A stretch of DNA of 64,000 bases from Segatella baroniae DSM 16972 = JCM 13447 (lineage in GTDB: Bacteria > Bacteroidota > Bacteroidia > Bacteroidales > Bacteroidaceae), in assembly GCF_000426585.1 (NCBI RefSeq), contig NZ_AUFQ01000001.1, positions 248,001 through 312,000 of the forward strand, read 5' to 3'. The notes under the pieces were generated by a model, which was given only the letters and a program-made list of their open reading frames with translations, had not been told where the DNA came from and ran no database searches. The stretch's first letter is position 1. Each line of letters begins with the position of its first letter. Below, piece after piece: positions 1-64,000 of this stretch. A program made the translations under genes and the position numbers.

Positions 1-1
1 T

Positions 2-421
2 TACACGACGGCCAAATACTATGGAGGCAAGTACGACGACGTTATTTATCTTCGTTTGGCCGAAATCAAACTTACCTACGCCGAGGCTCTGGTACGGTCT
101 TCCAATAGCATTTCCCAAGCGGCAATCGACCAACTCAATGAAGTTCACCAGCGCGCATTCCCAAACGACAAGAAGCCTGCACTATATACAGCTGCCGATT
201 TCCCGACAGCAGAAGCATTGCTCCGTGCCATATTGAAAGAACGTCGCATGGAATTGGCCTATGAAGGTCAATATCGATGGGATCTTATGCGCACCAACAA
301 TTTGCTTGGAGACACCACGCTCGGCTCTATTGCCCCCAATCGTTGGAATCTTCCTATTCCCGAATACGAGATACGTATCACAGAAGGATTAATTAAACAG
401 AACAGCGGATACCTTCAATAA
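2..421 (+). CDS. RagB/SusD family outer-membrane lipoprotein, C-terminal part
   Basis: The 5' end lies outside the window, and the frame is open from base 2 to the stop at 419-421. The visible 139 residues match the C-terminal region of SusD-family proteins: a helix of the type RLAEIKLTYAEAL, then ILKERRMELAYEGQYRWDLMR, then a closing segment ending in P-I-P-E-Y-E-I. SusD proteins are surface lipoproteins that bind glycans or other ligands and form the lid of a SusC transporter. Its SusC partner would lie to the left. Family assignment is firm, but the ligand cannot be inferred. It converges on the leftward uptake operon that ends at 524. Confidence 0.88.
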   Translation, partial: YTTAKYYGGKYDDVIYLRLAEIKLTYAEALVRSSNSISQAAIDQLNEVHQRAFPNDKKPALYTAADFPTAEALLRAILKERRMELAYEGQYRWDLMRTNNLLGDTTLGSIAPNRWNLPIPEYEIRITEGLIKQNSGYLQ

Positions 422-462
422 GTGCCTATATAGATATAAACAAAGAAGTGATTTTCTATGAT

Positions 463-515
463 TCCCCCAAAAATTGTGCAGGCTTCGTCATACAAACCTG
501 CACAATCCAGGGGGA
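463..515. terminator. Long nested hairpin between convergent genes, probable bidirectional terminator
   Basis: A perfect 10-bp stem (473-482 with 497-506, ATTGTGCAGG/CCTGCACAAT) sits inside an outer stem TCCCCC/GGGGGA (463-468 with 510-515). It lies between the convergent SusD fragment and the PKD-like lipoprotein gene. There is no strong T-tract, so intrinsic termination is inferred from position and stem strength. Confidence 0.6.
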
Positions 516-523
516 TTAAGCCA

Positions 524-2107
524 TTAATCAGAACAATTACGATAAGTGACACTCTTTACTTTCAGGCTGGTTTTCCAAGGATAACTTCCTGTCTTGTATT
601 GCTTTTCCGCAAATGACACCTCATTAGGATCGTCTTTCATCTCATACTTGTATACGAAGCCCTTCTCTGTTGGAGAATAAGTAGCGACAATCACGTCGTC
701 AGGATTGTCATCCGAATCAAAGTCCATGGCGAGATATGTGATTTTCCCCTTGAAACTGTTCAGCTTCTTTGCTTTGTTGGTGTTGTAATTGTATGCCCAC
801 AAATCCTTGTTCACTGCGTAGAGTATTATCGGCTGGCTGGAATAAAACGTATAGTGCGAAGCCTTGGCGAAGTCCTTGGCCACCGACAGGTCTACCTGCC
901 GAGCGGAAGAACGTTGCATGCCTGTAGCTGTGTATCTCACGATACGGAATACATAAACGAAGAAATTGCCGTCGGCATCATTCATCAAAGCATAGGAATA
1001 ACCAGTATTGGCATTCTCTCCATAGACCAAGTCTCTCGCCGGCGTATATTTGGTCTGGTCTGCACTAAAGGGCAAATCGGAAGAGAAACTGTAATCGGCA
1101 AGATTGGTAACGCCATAGGAAGCTCCGTTGACACGCACGAACTTATGATTTGTCTTGTCGTAAAAAGCCAACGTGCTCACATAACCTCCTGTTGCCGGAT
1201 AAAATACGTAGGGCGACAACTGCACCAAGTCGTTTGAGCCGGCCGAATAGCAGTTGAAAGGATTGCCATAGGATTCCCCCATGGGCATCTGCGAACACCA
1301 GAAGGCATCCTTGTCGGTCAGCAGGCATCTGAAACTTCCGGACATGCAATCGTTCGCCTTTCCATAAGGTTTTGGAAACAAGCCTCTCACCACATACGGT
1401 TTCGTCGTCCCCTCGATGGATGGGAAAATCATATTTTCAAGACTCTTGCCGGTATTGAAAGTAATCCTCGTTTCATTGGCAGAACTGTTCAACGCGTAAG
1501 AGTTGTCTTTGGTAACCGCCCAGAGTGCTTCAAAATCCATAGAGTAACTATGTCCCATGAATACAAGTTTCTCCGCGCTTCTGATACCTTGCGTATTGTC
1601 GAGCAAACCAGCTATGACGGTTGTATCCCGTCCTTCCATCATACTGATGAAGTCTATTCCACAAGTTCCATCGTCCTTGTCGCCAAAAACATAGAAGCCC
1701 CGCACATACGGACTCAACACATTCAAAGCACTACGTTTCTCGAACACCATCTTGCTGTCTTTGTCCTTCACCCGAAAGAAGAGACGATACTCTCCTGGAA
1801 CGACATTGACAGGAAAAGAAAGGTCTTTCTCTCTGCTGATGGTCTGATGCCGGTGATAACTCTCATTCAGCGCATTGTTGCACAAGAACCATTCGTATGT
1901 AAACTGATCGGATTTGTCGCCTGACAACGTCCCCGTCACTTTCACCGGAATTTCCAACGTTTCAAGGTTCGTCACCTTGTAGTATTGGCCTTCAATTCCT
2001 TCTATCCGCGCCTCGTTGATGGCATTCATGGTGTTGTTGCCCTCATCTTCCACACACGACGAGAGTGTAAGAACGCCAAGCAGATATATCATATAATATT
2101 TCTTCAT
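524..2107 (-). CDS. PKD-like family surface lipoprotein of a SusCD operon
   Basis: This 527-residue protein has a lipoprotein signal peptide with lipobox LSSC (Cys18), so it should be exported and lipidated. Residues about 35-125 look like a PKD/Ig-type beta domain (E-I-P-V-K-V-T-G-T-L, then Y-E-W-F-L, then G-E-Y-R-L-F-F-R-V-K-D). The remainder resembles a beta-propeller-like region with repeated Y-V-F-G-D and A-V-N-K-D-L-W-A-Y segments. The combination SusC, SusD, DUF4843, PKD-like lipoprotein is a recurrent Bacteroidetes operon, and this gene is its last member, 8 bp after the DUF4843 gene. It probably helps capture ligand at the surface. Family call is from memory of this gene order and the N-terminal pattern. 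Confidence 0.72.
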   Translation of the reverse strand: MKKYYMIYLLGVLTLSSCVEDEGNNTMNAINEARIEGIEGQYYKVTNLETLEIPVKVTGTLSGDKSDQFTYEWFLCNNALNESYHRHQTISREKDLSFPVNVVPGEYRLFFRVKDKDSKMVFEKRSALNVLSPYVRGFYVFGDKDDGTCGIDFISMMEGRDTTVIAGLLDNTQGIRSAEKLVFMGHSYSMDFEALWAVTKDNSYALNSSANETRITFNTGKSLENMIFPSIEGTTKPYVVRGLFPKPYGKANDCMSGSFRCLLTDKDAFWCSQMPMGESYGNPFNCYSAGSNDLVQLSPYVFYPATGGYVSTLAFYDKTNHKFVRVNGASYGVTNLADYSFSSDLPFSADQTKYTPARDLVYGENANTGYSYALMNDADGNFFVYVFRIVRYTATGMQRSSARQVDLSVAKDFAKASHYTFYSSQPIILYAVNKDLWAYNYNTNKAKKLNSFKGKITYLAMDFDSDDNPDDVIVATYSPTEKGFVYKYEMKDDPNEVSFAEKQYKTGSYPWKTSLKVKSVTYRNCSD

Positions 2108-2115
2108 AGCTTCAC

Positions 2116-2991
2116 TTATTTATTATAATACTCCTCTGGTTTGGTAAATTGGCTCCACCCACGTGTTCCACCAAGAATATTGACGTATGAAACCCACATC
2201 ATACTCCCATCTTCGTCAAGTACTGGCGTTTCTTTCATGGCTGCGTCGAGCAGCTGCTTCGCCACTTTTTGGCTGACGGCTTGCGCACGGGCAAAGCTCA
2301 TTGTATTGCCATCCTTGAAAGCCGTGATGTCTGTGCCGGTAACTTCCATGATATAACGATACTTCTTGGCAGAGAACTGCCCGAAAAGGCCTCCTGTAGC
2401 AGAACCATACCATCCGGCAGGCTTCGTGAGCACATCATTGACAAACACGTTATGAACAGCAGCATTGTGGTTGCCGTCAAACTTCTTGTTGACAATGGGA
2501 GCGTAATGGCCGGGAGAATCTCCGAAATCATCAAACATCAAGTCAAAATACTGGTTCGGCTGGATGGTCAGCTGTATTTTGACCGTATCGCCATTCATGC
2601 GATCGGTCTTCTTGACCTTTATTTTAACATCCGCACTTGTTTCCCCTGCCTTGATGACGTATTCCGACAGCAAACCTTCATATTCAACATTTGCTTCGGC
2701 CGTGGTGCTGTCGGGGTTGACGACAACAGCGAATGGTCTGTCGTAATCCTTGATGTCACCAGTAGCTCCCACTTTCAGCGTCAATGTCGTGTCATTGGTC
2801 GTCATGTTGCCAAAAGCCACTTCCGTGAAATTGTAATGCGCCCAACTCTTTTCCGCAATCCACGCCTGCCCTCTCCGCACATCAAAGTAAAGACAGTCTT
2901 TGCCTTCATAACTCATCAGTTCTTTCTCACAGCCTATCAGCGATGCGAGAACGACGGCAAGCAGCAAAATCGAAAATATTTTCTTTTTCAT
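2116..2991 (-). CDS. DUF4843 domain lipoprotein
   Basis: A 291-residue protein with a short hydrophobic signal and lipobox SLIGC (Cys21). I chose the ATG at 2991 over the in-frame ATG at 3012 because an AGGAGG sequence lies between them, well placed for the inner start, and because the inner start gives a clean signal peptide. The mature part contains L-Y-F-D-V-R-R-G near the N terminus and beta-rich segments (D-T-T-L-T-L-K-V, then D-R-P-F-A-V-V-V-N) typical of DUF4843 proteins. These are found in SusCD operons and are of unknown exact role. It lies 17 bp after susD and 8 bp before the PKD-like gene, so it is almost certainly co-transcribed. Confidence 0.75.
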   Translation of the reverse strand: MKKKIFSILLLAVVLASLIGCEKELMSYEGKDCLYFDVRRGQAWIAEKSWAHYNFTEVAFGNMTTNDTTLTLKVGATGDIKDYDRPFAVVVNPDSTTAEANVEYEGLLSEYVIKAGETSADVKIKVKKTDRMNGDTVKIQLTIQPNQYFDLMFDDFGDSPGHYAPIVNKKFDGNHNAAVHNVFVNDVLTKPAGWYGSATGGLFGQFSAKKYRYIMEVTGTDITAFKDGNTMSFARAQAVSQKVAKQLLDAAMKETPVLDEDGSMMWVSYVNILGGTRGWSQFTKPEEYYNK

Positions 2992-3008
2992 ACGTTGATC
3001 CCTCCTTT

Positions 3009-4577
3009 TCATTTGTTTACTCTCTTATTGACCTCAACTTCCGGCAAGGGCCAGACATAGTTTGAGAGCTCCATCTTATAGGAACCTTCCATAGCGGTCA
3101 CCGTTCCCGTCCAATAATTCGGCTTGCCGAACTCCGTACCGGACATCATCTGCTCTGCCGCGTGCCGCTTGTAATAATAGAACATCTGTCCCTCTCCTAT
3201 CTCCTCGCGCATGAACTCGCGATAAACATAGTTCTCTATCTCCTTGTCCCCACCTGTGGCGGACAACTCCAAGTTCACGCAGTTTCTTGCCTTGCGAATT
3301 TCATTGATATAACCTATGGCCTCTTCCGGTGTCTTGGCACATTCTGCCGCAATCAAATAAATCTCACTCAGCCGGATTAGCGGCTGCATGTAGCGATAGT
3401 TGGTATCTTCGCTGAGGTCTGCAAACTTCTTGAAGCATAGCGCATTCTGTTTGTTCAACATTCCTCCTTCATCATTGGAAGACAATTCCTCCACAATCCA
3501 CATGCTGCTGCGACGCAAGTCGCCCATATCGTCATAGAAATAAGAAAGTTTTGATTCCAAATCACCCTCTGCCAACGACGCTCCCTTGAAATAGAGCGTA
3601 TTTTTCATGTCGGCTTGAGGACTGAAAAGTGCATCATAACCTTTTACCCTCGACCTGTTGTAGAGCGCGAACATCACCTCTGTCGAGAAAATACAATCAG
3701 GATTCCTGCTGTCGGTCACGGCTTTTTTGGCTATCCAGGGAAAGGTGTTGTTCTTCTTGTTCTCCTCGATAATCGACAAGGCAGTGGCATAGGCATTATC
3801 CTTGTCGCCCATCCAAAGATAGAGTCTGGCCTTCAATGCCAGAACTGCGTAATAGTTCAGACGGTATTGGCGATAGCGCAGCAAAGTCGTCTCATTGGGG
3901 TCTTCTCCATCACCATTCACCACCCCATCCTTGCGGATACGGTCTTCCTTGAGCAATTCAGAAGCTTCATCGAGGTCGCGCATGACTTTTTCAGCCACCT
4001 GCTTTGCCGTCAAGATGGGCTGGACATCCTTCGACGACGTCTCTTGGTAAGGGATGGCTTTGTCATTCTCCGTCTCCTTCGAATAGATGGGGCCATAGAG
4101 GCGGAGCAAGTCGAAATGGAAGAAAGCCCGCAAGGCCAATGCCTCACCCTTGACGTATGGCTTATAGATGGCGGAAAGCTTGCTGTCACTTACGTCGCAA
4201 TGCTCTATCAACGTGTTAAGGTTGGCTATGTAGAAGTAGAGCGAAGTCCAGATGGCATTCGACCGGCTCTTGAAGCTCTCCTCGGAATACTTGTAGTTGG
4301 CAGCGATGTAATAGGCATGGTTGCTGTTTTTTGCCACATTATAATATTGTGCCATCACGTCTATCATCCCCATGCTGAGCGTTGTGGCATAGGTCTCGTT
4401 CATTTTTGAGTAAATCCCATTGAGAGCCGCAAAATATCCATCGTTGTTCTCGTAGAGTTTACCTTCCAAAATGGAGTCTTCCAAGTCGACCTTCAGCCAT
4501 TCCGAACAAGATGTCATGGTCGCCATGGTAGCTACGGACAGGAATCCGAGCTTTATTATCTTTGATATATTCATCAT
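3009..4577 (-). CDS. RagB/SusD family nutrient-uptake outer-membrane lipoprotein
   Basis: A 522-residue protein. The start at 4577 (ATGATG) gives a proper lipoprotein signal with lipobox M-T-S-C at Cys24; the longer frame begins inside susC and is rejected. The N-terminal helix pattern (L-A-L-R-A-F-F-H-F-D-L-L-R-L-Y-G-P) is diagnostic of SusD-like TPR folds. The C-terminal part has L-I-R-L-S-E-I-Y-L-I-A-A-E-C and R-E-F-M-R-E-E-I-G-E-G. It begins 16 bp after susC and should sit as the lid on that transporter. Ligand unknown: no glycoside hydrolase lies next to it, so a carbohydrate substrate is not established. Confidence 0.93.
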   Translation of the reverse strand: MMNISKIIKLGFLSVATMATMTSCSEWLKVDLEDSILEGKLYENNDGYFAALNGIYSKMNETYATTLSMGMIDVMAQYYNVAKNSNHAYYIAANYKYSEESFKSRSNAIWTSLYFYIANLNTLIEHCDVSDSKLSAIYKPYVKGEALALRAFFHFDLLRLYGPIYSKETENDKAIPYQETSSKDVQPILTAKQVAEKVMRDLDEASELLKEDRIRKDGVVNGDGEDPNETTLLRYRQYRLNYYAVLALKARLYLWMGDKDNAYATALSIIEENKKNNTFPWIAKKAVTDSRNPDCIFSTEVMFALYNRSRVKGYDALFSPQADMKNTLYFKGASLAEGDLESKLSYFYDDMGDLRRSSMWIVEELSSNDEGGMLNKQNALCFKKFADLSEDTNYRYMQPLIRLSEIYLIAAECAKTPEEAIGYINEIRKARNCVNLELSATGGDKEIENYVYREFMREEIGEGQMFYYYKRHAAEQMMSGTEFGKPNYWTGTVTAMEGSYKMELSNYVWPLPEVEVNKRVNK

Positions 4578-4593
4578 TGTCTGTATTTTAATG

Positions 4594-7500
4594 TTAGAAA
4601 CGAAGTCCGATAGAAGCAGATACACTTCTTGAGAAAGGATAGTCAAGGCCACGCTCTTCCTTGATCGTTGAAATGCGGAACAGGTTGTTGGTGTACATCC
4701 TACAGTAGATGGACGACAATCCAGCCACGTTCAGCCATCGAGCGGTGGTGTTTTCATATCCCAAAGTAAGGCTGGTACACTCGATCGTATTCTCGTCAGC
4801 CACAAACCTTGAGGAAATGTTGGTCGTCGACGTATCATCAATGCGCTTGAACTTGGCGCGGTCGCCGGGCTTCTGCCATCGGTCGTGCAGGGCGCGGCGA
4901 TCCTGATTATACTTGATGGACGTCTGGCTGATGTTCTCCACCTTGGTCAAGAGCGTGTTGAGCTTTGCCTGGCCGCCAAAACGATAGGCGAAATTCACGC
5001 CCAAGGAGAATCCTTTCCACCGGAGTGTGGTTCCAAAGTTGCCTTGCGCTTTCGGCGTGGCGTCTCCACACACCACCTCTTCGTTGGAATCCCACTTGTA
5101 AGTATAGGTTCCGTCTCTCTTGAGGAAGAGTTCGTTACCGCTCATCGGGTCTATGCCGAGCGACCTGACCGCCCACAGGGCCGTTGTACTTGCCCCGTCA
5201 TAATAGCGGGTGAGGGTTTGCGAAGCCCTGCCTTGCTCGTTGAGTTTTTCCAAGATGTCACCTATATTATAATAGGTGGTCTTGGTGTGCAGCAAGTTGC
5301 CAGTGAGGTGCCACACCAAGTCTTTACGCTTGATGACATCATAACCGAGCGTAAGTGCGAAGCTATGGTTGTCCGTTGCTCCGATATTCATAGGAATGCT
5401 CGAAACACCCGTGGAAGTAGGCTGCTCTACGGGAATGAGTTCCGGGTCGGACTTGCGAATCGTATAGTCGAGAACCACTGACAAGCGATTCTTGAAAAGC
5501 AACGCGTTCAAACCGAAGTTGTGGGTCTGGGTGCGTTTCCACTTCAAGTTTTTGTTGCCCCATTGCGACACGATGGCGGCGAGGCCAAACGGATTGGCAT
5601 TGGCCGTGTAATAGCCGTACACGTTGTTGGCGAGCCTGGCGTTTATGTTGTCGGTGCCCGGTTTGCCATAGGTGTATCTCAACTTCAGATTGTTGACGAC
5701 ATCGTTCTTCTTGAAGAAGTGTTCGTTGTGGATGTTCCAGGCCACACCGATGGAATAAGTGGTTGAGAACGGATTGTTCACACCGAACACCGAAGCGCCA
5801 TCGCTACGCAGATTGAAGTCGAACAGGTAGCGCATGTCGTAGGCATAGTTGCCGTTCATGTAGAAACTGGCAGAGCGGGTCTTGGTGATGGACGAAACAG
5901 GTTTCTCGCCATCTGGATAGCCATTGGAAAAGTTGGGATTGGAGAATTGGTCGCTTATATAGCCCCGCACGGAATAGGTGTCGCCGCTGTTCTTGCGCCC
6001 GGACGCCTGCGCCCCTCCAAGCAGATTGTAGGTATGCCCGCCGACCGTGCCGCCATAGCTCACCATCAGGCTGCCGTCAAAAGAAGTGTTATTGCCGATG
6101 CGGTTGGAATAACTGCCCCGCTTCAGTTCCGTACTGCTGGTGAATGTGGAGGCAAATGGAGACTTGAAGGTCTCGCCGGTGCCCCGCGAGGTTGTAAAAC
6201 CAAAACGTCCCGTGACACGAAGCCCCTGAAGGGGGCGATACTCTACGTTGAAATTGTTGTTCAACGTGACGTTGTCGCTCTTGCTGAAGCTCTTCTGGCT
6301 GAAGTCCCACAATGGATTGTAAACATATTGGGAGCCTCCCAAGGTGCTGTAGGATTCCAAGACCTTATACACCTCGCCGTTCTCGTCACGCTTGGCATAA
6401 TAAGGGTTGGCCGAAGAAAACTGACGGAACGACACCACATTGTCATCGGTCGTGGTGTAATAGATGTTGGTTTGATTGGTGAAGTTGAATTTGTCTATGC
6501 GATAGGACAAGACCACCGACCCGTCGATGTTCTGTCGGTCGGAATTTTTCATCACGCCCTTGGTGTCCTTGTATCGAAACGTGAGTCCGTAGCGGAAAGC
6601 CGAATCGCCTCCTTCGGCGTTGAAGCTGTGGTCCTGGGTGAAGCCGAGCCGCAGCGGTTCGTTCATCCAATAGGAATCCAGGCCTGCAACCACCTTTTTA
6701 TATCTTGAGTAATAGGTGGCGCGATTCAAGTCGTTCAGTATCTCTCCTTCGCCGTCGAGAGTGCCATAGTAGCCCGACATCTTTTCAAATTCGAGTTTCT
6801 CACGGGAGTTCATGAGGTTGTAGTCAGTCAAGTCGGCCCAGCTCAGCTGGAAGTTTCCATTGTAGGTGAAGCGCAACTTGCCGGCTTCGGGCTTCTTGGT
6901 CTCCACCACGATTACGCCGTTGGCGGCCTTCGAGCCGTAGATGGCTGTCGAGGCTGCATCTTTCAGTATCGTTATGCTCTCCACCCGGTCCATGCTGAGG
7001 TCTGAGATGCGCTCAAGGGTGGTCTCGAAACCATCGAGGATGAAGAGCGGACGGTCGGGGTCGGTGCCGTAAGCATCGGACAGCCCGTTGATGCTGGTGG
7101 CCCCGTTGATCGACACTTTCATCGTCGCGTTGGGATTCGAACCCATCAGATTGTTCTCAGCAATCACAAACGACGGATCCAACGCAGAGAGGCTTTGCAG
7201 AACGTTCTGGTTGCCGACGGCTTTCAAGTCCTCCTGTCTGAAGGACGAAGCTGAACCGGTGAAGCTCTCTTTCTTGCGCGTGTAGATACCCGTGACCACC
7301 GTCTCGCCGAGTTGGTGGGCGTCGGACTGCATCCTGACGGTGTATTTCCTGCCAGGTTCCACGCGAACCACCTGCTTGCGCATGCCCACATACGAAAACG
7401 TGAGCGTGGAACGGCCTGTGGACAACATGGCCTTGTATTCGCCATTGACGTCTGTCACGGCGACAGTCCTGCCACTCTTGTCCGTCACGGTGACGCCGAC

Positions 7501-7716
7501 GAGCGGTTGGTCATCATCGTCGACGACGACTCCGCGGTACAACTGTCCCTTGGATGTGTTGCTCACTTGTTGGGGAACGTCCTTGCCTTCCTGGGCAAAC
7601 ACCGCTTGTGGCAAGAACAGAAAGCCGACAATCGCCCCCACAATGATTCGGCTGACGTTCGCCTTGCCGCACAAGAGGGGCAAGACTTCCATCTCTTTCT
7701 TAAACAATTCAACCAT
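4594..7716 (-). CDS. SusC/RagA family TonB-dependent outer-membrane transporter
   Basis: A 1040-residue TonB-linked beta-barrel. Signal peptide ends near A-V-F-A/Q (about residue 42). It is followed by a carboxypeptidase-regulatory-like domain (G-V-V-V-D-D-D-D-Q-P-L-V-G-V-T-V, about 62-140), then the plug domain with the SusC signature region (R-P-L-F-I-L-D-G-F and S-I-T-I-L-K-D-A-A-S-T-A-I-Y-G-S). The barrel ends in S-I-G-L-R-F with a terminal aromatic residue. It pumps the ligand captured by the neighbouring SusD across the outer membrane using TonB energy. It is the first gene of the four-gene operon. No sigma/anti-sigma pair or hybrid two-component regulator is adjacent. Confidence 0.95.
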   Translation of the reverse strand: MVELFKKEMEVLPLLCGKANVSRIIVGAIVGFLFLPQAVFAQEGKDVPQQVSNTSKGQLYRGVVVDDDDQPLVGVTVTDKSGRTVAVTDVNGEYKAMLSTGRSTLTFSYVGMRKQVVRVEPGRKYTVRMQSDAHQLGETVVTGIYTRKKESFTGSASSFRQEDLKAVGNQNVLQSLSALDPSFVIAENNLMGSNPNATMKVSINGATSINGLSDAYGTDPDRPLFILDGFETTLERISDLSMDRVESITILKDAASTAIYGSKAANGVIVVETKKPEAGKLRFTYNGNFQLSWADLTDYNLMNSREKLEFEKMSGYYGTLDGEGEILNDLNRATYYSRYKKVVAGLDSYWMNEPLRLGFTQDHSFNAEGGDSAFRYGLTFRYKDTKGVMKNSDRQNIDGSVVLSYRIDKFNFTNQTNIYYTTTDDNVVSFRQFSSANPYYAKRDENGEVYKVLESYSTLGGSQYVYNPLWDFSQKSFSKSDNVTLNNNFNVEYRPLQGLRVTGRFGFTTSRGTGETFKSPFASTFTSSTELKRGSYSNRIGNNTSFDGSLMVSYGGTVGGHTYNLLGGAQASGRKNSGDTYSVRGYISDQFSNPNFSNGYPDGEKPVSSITKTRSASFYMNGNYAYDMRYLFDFNLRSDGASVFGVNNPFSTTYSIGVAWNIHNEHFFKKNDVVNNLKLRYTYGKPGTDNINARLANNVYGYYTANANPFGLAAIVSQWGNKNLKWKRTQTHNFGLNALLFKNRLSVVLDYTIRKSDPELIPVEQPTSTGVSSIPMNIGATDNHSFALTLGYDVIKRKDLVWHLTGNLLHTKTTYYNIGDILEKLNEQGRASQTLTRYYDGASTTALWAVRSLGIDPMSGNELFLKRDGTYTYKWDSNEEVVCGDATPKAQGNFGTTLRWKGFSLGVNFAYRFGGQAKLNTLLTKVENISQTSIKYNQDRRALHDRWQKPGDRAKFKRIDDTSTTNISSRFVADENTIECTSLTLGYENTTARWLNVAGLSSIYCRMYTNNLFRISTIKEERGLDYPFSRSVSASIGLRF

Positions 7717-8246
7717 ACATTCTTGGTATTAAATAAATGAATCTCTCTTTGGTGTCAAATGAAAAATCTCTCTTCGAACATACGATACGACCATCATGTG
7801 CTGAAACCGACCTCGCGGTCACAGCCAAAACACATCAATCACTGATTGTGCAACTTCCAAAATGGGAACGTTTCTAACAAACAAGGGGGTGAAACCGCCG
7901 CAATCCGCCATCCCACGTGCCGTGGGAAAGCCGTGACGGCGCCGACGCGTCCTGCGCGCTCCTGTCGTTGTTGTTTTGCATAGCGATTATCGTTGTTTTA
8001 CGCTTTACTCCTCGCGGAGACATTTTACAGCTGCGAATATAATTCTTTTTTTACAAAACGCAACCGTTTCAGTTAAAAAAGTTCGTGAATTTGTAAATTT
8101 TGTGCAATTTCGATTAAATGGTTTGGCCCAAATGAGCAAACGGGAACTTGACGAAAGAAGCGGAACGGCACCACGACCATGAGCCAACAATTGGTCGGCT
8201 TTCAATCGAAAGCCCTCCCCTCGGGAGCAAGTGTCGGACAGTCATT
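7717..8246. other. Intergenic region upstream of the SusC operon
   Basis: About 530 bp without a supportable gene. It must carry the promoter of the leftward SusC operon, but I see no clean TTTG-N19-TAnnTTTG pair reading leftward. Short frames here lack start signals and family features. A 22-bp repeat array begins at 8247. Confidence 0.6.
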
Positions 8247-8356
8247 TTCCAAAAGCTATCCTTTCTGCCGCTCAAAGCAGCCCTTTCAGCGCGCCAAAGC
8301 TATCCTTTTGCAACGCCAAAAGGCAGCTTTTACAAAGCAACGGCAGCCTTTTGAGA
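8247..8356 (+). repeat. 22-bp repeat array A (5 units)
   Basis: Five contiguous degenerate units at 8247-8268, 8269-8290, 8291-8312, 8313-8334 and 8335-8356. Each has the form CAAAAGCnnnnCTTTnnGC, an imperfect palindrome. Units 2-4 align in order with units 2-4 of array B (18560) and units 3-5 of array E (50732). The 22-bp period is not a multiple of three and the units are contiguous, so this is neither coding nor CRISPR. Confidence 0.85.
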
Positions 8357-8372
8357 AACGTCCCGTAAAGCT

Positions 8373-9479
8373 TCAGTCCACGACATCGACACAAGCCTCG
8401 GCCGGATTCAGCACCATCCAACCTTTGCGGCGCGTCCTTGCATGAAGCTGAATGGCGACATGACCCATCGTCCGGCGCAGGTTCAATTCCACCAAAGGAT
8501 TGATTCGTCCGTCCTCCAGCAACATCATGTCTATGCCGAAAGGGCCTGTATAGTTGCCGACAATCAATCCGTCCAGTTCCCGCAGGATGGCTTTCGTCAG
8601 CTTGTCCAGCAGTTTCATGTCCACATGGGCGGCCAGAAGTAGGCGCTTGTTCTCTTCCGTGTCCAGCAGATTGCCCAGATAAGCGCCATTCTTCGCTTTG
8701 AAAATGCTCAATCCTTGATAGCGTATGCCGGTGGAATCGGCTTCAAATTCCATGCCAAAATCCATCACTTTGCCGGCCCAATAAGGCTCCAGCATGACAC
8801 ATCCCTGTGCTCTGATGACATTCTTGATCCAGTTTTCTTGGTGGGAATCGACGTGTACGTTCCGCCCCATGCCGGCAGACCGGGCGTCAAAAGACGGTTC
8901 CAAAAGGCGCACCCCTCGCCCGCTGCTGCTCCACGGAGCCTTCACGACATAGCGTCTCCCCGCCTGAAGTGTATTATATAATAAGGTGTAATCGGAAAAC
9001 CGGCGGGCTTCGACAACCACGTGAGGCAGGGTTTGAAATTTAGGGACAAGCTTCTCCGCCGCCCAAAAGCGCGCGCTCATGTTGCGTACATTCGCCAAAT
9101 ACGATTCTCCGGGCAGCATCGGAGCCAGCCGGGGTTGAATCGTGCATATGTCGGTCAGCAGCTTTTTGTCCATCCCCCAGCCCTCTATCGCAGTGATGCG
9201 ATTGGCCCACTCGGCGGAACCCAGCATGTCGGGAGTTACAAAAAGGACGTCACCCCACCCTTTCCTGCCACTTGCCGAGCGGCCCATCCCCAACTTGGAA
9301 CAGCCCGCCACGGCCCTTTCCACGTCGTCGACGAGTATCAAATCGCCGTCATCCGCCCAAATGACCGGAAGGAAATCAAACACCCGCTTCAAATGCGCAA
9401 CGGCCTTGGGAAGCGTAAAACGGCAGCTGTCGAGGCCAAGGGAGATGTCGTGCTCCGGATTGAATACATGTAGTTTCAC
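8373..9479 (-). CDS. Conserved ATP-grasp-like protein of unknown function
   Basis: With the GTG start at 9479 the protein is 368 residues and begins M-K-L-H-V-F-N-P-E-H-D, which I take as the natural N terminus. The ATG at 9500 would place a probable -7 promoter element inside the gene. The C-terminal half has ATP-grasp-like features: V-V-K-A-P-W-S-S-S-G-R-G (phosphate-binding loop type), V-M-L-E-P-Y-W, and G-P-F-G-I-D-M-M-L-L-E-D-G-R-I-N-P-L-V-E-L-N. The last resembles the metal-binding D/E-x-N end of ATP-grasp ligases. Substrate unknown. It is transcribed away from the AAA ATPase gene, with a 145-bp gap. Confidence 0.7.
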   Translation of the reverse strand: MKLHVFNPEHDISLGLDSCRFTLPKAVAHLKRVFDFLPVIWADDGDLILVDDVERAVAGCSKLGMGRSASGRKGWGDVLFVTPDMLGSAEWANRITAIEGWGMDKKLLTDICTIQPRLAPMLPGESYLANVRNMSARFWAAEKLVPKFQTLPHVVVEARRFSDYTLLYNTLQAGRRYVVKAPWSSSGRGVRLLEPSFDARSAGMGRNVHVDSHQENWIKNVIRAQGCVMLEPYWAGKVMDFGMEFEADSTGIRYQGLSIFKAKNGAYLGNLLDTEENKRLLLAAHVDMKLLDKLTKAILRELDGLIVGNYTGPFGIDMMLLEDGRINPLVELNLRRTMGHVAIQLHARTRRKGWMVLNPAEACVDVVD

Positions 9480-9483
9480 CGTA

Positions 9484-9491
9484 CAAAGGTA
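9484..9491 (-). promoter_or_regulatory. -7 promoter element, TACCTTTG, leftward
   Basis: Matches the Bacteroidetes -7 consensus TAnnTTTG. No good TTTG -33 element lies 19-20 bp upstream. It lies between the upstream ATG at 9500 and the preferred GTG at 9479, so transcription would begin at or very near the GTG (leaderless or very short leader). Confidence 0.5.
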
Positions 9492-9563
9492 CAAAAACAT
9501 CGTCGCAGCATAGCGGTCACCTATAAAGAATCATAAAATTAAATCGTTTTTTGTAATCCAGAG

Positions 9564-9595
9564 TTTGCAATTTAACAAAATAGTTACTACCTTTG
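9564..9595 (+). promoter_or_regulatory. Promoter of the AAA ATPase gene
   Basis: TTTG at 9564-9567, a 20-bp spacer, then TACCTTTG at 9588-9595: a full match to the Bacteroidetes vegetative promoter. The next in-frame ATG downstream is at 9625, about 30 bp on. This decides the start of that gene. Confidence 0.8.
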
Positions 9596-9624
9596 CAAGG
9601 ATAAAACAAAAACGGAAGCGTGAC

Positions 9625-10812
9625 ATGGAAGCTTTTTTTCGAACTCACTCCTACTTGGTCGAACATACTGACGCCACAGTCCGTCGTACCCTCATGGACG
9701 AAATAGACTGGAACGAACGCATGATAGGCATAAAGGGGACTCGTGGCGTTGGGAAAACGACCTTCCTGCTTCAATACGCAAAGGAGAAGTACGGCCCCCA
9801 TGACAGGCGATGCTTGTACGTCAACATGAACAATTTCTACTTCCAAGGCAAAGGAATAGCCGACTTTGCGGCCGACTTTGTCGCTCACAACGGAAAGGTT
9901 TTGTTGATCGACCAAGTCTTCAAGCAGCCCGATTGGAGCCTGGAGCTGCGAAAATGCTACGATCTTTTCCCACAACTCCAGATCGTCTTCACAGGCTCCA
10001 GCGTGATGCGGCTGAAAGATGAGAATCCGGAACTTAACGGAATTGTAAGAAGTTACAACTTGCGCGGCTTCTCTTTCAGAGAGTTTCTGAACCTACAGAC
10101 CGGCAACACATTCCGCCCTTACACGCTGGACGAGATTTTAAAGTCGCACGAGCAAATCATCAAAGACATTCTACCCAAGGCAAGTCCCTCTTCTTATTTC
10201 GCCGAATACATCCACCACGGCTTCTATCCGTTCTTCCTGGAACACCGGAACTTCTCGGAGAATCTTCTGAAAACCATGAACATGATGACCGAAGTGGACA
10301 TCCTGCTCATCAAACAGATAGAGCTGAAATACCTGACAAAGATCAAGAAGCTGTTTTATCTGCTGGCCGTCGACGGTCCGAAAGTCCCCAACATCAGCAA
10401 TCTGGCGCACGAAATAGAAACCAGCCGTGCAACGGTGATGAATTACATCAAGTATTTGGCGGACGCCCGGCTCATCAACATCATTTATCCCGTCGGCGAA
10501 GAGTTTCCGAAGAAGCCGAGCAAAATCATGATGCACAACTCCAACCTGATGTATGCCATCTACCCGATTCAAGCCAGCCAGCAAGACTTGATGGAGACTT
10601 TTTTCGTCAATTCCCTTTGGAAGGACCATCTGGTAAACCAAGGAAACAAAGAACATTTCTTCATGGTGGACGGAAAGTTGAAGTTCAGGGTGTGCGACGC
10701 GCAAAGCGACCACAAGATCAGGTACAGCACCGACACGTTCTATGCCCGCTACAACACAGAAATAGGAAAGGGAAACCAGATTCCGCTTTGGCTCTTGGGC
10801 TTCCTCTATTGA
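9625..10812 (+). CDS. AAA ATPase, AAA_14/DUF4143-like
   Basis: A 395-residue protein starting at 9625, downstream of a consensus promoter; the longer frame upstream overlaps that promoter. Walker A is G-T-R-G-V-G-K-T-T (residues 38-46). Walker B reads K-V-L-L-I-D-Q, with Gln where the family normally has Glu. F-T-G-S-S follows as sensor 1. A winged-helix-like region (S-R-A-T-V-M-N-Y-I-K-Y-L-A-D-A-R-L-I) sits around residue 270. The C terminus resembles DUF4143 but lacks an obvious PD-(D/E)xK core. Proteins of this type are common, often multicopy, in Bacteroidetes, and their role is unknown. No partner toxin or nuclease gene is adjacent. Confidence 0.82.
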   Translation: MEAFFRTHSYLVEHTDATVRRTLMDEIDWNERMIGIKGTRGVGKTTFLLQYAKEKYGPHDRRCLYVNMNNFYFQGKGIADFAADFVAHNGKVLLIDQVFKQPDWSLELRKCYDLFPQLQIVFTGSSVMRLKDENPELNGIVRSYNLRGFSFREFLNLQTGNTFRPYTLDEILKSHEQIIKDILPKASPSSYFAEYIHHGFYPFFLEHRNFSENLLKTMNMMTEVDILLIKQIELKYLTKIKKLFYLLAVDGPKVPNISNLAHEIETSRATVMNYIKYLADARLINIIYPVGEEFPKKPSKIMMHNSNLMYAIYPIQASQQDLMETFFVNSLWKDHLVNQGNKEHFFMVDGKLKFRVCDAQSDHKIRYSTDTFYARYNTEIGKGNQIPLWLLGFLY

Positions 10813-10871
10813 CATTTGAATTGACTATCAACGAACAAAGACATATATATTCATTTTAATCTAAATAAAAA

Positions 10872-13800
10872 ATGGCTAAAGAAAAAAAGTTTATGACATG
10901 TGATGGTAATACCGCTGCTGCACATGTGAGCTATATGTTCACCGAAGTAGCTGCCATCTACCCTATTACTCCGTCATCTCCCATGGCTGAGCATGTTGAC
11001 GAATGGGCTGCCAAAGGTCGTAAGAATCTCTTCGGTCAAACCGTTTCCATACAGGAAATGGAATCCGAAGGAGGTGCGGCGGGTGCTGTTCACGGCTCAC
11101 TTCAGGCCGGTGCGCTCACATCCACCTACACTGCTTCTCAAGGTTTGCTGTTGATGATTCCCAATATGTACAAGATTGCCGGCGAATTGCTGCCCTGCGT
11201 TTTCAACGTATCGGCCCGTACATTGGCTTCTCATTCGCTTTGTATCTTTGGAGACCACCAGGATGTGATGGCATGCCGCCAGACCGGCTTCGGCATGTTC
11301 TGCTCCGGTTCCGTACAGGAGGTGATGGACCTTTCCGCCGTTCCTCATCTTTCGACACTGAAGACCAGCGTTCCCTTCATCAACTTCTTCGACGGTTTCC
11401 GCACGTCGCATGAGTATCACAAAATCGAGGCCATGGACATGGAGGACATACGTCCATTGGTTGACATGGATGCCGTGAAGCGTTTCCGCGACCGCGCCCT
11501 CTCTCCTGAGCGCCCGGTTACACGCGGTACCGCCGAAAACCCCGAGACTTTCTTTACACATCGTGAGGCTTCCAACCAGTACTACGACGCCATTCCCGAA
11601 GTAGTGGAGAGCTATCTTGGCGAGATTTCCAAGATTACCGGACGCGAATACCACCTGTTCAACTACTATGGAGCTGAAGACGCAGAGAATGTTATCATCC
11701 TGATGGGCTCCGCCACAGAGCCTGCCCGCGAGGCAATCGACTATCTCAACAAGCAAGGAAAGAAGGTAGGTATGGTTGCAGTTCACCTCTATCGCCCGTT
11801 CTCCGTCGACTTCCTGAAGAAGACGCTTCCTGCCACTGTCAAGCGCATCGCCGTTCTCGACCGCACGAAAGAACCGGGGGCAGAGGGAGAACCGCTGTAT
11901 CTTGACGTGAAGTCGGCACTCTACAACGACGAGCGCAAGCCGTTGATTGTCGGTGGTCGCTATGGTCTCGGTTCCGCCGACACGACTCCGGCCAAGATTG
12001 TCGCCGTGTTCAAGAACCTTGAATTGCCAACGCCCAAGGATCATTTCACGGTAGGTATCGTCGACGACGTCACCTTCACTTCACTTCCCGAAGAAGAAGA
12101 AATCCCAATGGGGGGCGACGGCATGTTCGAAGCCAAGTTCTTCGGACTCGGTTCCGACGGAACGGTTGGCGCCAACAAGAACTCTGTGCAGATTATCGGC
12201 AACAACACCAACAAGTATTGCCAGGCCTACTTCTCATACGACTCAAAGAAGTCCGGTGGCTTCACTTGCTCGCATCTCCGCTTCGGCGACGACCCCATCC
12301 ACTCTTCGTATTTGGTAAATACGCCCAACTTCGTGGCTTGCCACGTTCAAGCTTACCTGCACATGTACGACGTGACACGCGGTTTGCGCAAGAACGGCAC
12401 CTTCCTTCTGAATACAATCTTCGACGGTGAGGAACTGATCAACTTCATTCCCAACAAGGTAAAACGCTGCTTTGCCAAGAACAACGTCAAGGTTTACTAC
12501 ATCAACGCTTCCAAGATTGGCCAGGAAATCGGTCTGGGCAACCGCACCAACACCATTCTCCAGTCGGCTTTCTTCCGCATTACAGGCGTCATCCCTGTAG
12601 AGTTGGCCGTAGAACAGATGAAAGCTTTCATCGTGAAGTCTTATGGCAAGAAAGGTGAAGACGTTGTCAACATGAACTACGCGGCCGTGGATCGTGGCGG
12701 CGAATATAAGGAATTGGCTGTCGACCCCGCATGGGCGGAACTGGCCGACGACAACGGCAACATCGACGACGCACCCGATTTCATCAAGGAGATTGTCCGT
12801 CCTATGAACGCACAGGCCGGCGACCTTCTGAAGGTTTCCGACTTTGTCAAATACGACACCGTTGACGGAACTTGGCAGAATGGAACTTCTGCATACGAGA
12901 AGCGTGGTGTGGAAGCGTTCGTTCCCATTTGGAATTCGGACAACTGCATCCAGTGCAACAAGTGCGCCTACGTTTGTCCCCACGCTTGCATCCGTCCGTT
13001 CGTTTTGGACGAGCAGGAAGCAGCCGCTTTCGACGGCAACACCATCGACGTGCTTGCTCCGAAGACGCTGAAAGGCATGAACTTCCGCATCCAGGTTTCC
13101 GTACTTGACTGTCTCGGCTGCGGCAACTGTGCCGACGTCTGCCCCGGCAAGAAGGGTGAAAAGGCCTTGAAGATGGCTCCATTCAATGTCGACGCACCGG
13201 ATATGATCAAGGAAAATCAGACTTGGAACTATCTCATCAAGAACGTAACCTCGAAGCAACATCTCGTAGACATCAAGCAGAGTCCGAAGAACTCGCAGTT
13301 CGCACAACCCTTGTTCGAGTTCTCCGGCGCATGTGCCGGTTGTGGAGAGACACCTTATGTCAAGCTGATTTCCCAACTCTATGGCGACCGCGAGATGATT
13401 GCCAACGCCACAGGTTGCTCTTCGATCTACTCGGCTTCCGTACCATCCACGCCCTATACGACGAACGCCAATGGCCAGGGACCGGCATTCGACAACTCTC
13501 TATTCGAGGATTTCTGCGAATTTGGTTTGGGCATGGCTCTGGGAAACAAGAAGATGAAAGAACGTATCGTGAAGTTGCTGAACGACGCGACTGCCCACGA
13601 AGACTGTCCGGCAGAGTTCAAGGAAGCCGCAGAGAAATGGATTGCAGGCAAGGATGACGCCGACGCGTCCAAGGAAGCTGCCGCAGAACTCAAGCCGCTC
13701 ATTGCCGCCGGTGCCGAAGCAGGCTGCCCAATCTGTGCAGAACTCAAGACCCTCGACCACTATCTCGTGAAGCGCAGCCAGTGGATCATCGGTGGAGACG

Positions 13801-14459
13801 GTGCTTCTTATGACATCGGTTACGGCGGTCTCGACCATGTTCTTGCTTCGGGTGAAGACGTAAACATCCTCGTTCTCGACACCGAAGTTTACTCGAATAC
13901 CGGTGGACAGAGCTCCAAGTCCACTCCACTTGGCGCCATCGCGCAGTTTGCGGCTCAAGGAAAACGCATCCGTAAGAAAGACCTCGGCCTGATGCAGACG
14001 ACCTACGGCTATGTCTACGTTGCACAGATAGCCATGGGAGCTGACAATGCACAGACATTGAAAGCCATCCGCGAAGCCGAAGCCTACCCAGGCCCATCTC
14101 TGATCATTGCGTATGCTCCCTGTATCAACCATGGTATCAAGGGCACCAAGAAGATGAAGAGAAGCATGGGCACCAGCCAACGTGAGGAAGAACTGGCCGT
14201 AGCATGCGGCTACTGGCACCTCTGGCGCTACGACCCGCGCCTTGCCGACGAAGGCAAGAATCCGTTCCAGCTTGACTCCAAGGCCCCGAAGTGGGAGGAA
14301 TTCCAAGACTTCCTCATGGGCGAAGTCCGCTACTCATCAGTGGCAAAGGCCTACCCCGTAGAAGCCGCAGAGCTGTTCTCACAGGCAGAGAAGATGGCGA
14401 AACTCCGTTATCAGACTTATGTTCGCAAGAGCCAGGAAGACTGGTCGGAGCAAATCTAA
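10872..14459 (+). CDS. nifJ: Pyruvate:ferredoxin (flavodoxin) oxidoreductase
   Basis: An 1195-residue single-chain PFOR, the usual length for the fused anaerobic enzyme. It oxidises pyruvate with CoA to acetyl-CoA, CO2 and reduced ferredoxin. The N-terminal pyrimidine domain has A-A-I-Y-P-I-T-P-S-S-P-M-A. Two 4Fe-4S motifs, C-I-Q-C-N-K-C-A-Y-V-C-P and C-L-G-C-G-N-C-A-D-V-C-P, begin near residues 692 and 747. The TPP domain carries C-A-G-C-G-E-T-P and G-D-G-A-S-Y-D-I-G-Y-G-G (about 975) and V-Y-S-N-T-G-G-Q-S-S-K. It is a single-gene unit with its own terminator. Reduced ferredoxin made here could feed the Nfn-like enzyme at 33251. Confidence 0.97.
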   Translation: MAKEKKFMTCDGNTAAAHVSYMFTEVAAIYPITPSSPMAEHVDEWAAKGRKNLFGQTVSIQEMESEGGAAGAVHGSLQAGALTSTYTASQGLLLMIPNMYKIAGELLPCVFNVSARTLASHSLCIFGDHQDVMACRQTGFGMFCSGSVQEVMDLSAVPHLSTLKTSVPFINFFDGFRTSHEYHKIEAMDMEDIRPLVDMDAVKRFRDRALSPERPVTRGTAENPETFFTHREASNQYYDAIPEVVESYLGEISKITGREYHLFNYYGAEDAENVIILMGSATEPAREAIDYLNKQGKKVGMVAVHLYRPFSVDFLKKTLPATVKRIAVLDRTKEPGAEGEPLYLDVKSALYNDERKPLIVGGRYGLGSADTTPAKIVAVFKNLELPTPKDHFTVGIVDDVTFTSLPEEEEIPMGGDGMFEAKFFGLGSDGTVGANKNSVQIIGNNTNKYCQAYFSYDSKKSGGFTCSHLRFGDDPIHSSYLVNTPNFVACHVQAYLHMYDVTRGLRKNGTFLLNTIFDGEELINFIPNKVKRCFAKNNVKVYYINASKIGQEIGLGNRTNTILQSAFFRITGVIPVELAVEQMKAFIVKSYGKKGEDVVNMNYAAVDRGGEYKELAVDPAWAELADDNGNIDDAPDFIKEIVRPMNAQAGDLLKVSDFVKYDTVDGTWQNGTSAYEKRGVEAFVPIWNSDNCIQCNKCAYVCPHACIRPFVLDEQEAAAFDGNTIDVLAPKTLKGMNFRIQVSVLDCLGCGNCADVCPGKKGEKALKMAPFNVDAPDMIKENQTWNYLIKNVTSKQHLVDIKQSPKNSQFAQPLFEFSGACAGCGETPYVKLISQLYGDREMIANATGCSSIYSASVPSTPYTTNANGQGPAFDNSLFEDFCEFGLGMALGNKKMKERIVKLLNDATAHEDCPAEFKEAAEKWIAGKDDADASKEAAAELKPLIAAGAEAGCPICAELKTLDHYLVKRSQWIIGGDGASYDIGYGGLDHVLASGEDVNILVLDTEVYSNTGGQSSKSTPLGAIAQFAAQGKRIRKKDLGLMQTTYGYVYVAQIAMGADNAQTLKAIREAEAYPGPSLIIAYAPCINHGIKGTKKMKRSMGTSQREEELAVACGYWHLWRYDPRLADEGKNPFQLDSKAPKWEEFQDFLMGEVRYSSVAKAYPVEAAELFSQAEKMAKLRYQTYVRKSQEDWSEQI

Positions 14460-14509
14460 CGTGAGTTTGCATCTTTTCAAACGAAGAAAAGCAAACTGAA
14501 AACAAATGA

Positions 14510-14541
14510 AAAAAAGGCAATCTGTCAAGGTTGCCTTTTTT
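14510..14541 (+). terminator. Rho-independent terminator after nifJ
   Basis: Stem AAAAAAGGCAA (14510-14520) pairs with TTGCCTTTTTT (14531-14541) around a 10-nt loop. The A- and T-rich stem ends make it potentially bidirectional. It lies 50 bp after the nifJ stop. Confidence 0.88.
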
Positions 14542-14717
14542 CATGCCCACCTCTTTCCGCTCCCAATGCGTTCCGACAAACAGCGCAAGTGCCGCCGCTA
14601 TCCCGTTGCCATAGGCTCATCCGAACTGCGAAACATTTTTCCGACACATGCTCCATGCCGTTTTGCAGATTAATATTATTTAGGGAATCAACTGCCACGC
14701 CATGCCGGTATTTGTAT

Positions 14718-14725
14718 TAACTTTG
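14718..14725 (+). promoter_or_regulatory. -7 element TAACTTTG upstream of the SpoU methyltransferase
   Basis: Fits TAnnTTTG and lies about 60 bp before the chosen start codon. No TTTG is seen 19-20 bp upstream. The rest of 14544-14784 holds nothing else I recognise. Confidence 0.5.
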
Positions 14726-14787
14726 TAACATCAAACAAGAAACGGCCCACTGCGCGTTTGCAATCTGCCTTTCAAAAGCTCCCAATG

Positions 14788-15579
14788 ATGATAAGCAAAG
14801 CTAAGATCAAGTATATCAAATCACTCGAACAAAAGAAGTTCAGACGTCAATTTGGCTGCTTTGTCGCTGAAGGGCCCAAAATCGTAGGCGAGTTGCTGCA
14901 TACGATGCTTCCCCGGCTCATCGTTGCAGAATCCTCATGGATGGAATCCTACTATGAAAAAAGCCTGAAAGCGGTTGCACCCACCACCGTTTCTTCGCCA
15001 GAGCTACTGGAAGTCTCCCACGAAGAATTGCGCAAACTCAGTTTTCTCCAACATCCCCAGGAAGTGCTGGCGGTCTTTTCCATCCCCACACGCTCAGAAC
15101 AAGAAGCCATCGGACAAGCACGCCAAGGCCTGACGCTGGCTCTCGATGGCGTCCAAGACCCCGGAAACCTCGGAACCATTCTAAGGATTGCCGACTGGTT
15201 CGGCATACAAACCATTTTTTGCAGCCCCTCGACCGCCGACATCTACAGTCCCAAAGCCGTACAGGCGACCATGGGCAGTATCGCCAGAGTGCAGACCTTC
15301 TACATGGATTTGCCCGCCTTGTTCGAGAATCTGCCGTCCTCCATCCCGATATACGGCACCTTTCTGGATGGCCATGACATATATGAAACAACGCTTTCGG
15401 ACAACGGAATCATCATCATGGGCAATGAGGGCAACGGCATTTCGGACGAAGTCGCCGGCTTTGTGAGCCACCGTCTGCTGATACCAAACTATCCGCCAGG
15501 GAACATCACCGCAGAGAGCTTGAATGTAGCGGTCGCCACGGCACTCACCTGCGCGGAGTTCCGCCGGCGTCGCAAGTAA
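14788..15579 (+). CDS. TrmH/SpoU family RNA 2'-O-methyltransferase
   Basis: A 263-residue protein starting at the second of two adjacent ATGs (14785, 14788), giving the usual M-I-S-K-A-K-I-K-Y-I-K-S-L start. An N-terminal substrate-binding domain (F-V-A-E-G-P-K-I-V) precedes the SPOUT knot with its three motifs: D-P-G-N-L-G-T-I-L-R, I-I-M-G-N-E-G-N-G-I, and N-I-T-A-E-S-L-N-V-A-V-A. It uses S-adenosylmethionine to methylate a ribose in rRNA or tRNA. The exact target nucleotide cannot be read from the sequence. Stands alone, with a 40-bp gap to the next gene. Confidence 0.9.
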   Translation: MISKAKIKYIKSLEQKKFRRQFGCFVAEGPKIVGELLHTMLPRLIVAESSWMESYYEKSLKAVAPTTVSSPELLEVSHEELRKLSFLQHPQEVLAVFSIPTRSEQEAIGQARQGLTLALDGVQDPGNLGTILRIADWFGIQTIFCSPSTADIYSPKAVQATMGSIARVQTFYMDLPALFENLPSSIPIYGTFLDGHDIYETTLSDNGIIIMGNEGNGISDEVAGFVSHRLLIPNYPPGNITAESLNVAVATALTCAEFRRRRK

Positions 15580-15619
15580 TCATCTCCAATCGTTTATCAC
15601 GCTTCTTTCAGACATAACT

Positions 15620-16495
15620 ATGGACATAGAATTTAAAAACAAGGGAGTCAGAGGATGTATCGGCTCCGCATGCTCCCTGCTGTCTAACAACAAGCGGCTC
15701 ATCTTCCGCAAAACCTACCCTGCCGCATTGCTTGGCGCATTCTTCGCGGCAGTCCTGACCTACCTGCTGTTGCCCAATCCCGACGCCATCCGGCAGGCGG
15801 CAGCCCACCCGTTGCTCCTCCCCGTGCTCACGCTTGCTTGTCTGGCAGCCTTCGCCATGGCCGAAACAGGATTCATAGGAAGGCTATCCGGCTGCATCAC
15901 AGGCGACTACAAACAAGCCTGCAAGCGAAGCTTCATCTTTCCGGTCATCGTCTTTGGGCTTTTCCTCGCAGTCTATGGCGGCAACCAACTGCTCACGCCC
16001 GCCTTCTCACCGCTGGCCAAAAGCCATCCCATTCTCACGCTTTCGCTCTTGGAACTCTTCAAGACGTTGCTGCTCATCCTGCTCATCGTCTTCCTACTCC
16101 CCCTGGTTTACTCCACCACAAAATACCTGTTTGTCCCTGAAGCCCGGGCCTCGCAAGTCTTTACTGCATACTACAAGGAAGGCTTTCATCACAAGGGATT
16201 CATCCTGCTGACGCTCTTTGTGCTGCTCCTCATCATGATACCCACATGGATTGTCCTGCTCATGCCGGGCTTCATCCTGGCTTTGGAACAGGTCACGAAT
16301 GTCCAAGGACAGCTCATCGGCGACCCCGACGGCCTGCCGTCGTGCTTCGGTTGTCTGCTGGTGGCAGTGCTGACCGTTTTGTTTTTCCTCGCGCAATACG
16401 TCTTGTCGCTCTTTTTCTATTCCACCTATTTCATATATCTGTCCATCAAAAGCAGAATCGATGAAAAAGCAAAGAATACTATTTATAGACCGTGA
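15620..16495 (+). CDS. Multi-pass inner-membrane protein, function unknown
   Basis: A 291-residue protein with about six hydrophobic segments: near residues 34-50, 65-82, 107-122, 145-165, 190-215 and 245-270. The N terminus (M-D-I-E-F-K-N-K-G) is polar and probably cytoplasmic, and the tail [10 protein letters not shown] is basic. I recognise no catalytic motif. The hisB start at 16461 lies inside its last 12 codons, so the two genes are translationally coupled. This coupling need not mean a shared function. Confidence 0.72.
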
Positions 16496-17534
16496 CGGCA
16501 CGCTCGTCGCCGAACCGGAAGACGAACAGGTCGACTCGTTCGGCAAACTGAAATTCGTCGACGGCGTTTTCAAGAATCTCAGGTTCATCTGCGAACGGCT
16601 TGACTTCCGACTTGTCATGGTCACAAACCAAGACGGACTTGGAACACCGGCCTTTCCTGAAGAGACTTTTCGGCCCATACACAACTTCATCCTCCAAACA
16701 CTGAAGGGAGAGGGTATCGTGTTTGACGACCAACTCATCGACAACCATTTCCCCGAAGACGGCTCCCCCTGTCGCAAGCCCGGCATCGGCATGGTCCGCA
16801 AGTATATCGACGACCCGGCATTCGACATCGGCGGCAGCGTCGTCATCGGCGACCGAGACTCCGACGCGCAGTTTGCACGCAACATCGGCTGCCGCTCCTA
16901 CATCCTGGGGGACGGACTCACGTGGGACAAGATTGCAGAACTGCTGTTTGCCGGTGAGCGGATTGTGGAGAAGACACGCACTACACGGGAAACAGACATC
17001 CATGTCAAGGTGAATCTCGACGGCACCGGCCGCTGCGACATAGCTACCGGAGTGGGATTCTTCGACCACATGCTCGAACAAATTGGCAGGCACGGCATGA
17101 TGGATCTCACCATCCGCGCCCAAGGCGACCTGCATGTGGACGAGCACCACACCATCGAAGACACGGCCATCCTGCTGGGGGAATGCCTCGCCGAGGCCTT
17201 GGGCGACAAGCGCGGAATCGAACGCTATGGCTATTGCCTGCCCATGGACGACAGCCTGTGCCAAGTGGCGCTCGACTTCGGAGGCCGTCCATGGCTCGTC
17301 TGGAACGCCGACTTCCGACGCGAGAAGATCGGAGATATGCCCACGGAGATGTTTCAACACTTCTTCAAGAGCCTCAGCGACGCTGCCAGGATGAACCTGA
17401 ACATCAAGGCCGAGGGCGCAAACGAGCACCACAAGATAGAAAGCATATTCAAGGCGCTGGCCCGTGCCCTCAAGATGGCCGTCCGACGAGACATCTGGAA
17501 CTACACCCTGCCGACGACCAAGGGCACACTCTGA
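16461..17534 (+). CDS. hisB: Bifunctional histidinol-phosphatase / imidazoleglycerol-phosphate dehydratase
   Basis: A 357-residue fusion of E. coli HisB type. Residues 1-165 form a HAD phosphatase with D-R-D-G-T-L (9-14), V-M-V-T-N-Q-D-G and I-G-D-R-D-S-D. Residues 166-357 are the dehydratase, with the metal-binding repeats F-D-H-M-L-E-Q-I-G and D-E-H-H-T-I-E-D, then N-E-H-H-K-I-E. It carries out the sixth and eighth steps of histidine synthesis. No other his gene is in the window, so it is separated from the rest of the pathway here. It overlaps the upstream membrane-protein gene by 35 bp. Confidence 0.95.
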
Positions 17535-17648
17535 AGCACAAGCGCACATAAGTTAAAATTACGGCGACAAGCGGCTCCGTTTCGTTAATTATCCATAATT
17601 CCACATCCACGCAGCTTATACGGCAAAGGAATAACTATTTAATTTTTG

Positions 17649-17656
17649 TAATTTTG
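17649..17656 (+). promoter_or_regulatory. -7 element TAATTTTG upstream of rplU
   Basis: Fits TAnnTTTG about 83 bp before the rplU start. No matching -33 TTTG is seen. The roughly 75-nt leader contains a weak hairpin (TTGGC/GCCAA) that could be a ribosomal-protein leader, but this is unproven. Confidence 0.5.
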
Positions 17657-17738
17657 CACCCGATTTAGTCCGCAAAGGCTCGATGAAGTGTTGGCCGAAT
17701 GCCAAACGCCTTACGGAAAACCGTTTATATCAATTAAA

Positions 17739-18056
17739 ATGTACGCAATCGTAGAAATTAACGGTCAGCAGTTCAAGGTCGAAGAGGGCAAGAAGCTCTT
17801 CGTCAACCGCCTCAAAGATGTAGAGGAAGGCAAGACTGTTGAATTTGACAAGGTTCTTCTCGTAGACAAGGAAGGCACTGTCACAGTGGGCGCACCTACT
17901 GTAAGTGGCGCGAAAGTAGTAGTTGAAGTTGTGAACCCGCTTGTCAAGGGCGAAAAAGTCATCGTTTTCAAGATGAAACGCCGCAAGGACTATCGCAAGA
18001 AGAACGGCCATCGCCAGCAGTTCACAGAGGTAACAGTAAAATCAGTAATCGCTTAA
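17739..18056 (+). CDS. rplU: 50S ribosomal protein L21
   Basis: A 105-residue protein starting [14 protein letters not shown]; the ATG at 17739 fits the universal L21 N terminus. The longer frame from 17688 adds residues not in the family. It contains the typical basic segment [19 protein letters not shown] and ends K-S-V-I-A. Part of the large ribosomal subunit. Followed 19 bp later by rpmA, the standard arrangement. Confidence 0.97.
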
Positions 18057-18075
18057 AACGTAGGAGGAACAAAGA

Positions 18076-18363
18076 ATGGCACATAAAAAAGGTGTAGGTA
18101 GTTCTAAGAACGGCCGTGAATCAGCTTCACAAAGATTAGGCGTCAAGATTTGGGGTGGCCAGAAAATCGTTGCAGGCAACATCATTGTCCGCCAGCGCGG
18201 CAACAAGCATTTCCCCGGTGAGAATGTAGCTCAGGGTAAAGACGACACGTTGTATGCCTTGACGGACGGTATCGTTTACTTCCACAAGGGTAAATTCAAC
18301 AAGAGCACCGTTTCCGTTCTGTCACCAGAAGCGTATGCCGCCAAGACCAACGTCGAGGCTTAA
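18076..18363 (+). CDS. rpmA: 50S ribosomal protein L27
   Basis: A 95-residue protein starting [16 protein letters not shown], with G-N-I-I-V-R-Q-R-G and H-P-type motif H-F-P-G-E-N-V. The mature N terminus reaches the peptidyl-transferase centre. There is no cleavable N-terminal extension of the Firmicutes kind. Preceded by a good AGGAGG and co-transcribed with rplU. A hairpin terminator follows. Confidence 0.97.
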
Positions 18364-18391
18364 ACCGAAACAACTTATTCCAAACAAACAT

Positions 18392-18420
18392 AGAAGCCCG
18401 CTCTTTCAGAGTGGGCTTCT
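18392..18420 (+). terminator. Hairpin terminator after rplU-rpmA
   Basis: AGAAGCCCGCTC (18392-18403) pairs with GAGTGGGCTTCT (18409-18420) with one G:T pair and a 5-nt loop. The following bases are only moderately T-rich. It lies 28 bp after the rpmA stop and before the convergent rfbC. Confidence 0.75.
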
Positions 18421-18559
18421 GCTCTTTCCACACCCCTGCAAGCCTCCACACCCCATTTCGACCGCCCTTCGTGCGGGAACGCACGGAAGGTGTCACACGC
18501 CTGGCGGCCGCCGGCAGACGAAGATGAAGCCGTTGCCGCACCATCTCTCCTCGCCCACT

Positions 18560-18691
18560 TTCCAACAAGCCTGCTTTCAACCGCCAAAAGCACTGCTTTC
18601 AGCGGCCAACCGCTATGCTTTCGCAATGCAAAAGGACTGCCGTTGCAACGCCGAAGGACTGCTTTCGCGAAATCAAAGGACTGCGGTTGCA
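18560..18691 (+). repeat. 22-bp repeat array B (6 units)
   Basis: Six contiguous units at 18560-18581, 18582-18603, 18604-18625, 18626-18647, 18648-18669 and 18670-18691. The first unit is of the CAACAAGCCTGCTTT type, also leading arrays C and E. It lies between convergent rpmA and rfbC. The rest of 18421-18559 shows nothing else I recognise. Confidence 0.85.
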
Positions 18692-18703
18692 AACAACGGC
18701 ACA

Positions 18704-19276
18704 TTAAGGCTCGTAGCATTCGCCATCAACAAACGGACTGTCCAGGTCTTTCAGCAACGGATGGTGCCTGTCTTTCTCTGAAAGAACGACCTTGTCGGCA
18801 GGTATCCGCCAATCAATGGCCAGCTGCGGGTCGTCAAAGGCCAAGGCCCCTTCGGCTTCGGGATGATAGAAATTGTCACACTTATACTGGAAAACGGCCG
18901 TCTCGCTCAACACGGAAAAGCCGTGGGCAAAGCCGCGGGGGATGAAAAACTGCCGATGGTTGGCTTCCGTCATCTCGCAACCTACCCACTGTCCGTAGGT
19001 GGGCGAGCCTCTGCGAATGTCCACCGCCACGTCGAGCACCGCGCCACGAATCACCCTGACCAACTTGCTTTGCGCGTAAGGAGGCCGTTGGAAGTGCAGG
19101 CCTCGCACGACACCATAGCTCGACCGGCTCTCATTGTCCTGACAAAACGTGATTGTCCGTACCTGCTTGTCGAAATCCCGTTGCGAGTATGACTCGAAAA
19201 AGTAGCCTCTGGCGTCCTGGAACAGGCGCGGTTCCAAGACAAAGACTCCCTTGATTCTTGTTTCTATTACGTTCAT
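18704..19276 (-). CDS. rfbC: dTDP-4-dehydrorhamnose 3,5-epimerase
   Basis: A 190-residue protein starting M-N-V-I-E-T at 19276. An upstream extension to 19417 covers the promoter and is rejected. RmlC cupin features are present: G-Y-F-F-E-S-Y, R-G-L-H-F-Q (catalytic His), D-V-A-V-D-I-R-R-G-S-P-T-Y-G, F-I-P-R-G-F-A-H-G-F, and Tyr/Cys-Asp in Y-K-C-D-N-F-Y. It performs the double epimerisation in dTDP-rhamnose synthesis. rfbA, rfbB and rfbD are not in the window, so the gene is isolated here. Confidence 0.95.
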   Translation of the reverse strand: MNVIETRIKGVFVLEPRLFQDARGYFFESYSQRDFDKQVRTITFCQDNESRSSYGVVRGLHFQRPPYAQSKLVRVIRGAVLDVAVDIRRGSPTYGQWVGCEMTEANHRQFFIPRGFAHGFSVLSETAVFQYKCDNFYHPEAEGALAFDDPQLAIDWRIPADKVVLSEKDRHHPLLKDLDSPFVDGECYEP

Positions 19277-19296
19277 GATTCCATCTTGTTGCCCGA

Positions 19297-19304
19297 CAAA
19301 GGTA
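19297..19304 (-). promoter_or_regulatory. -7 element TACCTTTG for rfbC, leftward
   Basis: Fits TAnnTTTG, ending about 20 bp before the rfbC ATG. A TTTG occurs at 19328-19331 with a 23-bp spacer, longer than usual, so the -33 element is doubtful. Confidence 0.55.
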
Positions 19305-19390
19305 GCACATATATGCGACAGAGACGACAAAGTGGCCCGGAAATACGGATTTAGGCCGCATGATATAATCGATGAATGGAAATTAATCGC

Positions 19391-19398
19391 TAATTTTG
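19391..19398 (+). promoter_or_regulatory. -7 element TAATTTTG for the FAD/Fe-S dehydrogenase gene
   Basis: Fits TAnnTTTG about 40 bp before the ATG at 19438, which is preceded by AGAGGGG as ribosome-binding site. No clear -33 element. Confidence 0.5.
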
Positions 19399-19437
19399 CA
19401 ATATATATAATGTACAAACATATTTAGAGGGGACGCT

Positions 19438-22431
19438 ATGGAGCCGCTACGCTATGATCTATTCTTGACAGATGTTCGCCGATTCGTGGACGAACAGCAA
19501 ATCTACACCGATGAACTAAGGACGCTTGCCTGGGGAACCGACGCCGGTTTCTACCGCTTGGTTCCGAAAATCGTCATCCGGTCGGACGGCGAACGACAAG
19601 TGTCACGAATCCTGCAAGCCTGCGACAAACACAACATTCCTTATACTTTTCGCGCGGCCGGCACATCCCTTTCCGGACAGAGCATAAGCGATTCGGTCCT
19701 CATCGTGGCGGGCAAGCATTGGGAACGACACGAGCTGCTGGATGACGGTCAAGCCATCAGGTTGCAACCGGGCGTCGTCGGTGGCAAGGTCAACCAGATT
19801 CTGAAGCCGCTCGGCAGAGTCTTCCCGCCCGACCCGGCGTCGGTCGGCAGTGCCATGGTCGGCGGAATCGTGAGCAACAACGCCTCGGGCATGAACTGTG
19901 GCGTGCATGCCAACAGCGACCGCATGCTTGTCAGCGCCCGACTCATCCTGGCCGACGGCACAATCGTCGACACCGGCAGCGAGGAAAGCAAAGAGGCTTT
20001 CAGAAAATCGCACCCCCGATTCATTCAACAAATCGAACAGCTGCGCGACAAGGTCAGGGCCAACAAGCCCCTCGCCGACCGCATTCGCTACAAATACAGT
20101 ATCAAGAACGTCACGGGACTCAACCTGCGCCCGCTCATCGCCTACGACGACCCGTTCGACATCATGGCGCACAGCATGGTTGGCTCAGAAGGTACGCTGG
20201 CATTCCTGGCCGAAGTGACGATGAAGACGCTCAAGGACTATCCCTTCAAGGCGTCGGCCATGGTCTATTTCAAGTCGATGAAGGAAAGCTGCGAGGCCAT
20301 TGTCAAACTGAAAGAACTCATTTCAGGCGACCAAGACTTGGCCATGAGCGCGGAAAACCTCATGGTGAAGAGTGCCGAAACGCTCGACTACAAGTCGCTC
20401 AGTGCCGTGAACGACCCTGTTTCCCTGCAATATCGGGAGGATGTAGACGCCGGCAGGATCGCCGGCGTCATGCCCGGCAACCATCAAGGGCTAACCGCCG
20501 TGCTCACCGAGACGAAAGCCGTCTCGCACGAAGCGCTGCAGAAAAATGTCGATACGATACTCGACGTGTTGCAATCGTTCGACCTCTACCGTCCGGCCAC
20601 ATTCACGGAAGACCCCGAAGTCTACAACCGATATTGGGCCATTCGGTCGGGCATCTTCCCTTCGGTCGGCGGAACCCGCCCCATAGGCACCTCCTGCCTG
20701 ATAGAGGATGTGGCTTTCCACATAGAAGACTTGCCCGAGGCGACCGTCAAGTTGCAGAAACTCATCGCCAACCATGGCTATGACGACGCCTGCATCTATG
20801 GCCACGCCTTTGCGGGAAACTACCATTTCATCCTGAACCAAAGCTTCAAGAGCGACATGGAGGTCAAACGCTACGAGAAAATGATGCACGACGTGACCGA
20901 ACTTGTCGTCAAGGAGTTTGACGGTTCGCTGAAAGCCGAGCATGGAACGGGGCGCAACATGGCGCCTTTCGTGCGCTATGAGTGGGGTGCGGAAGCCTTC
21001 GAGGTGATGAAGGAGCTGAAAGCCATCTTCGATCCGAAGGGCTTGCTCAACCCGGGCGTCATCTTCAACGACGACCCCGGTTGCTTCACGCAGAACCTGA
21101 AAGACCTGCCCGAGCTGCGTTTCCCCTACGAGAAGATTCCCGATGGCGAACGCTATCTGACATTGGAGCAGGGCAAATCGTCGACACAGGCCATGATCCA
21201 AGGCGTGAAGGACGCCAACAAATGTATCGAATGCGGCTTCTGCGAAGTGAACTGCGTGTCTTGCGGACTCACGTTGTCCTCTCGCATGCGCATCGCTATC
21301 CAGCGGGAAATCAGCCATTTGGAGCAAACGGGAGAGAATCCCATGCTCCTGCGAAAGCTGCGGGAGCAATATCGCTACCAAGGCGACCAGACCTGCGCTT
21401 CCGACGGGCTGTGCGCCACCAGCTGTCCCATGAAGATCAACACGGGAAACCTCACCCATCTCATCCGCCAAATCAACATGCTCGACAATCGCGTGGGCTA
21501 CAAGGTGGGGGAATTGGGTGCCAACCATATGGCCGGAATCAAGCGCGGGCTGCGCGGCGTGCTCGACTTGGCCCACCTGGGCCACAGCATTCTGGGCGAC
21601 AAGCTGATGACGGTTCTGACGGAACAGTTCCACAAAGCCGGCATGCCCCTATGGACGGTGGCCATGCCCCGCCCAACGCGTCAGCCACAACGCCCCAAGA
21701 ATCAACTGAAAGCCGGCGGCGAGCGGCTGAAAGTGGTCTACTTCCCCAGCTGCATCAACCAAACGATGGGACTGAGCAAAGGTGCGCCTGTGAAGAAGAC
21801 GGTCGTCGACGAGATGACAAGCCTCATGAACAAGGCCGGTTATGAAGTCGTCTTCCCCGAAGGGATGCACCACATGTGCTGCGGACAGATTTGGGAGAGC
21901 AAAGGAATGATGGACATTGCCGACCGAAAGAGTGCCGAATTGGAGGCAGCCTTGTGGAAAGCGAGCGAAGAAGGACGCTATCCTGTGGTGTGCGACCAAA
22001 GCCCTTGCCTGCACCGCATGCGCAAGGTCTTCACGAAAATGAAGCTCTACGAGCCTGTCGAGTTCATCATGACCTATCTGAAAGACCGCCTCGTCTTCCA
22101 TCCCACCCACAAGCGGATTGCCATCCACGTCACTTGCTCCACGCGAGAGATGGGCTTGACCGACCGGATGATCGAGCTGGCAAGCCTCTGTTCCGACCAT
22201 GTGTTGGTCCCCGAAGGCGTCGGCTGCTGCGCCTTTGCGGGCGACAAAGGTTTCACGCACCCTGAGCTGAACCGATACGCGCTCCGCAAACTGCGCCCGC
22301 AGATAGAGAACGCCGACATAGAAGTGGGCTATTCCAACAGCCGCACCTGCGAGATTGGCCTGCAAAGCAACGCGGGCATACCCTATTTGAACATTGCCTA
22401 CCTGGTCAATGAAACAACTGAAGCCAAATGA
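19438..22431 (+). CDS. FAD-binding and Fe-S-binding oxidoreductase, D-lactate/glycolate dehydrogenase type
   Basis: A 997-residue fusion. Residues about 40-530 are an FAD-binding type-4 plus FAD-oxidase C domain (Y-T-F-R-A-A-G-T-S-L-S-G-Q-S, then P-D-P-A-S-V-G-S-A-M-V-G-G). Then come ferredoxin-like clusters C-I-E-C-G-F-C-E-V-N-C and C-A-S-D-G-L-C-A-T-S-C-P (about 600-670). A C-terminal CCG-domain pair follows (H-M-C-C-G-Q and G-V-G-C-C-A-F-A-G-D-K-G). It resembles GlcD-GlcF or Dld-II fusions that oxidise 2-hydroxy acids and pass electrons to the quinone pool or another acceptor. Substrate is most likely D-lactate, by inference. The stop overlaps the mutS2 start (ATGA). Confidence 0.9.
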   Translation: MEPLRYDLFLTDVRRFVDEQQIYTDELRTLAWGTDAGFYRLVPKIVIRSDGERQVSRILQACDKHNIPYTFRAAGTSLSGQSISDSVLIVAGKHWERHELLDDGQAIRLQPGVVGGKVNQILKPLGRVFPPDPASVGSAMVGGIVSNNASGMNCGVHANSDRMLVSARLILADGTIVDTGSEESKEAFRKSHPRFIQQIEQLRDKVRANKPLADRIRYKYSIKNVTGLNLRPLIAYDDPFDIMAHSMVGSEGTLAFLAEVTMKTLKDYPFKASAMVYFKSMKESCEAIVKLKELISGDQDLAMSAENLMVKSAETLDYKSLSAVNDPVSLQYREDVDAGRIAGVMPGNHQGLTAVLTETKAVSHEALQKNVDTILDVLQSFDLYRPATFTEDPEVYNRYWAIRSGIFPSVGGTRPIGTSCLIEDVAFHIEDLPEATVKLQKLIANHGYDDACIYGHAFAGNYHFILNQSFKSDMEVKRYEKMMHDVTELVVKEFDGSLKAEHGTGRNMAPFVRYEWGAEAFEVMKELKAIFDPKGLLNPGVIFNDDPGCFTQNLKDLPELRFPYEKIPDGERYLTLEQGKSSTQAMIQGVKDANKCIECGFCEVNCVSCGLTLSSRMRIAIQREISHLEQTGENPMLLRKLREQYRYQGDQTCASDGLCATSCPMKINTGNLTHLIRQINMLDNRVGYKVGELGANHMAGIKRGLRGVLDLAHLGHSILGDKLMTVLTEQFHKAGMPLWTVAMPRPTRQPQRPKNQLKAGGERLKVVYFPSCINQTMGLSKGAPVKKTVVDEMTSLMNKAGYEVVFPEGMHHMCCGQIWESKGMMDIADRKSAELEAALWKASEEGRYPVVCDQSPCLHRMRKVFTKMKLYEPVEFIMTYLKDRLVFHPTHKRIAIHVTCSTREMGLTDRMIELASLCSDHVLVPEGVGCCAFAGDKGFTHPELNRYALRKLRPQIENADIEVGYSNSRTCEIGLQSNAGIPYLNIAYLVNETTEAK

Positions 22432-24959
22432 TTTACCCAGATAATTTTGAAACAAAGGTCGGATTTGACGAAATCCGCAGGACTATCAAAGGACGTTGCC
22501 TGTCGACTCTCGGCAAAGAGATGGTGGACAACATGTCCTTCTCGACCGACGCCGACGCCATCAACACCCAAATGGCGGAAATCAGAGAGTTCAGACGCAT
22601 CATCGAGAAGCAGGAAGACTTCCCGTTGGACAACTTCCACGACGTTCGGGAGGCGCTCAAGCGGGTCAGAATCGTCAATACACACTTGGAAGAGAGTGAG
22701 CTTTTCGACTTGCGGCGGTCACTCGACACGCTCCATCGCATCAAGAGATTTCTCATTCCGCCGACTGCGGATGAGCAACCCGCCTATCCCACGCTGGCTC
22801 TGCTGGCCGAAGAGGTGACGACTTACCCGACCGTCATCCAGCGCATCGACCAGATTCTCGACAAGTTCGGCCACATCCGCGACACGGCTTCGCCCGCCCT
22901 GCACGACATCCGCAGGGAACTGGCGCGCATGGAGGGCAGCATTTCGCGCACGCTCAACAGCATTCTGCGCGCCGCGCAGAGCGAAGGACTGGTGGACAAG
23001 GACGTGACGCCAACGCTGCGAGACGGCCGTCTCGTCATTCCGGTTGCGCCCGCACTGAAAAGAAGGATACAGGGTATCGTCCACGATGAGAGCGCAACGG
23101 GCCGAACGGTCTACATCGAGCCGACGGAAGTGGTCGAAGCCAACAACAAAATCAGGGAGTTGGAGAGCGACGAACGGCAGGAAATCATCAGAATCCTGAC
23201 CGACATCAGCAACAAGATTCGGCCGGAAGCTCCCGAAATGCTGCGTTCCTACGTGCTGATGGCCCACATCGACTTCATACAGGCCAAGGCTCATATGGCC
23301 ATCGGCATGCAGGCTTTCGAGCCGAAGGCCGAGGACGTGCCGCACATCGACTGGATTCGCGCCCGCCATCCCATCCTGGCAAGGACCAAGGAAGTCGTAC
23401 CGCTCGACATAACGCTGACCGCCGACAAGCACATCCTCATCATTTCCGGGCCCAACGCCGGGGGCAAGTCCGTGTGTCTGAAGACCGTCGGTCTGCTGCA
23501 ATACATGCTTCAGATGGGGGTCAGCATACCCTTGGGCGACCGTTCGACGGTGGGCGTCTTCCAAAACATCATGATCGACATCGGCGATGAGCAGAGTCTG
23601 GAGAACGACTTGAGCACTTACTCCAGCCACTTGCTCAACATGAAAAACATGATGAAGGCCGCCAACGACCGAACCCTCATCCTTATCGACGAGTTCGGTA
23701 CGGGAACGGAGCCGCAGATAGGCGGCGCCATCGCCGAGAGTGTGCTGGGACAATTCTGCAAAAGACAGGCTTTCGGCGTCATTACGACCCACTATCAGAA
23801 CCTGAAACACTTCGCCGACAGCCATGAAGGCGTAGCCAATGGCGCCATGCTCTACGACCGCCACGAAATGCGGCCGCTCTTCCAGCTGGCCATCGGCCGC
23901 CCCGGCAGCAGTTTCGCCATCGAGATCGCACGGAAAATAGGGCTTCCCGAAGAGGTGATCGACGAGGCTTCGGAAATCGTGGGCAGCGACTACATCCAAA
24001 GCGACAAGTATCTGCAAGACATCGTGCGCGACAAACGCTACTGGGAAAACAAGCGACAGAGCATTCACCAGCGTGAAAAGGACATGGAAAAGACCATCGC
24101 ACGCTATGAAGAAGAAATCGAAGCACTGGAGAAAAGTCGAAAGGAGGTCATGCAGAAAGCCCGCCAGCAGGCTGAGGAATTGTTGAAAGAAAGCAACAAG
24201 CGCATTGAAAACACGATACGCGAAATCAGGGAACACCAGGCCGAAAAGGAGGAAACGCGCAAGATTCGACAAGAGTTGAAGGCGTTTGAGGAGAACATTC
24301 GCAGCGAAGAAGCGCAGAAGGAAAACGACGAAGCCATCGCACGGAAGATCGAACAAATCAAGCAACGGCGGGAACGGAGTGCCAATCGCAAGAAAAACAA
24401 GGCCAACTTGGAAGCACAAGCAGCCGAAGCCATCAGGAAAAACGCCAATCTGCGCCATGGAAGCCTACAGGACAGACCGCTGCAAGCTGGCGACATGGTC
24501 AGAATCAAGGGGCTGCAGACCGTCGGAACCATTGAGAGCATTGACGGAAAGATGGCCAGCGTCATTTTCGGAGACATGCGCACGAAGATGAAAACAGAGC
24601 GGTTGGAGCCAGCCGACACACCCAAGGCGGAAGAATCGACGACGGGACGACTGCCGAACCTGGCTTCTTATCAGATAAGCCGCACCACCCGCGACACGAT
24701 CGACGCCCACAAGAACAACTTCCATCAAGACTTGGACGTCAGAGGCATGCGTGGTGACGAGGCGTTGAATGCCGTACAATATTTCATCGACGACGCCATC
24801 CTCGTGGGAATGCAGCAAGTCAGAATCCTACATGGCAAAGGCAACGGCATTCTTCGCCAGCTCATCCGGCAGTATCTGTCCACAGTTCCCAACGTGACGC
24901 ACTTCCGCGACGAGCATGTACAATTCGGCGGAGCCGGAATTACAGTCGTCGAACTGTAA
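22428..24959 (+). CDS. mutS2: MutS2-type DNA-binding ATPase with Smr domain
   Basis: An 843-residue protein. MutS core and lever helices lead to the ATPase with Walker A S-G-P-N-A-G-G-K-S (about 340-350), D-E-F-G-T-G-T-E-P as Walker B/ABC signature region, and T-T-H-Y. A long charged coiled coil occupies about 530-690. The C-terminal Smr domain has L-D-V-R-G-M-R-G and I-L-H-G-K-G-N-G-I-L-R. It lacks the MutS mismatch-recognition domain, so it is not a mismatch repair MutS. Family roles are suppression of recombination or ribosome-collision rescue. The start overlaps the upstream stop by 4 bp, hence co-transcription. Confidence 0.95.
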   Translation: MIYPDNFETKVGFDEIRRTIKGRCLSTLGKEMVDNMSFSTDADAINTQMAEIREFRRIIEKQEDFPLDNFHDVREALKRVRIVNTHLEESELFDLRRSLDTLHRIKRFLIPPTADEQPAYPTLALLAEEVTTYPTVIQRIDQILDKFGHIRDTASPALHDIRRELARMEGSISRTLNSILRAAQSEGLVDKDVTPTLRDGRLVIPVAPALKRRIQGIVHDESATGRTVYIEPTEVVEANNKIRELESDERQEIIRILTDISNKIRPEAPEMLRSYVLMAHIDFIQAKAHMAIGMQAFEPKAEDVPHIDWIRARHPILARTKEVVPLDITLTADKHILIISGPNAGGKSVCLKTVGLLQYMLQMGVSIPLGDRSTVGVFQNIMIDIGDEQSLENDLSTYSSHLLNMKNMMKAANDRTLILIDEFGTGTEPQIGGAIAESVLGQFCKRQAFGVITTHYQNLKHFADSHEGVANGAMLYDRHEMRPLFQLAIGRPGSSFAIEIARKIGLPEEVIDEASEIVGSDYIQSDKYLQDIVRDKRYWENKRQSIHQREKDMEKTIARYEEEIEALEKSRKEVMQKARQQAEELLKESNKRIENTIREIREHQAEKEETRKIRQELKAFEENIRSEEAQKENDEAIARKIEQIKQRRERSANRKKNKANLEAQAAEAIRKNANLRHGSLQDRPLQAGDMVRIKGLQTVGTIESIDGKMASVIFGDMRTKMKTERLEPADTPKAEESTTGRLPNLASYQISRTTRDTIDAHKNNFHQDLDVRGMRGDEALNAVQYFIDDAILVGMQQVRILHGKGNGILRQLIRQYLSTVPNVTHFRDEHVQFGGAGITVVEL

Positions 24960-24967
24960 CTCCGGCT
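24932..24967. other. Hairpin spanning the mutS2 stop codon
   Basis: AGCCGGA (24932-24938) pairs with TCCGGCT (24961-24967) and TTACAG with CTGTAA inside it. It sits between convergent mutS2 and mfd and may limit read-through. No T-tract, so termination is unproven. Confidence 0.4.
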
Positions 24968-24990
24968 CTCCATCGGCTCGCCAAACAGGG

Positions 24991-27900
24991 CTAAGCCAAG
25001 ATTTCTTTCAGCAGGCGAACGGCCTCCTCGACCGACGGCACATCCTTGATGTGCATCAGGCGACGTCCCTTCACTTCCTTCAAGTCGCAGCGACGGGGGT
25101 TGCTTGCGATGAAATCCAGTATCTTGTCAAAGCTCTTGCTCTTGTAATAGGCACTCAAGGGATTGCTGACGAACTGCAAGTTGAGCATTCCATTGCGGAA
25201 CATTATCTTCTCGCAACCCAGTCGTTTGCCCAGCCGTCGCAAGAGAACCACCTGCATCAGTTCCTCTCCCGCATGGGGAATGGGGCCGAAACGGTCGAGC
25301 AACCGCTGCCGATAGGCCTGCAACTCCGTGTCGTCCGTTATATTGTCCAGCTCGCGATAGAGCAGCATGCGCTCACTGCTTCCCGGCACATAAGTGTCGG
25401 GAAAGTACATTTCCAAGTCGCTTTCGATGGCGCAGTCCTCCACAAACTCATCGCCGCTGACGTCATTTCCGGCAGCCATCTCCTCGGCATAGATGTCCTG
25501 GAACTCATCGTTCTTCAGTTCGGTGACGGCCTGGTTGAGTATCTTCTGATAGGTCTCGTAGCCCAAATCCTCCATGAAACCGCTCTGTTCGGCACCCAAC
25601 AGATTGCCTGCGCCACGGATATCCAGGTCTTGCATGGCCAGGTTGAAGCCACTTCCCAACTCAGAAAAGTTCTCCAAAGCCTCCAGACGACGGCGCGCCT
25701 CGGGCGTGAGCACGCTCTTGGGCGGCGACAGCAGATAGCAGAAAGCCTTCCGGTTGCTGCGCCCCACCCGACCACGCATCTGATGCAGGTCGGACAATCC
25801 GAAGCGGTGGGCGTCGTTGATGATGATGGTGTTGGCATTGCTGATGTCTATTCCGTTTTCAACGATGGACGTTGACAGAAGTACGTCGTAGTCGTAGTTC
25901 ATGAAACCGACCACGATTTTCTCCAAATCGTCGGGCTTCATCTGCCCATGTCCGATGGCAATGCGGCAGTCGGGCACATGTTTCTTGATGAGTGAAGCAA
26001 TCTCTGGCAGGTTGCTGATGCGGTCGTTGATGAAGTAAACCTGACCGTTGCGACTCATCTCGAAGTTGATGGCGTCGGCAATCACCTCGTGTCCATAGGT
26101 CGCCAGCTCCGTATGGATGGGATGACGGTTGGGCGGCGGCGTGCGGATGATACTCATGTCGCGCGCCCCCATCAGCGAGAATTGCAGTGTTCGTGGAATC
26201 GGCGTGGCCGACATGGTGAGCGTATCGACATTGGTCTTGAGCTTTCGCAGCCTTTCCTTGGTGCTCACGCCGAACTTCTGTTCCTCGTCAATGACGAGCA
26301 AGCCCAGGTCGTGCCACTTCACCGACTTGCCAATCAGCTTGTGTGTGCCGATGATGATGTCGATGCGACCGGCCTCCAAATCGGCCAGGACATTCTTCGT
26401 ATCCTTGGCCGAACGCGCTCTCGACAGATAATCGACCCGCACCGGGAGATTCTTCAATCGGTCGCGGAAGGTCTGAAAATGCTGGAAAGCCAACACCGTC
26501 GTGGGCACCAGCACGGCCACCTGTTTGCTGTCGGCCGCCGCCTTGAAGGCCGCCCGTATCGCCACTTCGGTCTTGCCGAAGCCCACATCGCCACAAACCA
26601 GGCGGTCCATGGGCCGCTTGCTCTCCATATCGGCCTTCACTTCCTGCGTAGCTTTGTTCTGGTCGGGCGTGTCCTCATAGAGGAAACTGGCCTCCAACTC
26701 GTGCTGCATGTAGGAATCGGCACCGAAAGCGAAGCCCGTCTGATGGCGTCGCTGCGCGTACAACCTTATCAAATCGCGGGCAATATCCTTGATTCGCTTC
26801 TTCGTTTTCTCCTTCAGACGATCCCAGGCACCCGTTCCCAAGGTCGAAAGTCGGGGCGGTTCACCCGTATCTTGACGGCGATACTTGCTGATCTTGTAAA
26901 GCGAATGAATCGAAACATCCACCTTGTCATTGTTCTGATAGATGATTCGAATCATTTCCTGATAGCCCTGTTCACCGTCAGCCGACGGCTTGGGCAGCGG
27001 CACTCGCACGAGTCCTCCAAACTTGCCGATACCAAAATCGACGTGAACAAGGTAGTCGCCCGGCTCCATCTCCTGCAACTCCTTCAACGTGACGGCCATC
27101 TTGCCGGCCCGCGCTCCGTCCGATTTGAGGTTGTATTTGTGGAACCGGTCGAAGATTTGATGGTCGGTGAAATAGCATATCTTGGCCTCGTTGTCGACGA
27201 ATCCCTCGTGCAATGTCTTGTCGACAGGCTCGAAGTGAATGCCATAATGCCGCAGGGCTTCGCTTTCAAAGATGTCCTTCAAGCGTTGCTGCTGCTTCGC
27301 GCTGTCGGCCAACACATAGAGTTGATAGCCCCGCAGCTGGTAGTCGCCAAGCGTCTGTGCGAGCAAATCAAAATTCTTATGGAACAGAGGCTGCGGCGAC
27401 AGGTCGAAAGAAATGGACGCCGAAGCCTCTTCGCCAGGCATGCCAAGCGTTATCCGGCGGAACGCGGCCACGTCGTGGACAAAGCGCGAAGCCGTGCACA
27501 GCACGTTTTCCTTCTGCATGGAACGCATGATTTCCTGCCGTTCCATCTCCGTGGCGTCGGCCATCCGGTCGGCAAGAGCCTGCGAAGAGAAACCGTCGGC
27601 ATAGACCTGCCCGATGACATCATGCACAAAGGCAAAGTCCTTCATCACCAGGATGGCCGCAGCGGGCAGGAAACTCAAGAATGAAACCCGCTCACTGCCC
27701 AGCGACGCCAGTTCGGGAACGATTTCCACAGTGTCCTTTGCGCCCTTCGACAACTGGTCCTGCACCTCGAAAGTACGGATTGTGTCAATCTCATCGCCAA
27801 AGAAGTCGATGCGGAAAGGGTATTCGCAGGAGTAGGAAAAGACATCGAGAATGCTGCCACGGATGGCAAACTGGCCAGGCTCATACACGTAATCCGTCTC

Positions 27901-28416
27901 ATGAAAACCATAATCGCGCAGCGTATGGGCCACCTCCGTGATGTCGATTTGCATGCCGCGACGCAACGACAACCTGCGTTCGTCCATGAGTTTCTTCGAC
28001 ACCACCAGCTCTGCCAAGGCCTCCGGATGGGTCACAATAAACCGGGCAGAGGCAGCCATGGGCGTCGCGTCGTCCGCCAAGCGGCTCAACACCTCGGTAC
28101 GCAGTATCTCGTTGGCCGCATCCCGCTGCCCGTATTTCACGGCACGGCGGTAGGATGAAGGGAAGAAAAACACCTGGTCGCCGCCCAAAAGCTGCGTCAG
28201 GTCGTGATAGAAATAGCCCGCCTCGTCGGCATCGTTCAAGATAAAGACAAACGGGCGTGCAACGCGCTGGGCCAACGAAGCGAAAAACATGGACGCCGCC
28301 GAGCCCAACAGGCCCTGTAGAAATATGTTTCCGGAATCCTTCTTGTCCAACAAATGCAAAAGGGCCCCACTCTGTGGAGCCGCTGCGCAATGCTTCAGAA
28401 CGTCGTCAATCTTCAT
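24991..28416 (-). CDS. mfd: Transcription-repair coupling factor
   Basis: A 1141-residue protein, close to the usual length of about 1150. The N-terminal UvrB-like part includes R-G-S-I-L-D-V-F-S. The RNA polymerase-interacting domain has Y-L-V-H-V-D-F-G-I-G-K-F-G-G. The RecG-like translocase has Walker A G-D-V-G-F-G-K-T-E (about 607-615), Walker B-type D-E-E-Q-K-F-G, and S-A-T-P-I-P-R-T-L. The C-terminal TRCF domain follows R-G-A-G-N-L-L-G. Mfd removes stalled RNA polymerase and recruits UvrA. The ATG overlaps the stop of the upstream glycosyltransferase gene (ATGA), so the pair is one operon. Confidence 0.97.
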   Translation of the reverse strand: MKIDDVLKHCAAAPQSGALLHLLDKKDSGNIFLQGLLGSAASMFFASLAQRVARPFVFILNDADEAGYFYHDLTQLLGGDQVFFFPSSYRRAVKYGQRDAANEILRTEVLSRLADDATPMAASARFIVTHPEALAELVVSKKLMDERRLSLRRGMQIDITEVAHTLRDYGFHETDYVYEPGQFAIRGSILDVFSYSCEYPFRIDFFGDEIDTIRTFEVQDQLSKGAKDTVEIVPELASLGSERVSFLSFLPAAAILVMKDFAFVHDVIGQVYADGFSSQALADRMADATEMERQEIMRSMQKENVLCTASRFVHDVAAFRRITLGMPGEEASASISFDLSPQPLFHKNFDLLAQTLGDYQLRGYQLYVLADSAKQQQRLKDIFESEALRHYGIHFEPVDKTLHEGFVDNEAKICYFTDHQIFDRFHKYNLKSDGARAGKMAVTLKELQEMEPGDYLVHVDFGIGKFGGLVRVPLPKPSADGEQGYQEMIRIIYQNNDKVDVSIHSLYKISKYRRQDTGEPPRLSTLGTGAWDRLKEKTKKRIKDIARDLIRLYAQRRHQTGFAFGADSYMQHELEASFLYEDTPDQNKATQEVKADMESKRPMDRLVCGDVGFGKTEVAIRAAFKAAADSKQVAVLVPTTVLAFQHFQTFRDRLKNLPVRVDYLSRARSAKDTKNVLADLEAGRIDIIIGTHKLIGKSVKWHDLGLLVIDEEQKFGVSTKERLRKLKTNVDTLTMSATPIPRTLQFSLMGARDMSIIRTPPPNRHPIHTELATYGHEVIADAINFEMSRNGQVYFINDRISNLPEIASLIKKHVPDCRIAIGHGQMKPDDLEKIVVGFMNYDYDVLLSTSIVENGIDISNANTIIINDAHRFGLSDLHQMRGRVGRSNRKAFCYLLSPPKSVLTPEARRRLEALENFSELGSGFNLAMQDLDIRGAGNLLGAEQSGFMEDLGYETYQKILNQAVTELKNDEFQDIYAEEMAAGNDVSGDEFVEDCAIESDLEMYFPDTYVPGSSERMLLYRELDNITDDTELQAYRQRLLDRFGPIPHAGEELMQVVLLRRLGKRLGCEKIMFRNGMLNLQFVSNPLSAYYKSKSFDKILDFIASNPRRCDLKEVKGRRLMHIKDVPSVEEAVRLLKEILA

Positions 28417-29177
28417 GACCGGCGAGGCATTTCAGGGTATTTCCGAAACCAACCGTCCAACCGCAGACGCATGACACCGAAGAAAGCTTCGCTGAAAATG
28501 CCGCCACTCATCTTGCTGGTGCCCTCCCGTCGGTTGACAAAAACCACGGGAACCTCCTTTATCTTGAAGCCTATCTTGTGGGCGGTGAACTTCATCTCTA
28601 TCTGGAAGCCATAGCCCTTGAAGCGCACTTCGTCGAGGGGAATGGTCTCCAACACGCGCCGGCGATAGCAAACGAAGCCCGCCGTGGTGTCGTTCACCCT
28701 GAAACCGGTTACAGTCTGCACATACTTGGAGGCGAAATAGCTCATCAACACGCGGCCCATCGGCCAGTTGACGACATTCACGCCGCTGACATAACGCGAG
28801 CCGATGGCCACATCGTAGCCCTCATCATGGGTGGCGGCATACAGGCGGGGCAGGTCGGCGGGATCGTGACTGAAGTCGGCATCCATCTCAAAGACATACT
28901 CATACGCACGCTGCAACGCCCACTTGAAGCCGGTGATGTAGGCCGTTCCCAAACCCAGTTTGCCCGAACGCTCGACAATGAACAGCCGATCGGAAAACTC
29001 CGTATCAATCAAATGATGAACAATCTTGGCCGTCCCGTCCGGACTTCCATCATCAATCACAAGGATATGAAACACCTTTTGCAAATTAAATACGGCACGG
29101 ATGATATTCTCTATGTTTTCCTTCTCGTTGTAAGTAGGAATAATTACAATACTATCACTTTGATTCATATTGTTCAT
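28413..29177 (-). CDS. Polyprenol-monophosphomannose synthase-like GT2 glycosyltransferase
   Basis: A 254-residue GT-A fold protein of the dolichyl-phosphate mannose synthase type. I-I-P-T-Y-N-E-K-E-N-I, V-I-D-D-G-S-P-D-G-T, the metal-binding E-M-D-A-D-F-S-H-D-P, and G-S-R-Y-V-S-G are all present. It should transfer a sugar from a nucleotide donor to a polyprenyl phosphate for use outside the cytoplasm. It has no C-terminal membrane domain. Two starts are possible (29177 and 29168); the first is used. It is the first gene of an operon with mfd. A repeated promoter-like element lies just upstream. Confidence 0.9.
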   Translation of the reverse strand: MNNMNQSDSIVIIPTYNEKENIENIIRAVFNLQKVFHILVIDDGSPDGTAKIVHHLIDTEFSDRLFIVERSGKLGLGTAYITGFKWALQRAYEYVFEMDADFSHDPADLPRLYAATHDEGYDVAIGSRYVSGVNVVNWPMGRVLMSYFASKYVQTVTGFRVNDTTAGFVCYRRRVLETIPLDEVRFKGYGFQIEMKFTAHKIGFKIKEVPVVFVNRREGTSKMSGGIFSEAFFGVMRLRLDGWFRKYPEMPRRS

Positions 29178-29208
29178 TTTAGTCGTTTAAAAATGTCGAT
29201 AGCGGTTC

Positions 29209-29301
29209 GTGCAGCCTATCTTATGCAAAGATAGTGCAAGCGAGCGCAATGAAAGCTTGCTTTCAAATTGCCGAGTGCAGCCTATCTTATGCAAAGATAG
29301 T
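29209..29301 (-). repeat. Tandem 27-bp direct repeat carrying leftward -7 promoter elements
   Basis: An identical 27-bp sequence (starting GTGCAGCCTATC, ending GCAAAGATAGT on the + strand) occurs at 29209-29235 and 29275-29301. Each copy contains TATCTTTG on the - strand (29226-29233 and 29292-29299), matching TAnnTTTG, upstream of the glycosyltransferase-mfd operon. Each copy is itself a near-palindrome around CTATCTT/AAGATAG. Between them is the palindrome GAAAGCTTGCTTTC. No -33 TTTG at the usual spacing. Confidence 0.75.
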
Positions 29302-29388
29302 CTTTTTTTGATGCACTCGGGATGCGGCAAGCTACTTTTTTATGAAACAATCGATTATTTTTCATGTTTCCAACTAAAAGCCACCGTC

Positions 29389-29498
29389 CTGCAACAAGCC
29401 TGCTTTGAGCCGCCAACCACTATGCTTTGACAAACCAAAAGGCCCCCTTTCGGCGAGCAAAAGCACAGCCATTACGCGCCAAAAGGGCCACGATGGGA
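29389..29498 (+). repeat. 22-bp repeat array C (5 units)
   Basis: Units at 29389-29410, 29411-29432, 29433-29454, 29455-29476 and 29477-29498. Unit 1 is the CAACAAGCCTGCTTT type shared with arrays B and E; later units are more diverged. It lies between divergent genes. The remainder of 29178-29649 holds the direct repeat at 29209-29301 and a -7 element at 29598. Confidence 0.82.
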
Positions 29499-29597
29499 AC
29501 CTCACTCCTTAGCTTCGCAGACGCAAAGAAACCGTTAAATCCCATTACTATAGCTTAAAAAAAGCATACTCGTCGTGCGGGATATCTCCAAACGCAT

Positions 29598-29605
29598 TAC
29601 TTTTG
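29598..29605 (+). promoter_or_regulatory. -7 element TACTTTTG upstream of the thioredoxin-fold gene
   Basis: Fits TAnnTTTG, about 45 bp before the ATG at 29650. No matching -33 element. It argues against a start further upstream at 29575. Confidence 0.5.
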
Positions 29606-29649
29606 TAAAGATTAAAGACAATGAGGATTCACACAAAAAGCCATCGATT

Positions 29650-30900
29650 ATGAACAAGCGAACATTTCTCACGGCAGCGTCGCTGCTCGCATCCGTCTTG
29701 ACAAGTTCGGCCCAGTCCGTCACTTGCCGCGTCACGGGAGAGGTGGCGGATAAAGCCGAAAGGCAAATCCTACTCTATGAACATGGAACCGACCCGCGGA
29801 CGGGCGGCTACATTTCAATAGACATAAAAGATGGACGGTTCTCCTACTTGTTGGAAACCGACATGCTTAAATGCTACGAAGTTGTACTTCGGAACGAATA
29901 CGAAAGAGGGGCCATGCGTGTGGCCGACTTCATTGCAGAGAACGCAGACGTCCATATCACGATTCCCCATGCAAACGATGGGAAGAAGGATGGCTTCCGG
30001 TTCGATTCGGATGGAAAGGAGAATCGCATGAAAGCCAAATATACCGCTTATAAAGATTCGATTTATGCGCTTTACAGTCCAGCGTTCAAGAAGCTGGAGA
30101 GCAGAAGGGACAGCCTGCAAAAGGAGAAACTGTATTTCAAGCCCATCGTCTATGAGATTTACGAGAAGCTGAAATCCGTTCAAGGGGCCAGGAAAGACAG
30201 CTTGCTGAAACAACTACCCAAAGACGTCTTTTCTGAATTGGGAAGCAAAACAGAGGCTGAATACAAGGACTTGGTCGACAGCTCCCATGCAGAAAGGGCC
30301 AAATGGCTTGAAAGCAACCCATGCTTTTACGGCCTCGTGGAAATAAACAAAAACGTCGTTTACAGCAGACTGCCAAGGACACAAGGCAGGTTTACCGCCA
30401 TCTTCCTTGACCACTATCTCGACTTCATGCCCAAGCATCCCTATCACCGGATGGTTGTCGACGGAATTGCCGCCGCGAGATTACAAGTGGGAAAGCCCTA
30501 TATCGACTATGAAGTGCAAGGCCCGACAGGCAAAGCCGTCAAACTGTCATCCTTATATCAAGGGAAAATCATCTTCATCAACATGTGGGCCAGCTGGTGC
30601 GGGCCTTGCAGGCGACATGCCAAGGAGCTCCTTCCTGTTTATGAAAAATACAAGGACAAGGGATTACAGGTGATCGGCATTGCCCGAGAGAACGCCGCCG
30701 AGGCGATGGAAAAAGCCATCAGGCAAGACGGCTATCCATGGCTGAACCTCCTGGAACTCAACGACCGGCACCATGTTTGGCAAAAGAATGGAATCAACAA
30801 CGCCGCCGGCGGCGGTTTCCTCATCGACGATAAAGGGACGATATTGTCCATTTATCCTGAAGCTGACGAATTGGAGAAGATTCTAAAAGAGCGATTATAG
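29650..30900 (+). CDS. Secreted DUF4369 / TlpA-like thiol-disulfide oxidoreductase
   Basis: A 416-residue protein starting at 29650 with signal peptide M-N-K-R-T-F-L-T-A-A-S-L-L-A and a likely cleavage after S-S-A. There is no lipobox Cys. The N-terminal third is DUF4369-like (C-R-V-T-G-E-V-A-D-K-A-E, then G-Y-I-S-I-D-I-K-D-G-R-F). A charged helical middle follows. The C-terminal thioredoxin fold has the active site W-A-S-W-C-G-P-C (about residue 313 on). It should act in the periplasm on disulfides. Such proteins are numerous in Bacteroidetes; the partner is unknown. It appears to be a single-gene unit. Confidence 0.87.
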   Translation: MNKRTFLTAASLLASVLTSSAQSVTCRVTGEVADKAERQILLYEHGTDPRTGGYISIDIKDGRFSYLLETDMLKCYEVVLRNEYERGAMRVADFIAENADVHITIPHANDGKKDGFRFDSDGKENRMKAKYTAYKDSIYALYSPAFKKLESRRDSLQKEKLYFKPIVYEIYEKLKSVQGARKDSLLKQLPKDVFSELGSKTEAEYKDLVDSSHAERAKWLESNPCFYGLVEINKNVVYSRLPRTQGRFTAIFLDHYLDFMPKHPYHRMVVDGIAAARLQVGKPYIDYEVQGPTGKAVKLSSLYQGKIIFINMWASWCGPCRRHAKELLPVYEKYKDKGLQVIGIARENAAEAMEKAIRQDGYPWLNLLELNDRHHVWQKNGINNAAGGGFLIDDKGTILSIYPEADELEKILKERL

Positions 30901-31136
30901 ACTTCGCGCAAGACGAAAGCGCAACGAATGTCGACCGCAAGCGCCCATCATCCAAATGAATCGGCATAAACAGCCATGGCAAAGAACAACGATGGCGCAC
31001 GGCACCCGATTCCCGGAACGCCGATGCGCCTTCGCCATGCGGGAGATGCTATATAAATAAGGTGACGTTTCCACATGGGGAACCCTTGACAGACGGCAAC
31101 ACATTGACAGTAAAAGCCCATTAAAGCCCCACTATT

Positions 31137-31167
31137 TTTGCCGCAATCAAAAAATATCGTATCTTTG
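31137..31167 (+). promoter_or_regulatory. Promoter of serS
   Basis: TTTG at 31137-31140, a 19-bp spacer, then TATCTTTG at 31160-31167: an exact Bacteroidetes promoter. It gives a leader of about 100 nt before serS. The upstream stretch 30901-31136 shows nothing I recognise. Confidence 0.88.
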
Positions 31168-31182
31168 CATATAGTATAACCC

Positions 31183-31224
31183 GTGGACTCCTTGTGGAAA
31201 TGCCGCCAAAGACAAGGATTCCAC
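31183..31224 (+). other. Strong hairpin in the serS leader
   Basis: GTGGACTCCTTGT (31183-31195) pairs with ACAAGGATTCCAC (31212-31224) at 12 of 13 positions around a 16-nt loop. It begins soon after the expected transcription start and is not followed by a T-tract. It may be a regulatory or stabilising leader structure. I find no sign of a T-box. Confidence 0.6.
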
Positions 31225-31272
31225 CCATTATCACGTCACAAGAAAATATAATTAACAAACACAACATTTGTC

Positions 31273-32562
31273 ATGCTTACACTGAAACTCATTCATGAGG
31301 AGACCGAACACGTGATCAAAGGTCTTGAAAAGAAGCATTTTAAAGGTGCCCGCGAAGCTATAGAGAAAGTTCTGGAATATGACAAGATCCGTCGTGAAAC
31401 CCAACAGAAGCTCGACTCCGGCAAACAACAGGCCAATCAGATTTCAAAGCAAATCGGCGCGCTCATGGCACAGGGCAAACACGACGAAGCCAACGCCGGC
31501 AAAGAGCAGGTCGCCGAATTGAAAGCCTTGGGCAAGGCCCTGGAGGACATCCTGTCCCAAACCGAAAAAGACCTCACGGAGCAGCTCTGCCAAATACCGA
31601 ACATCCCATACGACGAGGTTCCCGAAGGAACCGACGCTTCGGGCAACGTGGTTGTGAAAGAAGGAGGCGAAAAGCCCGAGCTGCCCGCCGACGCCTTGTG
31701 CCACTGGGACTTGTTGAAGAAATACAATCTCGTAGACTTTGACCTCGGCGTCAAGGTCACCGGCGCGGGCTTCCCCATCTATATCGGCAAGATGGCCCGT
31801 TTCCAACGCGCCCTGGAAGCATTCTTCCTTGAAGAGGCACGCAAGTCGGGCTATCTGGAAATCCAACCGCCCTACGTGGTCAACGAAGCATCGGGCTATG
31901 GCACGGGCCAGCTGCCCGACAAGGAAGGCCAGATGTATCATGCCAACATGGACAATCTGTTCCTCATTCCCACGGCCGAAGTGCCCGTTACCAACATCTT
32001 CCGCGACGTCATCCTCGACGAGAAGGAACTGCCCATCAAGCGTTGCGCCTATTCGGCATGCTTCCGCAGAGAGGCCGGCAGCTATGGCAAGGACGTGCGT
32101 GGCCTGAACCGACTGCACCAGTTCGACAAGGTTGAGATTGTGAGAATCGACACGCCGCAGCATTCTCGGGAAAGTTTGAAGGAAATGCTGAACCACGTGG
32201 AGGGCTTGCTCCAGAAACTGGAACTCCCCTACCACATTCTGCAACTCTGCGGAGGAGACATGAGCTTCACGTCGGCCATCTGCTACGACTTTGAAACATG
32301 GAGCGCGGCCCAGGGACGCTGGCTGGAAGTTTCTTCCGTATCCAACTTCGACAGCTACCAGGCCAACCGCCTGAAATGCCGCTATCGTCATGCGGAAGGC
32401 AAAAAGATTGAGCTGTGCCACACCTTGAACGGCTCGGCACTGGCATTGCCGCGCATCGTCGCCACCATCATCGAGAACAACCAGACAGAAGACGGAATCA
32501 GAGTTCCGAAGGTCTTGGTTCCCTATTGTGGCTTTGAAATGCTCGACGACAAGAACTTTTAA
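31273..32562 (+). CDS. serS: Serine--tRNA ligase
   Basis: A 429-residue class II synthetase. An N-terminal long antiparallel coiled coil (residues about 30-100, rich in Lys/Glu/Gln) binds tRNA-Ser. The catalytic domain has G-Y-L-E-I-Q-P-P-Y-V-V-N, the T-A-E-V-P-V-T-N motif, motif 2 (A-C-F-R-R-E-A-G-S-Y-G-K-D), and motif 3 region (G-S-A-L-A-L-P-R-I-V-A-T-I-I-E-N). It attaches serine to tRNA-Ser. It heads a transcript with the beta-barrel gene 8 bp downstream. Confidence 0.97.
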   Translation: MLTLKLIHEETEHVIKGLEKKHFKGAREAIEKVLEYDKIRRETQQKLDSGKQQANQISKQIGALMAQGKHDEANAGKEQVAELKALGKALEDILSQTEKDLTEQLCQIPNIPYDEVPEGTDASGNVVVKEGGEKPELPADALCHWDLLKKYNLVDFDLGVKVTGAGFPIYIGKMARFQRALEAFFLEEARKSGYLEIQPPYVVNEASGYGTGQLPDKEGQMYHANMDNLFLIPTAEVPVTNIFRDVILDEKELPIKRCAYSACFRREAGSYGKDVRGLNRLHQFDKVEIVRIDTPQHSRESLKEMLNHVEGLLQKLELPYHILQLCGGDMSFTSAICYDFETWSAAQGRWLEVSSVSNFDSYQANRLKCRYRHAEGKKIELCHTLNGSALALPRIVATIIENNQTEDGIRVPKVLVPYCGFEMLDDKNF

Positions 32563-32570
32563 TCCATGCC

Positions 32571-33194
32571 ATGATGCGGAAATATCTATTTGCAATCATC
32601 CTGTCAGGCATTTCGCTTTATTCTATGGCCCAGCATGCGGTTGGCGTCACCACCGTCAAACCGTATGTGGGGCTAAGCTACGCGGCAATGTTCAATGGCG
32701 ACCTTGATTTCAGAAAAGGGCTGGCGGTAGGCATTGATTTGGAAAAGCGTCTCGCCAAATGGTTTGCGGTCAGTGGCGGATTGGCTTACGCTCCATTGGG
32801 AGGCAGATATAATGACACCTATTCCACCAGCTTTATCTGGAAGCATGACTACATCACCATGCCCATCACGGCAAATTTCTATCCTGTAAGGGGATTGGCA
32901 TTCAAGGTGGGCCTGCAGCCGGGACTGAGTATCGCCAATCGACAGGAAGGCACCGGCAACAGCATGATTGTCATGAGAAATATGGACGGCGATATGAAAT
33001 CGTATGATTTGGCCGCCCCTGTCGCCGTGTCATACGAGCTATACAATATTGTATTGGATGTCCGATGGAATATCGGCCTCATAAGCGTTGGCTCCAGCAA
33101 TCCATGGAGAGGAAGCAGCTCCATGCACGACTCCCATCTCGGCGGAGCCAACTTCGCCTATCAGTTCACCATAGGCTATCAGTTTGAAATGTAA
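32571..33194 (+). CDS. Small outer-membrane beta-barrel protein
   Basis: A 207-residue protein with signal peptide (M-M-R-K-Y-L-F-A-I-I-L-S-G, cleavage near S-M-A/Q). Alternating aromatic and polar residues suggest an eight-strand barrel (for example W-F-A-V-S-G-G-L-A-Y-A-P-L-G-G and Y-E-L-Y-N-I-V-L-D-V-R-W-N). It ends Q-F-T-I-G-Y-Q-F-E-M. It resembles the outer-membrane beta-barrel family (PF13568-like). Function unknown. It follows serS by 8 bp, which looks like simple co-transcription. Confidence 0.78.
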   Translation: MMRKYLFAIILSGISLYSMAQHAVGVTTVKPYVGLSYAAMFNGDLDFRKGLAVGIDLEKRLAKWFAVSGGLAYAPLGGRYNDTYSTSFIWKHDYITMPITANFYPVRGLAFKVGLQPGLSIANRQEGTGNSMIVMRNMDGDMKSYDLAAPVAVSYELYNIVLDVRWNIGLISVGSSNPWRGSSSMHDSHLGGANFAYQFTIGYQFEM

Positions 33195-33250
33195 GGCAGA
33201 CTGGCCTTTCGCTTCCAACGCTTTCCCATCCTACCATTAATACCAGATAT

Positions 33251-35605
33251 ATGATGTATAAAATCGTCCACAAACACCAGTTCTCCGAGAATGTCTTCCG
33301 CTTCGACATAGAAGCTCCCCTGATAGCCAAAAGCAGGAAAGCAGGCAACTTCGTAATCGTCCGCGTAGACAAGAACAGCGAGCGCATGCCACTGACCATT
33401 GCCGACGCCAACCTGCATGAAGGCACCATCACGCTGGTGGTGCAACGCGTGGGGCTTTCGTCAACCAAGTTGTGTGACAAACAGGAAGGCGATACGGTTG
33501 CCGACATTGTGGGACCGCTGGGCAATCCAACCCACATAGAGAATTTCGGAACGGTGGTTTGCGCGGGCGGTGGCGTCGGCGTCGCACCCATGTTGCCGAT
33601 TATCCGTGCGCTGAAGGCGGCGGGCAATCGTGTCCTGTCCGTCCTTGCGGGCCGCAACAAGGATCTCATCATCATGGAAGACGAGGTGCGGGGGAGTTCC
33701 GACGAGACCATCATCATGACAGACGACGGCTCGTATGGCGATAAGGGTGTCGTAACGGTCGGCATTGAGAAATTCATCAATCAGGAACATGTCGACAAGG
33801 TGTTCGCCATCGGCCCTCCCATCATGATGAAGTTCTGCTGTCTGCTCACGCAAAAATACAACATTCCCACCGACGTGTCGCTCAACACAATCATGGTCGA
33901 CGGCACGGGAATGTGCGGCGCATGCCGACTGACGATAGGCGGAAAGACCAAATTTGTGTGCATCGACGGGCCGGAATTCGACGGAGCATTGGTCGACTGG
34001 GATGAGATGTTCAAGCGAATGGGGACTTTCAAGGCTGCCGAAAGGGAGGAAATGGAGCACTATCAGGAACATCTTGAGCAGTCTGAACAACAGAAATACA
34101 AGTCCGAAACCGACATAACGATGGACGTCTCCCCCACCGAGGCCACGATAGAAGAGCTGACCAATCGAGACGCAGAGTGGCGAGTGGAACTTAGAAGAAC
34201 GCTCAAGGGCAAAGAACGCGCAGCCATCAAACGGGTGGTCATGCCGGAACTGGATCCGGAATATCGTGCAACGACCCGGTTGGAAGAAGTCAACCGCGGA
34301 CTGACCAAGGAGATGGCACTCACTGAAGCCAAGCGGTGTCTCGACTGTGCGAAGCCTACCTGCGTGGAAGGTTGCCCAGTCAACATCAACATTCCGTCAT
34401 TCATCAAGAATATTGAGCGAGGCCAATTCCTTGCAGCGGCTAAGGTGTTGAAAGACACGTCGGCCCTTCCTGCGGTCTGCGGTCGTGTTTGTCCACAGGA
34501 AAAGCAGTGCGAAAGCCGCTGCATCCATCACAAAATGAATGGGGAACCGGTCGCCATCGGTTATCTGGAACGATTCGCCGCCGACTATGAAAGGGAGAGT
34601 GGACAGATGGCCCTGCCGGAGATGAGTCCGTCGAATGGCACCAAGGTGGCCGTGGTCGGCTCAGGCCCGGCAGGACTTAGCTTTGCGGGCGACATGGTCA
34701 AGCGGGGCTTCGACGTCTATGTGTTCGAAGCGCTCCACGAGATTGGCGGTGTGCTGAAGTATGGCATTCCGGAGTTTCGTCTGCCCAACCGCATCGTCGA
34801 CGTAGAAATAGAGAATCTACACAAAATGGGTGTCCACTTCCAGACCGACGTAATTATTGGCAAGACGATTTCAATCGACGAACTTGAAGAAAGAGCTTTC
34901 AAAGGCATATTCATCGGCTCAGGTGCCGGATTGCCCAATTTCATGGACATTCCGGGTGAGAACGCCCTCAACGTCATGTCATCGAACGAATATCTGACAA
35001 GGGTCAACTTGATGGACGCAGCCAACCCCAAGACAGACACGCCCATCAATCTGGGCAAGAAAGTGGTGGTGGTCGGTGGTGGCAATACGGCGATGGACTC
35101 CTGCCGCACAGCCAAACGGCTGGGAGCCGACGTCACATTGGTCTACCGTCGCTCCGAAGCCGAAATGCCGGCGCGACTTGAAGAGGTGAAACACGCAAAG
35201 GAGGAAGGCATTCATTTCCTGACTTTGCACAATCCACAAGCATATCTGGCCGATGAAAACGGAGCGGTCAAGGCTGCCGTTCTCGACGTGATGAAACTCG
35301 GCGAACCCGACGCATCGGGCAGACGCCGCCCCGAAACCACGGGGAAGACGATTACGATAGACTGCGACCAGGTCATCGTTGCCGTGGGCGTCAGCCCCAA
35401 CCCACTGGTGCCCAAGAGCATTGCAGGGCTGGAACTTGGCAGGAAGAATACGATTGTCGTAGACGAAACCATGCAAAGTTCCAGAACAAACATCTACGCT
35501 GGAGGCGACATCGTAAGAGGTGGTGCCACCGTCATCCTCGCAATGGGCGACGGGCGGCGGGCGGCGGCCAACATGGCGAAGGCCCTTGCCTGCCTCCAGG
35601 CGTAG
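33251..35605 (+). CDS. Fused NfnA-NfnB-like NADH-dependent ferredoxin:NADP+ oxidoreductase
   Basis: A 784-residue protein joining two subunits. Residues 1-270 resemble the dihydroorotate dehydrogenase electron-transfer/NfnA subunit: an FAD/NAD fold plus a [2Fe-2S] cysteine cluster in G-M-C-G-A-C-R-L and F-V-C-I-D. Residues about 310-784 resemble the NADPH-dependent glutamate synthase small chain/NfnB. They have C-L-D-C-A-K-P-T-C-V-E-G-C-P and G-R-V-C-P-Q-E-K-Q-C-E for two 4Fe-4S clusters, then dinucleotide folds V-V-G-S-G-P-A-G-L and V-V-G-G-G-N-T-A-M-D. No glutamate synthase large chain is nearby. The best reading is an electron-bifurcating transhydrogenase linking NADH, ferredoxin and NADPH; databases often call it gltA/pyrK-like. 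Confidence 0.85.
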   Translation: MMYKIVHKHQFSENVFRFDIEAPLIAKSRKAGNFVIVRVDKNSERMPLTIADANLHEGTITLVVQRVGLSSTKLCDKQEGDTVADIVGPLGNPTHIENFGTVVCAGGGVGVAPMLPIIRALKAAGNRVLSVLAGRNKDLIIMEDEVRGSSDETIIMTDDGSYGDKGVVTVGIEKFINQEHVDKVFAIGPPIMMKFCCLLTQKYNIPTDVSLNTIMVDGTGMCGACRLTIGGKTKFVCIDGPEFDGALVDWDEMFKRMGTFKAAEREEMEHYQEHLEQSEQQKYKSETDITMDVSPTEATIEELTNRDAEWRVELRRTLKGKERAAIKRVVMPELDPEYRATTRLEEVNRGLTKEMALTEAKRCLDCAKPTCVEGCPVNINIPSFIKNIERGQFLAAAKVLKDTSALPAVCGRVCPQEKQCESRCIHHKMNGEPVAIGYLERFAADYERESGQMALPEMSPSNGTKVAVVGSGPAGLSFAGDMVKRGFDVYVFEALHEIGGVLKYGIPEFRLPNRIVDVEIENLHKMGVHFQTDVIIGKTISIDELEERAFKGIFIGSGAGLPNFMDIPGENALNVMSSNEYLTRVNLMDAANPKTDTPINLGKKVVVVGGGNTAMDSCRTAKRLGADVTLVYRRSEAEMPARLEEVKHAKEEGIHFLTLHNPQAYLADENGAVKAAVLDVMKLGEPDASGRRRPETTGKTITIDCDQVIVAVGVSPNPLVPKSIAGLELGRKNTIVVDETMQSSRTNIYAGGDIVRGGATVILAMGDGRRAAANMAKALACLQA

Positions 35606-35672
35606 CCAACAGCATGGGGCCGCTGGGCTGTTGTCGTCCATTTCATATCTGCAAAACAGCATTATATCGTCT

Positions 35673-36842
35673 ATGAAGAAAGTGATTGTCATTCTACTGG
35701 CTTGCTTCCTCGCCGTGCCGGGAAGCGCTCAACGCAAAACGGCAAAAGGCCGCGTCACAGAAGTTGCCCCCAAAAAAGGGAAAGCGACGACAACTGCCAG
35801 AGACTCCCGCAAAAACGAGCACGTGTTGCCAAAGGAGTTGCTTGCTTCGACGGCAAAACTCATGTTTGTTGACAGTATTGTTGTCGAGAAAGACGAGTTC
35901 TACAAATATATTCCATTGCCATCGGAAATCGGCAAATTCATCCCGACAATCCCTTCTGCGCCTGCAAGTCTGGTCGGCAACGCATTCGTAAACGGCCTGG
36001 ACAAGCAATGTTTCTACGCTGCGGGCGACACGACTTCGGCTTCCCTCTTCAGCATGGACCGCCTCACCGATGGTTGGACCCGGCCCCAAAAGGTGGAGGA
36101 TGTCGACAATGGCTTTGACTTGGTTGGATTTCCCTACCAACTCTCTGACGGCATGACGCTGTTCTTCAGCGCAAAAGACAAAAGTACGTTAGGTGGATAT
36201 GACATCTTCATGACACGCTACGACCCGGAGAAAGGTTCCTATCTGACACCAGAGAACTACGGTTTGCCTTTCAATTCTACAGACAACGACTATCTGCTGG
36301 CGATAGATGAACCCGACTCGTTGGGCTGGTTGGTCACCGACCGCCGCCAACCGGAAGGCAAAGTATGTATTTATACCTTCGTCCCGACAAAGGGGCGAAA
36401 GACATACGAAGCCGACAACCTGACAGAAGCACAACTCTACAACTTTGCAATCATACACAGAATAGCCGACACCTGGAAACTGGGCGACCGACAAGCTGCC
36501 TTGGACAGGCTGAGAAGACTCAAGCAACCCAAGTCTGCCGAGCCACTCAAGCATTCTTTGGCTGCCAACGACCATATCGACCATGTGGAGGGGAAAGGCT
36601 TGAAAAGACCTGAGAACGTCAAACGATTGGAGGAATACCGGACGGGCATGCTGCAATTGGCAGAAATGAGGCGGCAATTAGACCGGCTGCGTGATCAATA
36701 CAAGTCCGACGACGGAACTATGAAAGCCTCTGCCAAAGGAAAAATCACAACGTTGGAAAACGGATATATAAAGTTGAGCGGACGCTTAAAACATATTCGT
36801 AAAAGTATCATTAATACCGAAAACAGTCAAATTAACAATTAA
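35673..36842 (+). CDS. Secreted PD40-like repeat protein with C-terminal coiled coil
   Basis: A 389-residue protein starting at 35673 with a clear signal peptide (M-K-K-V-I-V-I-L-L-A-C-F-L-A, cleavage near G-S-A/Q). The upstream extension overlaps the preceding gene and is rejected. The middle contains PD40/WD40-like propeller motifs (L-S-D-G-M-T-L-F-F-S-A-K and L-G-G-Y-D-I-F-M-T-R-Y-D). The last 90 residues are charged and helical, likely coiled coil. Function unknown; such proteins often sit at the cell envelope. It precedes udp by 5 bp, so it leads an operon with udp and mnmE. Confidence 0.75.
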   Translation: MKKVIVILLACFLAVPGSAQRKTAKGRVTEVAPKKGKATTTARDSRKNEHVLPKELLASTAKLMFVDSIVVEKDEFYKYIPLPSEIGKFIPTIPSAPASLVGNAFVNGLDKQCFYAAGDTTSASLFSMDRLTDGWTRPQKVEDVDNGFDLVGFPYQLSDGMTLFFSAKDKSTLGGYDIFMTRYDPEKGSYLTPENYGLPFNSTDNDYLLAIDEPDSLGWLVTDRRQPEGKVCIYTFVPTKGRKTYEADNLTEAQLYNFAIIHRIADTWKLGDRQAALDRLRRLKQPKSAEPLKHSLAANDHIDHVEGKGLKRPENVKRLEEYRTGMLQLAEMRRQLDRLRDQYKSDDGTMKASAKGKITTLENGYIKLSGRLKHIRKSIINTENSQINN

Positions 36843-36847
36843 GAAAC

Positions 36848-37717
36848 ATGAACCATTATCCTGAATCAGAACTGATTATCAATCAAGACGGAAGTATCTT
36901 CCACCTGCACCTGAAACCCGAACAGCTGGCAGACAATGTCATCCTCGTAGGAGATCCGGGGCGAGTTCCACTCGTTGCATCCCATTTTTCAGAAATAGAA
37001 TGCGAAGTGACAAGCAGAGAGTTCCATACTATCACGGGACTTTACAAAGGCAAACGCATCACTGTACAGAGTACGGGAATCGGCTGCGACAACATCGACA
37101 TCGTACTGAACGAGATGGACGCTTTGGCCAACATCGACTTCACAACACGCACGAACAAAGAACAATTGAAGTCTTTGACCTTTGTACGCATAGGCACTTG
37201 CGGTGGCCTGCAGCCCAACACGCCGACCGGCACTTTCATCGCCAGCGAAAAGAGCATAGGCTTTGACGGACTGCTGAATTTCTACGCCGGGCGTAATGAA
37301 GCATGTGATTTGGAGTTTGAAAAAGCTTTCAAATCACAAGTAAAATGGAACGACCAGATTGGCAATCCCTATGTAGTGGACAACGATCCGGAACTGCTGA
37401 ACCGTATTGCAGCGGACGACATGGTTCGCGGCGTGACCATTGCCTGCGGTGGATTCTTCGGACCACAGGGCAGAAGGCTACGTTTGCCATTGGCTGACCC
37501 CGAACTGAACCAGAAGATAGAGCGATTCGCCTACGGAAATCTCAAGATCACAAACTTTGAGATGGAGAGTTCGGCACTTGCCGGCCTCAGCAAACTGATG
37601 GGCCACAAGGCGTTGACATGTTGCATGGTGATAGCCAACAGGAGGGCTAAGGAAGCGAACACCGGATATAAGAACACGATTGACAGACTCATCGAAAAAG
37701 TCTTGGAACGTATTTAA
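36848..37717 (+). CDS. udp: Nucleoside phosphorylase, uridine phosphorylase type
   Basis: A 289-residue protein of the NP-I phosphorylase family. Near the N terminus V-I-L-V-G-D-P-G-R-V-P is the phosphate-binding G-D-P-x-R loop. S-T-G-I-G-C-D-N follows, then R-I-G-T-C-G-G-L, and E-M-E-S-S-A-L-A-G for ribose binding. It cleaves a nucleoside with phosphate to free base and ribose-1-phosphate. Pyrimidine preference is inferred from overall resemblance. The stop shares one base with the mnmE start (TAATG). Confidence 0.88.
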   Translation: MNHYPESELIINQDGSIFHLHLKPEQLADNVILVGDPGRVPLVASHFSEIECEVTSREFHTITGLYKGKRITVQSTGIGCDNIDIVLNEMDALANIDFTTRTNKEQLKSLTFVRIGTCGGLQPNTPTGTFIASEKSIGFDGLLNFYAGRNEACDLEFEKAFKSQVKWNDQIGNPYVVDNDPELLNRIAADDMVRGVTIACGGFFGPQGRRLRLPLADPELNQKIERFAYGNLKITNFEMESSALAGLSKLMGHKALTCCMVIANRRAKEANTGYKNTIDRLIEKVLERI

Positions 37718-39102
37718 TGAGAAACGACACGATTTGTGCATTGGCAACACCTGCGGGAGGGGCCATCGGTATCATTCGAATCAGCGGTGACTGTGCCATC
37801 AGCATTGCTGATTCGATATTTATGGCAAAGAACAGGAAAAGTCTTCGAGAAGCCAAAGGCAACACGCTGCATTATGGTGAGATACATGATGGACAAGCAA
37901 CGCTCTTGGACGAGGTTGTCGTCAGCGTCTATCGTGCGCCCCACAGTTATACAGGCGAAGACTGCATTGAAATCTCCTGCCATGGTTCGCAGTATATTTT
38001 GCAGATGGTATTGCAGGCACTCATCGACGCAGGATGCAAGCAAGCGCAACCGGGTGAATTTACCAAACGGGCCTATTTAAATGGCAAAATGGACTTGAGC
38101 CAAGCTGAAGCTGTTGCCGATTTGATCAGCTCGTCCAACAAAGCCTCGCATAAATTGGCACTAAGTCAACTGAAAGGCCATTTCAGTAGTGAGCTGACTA
38201 TCTTGCGTGAGCAGCTTCTCAAGCTAACATCCCTGCTGGAGTTGGAACTCGATTTTTCAGACCATGAGGAACTGGAGTTTGCCGACAGAGGCACATTGAC
38301 AACGCTGGCACAAAAAATAAAGAATCGCATCTCAACGCTTGCCCACTCATTTGAGACCGGCAACGCCTTGAAAAACGGCATACCCGTTGCCATCGTCGGC
38401 AAGACGAATGTAGGGAAAAGCACATTGCTCAACCGACTGCTCCATGAAGAGAAGGCCATCGTGAGCGACATCCATGGCACCACACGAGATGTCATAGAAG
38501 ACACAACCACTATAAGAGGCATCACCTTTCGCTTCATAGATACGGCAGGGATTCGCAAGACACAGGACACCATCGAGCAATTGGGGATAGAGCGGGCCTA
38601 TAAAAAGATGGAGGCTGCGGCCATCGTTTTGTGGGTTGTGGACATACCACCCTCAAATGAAGACATCAAGGAGATGAAGGAGAGGACACTTGGAAAACAG
38701 GTGATTCTTGTACACAACAAGATAGACAAAACACCCCATGACGACAACGCCGCCATCTCCTCATCCATAGCCAACGAGGCATTTGCTACAGAAGCATTCA
38801 TCTCGGCCAAATCAGGCCAAGGCATTCGAGCCTTAGAGGATGCAATCTATGCCAACGCGCATGTTCCGGAAATTGACGAAGACAGCGTCATCGTAACGAA
38901 TGTCCGCCATTACGAAGCTCTTACGCATGCGAACGAAAGTATCTCCCGCGTCCTCCAATCCATGGAAATAGGTCTCAGCGGAGATTTAATCAGCGAAGAC
39001 CTCCGCATTTGCCTTGAACAGCTTGCAGACATAACAGGCGGCCAAATAACAACCAACGAAGTCTTGGGAAATATTTTCCAGCACTTTTGCGTGGGAAAGT
39101 GA
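37717..39102 (+). CDS. mnmE: tRNA uridine-5-carboxymethylaminomethyl modification GTPase
   Basis: A 461-residue protein. The N-terminal folate-binding domain (G-G-A-I-G-I-I-R-I-S-G) is followed by helical regions flanking the G domain. G1 is G-K-T-N-V-G-K-S-T (about 228-236), G2/G3 include T-T-R-D-V-I-E-D and D-T-A-G-I-R, and G4 is N-K-I-D. The C terminus ends F-C-V-G-K, the conserved catalytic C-x-G-K. With MnmG it modifies the wobble uridine of several tRNAs. It is the last gene of the 35.7-39.1 kb operon and is followed by a good terminator. Confidence 0.97.
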   Translation: MRNDTICALATPAGGAIGIIRISGDCAISIADSIFMAKNRKSLREAKGNTLHYGEIHDGQATLLDEVVVSVYRAPHSYTGEDCIEISCHGSQYILQMVLQALIDAGCKQAQPGEFTKRAYLNGKMDLSQAEAVADLISSSNKASHKLALSQLKGHFSSELTILREQLLKLTSLLELELDFSDHEELEFADRGTLTTLAQKIKNRISTLAHSFETGNALKNGIPVAIVGKTNVGKSTLLNRLLHEEKAIVSDIHGTTRDVIEDTTTIRGITFRFIDTAGIRKTQDTIEQLGIERAYKKMEAAAIVLWVVDIPPSNEDIKEMKERTLGKQVILVHNKIDKTPHDDNAAISSSIANEAFATEAFISAKSGQGIRALEDAIYANAHVPEIDEDSVIVTNVRHYEALTHANESISRVLQSMEIGLSGDLISEDLRICLEQLADITGGQITTNEVLGNIFQHFCVGK

Positions 39103-39164
39103 CACCTGCATGCCACTGTCGCATCTTCATTGTCGCCGTCCCGCCAAACCGTTGGGAAAGAATC

Positions 39165-39200
39165 AGGGCTGAACTCCGTGCTTGGGAGCCAGCCCTTTTT
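39165..39200 (+). terminator. Rho-independent terminator after mnmE
   Basis: AGGGCTG (39165-39171) pairs with CAGCCCT (39190-39196), with CTCC/GGAG extending the stem, followed by a run of T to 39200. It lies 63 bp after the mnmE stop, before the convergent sialidase. Confidence 0.85.
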
Positions 39201-39342
39201 GATTGCCCCCCATCTTGCCAAAGGCATTGGGGCATGTTATGAAGTACGGAGCAGGGACTGCTGCGGCCTGCGCCTTGCCGAAAATCAGGCAGCTTCAATC
39301 AAGGCACGCCCGCCGGCTTCAACCAGTCAGGCCCCGCACGCC

Positions 39343-40623
39343 TCAATCCCGATATGCGCCCTTTGTCGCTTCACTGACCGACAGGCTCTGGAACACGATG
39401 TCGTAGCCGCCGTTCCGCCCGTCGCGCTCATAGAGGAAGGCGAGGCGGCCGTCGTCCATCCTGACCATCGTGGAATAGCACGACGAACGGTCGGTCAGAC
39501 GAAGGCCCTTCCGCCATCCGTGCTTCCAGTTTTGCGTGTCGGACATGCTTTTCCCGACAGGTACTTCCTTGTAGAAGAAACCCACGCTGTCGCGTCTGGC
39601 ACTGAGCGGCACCGACTGCAAGGCCAGCCACACACGCTTGCCGGTAGCTGCCTTCCTGGCCCGAAGGATGAGAATGCCTCCGTTGCAAGCGTTCACCTGC
39701 CGTGCCGTCATATTGTCGGGCATGACCTCCTGGCCCCACTGTCCAGTCGCCTCGCGCGCGTTCCTATATTTATATATATTATATTTGCGACCACCCATAA
39801 GCTCCCTACAGCTGAGCAGTACGTCGCCATTGGGCAGTTCCTCCACCTTCGACTCGTCCTGCGCCGTCGACGGCACCTGGGCTGCACCACCCAAGACCTG
39901 CCATGAGCGGCCGAAATCGTCGGAATAGAGAACGTATGTGCCAATGCGGTCGCGCCCGTTCTGCCGCAGCGGGTGGGCTATGTAGAGACGATAGTATTTC
40001 CCCACCTTGACATAGCGGCTCTGCATGATGCGCCCCGACGTCAGGAATATGCCGTCGGCTTCTCCGCTTCCAGGCAGTTTTCCGTCATACAGTCCATGAA
40101 TCATCTCCGTCAGGTCGGTGCCGTCGTCCCACGTCTTGCCGCCATCCATGCTGCGGAAGAATACGGCATGCTGCGGATCACGGCGCGTGGCCCGCTGATA
40201 ACCCACATTGCCAGCCACGCAATGCAGCAACACCTCATCCGACGTGCGGTCGGCCACCAGACTGGGGTCGCCATAGGCGATGCGGCGCCGTTCGGTGGCA
40301 TGTTCGTCGCCTCGGGCCACACACACCGAATCCGACCATGTGCGTCCGTGGTCATTGCTCGTTCGCATCACCACATTAACCTGAAACAGACCTTCATCGC
40401 TGCTCCAGCCCACATCCATCTTGCTGATGCGATAGTCGCATGCGGCCAACAACGTTCCACGCCGGGTCTGCGCAATGGCGGGAATGCGGTAGGGCACAGG
40501 ACTGTCGGCATTGTCAAAGACGACCACTTCTTTTGCGGACAGTCTCTGGCCCGAAGCACCGAGAGGCTGCAACACGCCCAGCCCCGCTACGAATAACATA
40601 GAAAAGATTAATTTACAATTCAT
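39343..40623 (-). CDS. Secreted exo-alpha-sialidase, GH33-type
   Basis: A 426-residue protein with a signal peptide (cleavage near G-A-S-G/Q, about 25). Y-R-I-P-A (45-49) holds the first arginine of the catalytic triad. Three Asp-boxes follow: S-N-D-H-G-R-T-W (89-96), S-M-D-G-G-K-T-W (158-165) and S-D-D-F-G-R-S-W (234-241). The D-E-S-K-V-E-E-L-P-N-G segment (256-266) and a late S-S-C-Y-S-T-M-V (Tyr nucleophile region) complete the active site. It releases terminal sialic acid from host glycans. No nan transport or catabolism genes are in the window. Confidence 0.92.
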   Translation of the reverse strand: MNCKLIFSMLFVAGLGVLQPLGASGQRLSAKEVVVFDNADSPVPYRIPAIAQTRRGTLLAACDYRISKMDVGWSSDEGLFQVNVVMRTSNDHGRTWSDSVCVARGDEHATERRRIAYGDPSLVADRTSDEVLLHCVAGNVGYQRATRRDPQHAVFFRSMDGGKTWDDGTDLTEMIHGLYDGKLPGSGEADGIFLTSGRIMQSRYVKVGKYYRLYIAHPLRQNGRDRIGTYVLYSDDFGRSWQVLGGAAQVPSTAQDESKVEELPNGDVLLSCRELMGGRKYNIYKYRNAREATGQWGQEVMPDNMTARQVNACNGGILILRARKAATGKRVWLALQSVPLSARRDSVGFFYKEVPVGKSMSDTQNWKHGWRKGLRLTDRSSCYSTMVRMDDGRLAFLYERDGRNGGYDIVFQSLSVSEATKGAYRD

Positions 40624-40744
40624 CTTATTTTGGTTTAAAAGTTAGTATTTCTCTTTTGTTCGCAAGCACAGGATGGCATGCCACCCGTCCTCCCGTCACG
40701 CCACGTCAGCTCCACGTTCCATCGACATCTTCATGCCTTCATCT

Positions 40745-40854
40745 TTCAAATGCCGTGCTTTCAGCCCTCAAAAGCATAGCCGTCAGCCGCTAAAAGCTAC
40801 CCTTTTGCACACCCAAAGCAGTGCTTTCACCTGCTCAAAGCTATGCTTTTTAAG
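40745..40854 (+). repeat. 22-bp repeat array D (5 units)
   Basis: Units at 40745-40766, 40767-40788, 40789-40810, 40811-40832 and 40833-40854. Units 4-5 (AAAGCAGTGCTTT and AAAGCTATGCTTT cores) are near-perfect palindromes. It lies between the divergent sialidase and the polysaccharide operon. Confidence 0.85.
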
Positions 40855-40979
40855 CGAGGTGGTGGCCCTCACACACGCAACAACAACATAACACATTGAT
40901 TACCAGTCACTTATTACCCCCCCTATCAACCTTTAAACAGGCTGACACTGCAAAGATAATCAATTTTGTGGCACTTTTA

Positions 40980-41011
40980 CTTGTTGCTTAACGATTATTT
41001 TCCTATCTTTG
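40980..41011 (+). promoter_or_regulatory. Promoter of the polysaccharide operon
   Basis: TATCTTTG at 41004-41011 matches the -7 consensus. CTTG at 40980-40983 with a 20-bp spacer is a one-mismatch -33 element. TGCAAAGATA at 40949-40958 is the exact inverse of TATCTTTGCA at 41004-41013, so a -7-like element also faces the sialidase. Confidence 0.65.
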
Positions 41012-41240
41012 CACAAGGGTGGACGGGAGGTCTATAGAAGGAACAAAATCTCTTGCACAATCGGTTCTCGCCGACTCGTGCCCCCGCACAGAAATCAAGT
41101 TAGAAAATGACACATCAATCAATGCATACTGCGGCTGCGAAAGATGCGATCATTGCCATTGGGCGCACTGCGATATCGGGAATAAGTCGTCACGACTGAT
41201 TATCGATTTACCCCAGTTTTCTCCATAAGACAAAGGCATT
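41012..41240 (+). other. Long 5' leader of the UpxY-led operon
   Basis: About 230 nt between the expected transcription start and upxY. It contains a small hairpin AGTCG/CGACT (41185-41197). UpxY-type proteins act on such leaders to stop premature termination, so this is the expected cis site. No convincing gene. Confidence 0.5.
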
Positions 41241-41795
41241 ATGACTTTTTCCAGCACAGAAACGCACTGGTTTCTCATCTCTCCCAACTATCGGCGAGAG
41301 CTGAAAATCAAGCAGCACCTTGAATCGAAAGGGCTGAAATGCTTTGTCCCCATGCAACAGACACTGCGCGTCATCGCCGGCGAAAGGCGTCTGGTGGAAG
41401 TGCCCGTCATCTCCAACTACCTGTTTGTCAAATCCAACTACGAGTGCCTGAAGGCCGAAAAGCAGACACTTAAGGCCATCGGCATGCCCTTTAAGTTTCG
41501 CATGGACACCACAGACCGAAGCCGCCCCGTCGTCATCGCCGACAAGTTGATGGACAATTTCATCAAGGTGTGTGAAAGCCGGTTCGTGAAATACCTTGGA
41601 TGCGACAAGCAAGAGAACATCAAGAAAGGCGATTTCGTCGAAATCATGTCGGGGCCCTTCGCCGGCATACAAGGCTACTACGCCCGCCCGTTCAAGGACA
41701 AATGCGTCGTGGTGCTCATCGAAAACGTTGCGGCAGCCTGCACAACCTACATTCCACCGTCCGCCCTGCGGCTGGTGGATGGCGCGAAGACGTAG
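41241..41795 (+). CDS. UpxY-type transcription antiterminator (NusG family)
   Basis: A 184-residue NusG paralogue. The N-terminal NGN domain begins H-W-F-L-I-S-P-N-Y-R-R-E-L-K and includes V-P-V-I-S-N-Y-L-F-V-K. The C-terminal KOW region reads K-K-G-D-F-V-E-I-M-S-G-P-F-A-G-I-Q-G-Y. Proteins of this kind open Bacteroides capsule operons and allow RNA polymerase through the long leader and operon. Position as first gene after a 230-nt leader fits that role. The paired UpxZ inhibitor usual in Bacteroides fragilis capsule loci is not found here. Confidence 0.9.
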   Translation: MTFSSTETHWFLISPNYRRELKIKQHLESKGLKCFVPMQQTLRVIAGERRLVEVPVISNYLFVKSNYECLKAEKQTLKAIGMPFKFRMDTTDRSRPVVIADKLMDNFIKVCESRFVKYLGCDKQENIKKGDFVEIMSGPFAGIQGYYARPFKDKCVVVLIENVAAACTTYIPPSALRLVDGAKT

Positions 41796-41827
41796 AAACA
41801 AACTCATGCTCGAACCTGCATTGCACA

Positions 41828-43507
41828 ATGAAAGGAATAGAAAACACCACCACCACTAATTTTGGTGACATCATAGGAAACAACAGAAAATATGTCGTTC
41901 CACTCTTCCAAAGGGACTACTCTTGGGAAGAAGAGCAGTGGGACGATTTATGGCAGGACATCATGGCCATGACAGAAGACCGGAGCGACCACTATATGGG
42001 CTATCTGGTACTCCAGTCATCCGAGTCCATTCCTGGCAAATACAAGATTATAGATGGGCAACAGAGGTTTACGACTATAACCCTTATTGTCCTCGCCATC
42101 ATCAAAGCCATCAAGGCCTTGGGGGAAAGAGGAGTTCATCCCAAGGACAACCAACTCAGATACAGCACTTTGATGCAGACCTATATCGGCCGGCAAGACC
42201 CTGTGAGTCTGGAATATGACAACATCCTGGAATTGAACAAGAACGACAATCCATATTATAAGGACTACATTGTCAAATTGGGCGATCTACGCATCCGGGG
42301 ACTCATAGCCTCTCAGAAACTTCTCAAAAATTGCTTTGAATGGTTTGAAAATAAAGTAAACGCCCTCAAACTGAAAGATGAAGAGTACGCAGAGTTGATT
42401 GTCAACATCGTCAACAACCTTTATTTTACGGTCATCACCGTCAATGACGAAATGAACGCGTTCCGTGTCTTTGAAACGCTCAATGCGCGCGGTGTGCAGT
42501 TGTCCTCTGCCGATTTGCTGAAAAACTATCTTTTTTCACTTGTTGATGACGGCGGATCAGGAGTTCGATTGGCCAGTTTGGAACATAAATGGAACCAGCT
42601 GATTGACAATGTCAAATCAGAGAAGTTGCCCGATTTCATCCGATATTTCTGGAATACACGCAATAAAAACATACGGTCGGCCGAACTTTTCAAGGCCGTG
42701 AGGAAACAGATATCAGACGCCTCACAGGTTTTCCGCTTCGTTGACGACATGATGGCCTACAGTGATATCTACATGGCTTTGAAGGATCCTCATGACGCAT
42801 TGTGGAATCATGACAGGGAAGTCACCGGCAATATTGAACTGCTGAATCTCTTCGGACTCCGTCAGCCCTACTCTTTGCTGATGGTTGCCTACAAGCAGCA
42901 GCCATTCGACTTGTTCAAGAGGATACTGAAGAGTATCATCATTGTCAGTTTCCGATATAACGTCATTTGCAGCAAGAATCCCAACGATATAGAGAAGGTA
43001 TTCAACGATTTGGCTTTAGCTATCAGCAAGGGCTCACAACCAGACTTGTCCCTGCTCAACAAGATTTATATATCCGACAACGAGTTTGAAAATTCCTTTG
43101 CCATCAAAAGCTTTTCCGCAACCTCACGGAACACCAAGGTGGTCAGATATATTCTCGGCAAAATAGAAAGTCAAGCTGCCCGCTCGTCCATGCTTGACAT
43201 TCATGATGACGAAAACTCCATAGAACATATCCTGCCTCAGAATCCCGACTGCCAATGGAATTTTGATGAATACAAGATCGACCAGCTTGTCAATCGGCTC
43301 GGCAACCTTTGTCTGCTGAAGAAGTCTGCCAACAAGTCGTTAGGCAATGCTGACTATGAGACCAAGAAAACGATGTATGCACATGCCAACTATCAAACTA
43401 CGCAAAGCATTCCTGAACATTATAATGAATGGACGGAATCGAGCATCAACAGCAGGCAGTTGAGTATGGCCAAGAAAGCGACGGCCATCTGGAGACTGAA
43501 TTTCTGA
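41828..43507 (+). CDS. DUF262 and DUF1524 (GmrSD-like) protein, candidate anti-phage nuclease
   Basis: A 559-residue protein. The start at 41828 is chosen because the extension to 41600 overlaps upxY in another frame. The N-terminal DUF262 part has P-L-F-Q-R-D-Y-S-W (25-33) and I-D-G-Q-Q-R-F-T-T (75-83), the NTP-binding DGQQR motif. The C-terminal DUF1524 part has I-E-H-I-L-P-Q-N-P (His467) and L-G-N-L-C-L-L-K-K, a His-Me/HNH-type nuclease signature. This single-chain layout resembles type IV modification-dependent restriction enzymes (GmrSD, SspE-like). It lies 32 bp after upxY in the polysaccharide transcript, an unexpected place. Defence is inference. Confidence 0.88.
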   Translation: MKGIENTTTTNFGDIIGNNRKYVVPLFQRDYSWEEEQWDDLWQDIMAMTEDRSDHYMGYLVLQSSESIPGKYKIIDGQQRFTTITLIVLAIIKAIKALGERGVHPKDNQLRYSTLMQTYIGRQDPVSLEYDNILELNKNDNPYYKDYIVKLGDLRIRGLIASQKLLKNCFEWFENKVNALKLKDEEYAELIVNIVNNLYFTVITVNDEMNAFRVFETLNARGVQLSSADLLKNYLFSLVDDGGSGVRLASLEHKWNQLIDNVKSEKLPDFIRYFWNTRNKNIRSAELFKAVRKQISDASQVFRFVDDMMAYSDIYMALKDPHDALWNHDREVTGNIELLNLFGLRQPYSLLMVAYKQQPFDLFKRILKSIIIVSFRYNVICSKNPNDIEKVFNDLALAISKGSQPDLSLLNKIYISDNEFENSFAIKSFSATSRNTKVVRYILGKIESQAARSSMLDIHDDENSIEHILPQNPDCQWNFDEYKIDQLVNRLGNLCLLKKSANKSLGNADYETKKTMYAHANYQTTQSIPEHYNEWTESSINSRQLSMAKKATAIWRLNF

Positions 43508-43565
43508 CCAACACCATTTCGGCATAGTATCAAGACATAAATAACATAATCAAGACACAGGAAAC

Positions 43566-45494
43566 ATGAATATAGTCAAGAAAGTCTGCAACTGGTATTT
43601 CTCCAAAGGAGCGCTTCCCTATTGGGGCATTCTTTTCCTGGACTGCTCCGCAGTGTTCTTTTCAGGCCTGACGGTCTACTACTTCCGACACGGCGGCATG
43701 GGACTGGCCCAGGACTTCTGGCAAGTGACGAACGGCCTGCTGCTCAGCCTCGTGCTCTATGTGATGGCCTTCTTCGTCTTCCACACGTTCCGTGGCGTGA
43801 TGCGCTACGCATCGTTTGTAGACCTGCATGGTGTGGTCTACTCCACCGCCACGGCCGGAGCCGCGGTCTGCCTGCTCCATCAGGTCGAAATCCGGTTGGG
43901 GCTCACACCATACATCATCATGCCGCGTCTCGAAAGCGCCATCCTCATCTTCATCATTGCCACCATGATGATGTGGGCGTTGCGCATTCTCGTCAGAACT
44001 CTGCACGACCTTTACCGCGGTGCCGACGACATTCAAAAGGTATTCGTTTACGGTTGCATGCAAGGCGGCATAGCTCTTGCCAAAAGCATACGCGAAAATA
44101 CTACCTCCAAATACAGGCTGGGTGGCTTCGTTTCGAGCGACAAGTCGCTCAGCGGAAACTGGCTCTTGGGCGTTCAAATCTATTACGACGACGACAACCT
44201 CGTGAGTCTCATGCAGAAGAAGCGGGCCAAGGCCATCTTCGTGTCGCCCTTTGTCGTGGAACATTTCACAAGGCGCACGGCACTCATCGACGAACTTATC
44301 AATGCCGACATCAAGATATTCATGATGTCGGACGCCGAAGAATGGGATGGCAAATCCGACCTTTCCCATCACCAATTGCGCGAGGTTGAAATCGAAGACC
44401 TCCTTCCTCGCGAGAAAATAGAGGTCGACTTGGTTGCCATCGGCTCGATGCTCCGAGACAAGAGGATTCTCATTACGGGCGCGGCCGGCAGCATTGGCTC
44501 GGAAATGGTGCGCCAGATAGCCAAATTCTCACCGGCAGAATTCATTCTGGTAGACCAGGCGGAAACCCCCATGCACGACGTGCGGCGGTATATGGCGCGC
44601 AACTATCCCTCACTGAAGGCCTGGACAATCGTAGGCTCCATCACGAACAAAGACCAGATGGAAGAGATTTTCCGTCACCACCATCCCGAATACGTGTTCC
44701 ACGCGGCAGCCTACAAGCACGTGCCCATGATGGAAGACAACCCTGCGATGGCCGTGCAGAACAACATCTACGGCACACGCGTCATCGCCGACCTGGCCGT
44801 CAAGTATGGAACGAAGAAGTTTGTGATGATTTCCACCGACAAGGCCGTGAATCCCACAAACGTCATGGGCTGTTCCAAACGCATTTGCGAAATCTATTGC
44901 CAGTCGCTCAACAAGAAACTCGAAGAGGAAGCAAAAGTTACCGGCAAGCCCGCCACCCAGTTTATCACGACCCGCTTCGGCAACGTGCTGGGTTCCAATG
45001 GTTCCGTGATACCCATTTTCAAGGAACAAATCAAGAAGGGCGGCCCCGTCATGGTGACACATCCCGACATCATCCGCTATTTCATGCTGATTCCCGAGGC
45101 CTGTCGTCTGGTGCTGCAAGCGGGCACGATGGGCAAAGGTGGTGAAATATTCGTATTCGACATGGGGGCTCCTGTCAAGATTGTCGATTTGGCAAAGCGC
45201 ATGATCAGACTGTCCGGAGCACAAAATATAGAAATCAAGTTTTCAGGATTGCGCGATGGCGAAAAACTGTATGAGGAAGTGCTCAACGACAAGGAGGTGA
45301 CCAAGGGCACCACCAATCCCAAGATCATGGTGGCCGCCGTCCGCGAATATCCCTACGACCTTGCAGTCCGCAACGAAAAAGAGCTCTACGACCTCTCCTT
45401 CACCTTCGACGACATGCAGATTGTCAAGAAAATGAAAGCCATCGTTCCGGAATACAAGAGCCAGCACAGCAAGTATCAGGAACTGGATGAATAA
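43566..45494 (+). CDS. Membrane-bound nucleoside-diphosphate-sugar epimerase/dehydratase, CapD/WbpM type
   Basis: A 642-residue protein. Four transmembrane helices lie in about 1-150 and an N-terminal Rossmann-like domain at about 150-280. The SDR catalytic domain starts I-L-I-T-G-A-A-G-S-I-G-S-E (about 299). H-A-A-A-Y-K-H-V-P-M-M-E and S-T-D-K-A-V-N-P-T-N-V-M-G-C-S-K-R are the UDP-GlcNAc 4,6-dehydratase signatures; Met/Asp/Lys replaces the classical Ser/Tyr/Lys arrangement, as in WbpM/FlaA1 long forms. It should make a UDP-4-keto-6-deoxy-hexose for surface polysaccharide. Third gene of the operon, 58 bp after the DUF262 gene. Confidence 0.93.
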   Translation: MNIVKKVCNWYFSKGALPYWGILFLDCSAVFFSGLTVYYFRHGGMGLAQDFWQVTNGLLLSLVLYVMAFFVFHTFRGVMRYASFVDLHGVVYSTATAGAAVCLLHQVEIRLGLTPYIIMPRLESAILIFIIATMMMWALRILVRTLHDLYRGADDIQKVFVYGCMQGGIALAKSIRENTTSKYRLGGFVSSDKSLSGNWLLGVQIYYDDDNLVSLMQKKRAKAIFVSPFVVEHFTRRTALIDELINADIKIFMMSDAEEWDGKSDLSHHQLREVEIEDLLPREKIEVDLVAIGSMLRDKRILITGAAGSIGSEMVRQIAKFSPAEFILVDQAETPMHDVRRYMARNYPSLKAWTIVGSITNKDQMEEIFRHHHPEYVFHAAAYKHVPMMEDNPAMAVQNNIYGTRVIADLAVKYGTKKFVMISTDKAVNPTNVMGCSKRICEIYCQSLNKKLEEEAKVTGKPATQFITTRFGNVLGSNGSVIPIFKEQIKKGGPVMVTHPDIIRYFMLIPEACRLVLQAGTMGKGGEIFVFDMGAPVKIVDLAKRMIRLSGAQNIEIKFSGLRDGEKLYEEVLNDKEVTKGTTNPKIMVAAVREYPYDLAVRNEKELYDLSFTFDDMQIVKKMKAIVPEYKSQHSKYQELDE

Positions 45495-45546
45495 AAGAAG
45501 GAAAAAGGGGAAATACTTATACTTGTGATTTTCATAACCAACATAT

Positions 45547-45759
45547 ATGACACAACTTGACAAAGACGCCCATGACACCCAGATGGCCGACATGAAGTCG
45601 TTTGCGGAAGAGATGCCAGCAATCGGAATCTTCTGGTATGACCCCACAGACAACACTTTCTTTGGTGTTTGCAAATCCGAGCTCACACCCAAGATGGTAG
45701 AAGAAGCTGCCAATAAAGGGTTGCTCATAAAAGAAATAAAACATAATTACTATGCGTGA
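45547..45759 (+). CDS. Small conserved protein, function unknown
   Basis: A 70-residue acidic protein. It has [19 protein letters not shown], then [14 protein letters not shown]. This looks like a small alpha/beta fold, a strand pair followed by a helix. No signal peptide or membrane segment. Its stop overlaps the next start by 8 bp, so it is translated as part of the operon and coupled to the sugar dehydrogenase. I do not recognise a named family. Such proteins may bind or regulate partners, but that is only a guess. Confidence 0.75.
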
Positions 45760-47065
45760 ATTTAAAGACATTAAGGTTGCAGTAGCCGGTACAGGCTATG
45801 TAGGACTTAGTATCGCTACACTCCTAAGCCAACACCATCACGTGACAGCCGTCGATGTAATTCCCGAGAAAGTAGAGAAACTCAACAACAAGATTTCCAC
45901 GATTCAAGACGAGTATATTGAAAAGTTCCTTGTGGAAAAGGAACTGAATCTTACCGCTACTCTCGACGGGGCGACAGCCTATAAGGATGCAGACTTCGTG
46001 GTCATAGCGGCACCAACCAACTATGACCCAAGCAAGAACTACTTCGACACATCCCATGTGGAAGAAGTCATCGACTTGGTGCTTGAAGTGAATCCCGACG
46101 CCGTCATGATCATCAAGAGTACAATCCCCGTGGGATATACACGCAACCTTTACGTGAAGTATGCAGCCAAAGGAATAAGGAAGTTCAATTTGCTTTTCTC
46201 GCCGGAGTTCCTTCGTGAGAGCAAGGCTCTTTACGACAATCTTTATCCCAGCAGAATCATCGTGGGCTATCCCAAGATCATTCCGGGCAAAGACGAGGAA
46301 AACAAAGCTATCCTGCAAGTTACCGACCCCGACAAGATGAAGGAAGCGGCCAAGACTTTTGCGGCATTGCTTCAGGAAGGTGCCATCAAGGAGAATGTTC
46401 CCACCCTCTTCATGGGCATAAAAGAAGCGGAAGCCGTGAAGCTCTTTGCCAACACCTACCTTGCCCTTCGCGTCAGCTACTTCAACGAACTTGACACCTA
46501 CGCGGAGGTAAAAGGGCTTGATACGCAATCCATCATCAACGGCGTAGGGCTCGACCCGCGTATCGGCTCGCATTATAACAACCCGTCATTTGGTTATGGC
46601 GGCTACTGCTTGCCGAAGGACACCAAGCAACTCCTTGCCAACTATGCCGACGTGCCTCAAAACATGATGTCTGCCATCGTCGAAAGCAACCGCACACGCA
46701 AGGACTTCATTGCCGACCAGGTTCTTCATAAGGCAGGCTATTACACCGCCAACAGTTCTTGGGACAAAGCTGCAGAGAAAGAAGTCACGGTTGGAATTTT
46801 CCGTTTGACGATGAAGAGCAACTCCGACAACTTCCGCCAGTCTGCCATCCAGGGAATCATGAAACGCATCAAGGCCAAGGGCGCAAATGTAATCATCTAT
46901 GAGCCGACCCTCGAAGATGGCACATCATTTTTCGGCAGCAAGGTCATCAACAATCTCGAAGAGTTCAAGAAACAGAGCAATGCCATCATAGCCAACAGAT
47001 ATGATGCGGTCTTGGATGACGTCAGAGAGAAAGTTTATACAAGAGATTTATTTCAACGCGACTAA
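45752..47065 (+). CDS. UDP-glucose 6-dehydrogenase-type nucleotide-sugar dehydrogenase
   Basis: A 437-residue protein. NAD-binding [12 protein letters not shown] lies near the N terminus. [11 protein letters not shown] and S-P-E-F-L-R-E-S follow. The catalytic region is [12 protein letters not shown] (Cys about 286). Two-step oxidation of the sugar C6 to a uronic acid, most likely UDP-glucose to UDP-glucuronate. GDP-mannose or UDP-N-acetyl sugars cannot be excluded. The gene overlaps the upstream small gene by 8 bp. Confidence 0.93.
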
Positions 47066-47132
47066 CCATTCCCTATCGATTCACCCGCATACACGCGCTA
47101 TGAGGTCGAGAGAAAAATAGCCCAAATAAACT

Positions 47133-48245
47133 ATGAGTAAACAGAACATAGCCCTCATCACGGGCATTACGGGCCAGGATGGTTCATATCTGGCGGAATT
47201 ATTGTTGGAGAAGGGTTATGATGTACATGGTATCATACGCCGGTCGTCGGTAGACTATCGCGAGCGCATTGCACACCTTGAGGGTAAGCCGCACTTCCAT
47301 TTGCACTATGCTGACATGGGCGACTCCATGAGCATCGTCGGTGTCGTCGGTGAAGTACGCCCGACGGAAATCTACAATCTTGCGGCACAAAGCCATGTGC
47401 AGGTCAGTTTTGATTCGCCGGAATTCACCGCGGATGTAGACGCCGTGGGCGTGTTGCGCATCATCGAGGCCGTTCGCAAGCTCGGACTCACGAACACTTG
47501 CCGCATCTATCAGGCTTCCACCTCCGAACTCTATGGCAAGGTGGAAGAGGTTCCACAAAACGAGGACACGCCATTCCACCCGTTCTCTCCTTATGCCGTG
47601 GCCAAACAATACGGCTTTTGGATAATGAAGGAGTATCGTGACGCATACGGCATGTTCTGCTGCAACGGCATTCTCTTCAACCATGAGAGCGAACGTCGTG
47701 GCGAAACTTTTGTCACCCGCAAGATCACCTTGGCTGCAGCCCGCATCAAACAAGGATTGCAGGAGCGACTCTACTTGGGCAATCTGGATTCATTGCGTGA
47801 CTGGGGCTATGCTAAAGACTACGTGGAGTGCATGTGGCTGATATTGCAGAACAACAAACCGGACGACTTTGTGATTGCGACAGGTGTCCAACACTCCGTC
47901 CGCGAGTTTGCGCAACTCGCTTTCCACTACGTGGGTATAGAACTGAAGTGGGAAGGTAAGGAAGATAAAGAAAGAGGAATCTGCGTATCGGGGCCGGATA
48001 ATCTTGTCGGAAAGACGCTCGTCGAGGTATCACCCGACTTCTACCGCCCCACCGACGTCGTCAATCTTCTGGGCGATCCGGCCAAAGCCAAAGCCAAACT
48101 TGGCTGGAATCCCAACACCACTTCCTTTGAAGAGCTTGTCAAGATCATGGTAGACCACGACATGGCTAAGGTGGCAGCGGAAGGCGCAGCCGCAAAGGTG
48201 CGAACAAACCTGGCCGAATACCTCGAAAAAGGTATCGTCAAGTAA
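47133..48245 (+). CDS. gmd: GDP-mannose 4,6-dehydratase
   Basis: A 370-residue extended [14 protein letters not shown] (11 on) and H-G-I-I-R-R-S-S are Gmd signatures. [12 protein letters not shown], the catalytic Y-A-V-A-K, and [11 protein letters not shown] follow. It converts GDP-mannose to GDP-4-keto-6-deoxymannose, the first step to GDP-fucose. The next gene (fcl) takes the product. 67 bp separate it from the dehydrogenase gene, without a terminator. Confidence 0.97.
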
Positions 48246-48296
48246 CACGCTGGCTATGACTGCATTCAAGACCGCTGCCTAAGAACAAAGCAACCC

Positions 48297-49502
48297 ATGC
48301 TATCTAGAAAATCAAAAATATACATTGCCGGGCACCACGGGCTCGTAGGCTCGGCCATCTGGAACAACCTCAAGGCTCGCGGCTACAACAATCTGGTGGG
48401 GAAAAGCCACAGGGCGCTCGACCTGACCGACCAACAAGCCGTCAAGGCTTTCTTTGATGAAGAGCGGCCCGACGCTGTCGTATTGGCGGCGGCCTTCGTC
48501 GGCGGTATCATGGCAAACTCGTTGTATAGAGCCGACTTCATCATGCAGAACATGAAGATGCAGTGCAACGTCATTGAACAGGCCTACCTGCACGGCGTGA
48601 AGAAACTGCTGTTCTTGGGTTCGACCTGCATCTACCCCAAAAACGCGCCGCAACCGATGAAGGAAGAGGCCCTTCTCACGTCGCCATTGGAGTACACCAA
48701 CGAGGAATATGCCATCGCCAAGATAGCCGGACTGAAGATGTGTGAGAGCTACAACCTGCAATATGGCACGAACTATATCGCAGTCATGCCCACCAATCTC
48801 TATGGTCCCAACGACAATTTCCACCTTGAGAACTCGCACGTTCTGCCGGCGATGATGCGCAAAATCTATCTGGCCAAACTCATTCATGACCTCAACTGGG
48901 AGGCCATCCGCAAGGATATGGACAAGCGTCCCGTGAATCCCACAGACAAACTCCGCGCCATCATTGGCGAAGGGAACGTGGATGGACGGAACCCGGAGGA
49001 GCGGATAGCGCAATGCCTGGCCTTCTATGGCATAGAGGACAACAAGGTGACGCTCTGGGGGGACGGCTCTCCCTTGCGCGAGTTCCTATGGAGTGAGGAT
49101 ATGGCCGACGCATCCGTACACGTGTTGTTGAATGTGGATTTCAAGGATATCATCGGCATTGAGAAATATTCAAGCGTTTTCTATGGCGCCAAGAGTGACG
49201 GGGCTGTCGACCGCAACAACTCCGAAGGCCGTGGGGGAGCCATCCCAAGCCTTGGCGAAATTCGCAACTGCCACATCAATGTGGGCACGGGCAGAGAGCT
49301 GCGCATCAAGGAACTGGCTGAACTTGTCGTGAAGTCGGTCGGCTTCGAGGGCGAACTCTGCTGGGACGACAGCAAGCCCAACGGCACACCACGCAAGTTG
49401 ATCGATGTCGACAAGCTGCATTCACTCGGATGGACACACAAAGTGGAAATCGAGGAGGGCGTAGAACGATTGTATCAATGGTACCGCGGCACCATTGATT
49501 GA
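48297..49502 (+). CDS. fcl: GDP-L-fucose synthase
   Basis: A 401-residue SDR. I-A-G-H-H-G-L-V-G-S-A-I (10-21) is the GDP-fucose synthase variant of the NAD(P) loop. F-L-G-S-T-C-I-Y-P holds the catalytic Ser/Cys and Y-A-I-A-K-I-A-G the Tyr and Lys. It is longer than the roughly 310-residue E. coli WcaG: extra segments lie around 195-245 (D-M-D-K-R-P-V-N-P-T-D-K) and 300-330. Together with Gmd it makes GDP-L-fucose for capsule or glycoprotein. It is the last gene of the operon. Confidence 0.95.
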   Translation: MLSRKSKIYIAGHHGLVGSAIWNNLKARGYNNLVGKSHRALDLTDQQAVKAFFDEERPDAVVLAAAFVGGIMANSLYRADFIMQNMKMQCNVIEQAYLHGVKKLLFLGSTCIYPKNAPQPMKEEALLTSPLEYTNEEYAIAKIAGLKMCESYNLQYGTNYIAVMPTNLYGPNDNFHLENSHVLPAMMRKIYLAKLIHDLNWEAIRKDMDKRPVNPTDKLRAIIGEGNVDGRNPEERIAQCLAFYGIEDNKVTLWGDGSPLREFLWSEDMADASVHVLLNVDFKDIIGIEKYSSVFYGAKSDGAVDRNNSEGRGGAIPSLGEIRNCHINVGTGRELRIKELAELVVKSVGFEGELCWDDSKPNGTPRKLIDVDKLHSLGWTHKVEIEEGVERLYQWYRGTID

Positions 49503-49543
49503 ATGCCGACAAGAGGTCGGGGAACGACGGTTTAAAATATACC

Positions 49544-49592
49544 ATCCGGCAAAAGGACAACGCCAATCAAGCTGTTCTTTTGCCGGATTTTT
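49544..49592 (+). terminator. Strong rho-independent terminator of the polysaccharide operon
   Basis: ATCCGGCAAAAG (49544-49555) pairs perfectly with CTTTTGCCGGAT (49577-49588), followed by TTTT. It lies 42 bp after fcl and defines the end of the UpxY-led operon. Confidence 0.93.
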
Positions 49593-49629
49593 GCGTTTAT
49601 GCCCAACCCGTCGGTTCAGTGGAACTTCG

Positions 49630-49856
49630 TCATGGTGCATTGCGCCTACTACTGCACGGCGGTTGCTGGCAGAGTACAAGCGGTTGTATGTACAATACAC
49701 CATGATTATCGCCCAACAATCGCTTTTGGGCAAAAAGACCAAGGCCTTCGGCCTAGATGTCTCTATCACAGGGCTGGCAGGGTAGCTCGCTGCGCTCGCA
49801 CCCCCGCCCTCTAAAAGAACCAACCGCTACGCGGTTGCAGGCACAATGCACCATGA
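49630..49856. repeat. MITE-like element with 17-bp inverted ends, copy of a 172-bp repeat
   Basis: The ends 49630-49646 and 49840-49856 are inverted repeats with one mismatch (core CATGGTGCATTG). The inside (from about 49659) is one unit of a repeat with a 172-bp period that recurs at 50422. It carries hairpins AACCGC/GCGGTT and AAGGCC/GGCCT. Frames inside are conserved between copies only because the DNA is. No transposase and no clear target duplication. Confidence 0.65.
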
Positions 49857-49944
49857 CCATGTCCCCATGAACCATTGGATATAAAGAAATGCCTGTCACA
49901 GACCGATCAGGAAGTGAAGCCAGAGGCTTCATCGCTCAATAACC

Positions 49945-50112
49945 CCTGGTCATCTCTGCAAAGCGGAGTGACCAGGAGATAAAAGACCAAGCGGAAATCG
50001 GCCTTGGAAGGGTCGCCCAAAGACAGCCGTGATGACCGTGGGCGACCCTTCCAGGGTCGACGGATGGATGGCGGTCACACCTCCCCCGGTCATCCTGCGG
50101 CATGACCGGGGG
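49945..50112. other. Cluster of three strong hairpins
   Basis: 49945-49976 has CCTGGTCA paired with TGACCAGG. 50006-50019 with 50039-50052 is a perfect 14-bp stem (GGAAGGGTCGCCCA). 50083-50093 with 50102-50112 is a perfect 11-bp stem (CCCCCGGTCAT). No gene is supported here. They could be transcript-end structures or remnants of dispersed repeats. Confidence 0.7.
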
Positions 50113-50319
50113 TTACGGAGAGGTGAAGCCGCCGGCTTCAACACCCGCAGGAAAGCGTCGGATTCCGCCATGCGAGCCTGCCCGCCCGCCATCAAGGGGC
50201 AGCCGGCGGCAACCATGACCATCATATCGACCTTGCAGCTCGTGCCTCCGCATGCTTCAAAAACCAACGGGAATTCCGACAGTTCACCCTTTACCCCCGA
50301 CAACATCCACCACAAACGT

Positions 50320-50665
50320 AAAAAAGACCAAGACCCTCGGCCTAGTTTCTTTTCGCCGCACACCAGGCAGGGTAGCTCGCTGCGCTCGCACCCCTGCCCT
50401 CTAAAAAGACCAACCGCCAAGGCGGTTGCAGGCGGAGTGCAAGCGGTTGTATGTACAATACATCATGATTATCGCCCAACAATCGCTTTTTGGGAAAAAG
50501 ACCAAGGCCTTCAGCCTAGATCTCTCTATCACAGGGCTGGCAGGGTAGCTCGCTGCGCTCGCAACGCTGCCCTCTAAAAGGACCAACCGCTACGCGGTTG
50601 CTGGCAGAATACAAGCGGTTGTATGTACAATACACCATGATCATCGCCCAACGATCGATTCGGGA
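50320..50665. repeat. Further copies of the 172-bp repeat
   Basis: 50320-50430 matches the second half of the unit seen at 49660-49842. 50422-50593 is a full unit (GCGGTTG to GCGGTTG, 172 bp, the same period as 49659 to 49831). 50594-50665 is the start of another. Identity is high but not perfect. The copies are head to tail and in the same orientation as the first. Confidence 0.75.
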
Positions 50666-50731
50666 TAAAGATTTGCATTTAAAATGCCAATGGGAGATTT
50701 GGCTTTATGCAACAAAGACATTGCCGCCACA

Positions 50732-50841
50732 TTGCAACAAGCCTGCTTTTACACTGCAACAAGCCTGCTTTCTGCCGCTGAAAGCAGTGCTTTCAGCGGC
50801 CAATCGCCATGCTTTTGCAAAGTCAAAAGACTGCTTTTACA
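50732..50841 (+). repeat. 22-bp repeat array E (5 units)
   Basis: Units at 50732-50753, 50754-50775, 50776-50797, 50798-50819 and 50820-50841. Units 1 and 2 are both the CAACAAGCCTGCTTT type. Units 2-5 align in order with units 1-4 of array B. It lies between convergent fcl and plsC. Confidence 0.87.
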
Positions 50842-50850
50842 AGTTTTGAA

Positions 50851-50894
50851 TGTGAAATGAGGAATGAGAAGTGTGAAATGAGGAATGTGAAATG
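50851..50894. repeat. Short imperfect tandem repeat
   Basis: TGTGAAATGAGGAATG occurs at 50851-50866 and 50872-50887, with a partial third copy (TGTGAAATG) at 50886-50894. Non-coding, directly after array E. 50895-50992 shows nothing I recognise. Confidence 0.7.
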
Positions 50895-50992
50895 CCCTTT
50901 TCCCAGCAAGAAGACGCTGTTTTTGGAGGACAAACGACCAGCGGAGCAAGCCAATCTGCCCAGGCATTCCCACTCGTCCGATGTCTTTCCGT

Positions 50993-51751
50993 TCACTGAT
51001 CGGGGTTCTCCACGAAGCCCTGGTACTCCGGCACAAGACCATCCATCACCGCCCGATAGGCCTGCGCCATGGTTTGCTTCTCAAACTCCACACCTTTTCC
51101 TTGCGGGGGAATCGGCCGATGGATTGTCAGCGTGAGCGGATGCCAGTTCACCCAACGCATGTCGCACGTGCGAGGCATGACATCGAAAGAGCCGTTGATG
51201 GTCAGCGGCACAACCGGCAACTGCAGTTCGTCGGCCAGCATGAAGGCACCGCGACGGAAAAAGCCCATGTGGCCCGTGAACGTCCGCGAACCTTCGGGGA
51301 AGACGACCAACGACATGCCTTCGCGAAGTATCTTGCTGGCGTTGGAATAGGTCTGTCGCACCTTGCTCGGCCCCCGCTTGTCCACAAAGATGTGGTGGGC
51401 GGCGCGGCAGGCAATGCCAATCAGGGGGATGTTGCCCAACTGTCGCTTCATCATCCATTTGAAATTGCGATTCAGATAGCCGTATATCAGAAAAATGTCG
51501 AACGCCCCCTGATGGTTGGACACAAACACATAGGACTGCCCGGCCTGCAAATGCTCACGCCCCTCCACCTTCACGGGCAGAAGGAGCACCTTGGTGATGA
51601 GCCAAGCCCAACACTTGCCGGGATAATATCCCCAGAAATGGCCATTGCCGACCAGACTGCCGACAACCGTCACAAGCGAAGTGAGTACCGAAGCCAGCAA
51701 GATGACGGGCAGGCAAACCAAAAGCTGATAGACACGATAAAGGAATTTCAT
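50993..51751 (-). CDS. plsC: 1-acyl-sn-glycerol-3-phosphate acyltransferase
   Basis: A 252-residue membrane-associated acyltransferase. An N-terminal hydrophobic segment spans about 7-35. S-N-H-Q-G-A-F-D carries the catalytic H-x4-D, and F-P-E-G-S-R-T is the substrate motif, followed by R-R-G-A-F-M-L-A. It adds the second acyl chain in phosphatidic acid synthesis. Its start overlaps the upstream metallophosphoesterase stop by 4 bp, so it is the last gene of a leftward operon. Confidence 0.93.
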   Translation of the reverse strand: MKFLYRVYQLLVCLPVILLASVLTSLVTVVGSLVGNGHFWGYYPGKCWAWLITKVLLLPVKVEGREHLQAGQSYVFVSNHQGAFDIFLIYGYLNRNFKWMMKRQLGNIPLIGIACRAAHHIFVDKRGPSKVRQTYSNASKILREGMSLVVFPEGSRTFTGHMGFFRRGAFMLADELQLPVVPLTINGSFDVMPRTCDMRWVNWHPLTLTIHRPIPPQGKGVEFEKQTMAQAYRAVMDGLVPEYQGFVENPDQ

Positions 51752-52926
51752 TGGGAAGAGTTGCGATGAAGGGTGAATACTACGATTTCGGGAATGGCAC
51801 CGATGCGAATGGGTACGACACCGCCCAGCCCGGCCGACACATAAAGATAACGTCCCGCCTTTTCAAACAAGCCGTAATCCTCCTTGTAGGTCAGCATGGT
51901 CGGGCGAAGGCCCAATATCTTGATTTGCCCGGCATGCGTATGGCCGCTCAAGGTGAGCCGGGCATTGGTGTGGGGCAGTATCGTGCGGTCCCATGACGAA
52001 GGGTCGTGCTGGAGCATGATGACAAACGAGCGACGGTCGACGCCCGCCATGGCCCGAGGAAGGTTGATTTTGTGGGGGAAAGGAGCCTCGCCGTCATGAT
52101 GCGTGCCGACGATGACAATGCTGTCGTTGTCGCGACGGACAACGGCGCTGCTGTCCGTGAGCAACGTCCAGCCAAACTGACGTTGGAGTTCTCGTGTGAA
52201 CAGCTCGTTCTGATGCTTCACCTCCTCTTTTTCCCCCTTTTGATAAAAGCTGTAGTCATGGTTGCCCAGCACGGAATAAACGCCGTCCTTGGCTTTCAAC
52301 GATGACAGTTCGCGCCTGAAAGGCAACAGTTCCTGGGGATTCACGTTCTGCAAATCGCCGGTAAAGACTATCATATCAGCACATTGCGCATTGATACTGT
52401 CGATGTCGCGCTTCAATATCTTATAGCGCCATCCTCGATAAGTGCCCACATGAAAGTCGGAAAACTGCGTGATTCGAAAGCCGTCGAAAGCCTTGGGCAA
52501 GTCGTCCAGATATAAATGAACATGGCGCACCGACAGCTTGGCTTCGCCAAACGTGAAACCATAAAAGAAGAAACCGACACTCACGAGCGACACGAACGGG
52601 CCGACAATGTTTCCCCAATTGCGATGGCTGCGGGTCATGATGCACCACAACCAACCCGCGCACGAGCAGACAACAAACAGAAATACGGGCAGGACAACCC
52701 ACGTCAACAGGATGAAGAACAATTCAATCCACAGGTTGTTGTGCGGCACAAAATCCTTGATGCAGGCCATCCCGACGCAATAGCCTGTCACGACGAGTGC
52801 GGGGAGCCAGCACAGCACGCGCTTCCACCACCGCAGACGCAACCGTCGAACCAGGAAGTGGCGGTCGATATAGACCTGGGGCAACAAAATCGCCAACAGT
52901 AAAGGTATGATGATGCGAGCTACCAT
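51748..52926 (-). CDS. Membrane-anchored calcineurin-like metallophosphoesterase
   Basis: A 392-residue protein. About four hydrophobic helices lie in residues 1-125. The catalytic domain has F-S-D-F-H-V-G, F-T-G-D-L-Q-N, L-G-N-H-D-Y and L-S-G-H-T-H-A-G-Q: all metal ligands of the YaeI/YkuE type are present. Family members hydrolyse phosphodiesters or UDP-diacylglucosamine-like lipids. The substrate here is unknown, though coupling to plsC hints at lipid metabolism. Confidence 0.9.
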   Translation of the reverse strand: MVARIIIPLLLAILLPQVYIDRHFLVRRLRLRWWKRVLCWLPALVVTGYCVGMACIKDFVPHNNLWIELFFILLTWVVLPVFLFVVCSCAGWLWCIMTRSHRNWGNIVGPFVSLVSVGFFFYGFTFGEAKLSVRHVHLYLDDLPKAFDGFRITQFSDFHVGTYRGWRYKILKRDIDSINAQCADMIVFTGDLQNVNPQELLPFRRELSSLKAKDGVYSVLGNHDYSFYQKGEKEEVKHQNELFTRELQRQFGWTLLTDSSAVVRRDNDSIVIVGTHHDGEAPFPHKINLPRAMAGVDRRSFVIMLQHDPSSWDRTILPHTNARLTLSGHTHAGQIKILGLRPTMLTYKEDYGLFEKAGRYLYVSAGLGGVVPIRIGAIPEIVVFTLHRNSSQ

Positions 52927-52973
52927 AAAGTTGTTTTACGCATTGAAGAAGCAGACTGAACGGCAGGGACGGC

Positions 52974-54299
52974 TTATCCGAAGACCAACTGTTTGCCGGC
53001 ATGACCACCTTCTATCCATCCCCGGCTGTAGACCAGCACGCCGTTGCAAAGCGTATGCGCAACTTCCCAGTGGAAAGTCTCTCCTTCAAGCGGGCTCCAT
53101 CCGCACTTGCTGAGGATTCCGTCCTTCCTCAAAATCCAAGGATTCGTGGGCCGGACGATTGCCAAGTCGGCCCAATAGCCCTCACGGACAAAGCCGCGCT
53201 CATGAATCTTGAACAAGTCGGCCGGATGATGGGACATCAACGCCACGAGACGCTCCAACGAAAGGACGCCCTGACTGACGAGTTCCAGCATGGACAACAA
53301 GGAGAATTGCACCATCGGCATGCCCGAAAGCGCCTTGGCCGCCCCACCCTGCTTCTCTTCCCACAGATGGGGGGCATGGTCGGTGGCGACGGTCAGAATC
53401 TTTCCGTTTGTCAATCCTTGCCGCAGACTGTCGCGGTCTGCCCGCGTCTTGACTGCAGGATTGCACTTGATGAGCGCCTTCTTGGTGAGATAATCCGCAT
53501 CGGAGAACAACAAATGGGGAACACAAGCCTCCAACGTAACATGACCACCGACCAATTCCAGTTCACGGGCCGTCGTGACGTGAGCCACATGCAAACGGGT
53601 GCCGAAGCGGCGGGCCAACTCCACAGCCAAAGTCGTCGAAGCCAGGCAAGCCTCGGCCGACCTGATTTGCGGATGCAACGTGATGTCGGGGTCTTCACCG
53701 TGCACCTCCTTGGCCTGCCGCATGTTGCGGTTGACCATGGCCGTATCCTCACAATGCGTCATCAACGGAAGCCGCAAGTCGTGACAAGCCGCAAAAATCT
53801 TTTCAAGCGTTTCGCGCCTGTCAACCAGCATGTTGCCCGTGCTTGCCCCCATAAAGAGCTTGATGCCGGGAATCATCTGTCGCGGCACGGCGGCGAAGAC
53901 GTCCATGTTCTGATTGGTGGCCCCCAGGAAAAAGCCATAGTTGACGACGCTCTTCTCTCCGGCCAACCGATACTTTGCCACCAATGCCTCCGGGGTTGTT
54001 GTCTGCGGCACGGTGTTCGGCATTTCCAAATAGGACGTAACGCCACCGGCGGCCGCCGCCTGGCTCTCCGAGCGGATGTCGGCCTTGGCCGTCAAGCCCG
54101 GCTCGCGGAAATGTACATGTTCGTCAATGACACCGGGCAGAACGAAACACCCCGTGATGTCCATCTCTTGCTGACAGGCACCACGGGGCATCGTTCCTCG
54201 GTTCGAAATCTCTGCTATGCGACCATTCTCTATGAGGAGATCGCCTTGAAAAGAGCGGCCTTCATTGACGATGACACCACCTTTTATCAATAATCTCAT
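52974..54299 (-). CDS. pyrC: Dihydroorotase
   Basis: A 441-residue class I-type amidohydrolase. D-E-H-V-H-F-R-E-P-G holds the H-x-H metal site and substrate Arg. M-T-H-C-E-D and H-V-A-H-V-T-T supply further ligands, and V-A-T-D-H-A-P-H the catalytic Asp. It closes carbamoyl aspartate to dihydroorotate in pyrimidine synthesis. It lies 47 bp before the metallophosphoesterase gene and 24 bp after the DUF4369 gene in a leftward operon. Confidence 0.95.
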   Translation of the reverse strand: MRLLIKGGVIVNEGRSFQGDLLIENGRIAEISNRGTMPRGACQQEMDITGCFVLPGVIDEHVHFREPGLTAKADIRSESQAAAAGGVTSYLEMPNTVPQTTTPEALVAKYRLAGEKSVVNYGFFLGATNQNMDVFAAVPRQMIPGIKLFMGASTGNMLVDRRETLEKIFAACHDLRLPLMTHCEDTAMVNRNMRQAKEVHGEDPDITLHPQIRSAEACLASTTLAVELARRFGTRLHVAHVTTARELELVGGHVTLEACVPHLLFSDADYLTKKALIKCNPAVKTRADRDSLRQGLTNGKILTVATDHAPHLWEEKQGGAAKALSGMPMVQFSLLSMLELVSQGVLSLERLVALMSHHPADLFKIHERGFVREGYWADLAIVRPTNPWILRKDGILSKCGWSPLEGETFHWEVAHTLCNGVLVYSRGWIEGGHAGKQLVFG

Positions 54300-54323
54300 G
54301 GGAACGGAAGTATTTTTGTTTTG

Positions 54324-55130
54324 TTATTTTTGTTCGGGAGCTGGCGCAGAAGGCTGTGCCAGCTGGTTGGGAGTGGGCGCTTCGCCCTGTGGCATGGAAG
54401 GAGGAGGCGCCATGGGCTGGCTGCCGGGAACTTCGCGCAGACCGTTCATGATCTGCTCGTTCTCCTGCGCCTTCTTGTAATAGTCTCTTACGTAGGGGTC
54501 GTTCTTGAACTTCTCCGTGGCCTTGCTCATGATGTCCTCGATCCATGGCGTGAGTTCGGGATACTGATAGCCAATAGTCACCATGAAAAAGACACCTGGC
54601 CCCAGGACATTGTCGAAATTCTCACACACGAAATTGGTCACCAGCTGGTCTTCCTGCTCCGTCAGTCTGTTGGCCTCGTGGCTCAACTGGACGTTGACAA
54701 CGTCCATATTCTTTCCATTCATGATGGCTTGGTCGTGCTTGTGCACCAATTCGGCCTCCTGACTTTTCAACTGGTTGTATTTGTTGACAAACTTGAAGAG
54801 CTTGTCGTTCAGCGGTGTGCCGCTCACCGTTTGCTGCGTATCGTCGATCTTGACCGTAATATCTCCGTCTTCTATCACAATGGGCATTACACTCTCGTCG
54901 TCCATGAAGATATTGGCCATCCTTACAGAGTCGTAAGTGCCGCTGAAATGAAACTGTCCATGGACTACATCACAAGAGTCCAAGCTTTTAAATTCGTTGT
55001 TTTTCAAGACTTTCAGATACAGTTTTCTTCCATCCAGATTCGAAACATTCGATGTTCCTTGAATGTTATATGAGTTCACACACGAGGTGAAAGCCATCAA
55101 AGATAAGAACAGGTATAGAATTTTATTCAT
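54324..55130 (-). CDS. DUF4369 lipoprotein with proline-rich tail
   Basis: A 268-residue protein with lipobox F-T-S-C (Cys17). The DUF4369 domain covers about 22-130 (G-R-K-L-Y-L-K-V-L, then D-S-C-D-V-V-H-G-Q-F-H-F-S-G). A helical part follows, and the last 40 residues are Pro/Gln/Ala-rich and disordered. Unlike the protein at 29650 it has no thioredoxin domain. Envelope-located, function unknown. First gene of the operon leading to pyrC. Confidence 0.82.
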   Translation of the reverse strand: MNKILYLFLSLMAFTSCVNSYNIQGTSNVSNLDGRKLYLKVLKNNEFKSLDSCDVVHGQFHFSGTYDSVRMANIFMDDESVMPIVIEDGDITVKIDDTQQTVSGTPLNDKLFKFVNKYNQLKSQEAELVHKHDQAIMNGKNMDVVNVQLSHEANRLTEQEDQLVTNFVCENFDNVLGPGVFFMVTIGYQYPELTPWIEDIMSKATEKFKNDPYVRDYYKKAQENEQIMNGLREVPGSQPMAPPPSMPQGEAPTPNQLAQPSAPAPEQK

Positions 55131-55150
55131 AAATGGATTATATTCATTAG

Positions 55151-55158
55151 CAAAGGTA
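55151..55158 (-). promoter_or_regulatory. -7 element TACCTTTG upstream of the DUF4369 operon
   Basis: Fits TAnnTTTG about 20 bp before the ATG at 55130. No TTTG at 19-20 bp upstream. Confidence 0.5.
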
Positions 55159-55235
55159 GCATGTATTATCGACGTTTGTCTGTTTTTTTATGCTATTTAA
55201 TTGATAGAAGTTCTCTTTTATATTTTTTTTTGGAT

Positions 55236-55655
55236 TCATTTTTTAGCCTTTTGGTCTTTTCCAAGCTCCGAAGAGATTCGATGCGTGGTATAAAGTTCGA
55301 GCAAAGCGGCAATCAAGAGCAAGAGAACCCATTTGTTATAGACATAATTCAGATAATCCGTGACATCGGAAAACAAAGGCCGCAACACTCCAAAAGCGTT
55401 GTCGACCATGAGCAGTCCTGCCAAAACAAACAATAGATTAGCCAAGTTCATGATTCTCTTCAGACGCTTGACCGTCATGGAAGCTCCCGAGTAGGTCTGC
55501 ATGAATTGGACGGTGCTGAAAAGAAACGCGCCCAACAGGAATATCCAACCAAACACCTGCTGGTGCCACATAAAGACATAGGTTCCGGCACCGACAACCA
55601 TCAATGCGCCACCGACAAGAAAAACAATACGCTGTATCAGGGTCAATTCTTTCAT
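55236..55655 (-). CDS. Small four-helix membrane protein, function unknown
   Basis: A 139-residue protein with four hydrophobic helices (about 10-28, 33-50, 70-88 and 105-122) and a basic tail G-K-D-Q-K-A-K-K. No motif I can name. It follows the FtsB-like gene by 45 bp on the same strand, so it may share its transcript. Confidence 0.75.
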   Translation of the reverse strand: MKELTLIQRIVFLVGGALMVVGAGTYVFMWHQQVFGWIFLLGAFLFSTVQFMQTYSGASMTVKRLKRIMNLANLLFVLAGLLMVDNAFGVLRPLFSDVTDYLNYVYNKWVLLLLIAALLELYTTHRISSELGKDQKAKK

Positions 55656-55700
55656 CTCATTGAAATTATGCTTTCATACAATAGCAAGCTGTCTGCGATG

Positions 55701-56051
55701 TCATTTCCGATTGCCGGCCAGACTTTCCTGGTTTTCATCCACCGGCAGCTCGTCGGAACTCAACACGAAGATGTCTTCGTCGTCAGCTTTCATGAAATAT
55801 CTTTCTCTGGCAATGCGTTCGATCGCCTTTGGATTGCTGCGAATCTCCTGTAATTGCTTGGAATCGGCTTCGTGTTGCTTTTCATACTTTCTGATTTCAT
55901 CTTTCAAGTCTTCAATCTGCAATTCGAGCCTCACACGTTTCAACACGCTGTCTTCTCCTACTACGCCTATCAGCAGGGTACATACCACGATTACGAGAAA
56001 ATACTTGTAATGGGATATGAAATTCCACAATATGTTCAGCCTGTTTGCCAT
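55701..56051 (-). CDS. FtsB/DivIC-like septum formation initiator
   Basis: A 116-residue bitopic protein from the ATG at 56051. Starts further upstream overlap a -7 element (TACTTTTG, 56066-56073). The N-terminal transmembrane segment is at about 15-33. It is followed by a coiled coil (L-E-L-Q-I-E-D-L-K-D-E-I-R-K-Y-E-K-Q) and the conserved A-R-E-R-Y-F-M-K. This is the DivIC/FtsB pattern of divisome scaffold proteins acting with FtsL and FtsQ. It is divergent from dnaX. Confidence 0.85.
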   Translation of the reverse strand: MANRLNILWNFISHYKYFLVIVVCTLLIGVVGEDSVLKRVRLELQIEDLKDEIRKYEKQHEADSKQLQEIRSNPKAIERIARERYFMKADDEDIFVLSSDELPVDENQESLAGNRK

Positions 56052-56136
56052 GAGTGAATCCATTGCAAAAGTAAATAAAAAAATCGCCATCCCCTTATCG
56101 GCCCGCTGAAAATTTAGATTAATTAATAAGACCATA

Positions 56137-56168
56137 TCTGCATTATTGGCTTAATTACAGTAACTTTG
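56137..56168 (+). promoter_or_regulatory. Promoter of dnaX
   Basis: TAACTTTG at 56161-56168, with TCTG (one mismatch to TTTG) at 56137-56140 and a 20-bp spacer. The start codon is 24 bp downstream. Confidence 0.65.
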
Positions 56169-56191
56169 CAAGAAGCTACAATATAATAATA

Positions 56192-58021
56192 ATGGAATAT
56201 ATCGTATCTGCACGCAAATACCGCCCTATGAGTTTTGACTCCGTTGTAGGGCAATCAGCACTTACTACTACTCTAAAAAATGCGGTGAAAAGCGGAAAGC
56301 TCGCCCACGCCTACCTGTTCTGCGGCCCACGCGGCGTAGGAAAGACGACCTGTGCGCGAATTTTCGCAAAGGCCATCAATTGCCAGAATCCGACCGAAGA
56401 CGGAGAGGCTTGCAACTGTTGCGAAAGCTGCCAGTCGTTCAATGAGCAGCGGTCGTTCAACATCTTTGAATTGGATGCGGCCAGCAACAACTCCGTGGAA
56501 AACATCAAGACGCTGATGGAGCAAACCCGCATTCCGCCACAGGTGGGACGCTACAAGGTTTTCATCATCGACGAGGTACACATGCTTTCGACGGCGGCCT
56601 TCAACGCGTTTCTGAAAACGCTGGAAGAACCACCCGCACACGTGATTTTCATCCTGGCCACGACCGAAAAGCACAAGATATTGCCTACCATCTTGTCGCG
56701 CTGTCAAATCTACGACTTCGAGAGAATGACTGTCGCCAACACCATCAACCACCTGAAAAAAGTTGCGGAGAAGGAAGGCGTCGCATACGAGGAGCAGGCT
56801 TTGGAACTGATTGCGGAGAAGGCAGACGGCGGAATGCGCGACGCGTTGTCCATCTTCGACCAGGCCGCCAGCTTCTGCCAAGGCAACATCACTTACCAGA
56901 AGGTCATAGAAGACCTCAACGTTCTCGACTCTGAAAACTATTTCAAAATCATAGACAACGCCTTGGAGAACAAGGTCAGCGACATCATGCTGCTTCTGAA
57001 CGGCATTCTTGGCAAAGGTTTTGACGGGGGAAACCTCATCAACGGCCTGTCGGGACATGTCCGCAACCTGCTCATGGCAAAGGATCCCGTGACGATACCG
57101 TTGCTGGAATGCAGCCAACAGCAGGCACGAAAGTATCAACAACAGGCACAGAAATGCCCTACTCCTTTTCTATACAGGACCTTGAAGATCATGAACCAAT
57201 GCGACGTCAACTACAAGCAAAGCAGCAGCAAACGCCTGTTAGTGGAACTTACGTTGATTCAAGTCGCCCAGATTACGCAAGCTGACGACAAGGACGTGCC
57301 TGTCGCGGGGCGCAGCCCTAAAAGATTGAAATCCCTGTTCAGCCCAATATCCAATTCCCAACCGCATCAGGCTATGCAGGTGGCCGAGGTTGAGAAGAAG
57401 GAAGACACCCCTTTGTCGACAAACCAACCAAGCCTTTCAAACCCATCAAAGACGGAGGAAACGGTCGATTCGCCCGCTACGCCCGCCAACAGCTCCGTTC
57501 CGCCGCCCCTCAAACCCCAAGAGGAGAGTACGGGTGGCACCCTTTCGTCTCCCAAATTCAAGCTGGGGAGTATCGGTTTCACTTTCAACGACATACGAAG
57601 GGGGCCGGAAAAGCCCGCCTACCAGAAAGAGCCGGAGGTCAAAGACCACAAAGCTGCCAGCCAGTTTACGCAGGAAGACTTGGAACTGCAATGGATGTCG
57701 ATGTGCAATCGCATGCCTCAACAAATGGTAGGCATGGCTTCCAGGCTCAAGAATGTCGTGCCGAAGATAACAAACTACCCGGCCATTGAAGTTATCTTTG
57801 ACAATCAAATCCTACTCAACCAGGTGGAAAACATCAAAGGCCGCATCAGAGTGACGTTGGCCAACAGCCTTCACAACGCGGCTCTGACACTCGACTTTCG
57901 CTTGGCCGAGGCCGAGGAATTCACCAAAATGCTCAGCAAGCGCGAAGTGTTCGACGAGATAAGAAAGGCAAATCCAGCAATAGAGAAACTTCGTTCATTG
58001 CTGGATTTGGAAATGGCTTAG
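56192..58021 (+). CDS. dnaX: DNA polymerase III subunit tau/gamma
   Basis: A 609-residue clamp-loader ATPase. Y-R-P-M-S-F-D-S-V-V-G-Q opens the AAA+ core. Walker A is G-P-R-G-V-G-K-T-T. The zinc motif C-N-C-C-E-S-C lies at about 74-80. D-E-V-H-M-L-S is Walker B and S-R-C is sensor 1. After residue 370 a low-complexity Pro/Ser/Glu region links to the C-terminal tau domain. I see no stop-generating slippery site, so only the full-length form is expected. It overlaps convergent asnA by 4 bp. Confidence 0.96.
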   Translation: MEYIVSARKYRPMSFDSVVGQSALTTTLKNAVKSGKLAHAYLFCGPRGVGKTTCARIFAKAINCQNPTEDGEACNCCESCQSFNEQRSFNIFELDAASNNSVENIKTLMEQTRIPPQVGRYKVFIIDEVHMLSTAAFNAFLKTLEEPPAHVIFILATTEKHKILPTILSRCQIYDFERMTVANTINHLKKVAEKEGVAYEEQALELIAEKADGGMRDALSIFDQAASFCQGNITYQKVIEDLNVLDSENYFKIIDNALENKVSDIMLLLNGILGKGFDGGNLINGLSGHVRNLLMAKDPVTIPLLECSQQQARKYQQQAQKCPTPFLYRTLKIMNQCDVNYKQSSSKRLLVELTLIQVAQITQADDKDVPVAGRSPKRLKSLFSPISNSQPHQAMQVAEVEKKEDTPLSTNQPSLSNPSKTEETVDSPATPANSSVPPPLKPQEESTGGTLSSPKFKLGSIGFTFNDIRRGPEKPAYQKEPEVKDHKAASQFTQEDLELQWMSMCNRMPQQMVGMASRLKNVVPKITNYPAIEVIFDNQILLNQVENIKGRIRVTLANSLHNAALTLDFRLAEAEEFTKMLSKREVFDEIRKANPAIEKLRSLLDLEMA

Positions 58022-59052
58022 ATTAGATTCATCCCTGACTCCTCACATTCCCGGCGCATGTCGTCGGGCCATATACTGGCTTGAATCTCGCCAATGTGGG
58101 CTTTATGCAGCAAAACCATGCACAATCGGCTTTGTCCTATACCGCCACCAATGCTCAATGGCAGTTTGCCTTGCAGCAACTGCTGATGAAAAAACAGTTT
58201 TTCCCGTTCTTCCTTGCCTTCAATCTTCAACTGGCGCACCAGGCTGACATCGTCCACACGGATTCCCATGGAGCTTAACTCTATGGATCGCTCTAAGATT
58301 GGATACCAAATCAAGATGTCACCATTCAACCCCACCTTTCCGTTTTCAGCCTTCGTACTCCAGTCATCATAGTCCGGTGCACGGCCGTCGTGCTTTTCTC
58401 CGTTGCTCAAAAGCCCGCCAATCCCCTCTATAAAGACTGCGCCAAACTTTTTGCAGATGGCATCTTCACGCTCTTTTGCGGTCATGTCGGGATACATTTG
58501 CAGCAATTCCTCACTATGAACGAAGTGGATTTCTTCGGGCAAGAAGGCTTTCAACTCCGGATAAGTCTCACAAGTAAGGTATTCCGTACGCCGGATTGCG
58601 GCATAGATTCTTCTGACAACATCCTCCAAAAAGGCAAGCGTTCGTTGCCGCTGGGTAATGACTGCCTCCCAATCCCACTGGTCTACATACAGACTATGCA
58701 GGTTGTCCAGCTCCTCATCGGCCCTGATGGCATTCATATCGGTATAGACTCCGTAGCCCGGTTCCACCTCATATTCCGCCAAAGTAAGCCTCTTCCATTT
58801 GGCCAAAGAATGTACGACCTCCGCTTCTGCGTCGTTCAAATCCTTGATGGGAAAGGTAACCGGGCGTTCAATGCCATTCAAATCGTCATTGATTCCCAAT
58901 CCTTTCAACACAAACAAAGGCGCGGTGACACGACGCAGCCGCAATTCCGTCGACAGATTCTGCTGAAAAAACTCCTTGATGAGCTTTATTCCCTGCTCCG
59001 TCTGCCGCATATCAAGCAAAGCCCTGTAGCCTTTTGGTTTTATCAATTTCAT
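58018..59052 (-). CDS. asnA: Aspartate--ammonia ligase
   Basis: A 344-residue class II synthetase-like enzyme that makes asparagine from aspartate, ammonia and ATP. R-R-V-T-A-P-L-F-V, R-P-V-T-F-P-I-K-D, G-V-Y-T-D-M-N-A-I-R-A-D-E and G-G-I-G-Q-S-R-L are family segments. Length matches the roughly 330-residue E. coli enzyme. It is 48 bp downstream of the antiporter gene on the same strand. Confidence 0.95.
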   Translation of the reverse strand: MKLIKPKGYRALLDMRQTEQGIKLIKEFFQQNLSTELRLRRVTAPLFVLKGLGINDDLNGIERPVTFPIKDLNDAEAEVVHSLAKWKRLTLAEYEVEPGYGVYTDMNAIRADEELDNLHSLYVDQWDWEAVITQRQRTLAFLEDVVRRIYAAIRRTEYLTCETYPELKAFLPEEIHFVHSEELLQMYPDMTAKEREDAICKKFGAVFIEGIGGLLSNGEKHDGRAPDYDDWSTKAENGKVGLNGDILIWYPILERSIELSSMGIRVDDVSLVRQLKIEGKEEREKLFFHQQLLQGKLPLSIGGGIGQSRLCMVLLHKAHIGEIQASIWPDDMRRECEESGMNLI

Positions 59053-59100
59053 ATAATGAACAATTATAGCTTTCTACATTATTATATATCACGTCCTACA

Positions 59101-61359
59101 TCACACCACACGGCTGGACGAGTTCGCTTCGAACAGCCGTGTCAAGGAGTCCTCCTCCCCCACGACCCAAACGATATCGCCTTTCTCGAAGGTTCTCTTG
59201 GGGTCCATCATCGTCAGATTCTCCTGTCCTTCCTCCACGCCGACGACCATACAGCCATATAAGTCCCTTATGCCACTTGCCTTCAAGGTCTTGCCGACCA
59301 AGCTGCCACTGCCGCTGACTATCATTTGCCGCAGCTTCATCTCCCGCTTCTCCACTTCCAAATCGGCAGGCACCAACTCCCTCTCTACGCTGTCGCCAAA
59401 GAGTTTCAGCTGGTCGTCGTTGCCAATCACCTGCAACTGGTCGCCGGGAAACAAGACCGTCTCGCCGTTGGGAATGTTTATCCGATGGGCGCCCCGCAAA
59501 ATGCTGCTCACGTGAACTCCGAAGCGGTTGCGCATCTGCAGATTAGAAAGCTTCTTTCCAGCCCACAGGGAATCTTCGGGCAGCTCGAAATGACCTATAT
59601 GTATGTCGCGATCCAACAAATGCCCCGCATACAACGGCCTTTTGGTACCCTGCACCTGGGCTTGGATGTCCCTTGAGCGCAGATTCAACATGAACTGCCG
59701 CTCCATTTTGATGCTTCTCGTCTTTGCCAACCGTGAATACATGATGAGTCCCACGACCGCCGTCCCCATGCAAATCATCAACGCGTTGGTGAAACGAGTC
59801 AGGTAATTGATGATGTAGAAGACAAACATCAACGCGACAATGAAACGCACGACGATTGTAAACACCAATGGCGGACGATTGAAATTGCTTTCCACCCAAA
59901 GCCGTTTGAACTCGTCGCTGTGATTCTTCTTCATGACCATGGCCCGCAAGAACGGGGCTATCAAGACTATCGTGGCCACACCGGTGATGGCGTTGGCATA
60001 CCAATGCAATTCCCACCCCGGCAAAAGCCGACGGACGATGGGCAATACAAACGTGAACATGACGGCAATCACCGCTGCCGACAATATGCCATACACGATC
60101 GTGTTGAGCGACATTTGGTAGAGCAGCCGCTTCCACTTGTTTTGCTGGGTCGTATGGGGATGACTCATCTGCATGCTGTTGAGCCAGTGAATCAACTTGT
60201 CGGGCAAGTGCTTTTCTAATCTACAGTAGACAGGATTCGCCAACTTGATCATATAGGGGGTGAGGAACGTCGTTATCACGCTCACCGCCACCACGACAGG
60301 ATAGAGGAACTTGCCAATGACCCCTAATCCAAGGCCCATGGAAGCGATGATGAAGCTGAATTCACCAATCTGCGACATGGAGAAGCCGCACTTCATGGCC
60401 GACTTCAGCGACTCGCCGGCCAGCATGAAAGCCAATGTTCCGAAGACGGCCTGCCCCAAGACGATGGTCAACACCAGCACGACGATGGGCAAGGCGTACT
60501 GGACTATCACGTGCGGATCGACCAGCATGCCTACTGACACGAAGAAGATGGCACCGAAAAGGTTCTTGACAGGCTCCACCAACTTGACGATGCGGTCGGC
60601 TTCCACGGTTTCGGCCAAGATACTGCCCATGATGAAGGCGCCGAAAGCTTCACTGAAGCCCACCTCAGTGGAGAACACGGCCATGGCGCAGCACAGACCC
60701 AGCGCCACGATGAGCATGGTCTCGTTGTTGACCAGCTTCCGCACGGAGCGCAGCAACATCGGAATGGCATAGATACCCACCACCAGCCACAAGACCAGGA
60801 AGAACACAATCTTCATGGCCGACGTCAGCATCGTGCCGCCATTGGCATGTCCCGTAGCCATGGCGCTCAACATCACCATCATGACGATGGCCAGAATGTC
60901 TTCCAATATCAGGACACTCATCACCCTTCCGGCAAACTGCTGCTGCCGAAGGCCCAAGTCGTCGAAGGCTTTGTATATGATCGTCGTGGAGCTCATGGCC
61001 AACATGCCGCCCAGGAAGATGCAGTCCATCTTCGCCCAACCGAAGGCGTGGCCGACACTTATGCCCAACGCCATCATGCAGAAGATGATGATGGCGGCGG
61101 AGATGACGGGCGAGGCGCCCATCTTCAATATCTTCTTAAAAGAAAAATCCAGTCCCAAACTGAACAGCGTGAACATCACGCCGATTTCCGCCCAGGAATG
61201 GATATTGGCTTCATCAACCACAGACATCGTGTAAGGCATGTGTGGCGAGACCAGGAATCCCGCCACAAGATAGCCTAACACCAAGGGTTGACGCAGTTTC
61301 TTGAAAACGATTGTAGTGACACCCGCTACAATCAGTATCAACGCAAGATCTCTTATCAT
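59101..61359 (-). CDS. CPA2-family cation:proton antiporter with RCK_C domains
   Basis: A 752-residue protein. Twelve or so transmembrane helices lie in 1-385, with F-S-L-G-L-D-F-S-F and S-S-T-T-I-I-Y-K-A-F-D. A second membrane stretch (about 415-545) follows, then two TrkA-C-like regulatory domains (about 580-655 and 670-750). These have G-V-H-V-S-S-I-L-R-G and G-D-Q-L-Q-V-I-G-N. It exchanges K+ or Na+ for H+; the ion is not readable. It overlaps pepT by one base (TAATG). Confidence 0.9.
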   Translation of the reverse strand: MIRDLALILIVAGVTTIVFKKLRQPLVLGYLVAGFLVSPHMPYTMSVVDEANIHSWAEIGVMFTLFSLGLDFSFKKILKMGASPVISAAIIIFCMMALGISVGHAFGWAKMDCIFLGGMLAMSSTTIIYKAFDDLGLRQQQFAGRVMSVLILEDILAIVMMVMLSAMATGHANGGTMLTSAMKIVFFLVLWLVVGIYAIPMLLRSVRKLVNNETMLIVALGLCCAMAVFSTEVGFSEAFGAFIMGSILAETVEADRIVKLVEPVKNLFGAIFFVSVGMLVDPHVIVQYALPIVVLVLTIVLGQAVFGTLAFMLAGESLKSAMKCGFSMSQIGEFSFIIASMGLGLGVIGKFLYPVVVAVSVITTFLTPYMIKLANPVYCRLEKHLPDKLIHWLNSMQMSHPHTTQQNKWKRLLYQMSLNTIVYGILSAAVIAVMFTFVLPIVRRLLPGWELHWYANAITGVATIVLIAPFLRAMVMKKNHSDEFKRLWVESNFNRPPLVFTIVVRFIVALMFVFYIINYLTRFTNALMICMGTAVVGLIMYSRLAKTRSIKMERQFMLNLRSRDIQAQVQGTKRPLYAGHLLDRDIHIGHFELPEDSLWAGKKLSNLQMRNRFGVHVSSILRGAHRINIPNGETVLFPGDQLQVIGNDDQLKLFGDSVERELVPADLEVEKREMKLRQMIVSGSGSLVGKTLKASGIRDLYGCMVVGVEEGQENLTMMDPKRTFEKGDIVWVVGEEDSLTRLFEANSSSRVV

Positions 61360-62582
61360 TAATCTTCAAAATTTCCAGTAATCTCACATATCTTCGCAAT
61401 CACGCTGACGGCTTTCTCCATCACCTGGATGCTTACGAATTCATGTGGACCATGGAAATTGACGCCGCCCGCGAAGATGTTCGGACACGGCAGTCCCTTG
61501 AAGCTCAACTGGGCTCCATCCGTTCCGCCGCGTATCGGCTCCACCTTCGGAGCGACTCCGCTTTCCTGCATGGCGCGCAGAACGATGTCGATGACGTGCA
61601 TGTTGGGATCGATCTTCTCTTTCATATTATAATACTGATCCTTCATGTCTATCGTCACGGTGCCCTCTCCATACTTGGCGTTCATCTTGTCCACGCACGC
61701 CTGCATGAAGTCTTTCCGCTCCTCAAACTTGTCGCGGTCGTGGTCGCGGATGATATAGCTGAGCTTGGCCTCTTCCGTTCGGCTGTCGATATTGAGCAGA
61801 TGATAGAAGCCTTCGTAACCTTCCGTCGCTTCGGGGATGTCGGTATCGGGTATCATGGCGTTGAACTCGCAGACCAGTCGGTTGGCGTTCACCATCTTGC
61901 CCTTGGCATACCCCGTATGCACGCTCACGCCTTTGATGTGCACTTTGGCACCGGCGGCATTGAAATTCTCGTATTCCAAGTCGCCCTCGTCGCCTCCGTC
62001 CATGGTGTAGGCCCAGTCGCAGCCGAACTTTTCCACATCGAAATGATGGGCGCCCCTACCGATTTCCTCGTCGGGATTGAACCCCACACGAATGTCTCCG
62101 TGCTTGATTTCGTCATGGTCGCGCAGATAGCACATGGCCTGGACAATCTCCGCAATGCCGGCTTTGTCGTCCGCGCCCAGCAATGTGGTGCCGTCGGTCA
62201 CGATCAAGTCTTCACCCACATGCTCCTTCAGTTCGGGAAACTTCTCCACCGACGTCACGATGCCGTCGCCCAGCACGATGTCCTTGCCGTCGTAATTGCG
62301 TATGATGCGGGCCTTGACGTCCTTTCCGCTGGCGTCGGGGCTGGTGTCGTAGTGTGAAATGAAGCCGATGGTCGGCGTTTTCTTTTTCGTATTTGACTTC
62401 AACGTGGCGTAGATGTATCCCATCTCGTCCATCTCCACGTCTGCCAAACCTTCGTCCTGAAGCTCCTTGGCAAGGTACTTGGCAAATTCCAACTGCTTGG
62501 CTGTACTGGGCACACGCTCCGAATCCTCGCTCGATTGTGTGTCAAACTTGGTGTAATTGATAAATCTTTCCGTAAGATCCAT
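61359..62582 (-). CDS. pepT: Peptidase T (tripeptidase)
   Basis: A 407-residue M20 metallopeptidase, the normal PepT length. The start at 62582 gives M-D-L-T-E-R-F and lies 30 bp after a consensus promoter; the longer frame crosses that promoter. Metal ligands: [31 protein letters not shown]. It removes N-terminal residues from tripeptides. First gene of a pepT, antiporter, asnA operon. Confidence 0.96.
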
Positions 62583-62611
62583 ATTCAAAAGCAATATAAT
62601 TGTTATACTTG

Positions 62612-62642
62612 CAAATGTACGTAAAAAAACAATCCGAACAAA
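62612..62642 (-). promoter_or_regulatory. Promoter of pepT
   Basis: Reading leftward, TTTG (62639-62642), a 19-bp spacer, then TACATTTG (62612-62619): an exact Bacteroidetes promoter. It fixes the pepT start at 62582. Confidence 0.88.
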
Positions 62643-62664
62643 ATACACAAGCCTTGTTTAACAT

Positions 62665-62694
62665 AAAAAGCAATGAAGTCCACGCTCCATTGCT
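62665..62694 (-). terminator. Rho-independent terminator after the GDPD gene
   Basis: Leftward, AGCAATG (62688-62694) pairs with CATTGCT (62669-62675) across a 12-nt loop, followed by TTTT. It lies 36 bp beyond the stop at 62731. Confidence 0.82.
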
Positions 62695-62730
62695 CTCTAT
62701 CGCTGCATTTGCTTTCATGTCATCGGCCCC

Positions 62731-64000
62731 TCATCGGGGTTCTTCCACCTTGCCGACCTGCCGGAGTCCATTCACGGGGTTGTTGGTCGTGATGAAATCC
62801 ACACCGGCTTCGATGAAATGCTTGATGTCATCGGGCTTGTTCACCGTCCACACGTTGACGGTCATGCCCAATTCGTGACACCGGCGAATCCATTCGGGGT
62901 GCTGCTTCAGCACCTTGTAGTGGTAGTCAATGCCGTTGCATCCCCACGATTTCACCTCGTCGGGTGTCGCGTCACCGTTCAGATAGGCGATGTTGGCCCC
63001 CTTCAGCTTCCCGGCCAACCGCCGGCAGACGTTCTTGCTGAAAGAGATGTAGTCCACGCGGTCGGCTATGCCCGAAGCCTTCACTGCCTTCAGAGCCTCA
63101 TCCACACAAACGTTCTCGCGCTTCTCCGACTTGTGTCGCTTGATTTCCAACACCAAACGGGTCGTGCAACTCTTGCCGGCTGCCAGATATTCGTGCAACA
63201 ACGGGCGGCGTTCGCCATTGACCAGCTTGCGGTCGACGATGTCTTTCCACTTGGAGTCCTCGATGACGAGTTCGTCGATAGTATCGTCGTGGTTGACCAC
63301 CAGCTTGCCGTCGGCCGTCACATGAATGTCGAATTCAGAACCATAAGTATGGATGCTGTCGGCCTTCACCAGCGAAGCGATTGAGTTCTGGGCGCTTCCC
63401 GCCACGTCCCAATAGCCCCGGTGGGCGATGATCTTCGGGCCGACGATGGCTCTCAGCGCCTTGGTGTAGGCCTGGGCGTAAATCATCGAACCGATGTCGT
63501 TGGGATGAACGCCTTCGATCATGCCGTCTTCGGTCAGGTCGAGCTGGTCGTGTGTCAGCAGATACAGGTTGGCCACGCCCGCTTGCTTCAACTTCCTGTA
63601 GGCTTCGCGCAGTGCTTTGTTGCCACGCTCATAGGGCCGGTAGGCTCCGGCGTGCATCACGCTGTCGCTCAGTTCGTGGTTTTCCACCAGCAGGATGGGC
63701 GCGGCGGTCTTCCGACGCAGCAGTCTCACGCCTTCCAAAGCCCTGCTTTCGACGGTCGCGGCGTCCAGGCTCCAGGAGTTGGGTATCGGATCTACCACGT
63801 AGGCCTCGGCGTCGATCTCGGCAAGGGCCTTGAACAGCTCCGGCTCCATGTAGCAGCTACCCGAGAAACCCAGGTTGACGAAGGGCTTGTGAAGGGCTCG
63901 CGCCGCAATGTTGGTGATGGCCAGGCCGGGACGCGATGGCGAAGCGCCCTGGATGATGCTGCTTCCATAGACCACGATGGGCTTCTCCACGGTCTCGGCA
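62731..64000 (-). CDS. SGNH hydrolase fused to glycerophosphodiester phosphodiesterase, 5' end truncated
   Basis: At least 422 residues; the frame is open to the window edge, so the start lies to the right. The first visible domain is an SGNH/GDSL esterase (V-V-Y-G-S-S-I-I-Q-G with the catalytic Ser, late D-G-M-I-E-G-V-H-P-N-D with Asp/His). The second, from about residue 190, is GDPD. It has I-A-H-R-G-Y-W, A-Q-N-S-I, E-F-D-I-H-V-T and V-N-H-D-D-T-I, all catalytic residues present. It may deacylate and cleave lipid-derived glycerophosphodiesters. Fusion order SGNH then GDPD is uncommon. Confidence 0.85.
   Translation of the reverse strand, partial: AETVEKPIVVYGSSIIQGASPSRPGLAITNIAARALHKPFVNLGFSGSCYMEPELFKALAEIDAEAYVVDPIPNSWSLDAATVESRALEGVRLLRRKTAAPILLVENHELSDSVMHAGAYRPYERGNKALREAYRKLKQAGVANLYLLTHDQLDLTEDGMIEGVHPNDIGSMIYAQAYTKALRAIVGPKIIAHRGYWDVAGSAQNSIASLVKADSIHTYGSEFDIHVTADGKLVVNHDDTIDELVIEDSKWKDIVDRKLVNGERRPLLHEYLAAGKSCTTRLVLEIKRHKSEKRENVCVDEALKAVKASGIADRVDYISFSKNVCRRLAGKLKGANIAYLNGDATPDEVKSWGCNGIDYHYKVLKQHPEWIRRCHELGMTVNVWTVNKPDDIKHFIEAGVDFITTNNPVNGLRQVGKVEEPR

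Follow-up and report, generated by a model that had tools for sequence, protein, structure and literature searches.

A putative anti-phage nuclease gene of the HEC-06 class in the variable middle of an UpxY-led capsule locus of Segatella baroniae

Introduction

Type IV restriction enzymes of the GmrSD kind, such as Eco94GmrSD and BrxU, have a DUF262 and a DUF1524 domain in one chain and, in the strict sense of the term, cut DNA carrying modified cytosine when NTP is present. DndI of the IscS-DndBCDE-DndI system (PDB 9JFL) carries DGQQR and HNH motifs and, according to an excerpt from its description, is a nickase whose ATPase activity is tuned by phosphorothioate (PT) via residue Y25 (PMC11662687). 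HEC-06 is a candidate class in PADLOC, and the part of a 2026 paper that we drew on says that it has demonstrated antiviral activity, citing the preprint of Payne et al. 2024 (PMC12988326). On the side of the cell surface, an extract from PMC12118408 lists UpxY and UpxZ among the genes commonly found early in Bacteroides capsule loci. The section of PMC5729914 that was available reports a single chromosomal transfer in Bacteroides fragilis that carried restriction-modification genes along with a polysaccharide locus that was replaced. We found no description of antitermination of a defence gene among the titles and openings of abstracts that we searched, a scope outside which preprints and most subscription papers fell.

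We analysed a stretch of 64,000 nucleotides from Segatella baroniae (the window). A preliminary description had placed a GmrSD-like gene at 41828-43507 inside an UpxY-controlled polysaccharide operon and proposed that one antiterminated transcript would switch capsule and nuclease together. The gene belongs to a known type of defence gene; its location, in the exchangeable central part of a capsule locus, is unusual. The reading that we favour, as rather likely, is that it encodes a horizontally acquired anti-phage enzyme of the HEC-06 class that is a passenger of the capsule locus and is read with capsule-precursor genes from a promoter at about 41004.

Domains, motifs and predicted structure of the nuclease

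41828..43507, plus strand: DUF262-DUF1524 (GmrSD_N + GmrSD_C) protein, PADLOC class HEC-06 (Pfam, PADLOC, alignment and predicted structure)

The open reading frame is intact and encodes 559 amino acids. Both Pfam domains score over their curated cut-offs, GmrSD_N (PF03235) at 8.2e-39 over residues 13-236 and GmrSD_C (PF07510) at 3.1e-28 over residues 415-549, and the presence of DUF262 and DUF1524 in a single chain places the protein in the GmrSD superfamily. The family motifs, including the DGQQR and HxxP/GNL motifs that had been pointed out, were located, with FQRDYSW at 27, IIDGQQR at 74 and FETLN at 215 in the N-terminal part and IEHILPQ at 465, LGNLCLL at 491, NADYETKK at 507 and WTESSINSR at 535 in the C-terminal part. 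The GmrS features comprise (I/V)(I/V)DGQQR at 74, a QR pair at 28-29 and FxxxN at 215-219, and the E/D-H-N-N nuclease residues of GmrD are present as E466, H467, N493 and N502. Judging from motif and spacing, N493 and N502 are presumably the two asparagines of the published GmrD motif. As printed in the portion of PMC4619093 that we compared, the GmrS and GmrD motifs match those of the protein apart from small differences: after DGQQR the protein has F where the published motif has L, its second GmrD motif carries an additional residue ahead of the final N, its third has Y in place of F, and its weak fourth has M in place of L. DGQQR and the four nuclease residues are invariant in 46/46 aligned sequences, our own included. 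At the N-terminus, relatives begin with MKGI(E/Q)N (3/6 aligned) or MIGIQD (2/6).

This conservation bears on whether the gene has a role in defence at all. It could be an inactive remnant or a nuclease for DNA maintenance, for which nothing direct speaks; the host genome has two further GmrSD_N genes, so the copy at 41828-43507 may be redundant. The intact frame, the retained catalytic motifs and the invariance of the four nuclease residues all argue against such a role, and we regard it as very improbable.

The best PADLOC model for the protein was HEC-06 (PDLC04154, 1.5e-206, 685 bits), which matched nearly the full length (residues 6-558), followed by 'Orf5' (PDLC02687, 4.5e-186) on the same protein, a high second score that counts against the HEC-06 reading. 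What sets the gene apart from others of the HEC-06 class is its place as second gene in an UpxY-led sugar-nucleotide operon, whereas most close relatives are found in other settings. An AlphaFold model (mean pLDDT 89.4, pTM 0.73) was closest to DndI in a structure comparison (Z 27.4, rmsd 4.2, 531 residues), with the C-terminal part of SspE at Z 24.1. BrxU, which is of GmrSD type, reached Z 12.6 with an rmsd of 18.8, although differences in domain arrangement can lower such a Z. Foldseek likewise ranked DndI first and placed BrxU (4.5e-5) under full-length SspE chains. In a profile search of solved chains, DndI (8.8e-41) and SspE (1.4e-13) were recovered and BrxU was absent among matches to 0.001. 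The two domains and the recognisable published motifs tie the protein to the GmrSD type IV enzymes, but the BrxU structure is further off. Because DndI and SspE rather than BrxU are the nearest solved relatives, the term modification-dependent restriction enzyme, used in the preliminary description, holds as a family label and not as a result.

DndI is the best match among solved chains in both structure and sequence, and the nuclease is probably DndI-like in its mechanics, as the model suggests, with nicking gated by a nucleotide. It differs from DndI at the PT-sensing site. In the profile alignment, the residue opposite Y25 is F27, so the PT-sensing tyrosine of the N-terminal patch of DndI and SspE is absent; phenylalanine occupies this position in at least 90% of the 46-sequence alignment. 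A search of the host genome (completeness 99.21) for dndC alone (TIGR03183) gave no match. We propose that the nuclease works on its own as an anti-phage enzyme of the HEC-06 class, in which the N-terminal DUF262 domain would bind and hydrolyse nucleotides through DGQQR and sense some state of the DNA, and the C-terminal His-Me finger domain would nick or cut invading DNA.

Gene order around the nuclease

41241..41795, plus strand: upxY, NusG-paralogue antiterminator (NF033644 2.7e-37; Pfam NusG 1.6e-11)
43566..45494, plus strand: capD-like nucleotide-sugar dehydratase, presumably of the membrane (Polysacc_synt_2, PF02719, 3.6e-115)
45752..47065, plus strand: gene of the UDP-glucose/GDP-mannose dehydrogenase family, here called ugd (PF03721, PF00984, PF03720)
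47133..48245, plus strand: gmd, GDP-mannose 4,6-dehydratase (PF16363 5.1e-140; 72% DNA identity to related species G012)
48297..49502, plus strand: fcl-like gene, GDP-fucose synthase (PF01370 2.3e-59; 83% DNA identity to G012), an epimerase gene called fcl here

The product of the gene upstream of the nuclease matches the UpxY model NF033644 at 128.3 bits, over the cut-off of 100. The gaps of 32 bp after upxY and 58 bp before the capD-like gene that had been reported were both reproduced, and the genes are co-directional from upxY through the fcl-like gene, which ends at 49502. By Pfam, the four genes 3' of the nuclease encode nucleotide-sugar enzymes. When the list of open reading frames was inspected by eye, no flippase, polymerase or glycosyltransferase frame was seen in 43566-49502. 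Since this segment holds only sugar-nucleotide genes, it does not amount to a full capsule locus. With this correction, the UpxY-led co-directional run of the preliminary description stands. The arrangement resembles UpxY-led capsule loci of Bacteroides in having UpxY first and co-directional sugar genes next, and differs from them in lacking a clear invertible promoter and in having a nuclease in second place.

Two further features flank the run. A BNR/sialidase-like gene at 39343-40623 is divergent from upxY, an arrangement found in G012 too. Between fcl and the next gene, 49641-50660 contains a 196-nt repeat (two copies, 92%) together with 52- and 85-nt repeats in three copies.

Promoter and leader

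41004..41011, plus strand: -7 box TATCTTTG of Bacteroidales type, candidate promoter of the operon (exact match to pattern TANNTTTG, which we take to be the Bacteroidales consensus)
41119..41159, plus strand: conserved block in the untranslated leader, possibly a site for recruitment or pausing with UpxY (identity to G012)

Within 39788-54310, exact plus-strand -7 boxes occur only at 41004-41011 and at 41857-41864, the latter inside the nuclease frame. The only one able to serve the nuclease is thus the box at 41004, which stands 237 bases 5' of the upxY start and would give a leader of about 220 nt. Its counterpart in G012 is TACCTTTG. A terminator scan, which found 14 sites in the whole stretch compared with 9.4 (sd 2.6) in shuffles, gave no plus-strand site in either the upxY-nuclease or the nuclease-capD gap, in line with the preliminary description. 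The single exact box and the gaps without terminators agree with one transcript without showing it. From this arrangement, the nuclease is probably co-transcribed with the capsule-precursor genes, and joint control of the two is plausible. Transcription would start at about 41004 and reach the nuclease as the first gene after upxY, and UpxY, by letting polymerase past the leader, would cause the nuclease to be expressed with the capsule-precursor genes. Were the transcript shared, any switch of the capsule would carry a DNA-cutting defence along with it, and the outcome of phage-resistance tests that alter the capsule could be mistaken for a receptor effect.

An alternative is that the nuclease is an independent unit inserted between upxY and capD and driven by its own weak or induced promoter inside upxY, with UpxY irrelevant to it. 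Close relatives lie mostly outside such operons and would presumably need signals of their own, and sigma-70-type matches do occur in the region, though near chance (10 versus 8.5). Against this, the plus strand has no exact TAnnTTTG in 41012-41856 (exact boxes only), the gap measures 32 bp, and the scan gave no terminator in it. We consider this alternative unlikely.

The leader block is identical to G012 (L087 7208) at 39/41 nt, compared with 20/40 nt just before it; the upxY DNA is identical at 366/527 ungapped positions. Its 23-nt core occurs without mismatch in 2/200 genomes of the genus, our own and G012, and with 3 mismatches in three others. The idea that the block is a genus-wide UpxY site was rejected, as only the window and G012 carry it among 66 upstream regions. 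A structured leader RNA was also rejected, as the leader folds no better than shuffles (z 0.96) and has no match in Rfam.

The promoter lies among inverted repeats. A perfect 10-bp pair (40949-40958 and 41004-41013) consists of two divergent -7 boxes about 45 bp apart, as it does in G012. Imperfect pairs of 14 nt (86%, 40681-40694 and 41017-41030) and 18 nt (78%, 40728-40745 and 41227-41244) flank the promoter. In 40600-41260 we counted 5 pairs of 14 nt with at least 12 matches compared with 0.67 in shuffles, a count that is inflated because overlapping frames of a 28-nt repeat at 40770-40850 were counted several times. The spacer of G012 is shorter and the 14-nt pair is not apparent there by eye. 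An invertible promoter is not supported by these repeats, and 40681-41030 is a possible but unproven invertible segment.

The same locus in a related species

The locus of G012 shares both ends with the window. At one end are the divergent sialidase gene (76% DNA identity), the promoter boxes, the leader block and upxY (73% protein identity), and at the other are gmd and fcl, which start about 12 and 14 kb beyond the start of upxY. Between these ends, the window has the nuclease gene, capD and the dehydrogenase gene. In G012, a flippase-like gene and a series of glycosyltransferase-like genes were recognised there by eye, and no DUF262-type gene was seen in the part of this middle that was listed. 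A search of G012 with the nuclease protein gave no match at 1e-20, and its two listed GmrSD_N genes are about 65 kb away from upxY. The two loci thus agree in their regulatory head and in their tail but not in the middle, which is where the nuclease lies. Keeping of the gene at this place in related genomes, which had been suggested as a check, was thus not observed in G012, where the promoter, leader block, upxY and gmd-fcl are all present. The pair offers a natural comparison of loci that have promoter, leader block and antiterminator in common, one with and one without the nuclease.

The GC content of the nuclease gene (0.448) is low compared with upxY (0.539) and capD (0.532), which would fit an imported gene, though the value for ugd (0.484) is low as well. 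We suggest that horizontal transfer brought the nuclease gene into the exchangeable middle part of a capsule locus, the ends of which (promoter, leader block and upxY; gmd-fcl) would be fixed. It would then be linked to the capsule genes mostly as a passenger at a hot spot of exchange and not as part of a conserved two-layer defence module.

Relatives of the nuclease and their links to NusG paralogues

Among 200 genomes of the genus, an orthologue was found in 2, our own and G108 (68% identity), and five more relatives were at 24-26%. Matches at 1e-60 or better occurred in 6 of 399 genomes of the family, our own included. No close relative was found in viral contigs (7 relatives, 24-39% identity), plasmids (10 records, all <42%) or phages (2 records, 28%). 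By eye, close relatives stand in scattered contexts with neighbours of housekeeping type.

We compared 23 loci of close relatives with 40 windows for polysaccharide or NusG markers nearby. At least one marker was present in 5/23 relatives and 3/40 windows (Fisher p 0.11), leaving 18/23 with none; two or more in 4/23 and 1/40 (p 0.055); and three or more in 3/23 and 0/40 (p 0.045). Some of the markers were taken from two of the tested loci (L091 and L099), so the test favours a link. In addition, some of the 23 loci have short flanks and they come from several genera, and the 40 windows come from one genus and were chosen by hand at round-number positions, not at random. The claim that nuclease and capsule would be switched together calls for a switch or for linkage that is conserved. 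Given the rarity of the orthologue (2/200), the markerless relatives and the absence of the gene from G012, it is not supported in that form, and a general or conserved coupling of the two is not shown.

Because some close relatives do lie behind NusG paralogues or in runs of nucleotide-sugar genes, the linkage may exceed the incidental. In 80 named loci with flanks of up to 10 kb, a NusG-like gene was present in three (L089, L103 and L104), in each case upstream of the nuclease gene and in its orientation, and none of the 40 comparison windows had a NusG-like match. In L089, from G108, the nuclease starts 86 bp (to the aligned ATG) behind a gene whose 675-aa product scores over cut-off for both NusG and KOW; downstream of the nuclease the genes are convergent and, by eye, amidase-like and HU-type, not capsule genes. 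In L103 the nuclease follows a NusG-like gene and a GHMP kinase gene, and in L104 it follows NusG and homologues of wza, wzc, ugd and rmlA, co-directionally in both. The NusG-like protein of L103 falls narrowly under the Pfam KOW cut-off and has no Pfam NusG match. As a separate observation, the same DUF3791 and DUF3990 pair is found near the nuclease at L103 9071-9993 and, by eye, at L104 12011-12819, once before it and once after.

To the extent that these cases are not chance, they bear on a second alternative, in which the coupling itself is selected: surface operons led by NusG paralogues would time and again take in DUF262-DUF1524 nucleases, with the effect that the cells which change their surface are also those that attack DNA inside the cell. 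Besides the three loci, this is supported by a sample of 200 genomes of the genus (150 listed PF03235 places and 191 UpxY places merged from two lists, each list running to at most 150), in which 6 GmrSD_N genes in 4 genomes, our own included, were listed within 10 kb downstream of UpxY on the same strand compared with 0.29 expected, and none was listed within 10 kb upstream or on the opposite strand. The expectation is uniform and ignores clustering, fragmented assemblies lose pairs, and genes from the same locus are not independent; without our own genome, the sample shrinks to 5 genes in 3 genomes. In a second sample of 100 family genomes outside the first (138 + 145 listed places), the number was 0 compared with 0.26 expected. 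The borderline NusG-like match of L103, the many relatives without a marker and the lack of the gene in G012 also count against selected coupling, which we hold to be doubtful. We continue to prefer a passenger gene read with its neighbours. We conclude that operons led by NusG paralogues now and then acquire DUF262-DUF1524 genes, and do so in the direction of the run, perhaps because no other orientation is tolerated or expressed.

Defence-type genes around UpxY loci

Defence-type matches near UpxY were surveyed at 60 loci, one per genome, taken by random draw from the 104 genomes in which an eligible place existed. From the genes of 200-2500 aa on either strand, random subsets were scanned with PADLOC: 118+124 downstream genes out of about 330, and 115+125 upstream genes out of about 319. 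Among the matches listed, models with at least one match numbered 69 and 66 downstream and 15 and 38 upstream; these are not gene counts, as one gene matches many models. The notion that UpxY operons are defence operons in general was not supported, as defence-type matches lie on both sides of the loci, which also weighs against selected coupling.

A narrower proposal is that NusG-paralogue operons in Prevotella-type bacteria repeatedly take up DUF262-DUF1524 nucleases, sometimes without a visible capsule gene. If true, processive antitermination would be a general way to turn on DNA attack in cells that are changing their surface, and a nickase that could harm its own cell would stay off in the others. 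The case for such recurrence of DNA-attack genes comes from a handful of loci, L200 being the most striking, and we judge the proposal quite improbable. At L200 (G130:C10:20000-36518), UpxY heads a co-directional run (5324-16373) in which no capsule genes were seen; the genes after UpxY are, by Pfam, DnaB-like, HSP70, AbiEii and RNase T-type exonuclease genes and two GmrSD_N genes. At L201-L203 (G195:C2:180000-229000), two UpxY genes each have a copy of one and the same unknown gene behind them, with DUF262/AAA pairs, flippase-like genes and, by eye alone, a QatABCD-like set further downstream.
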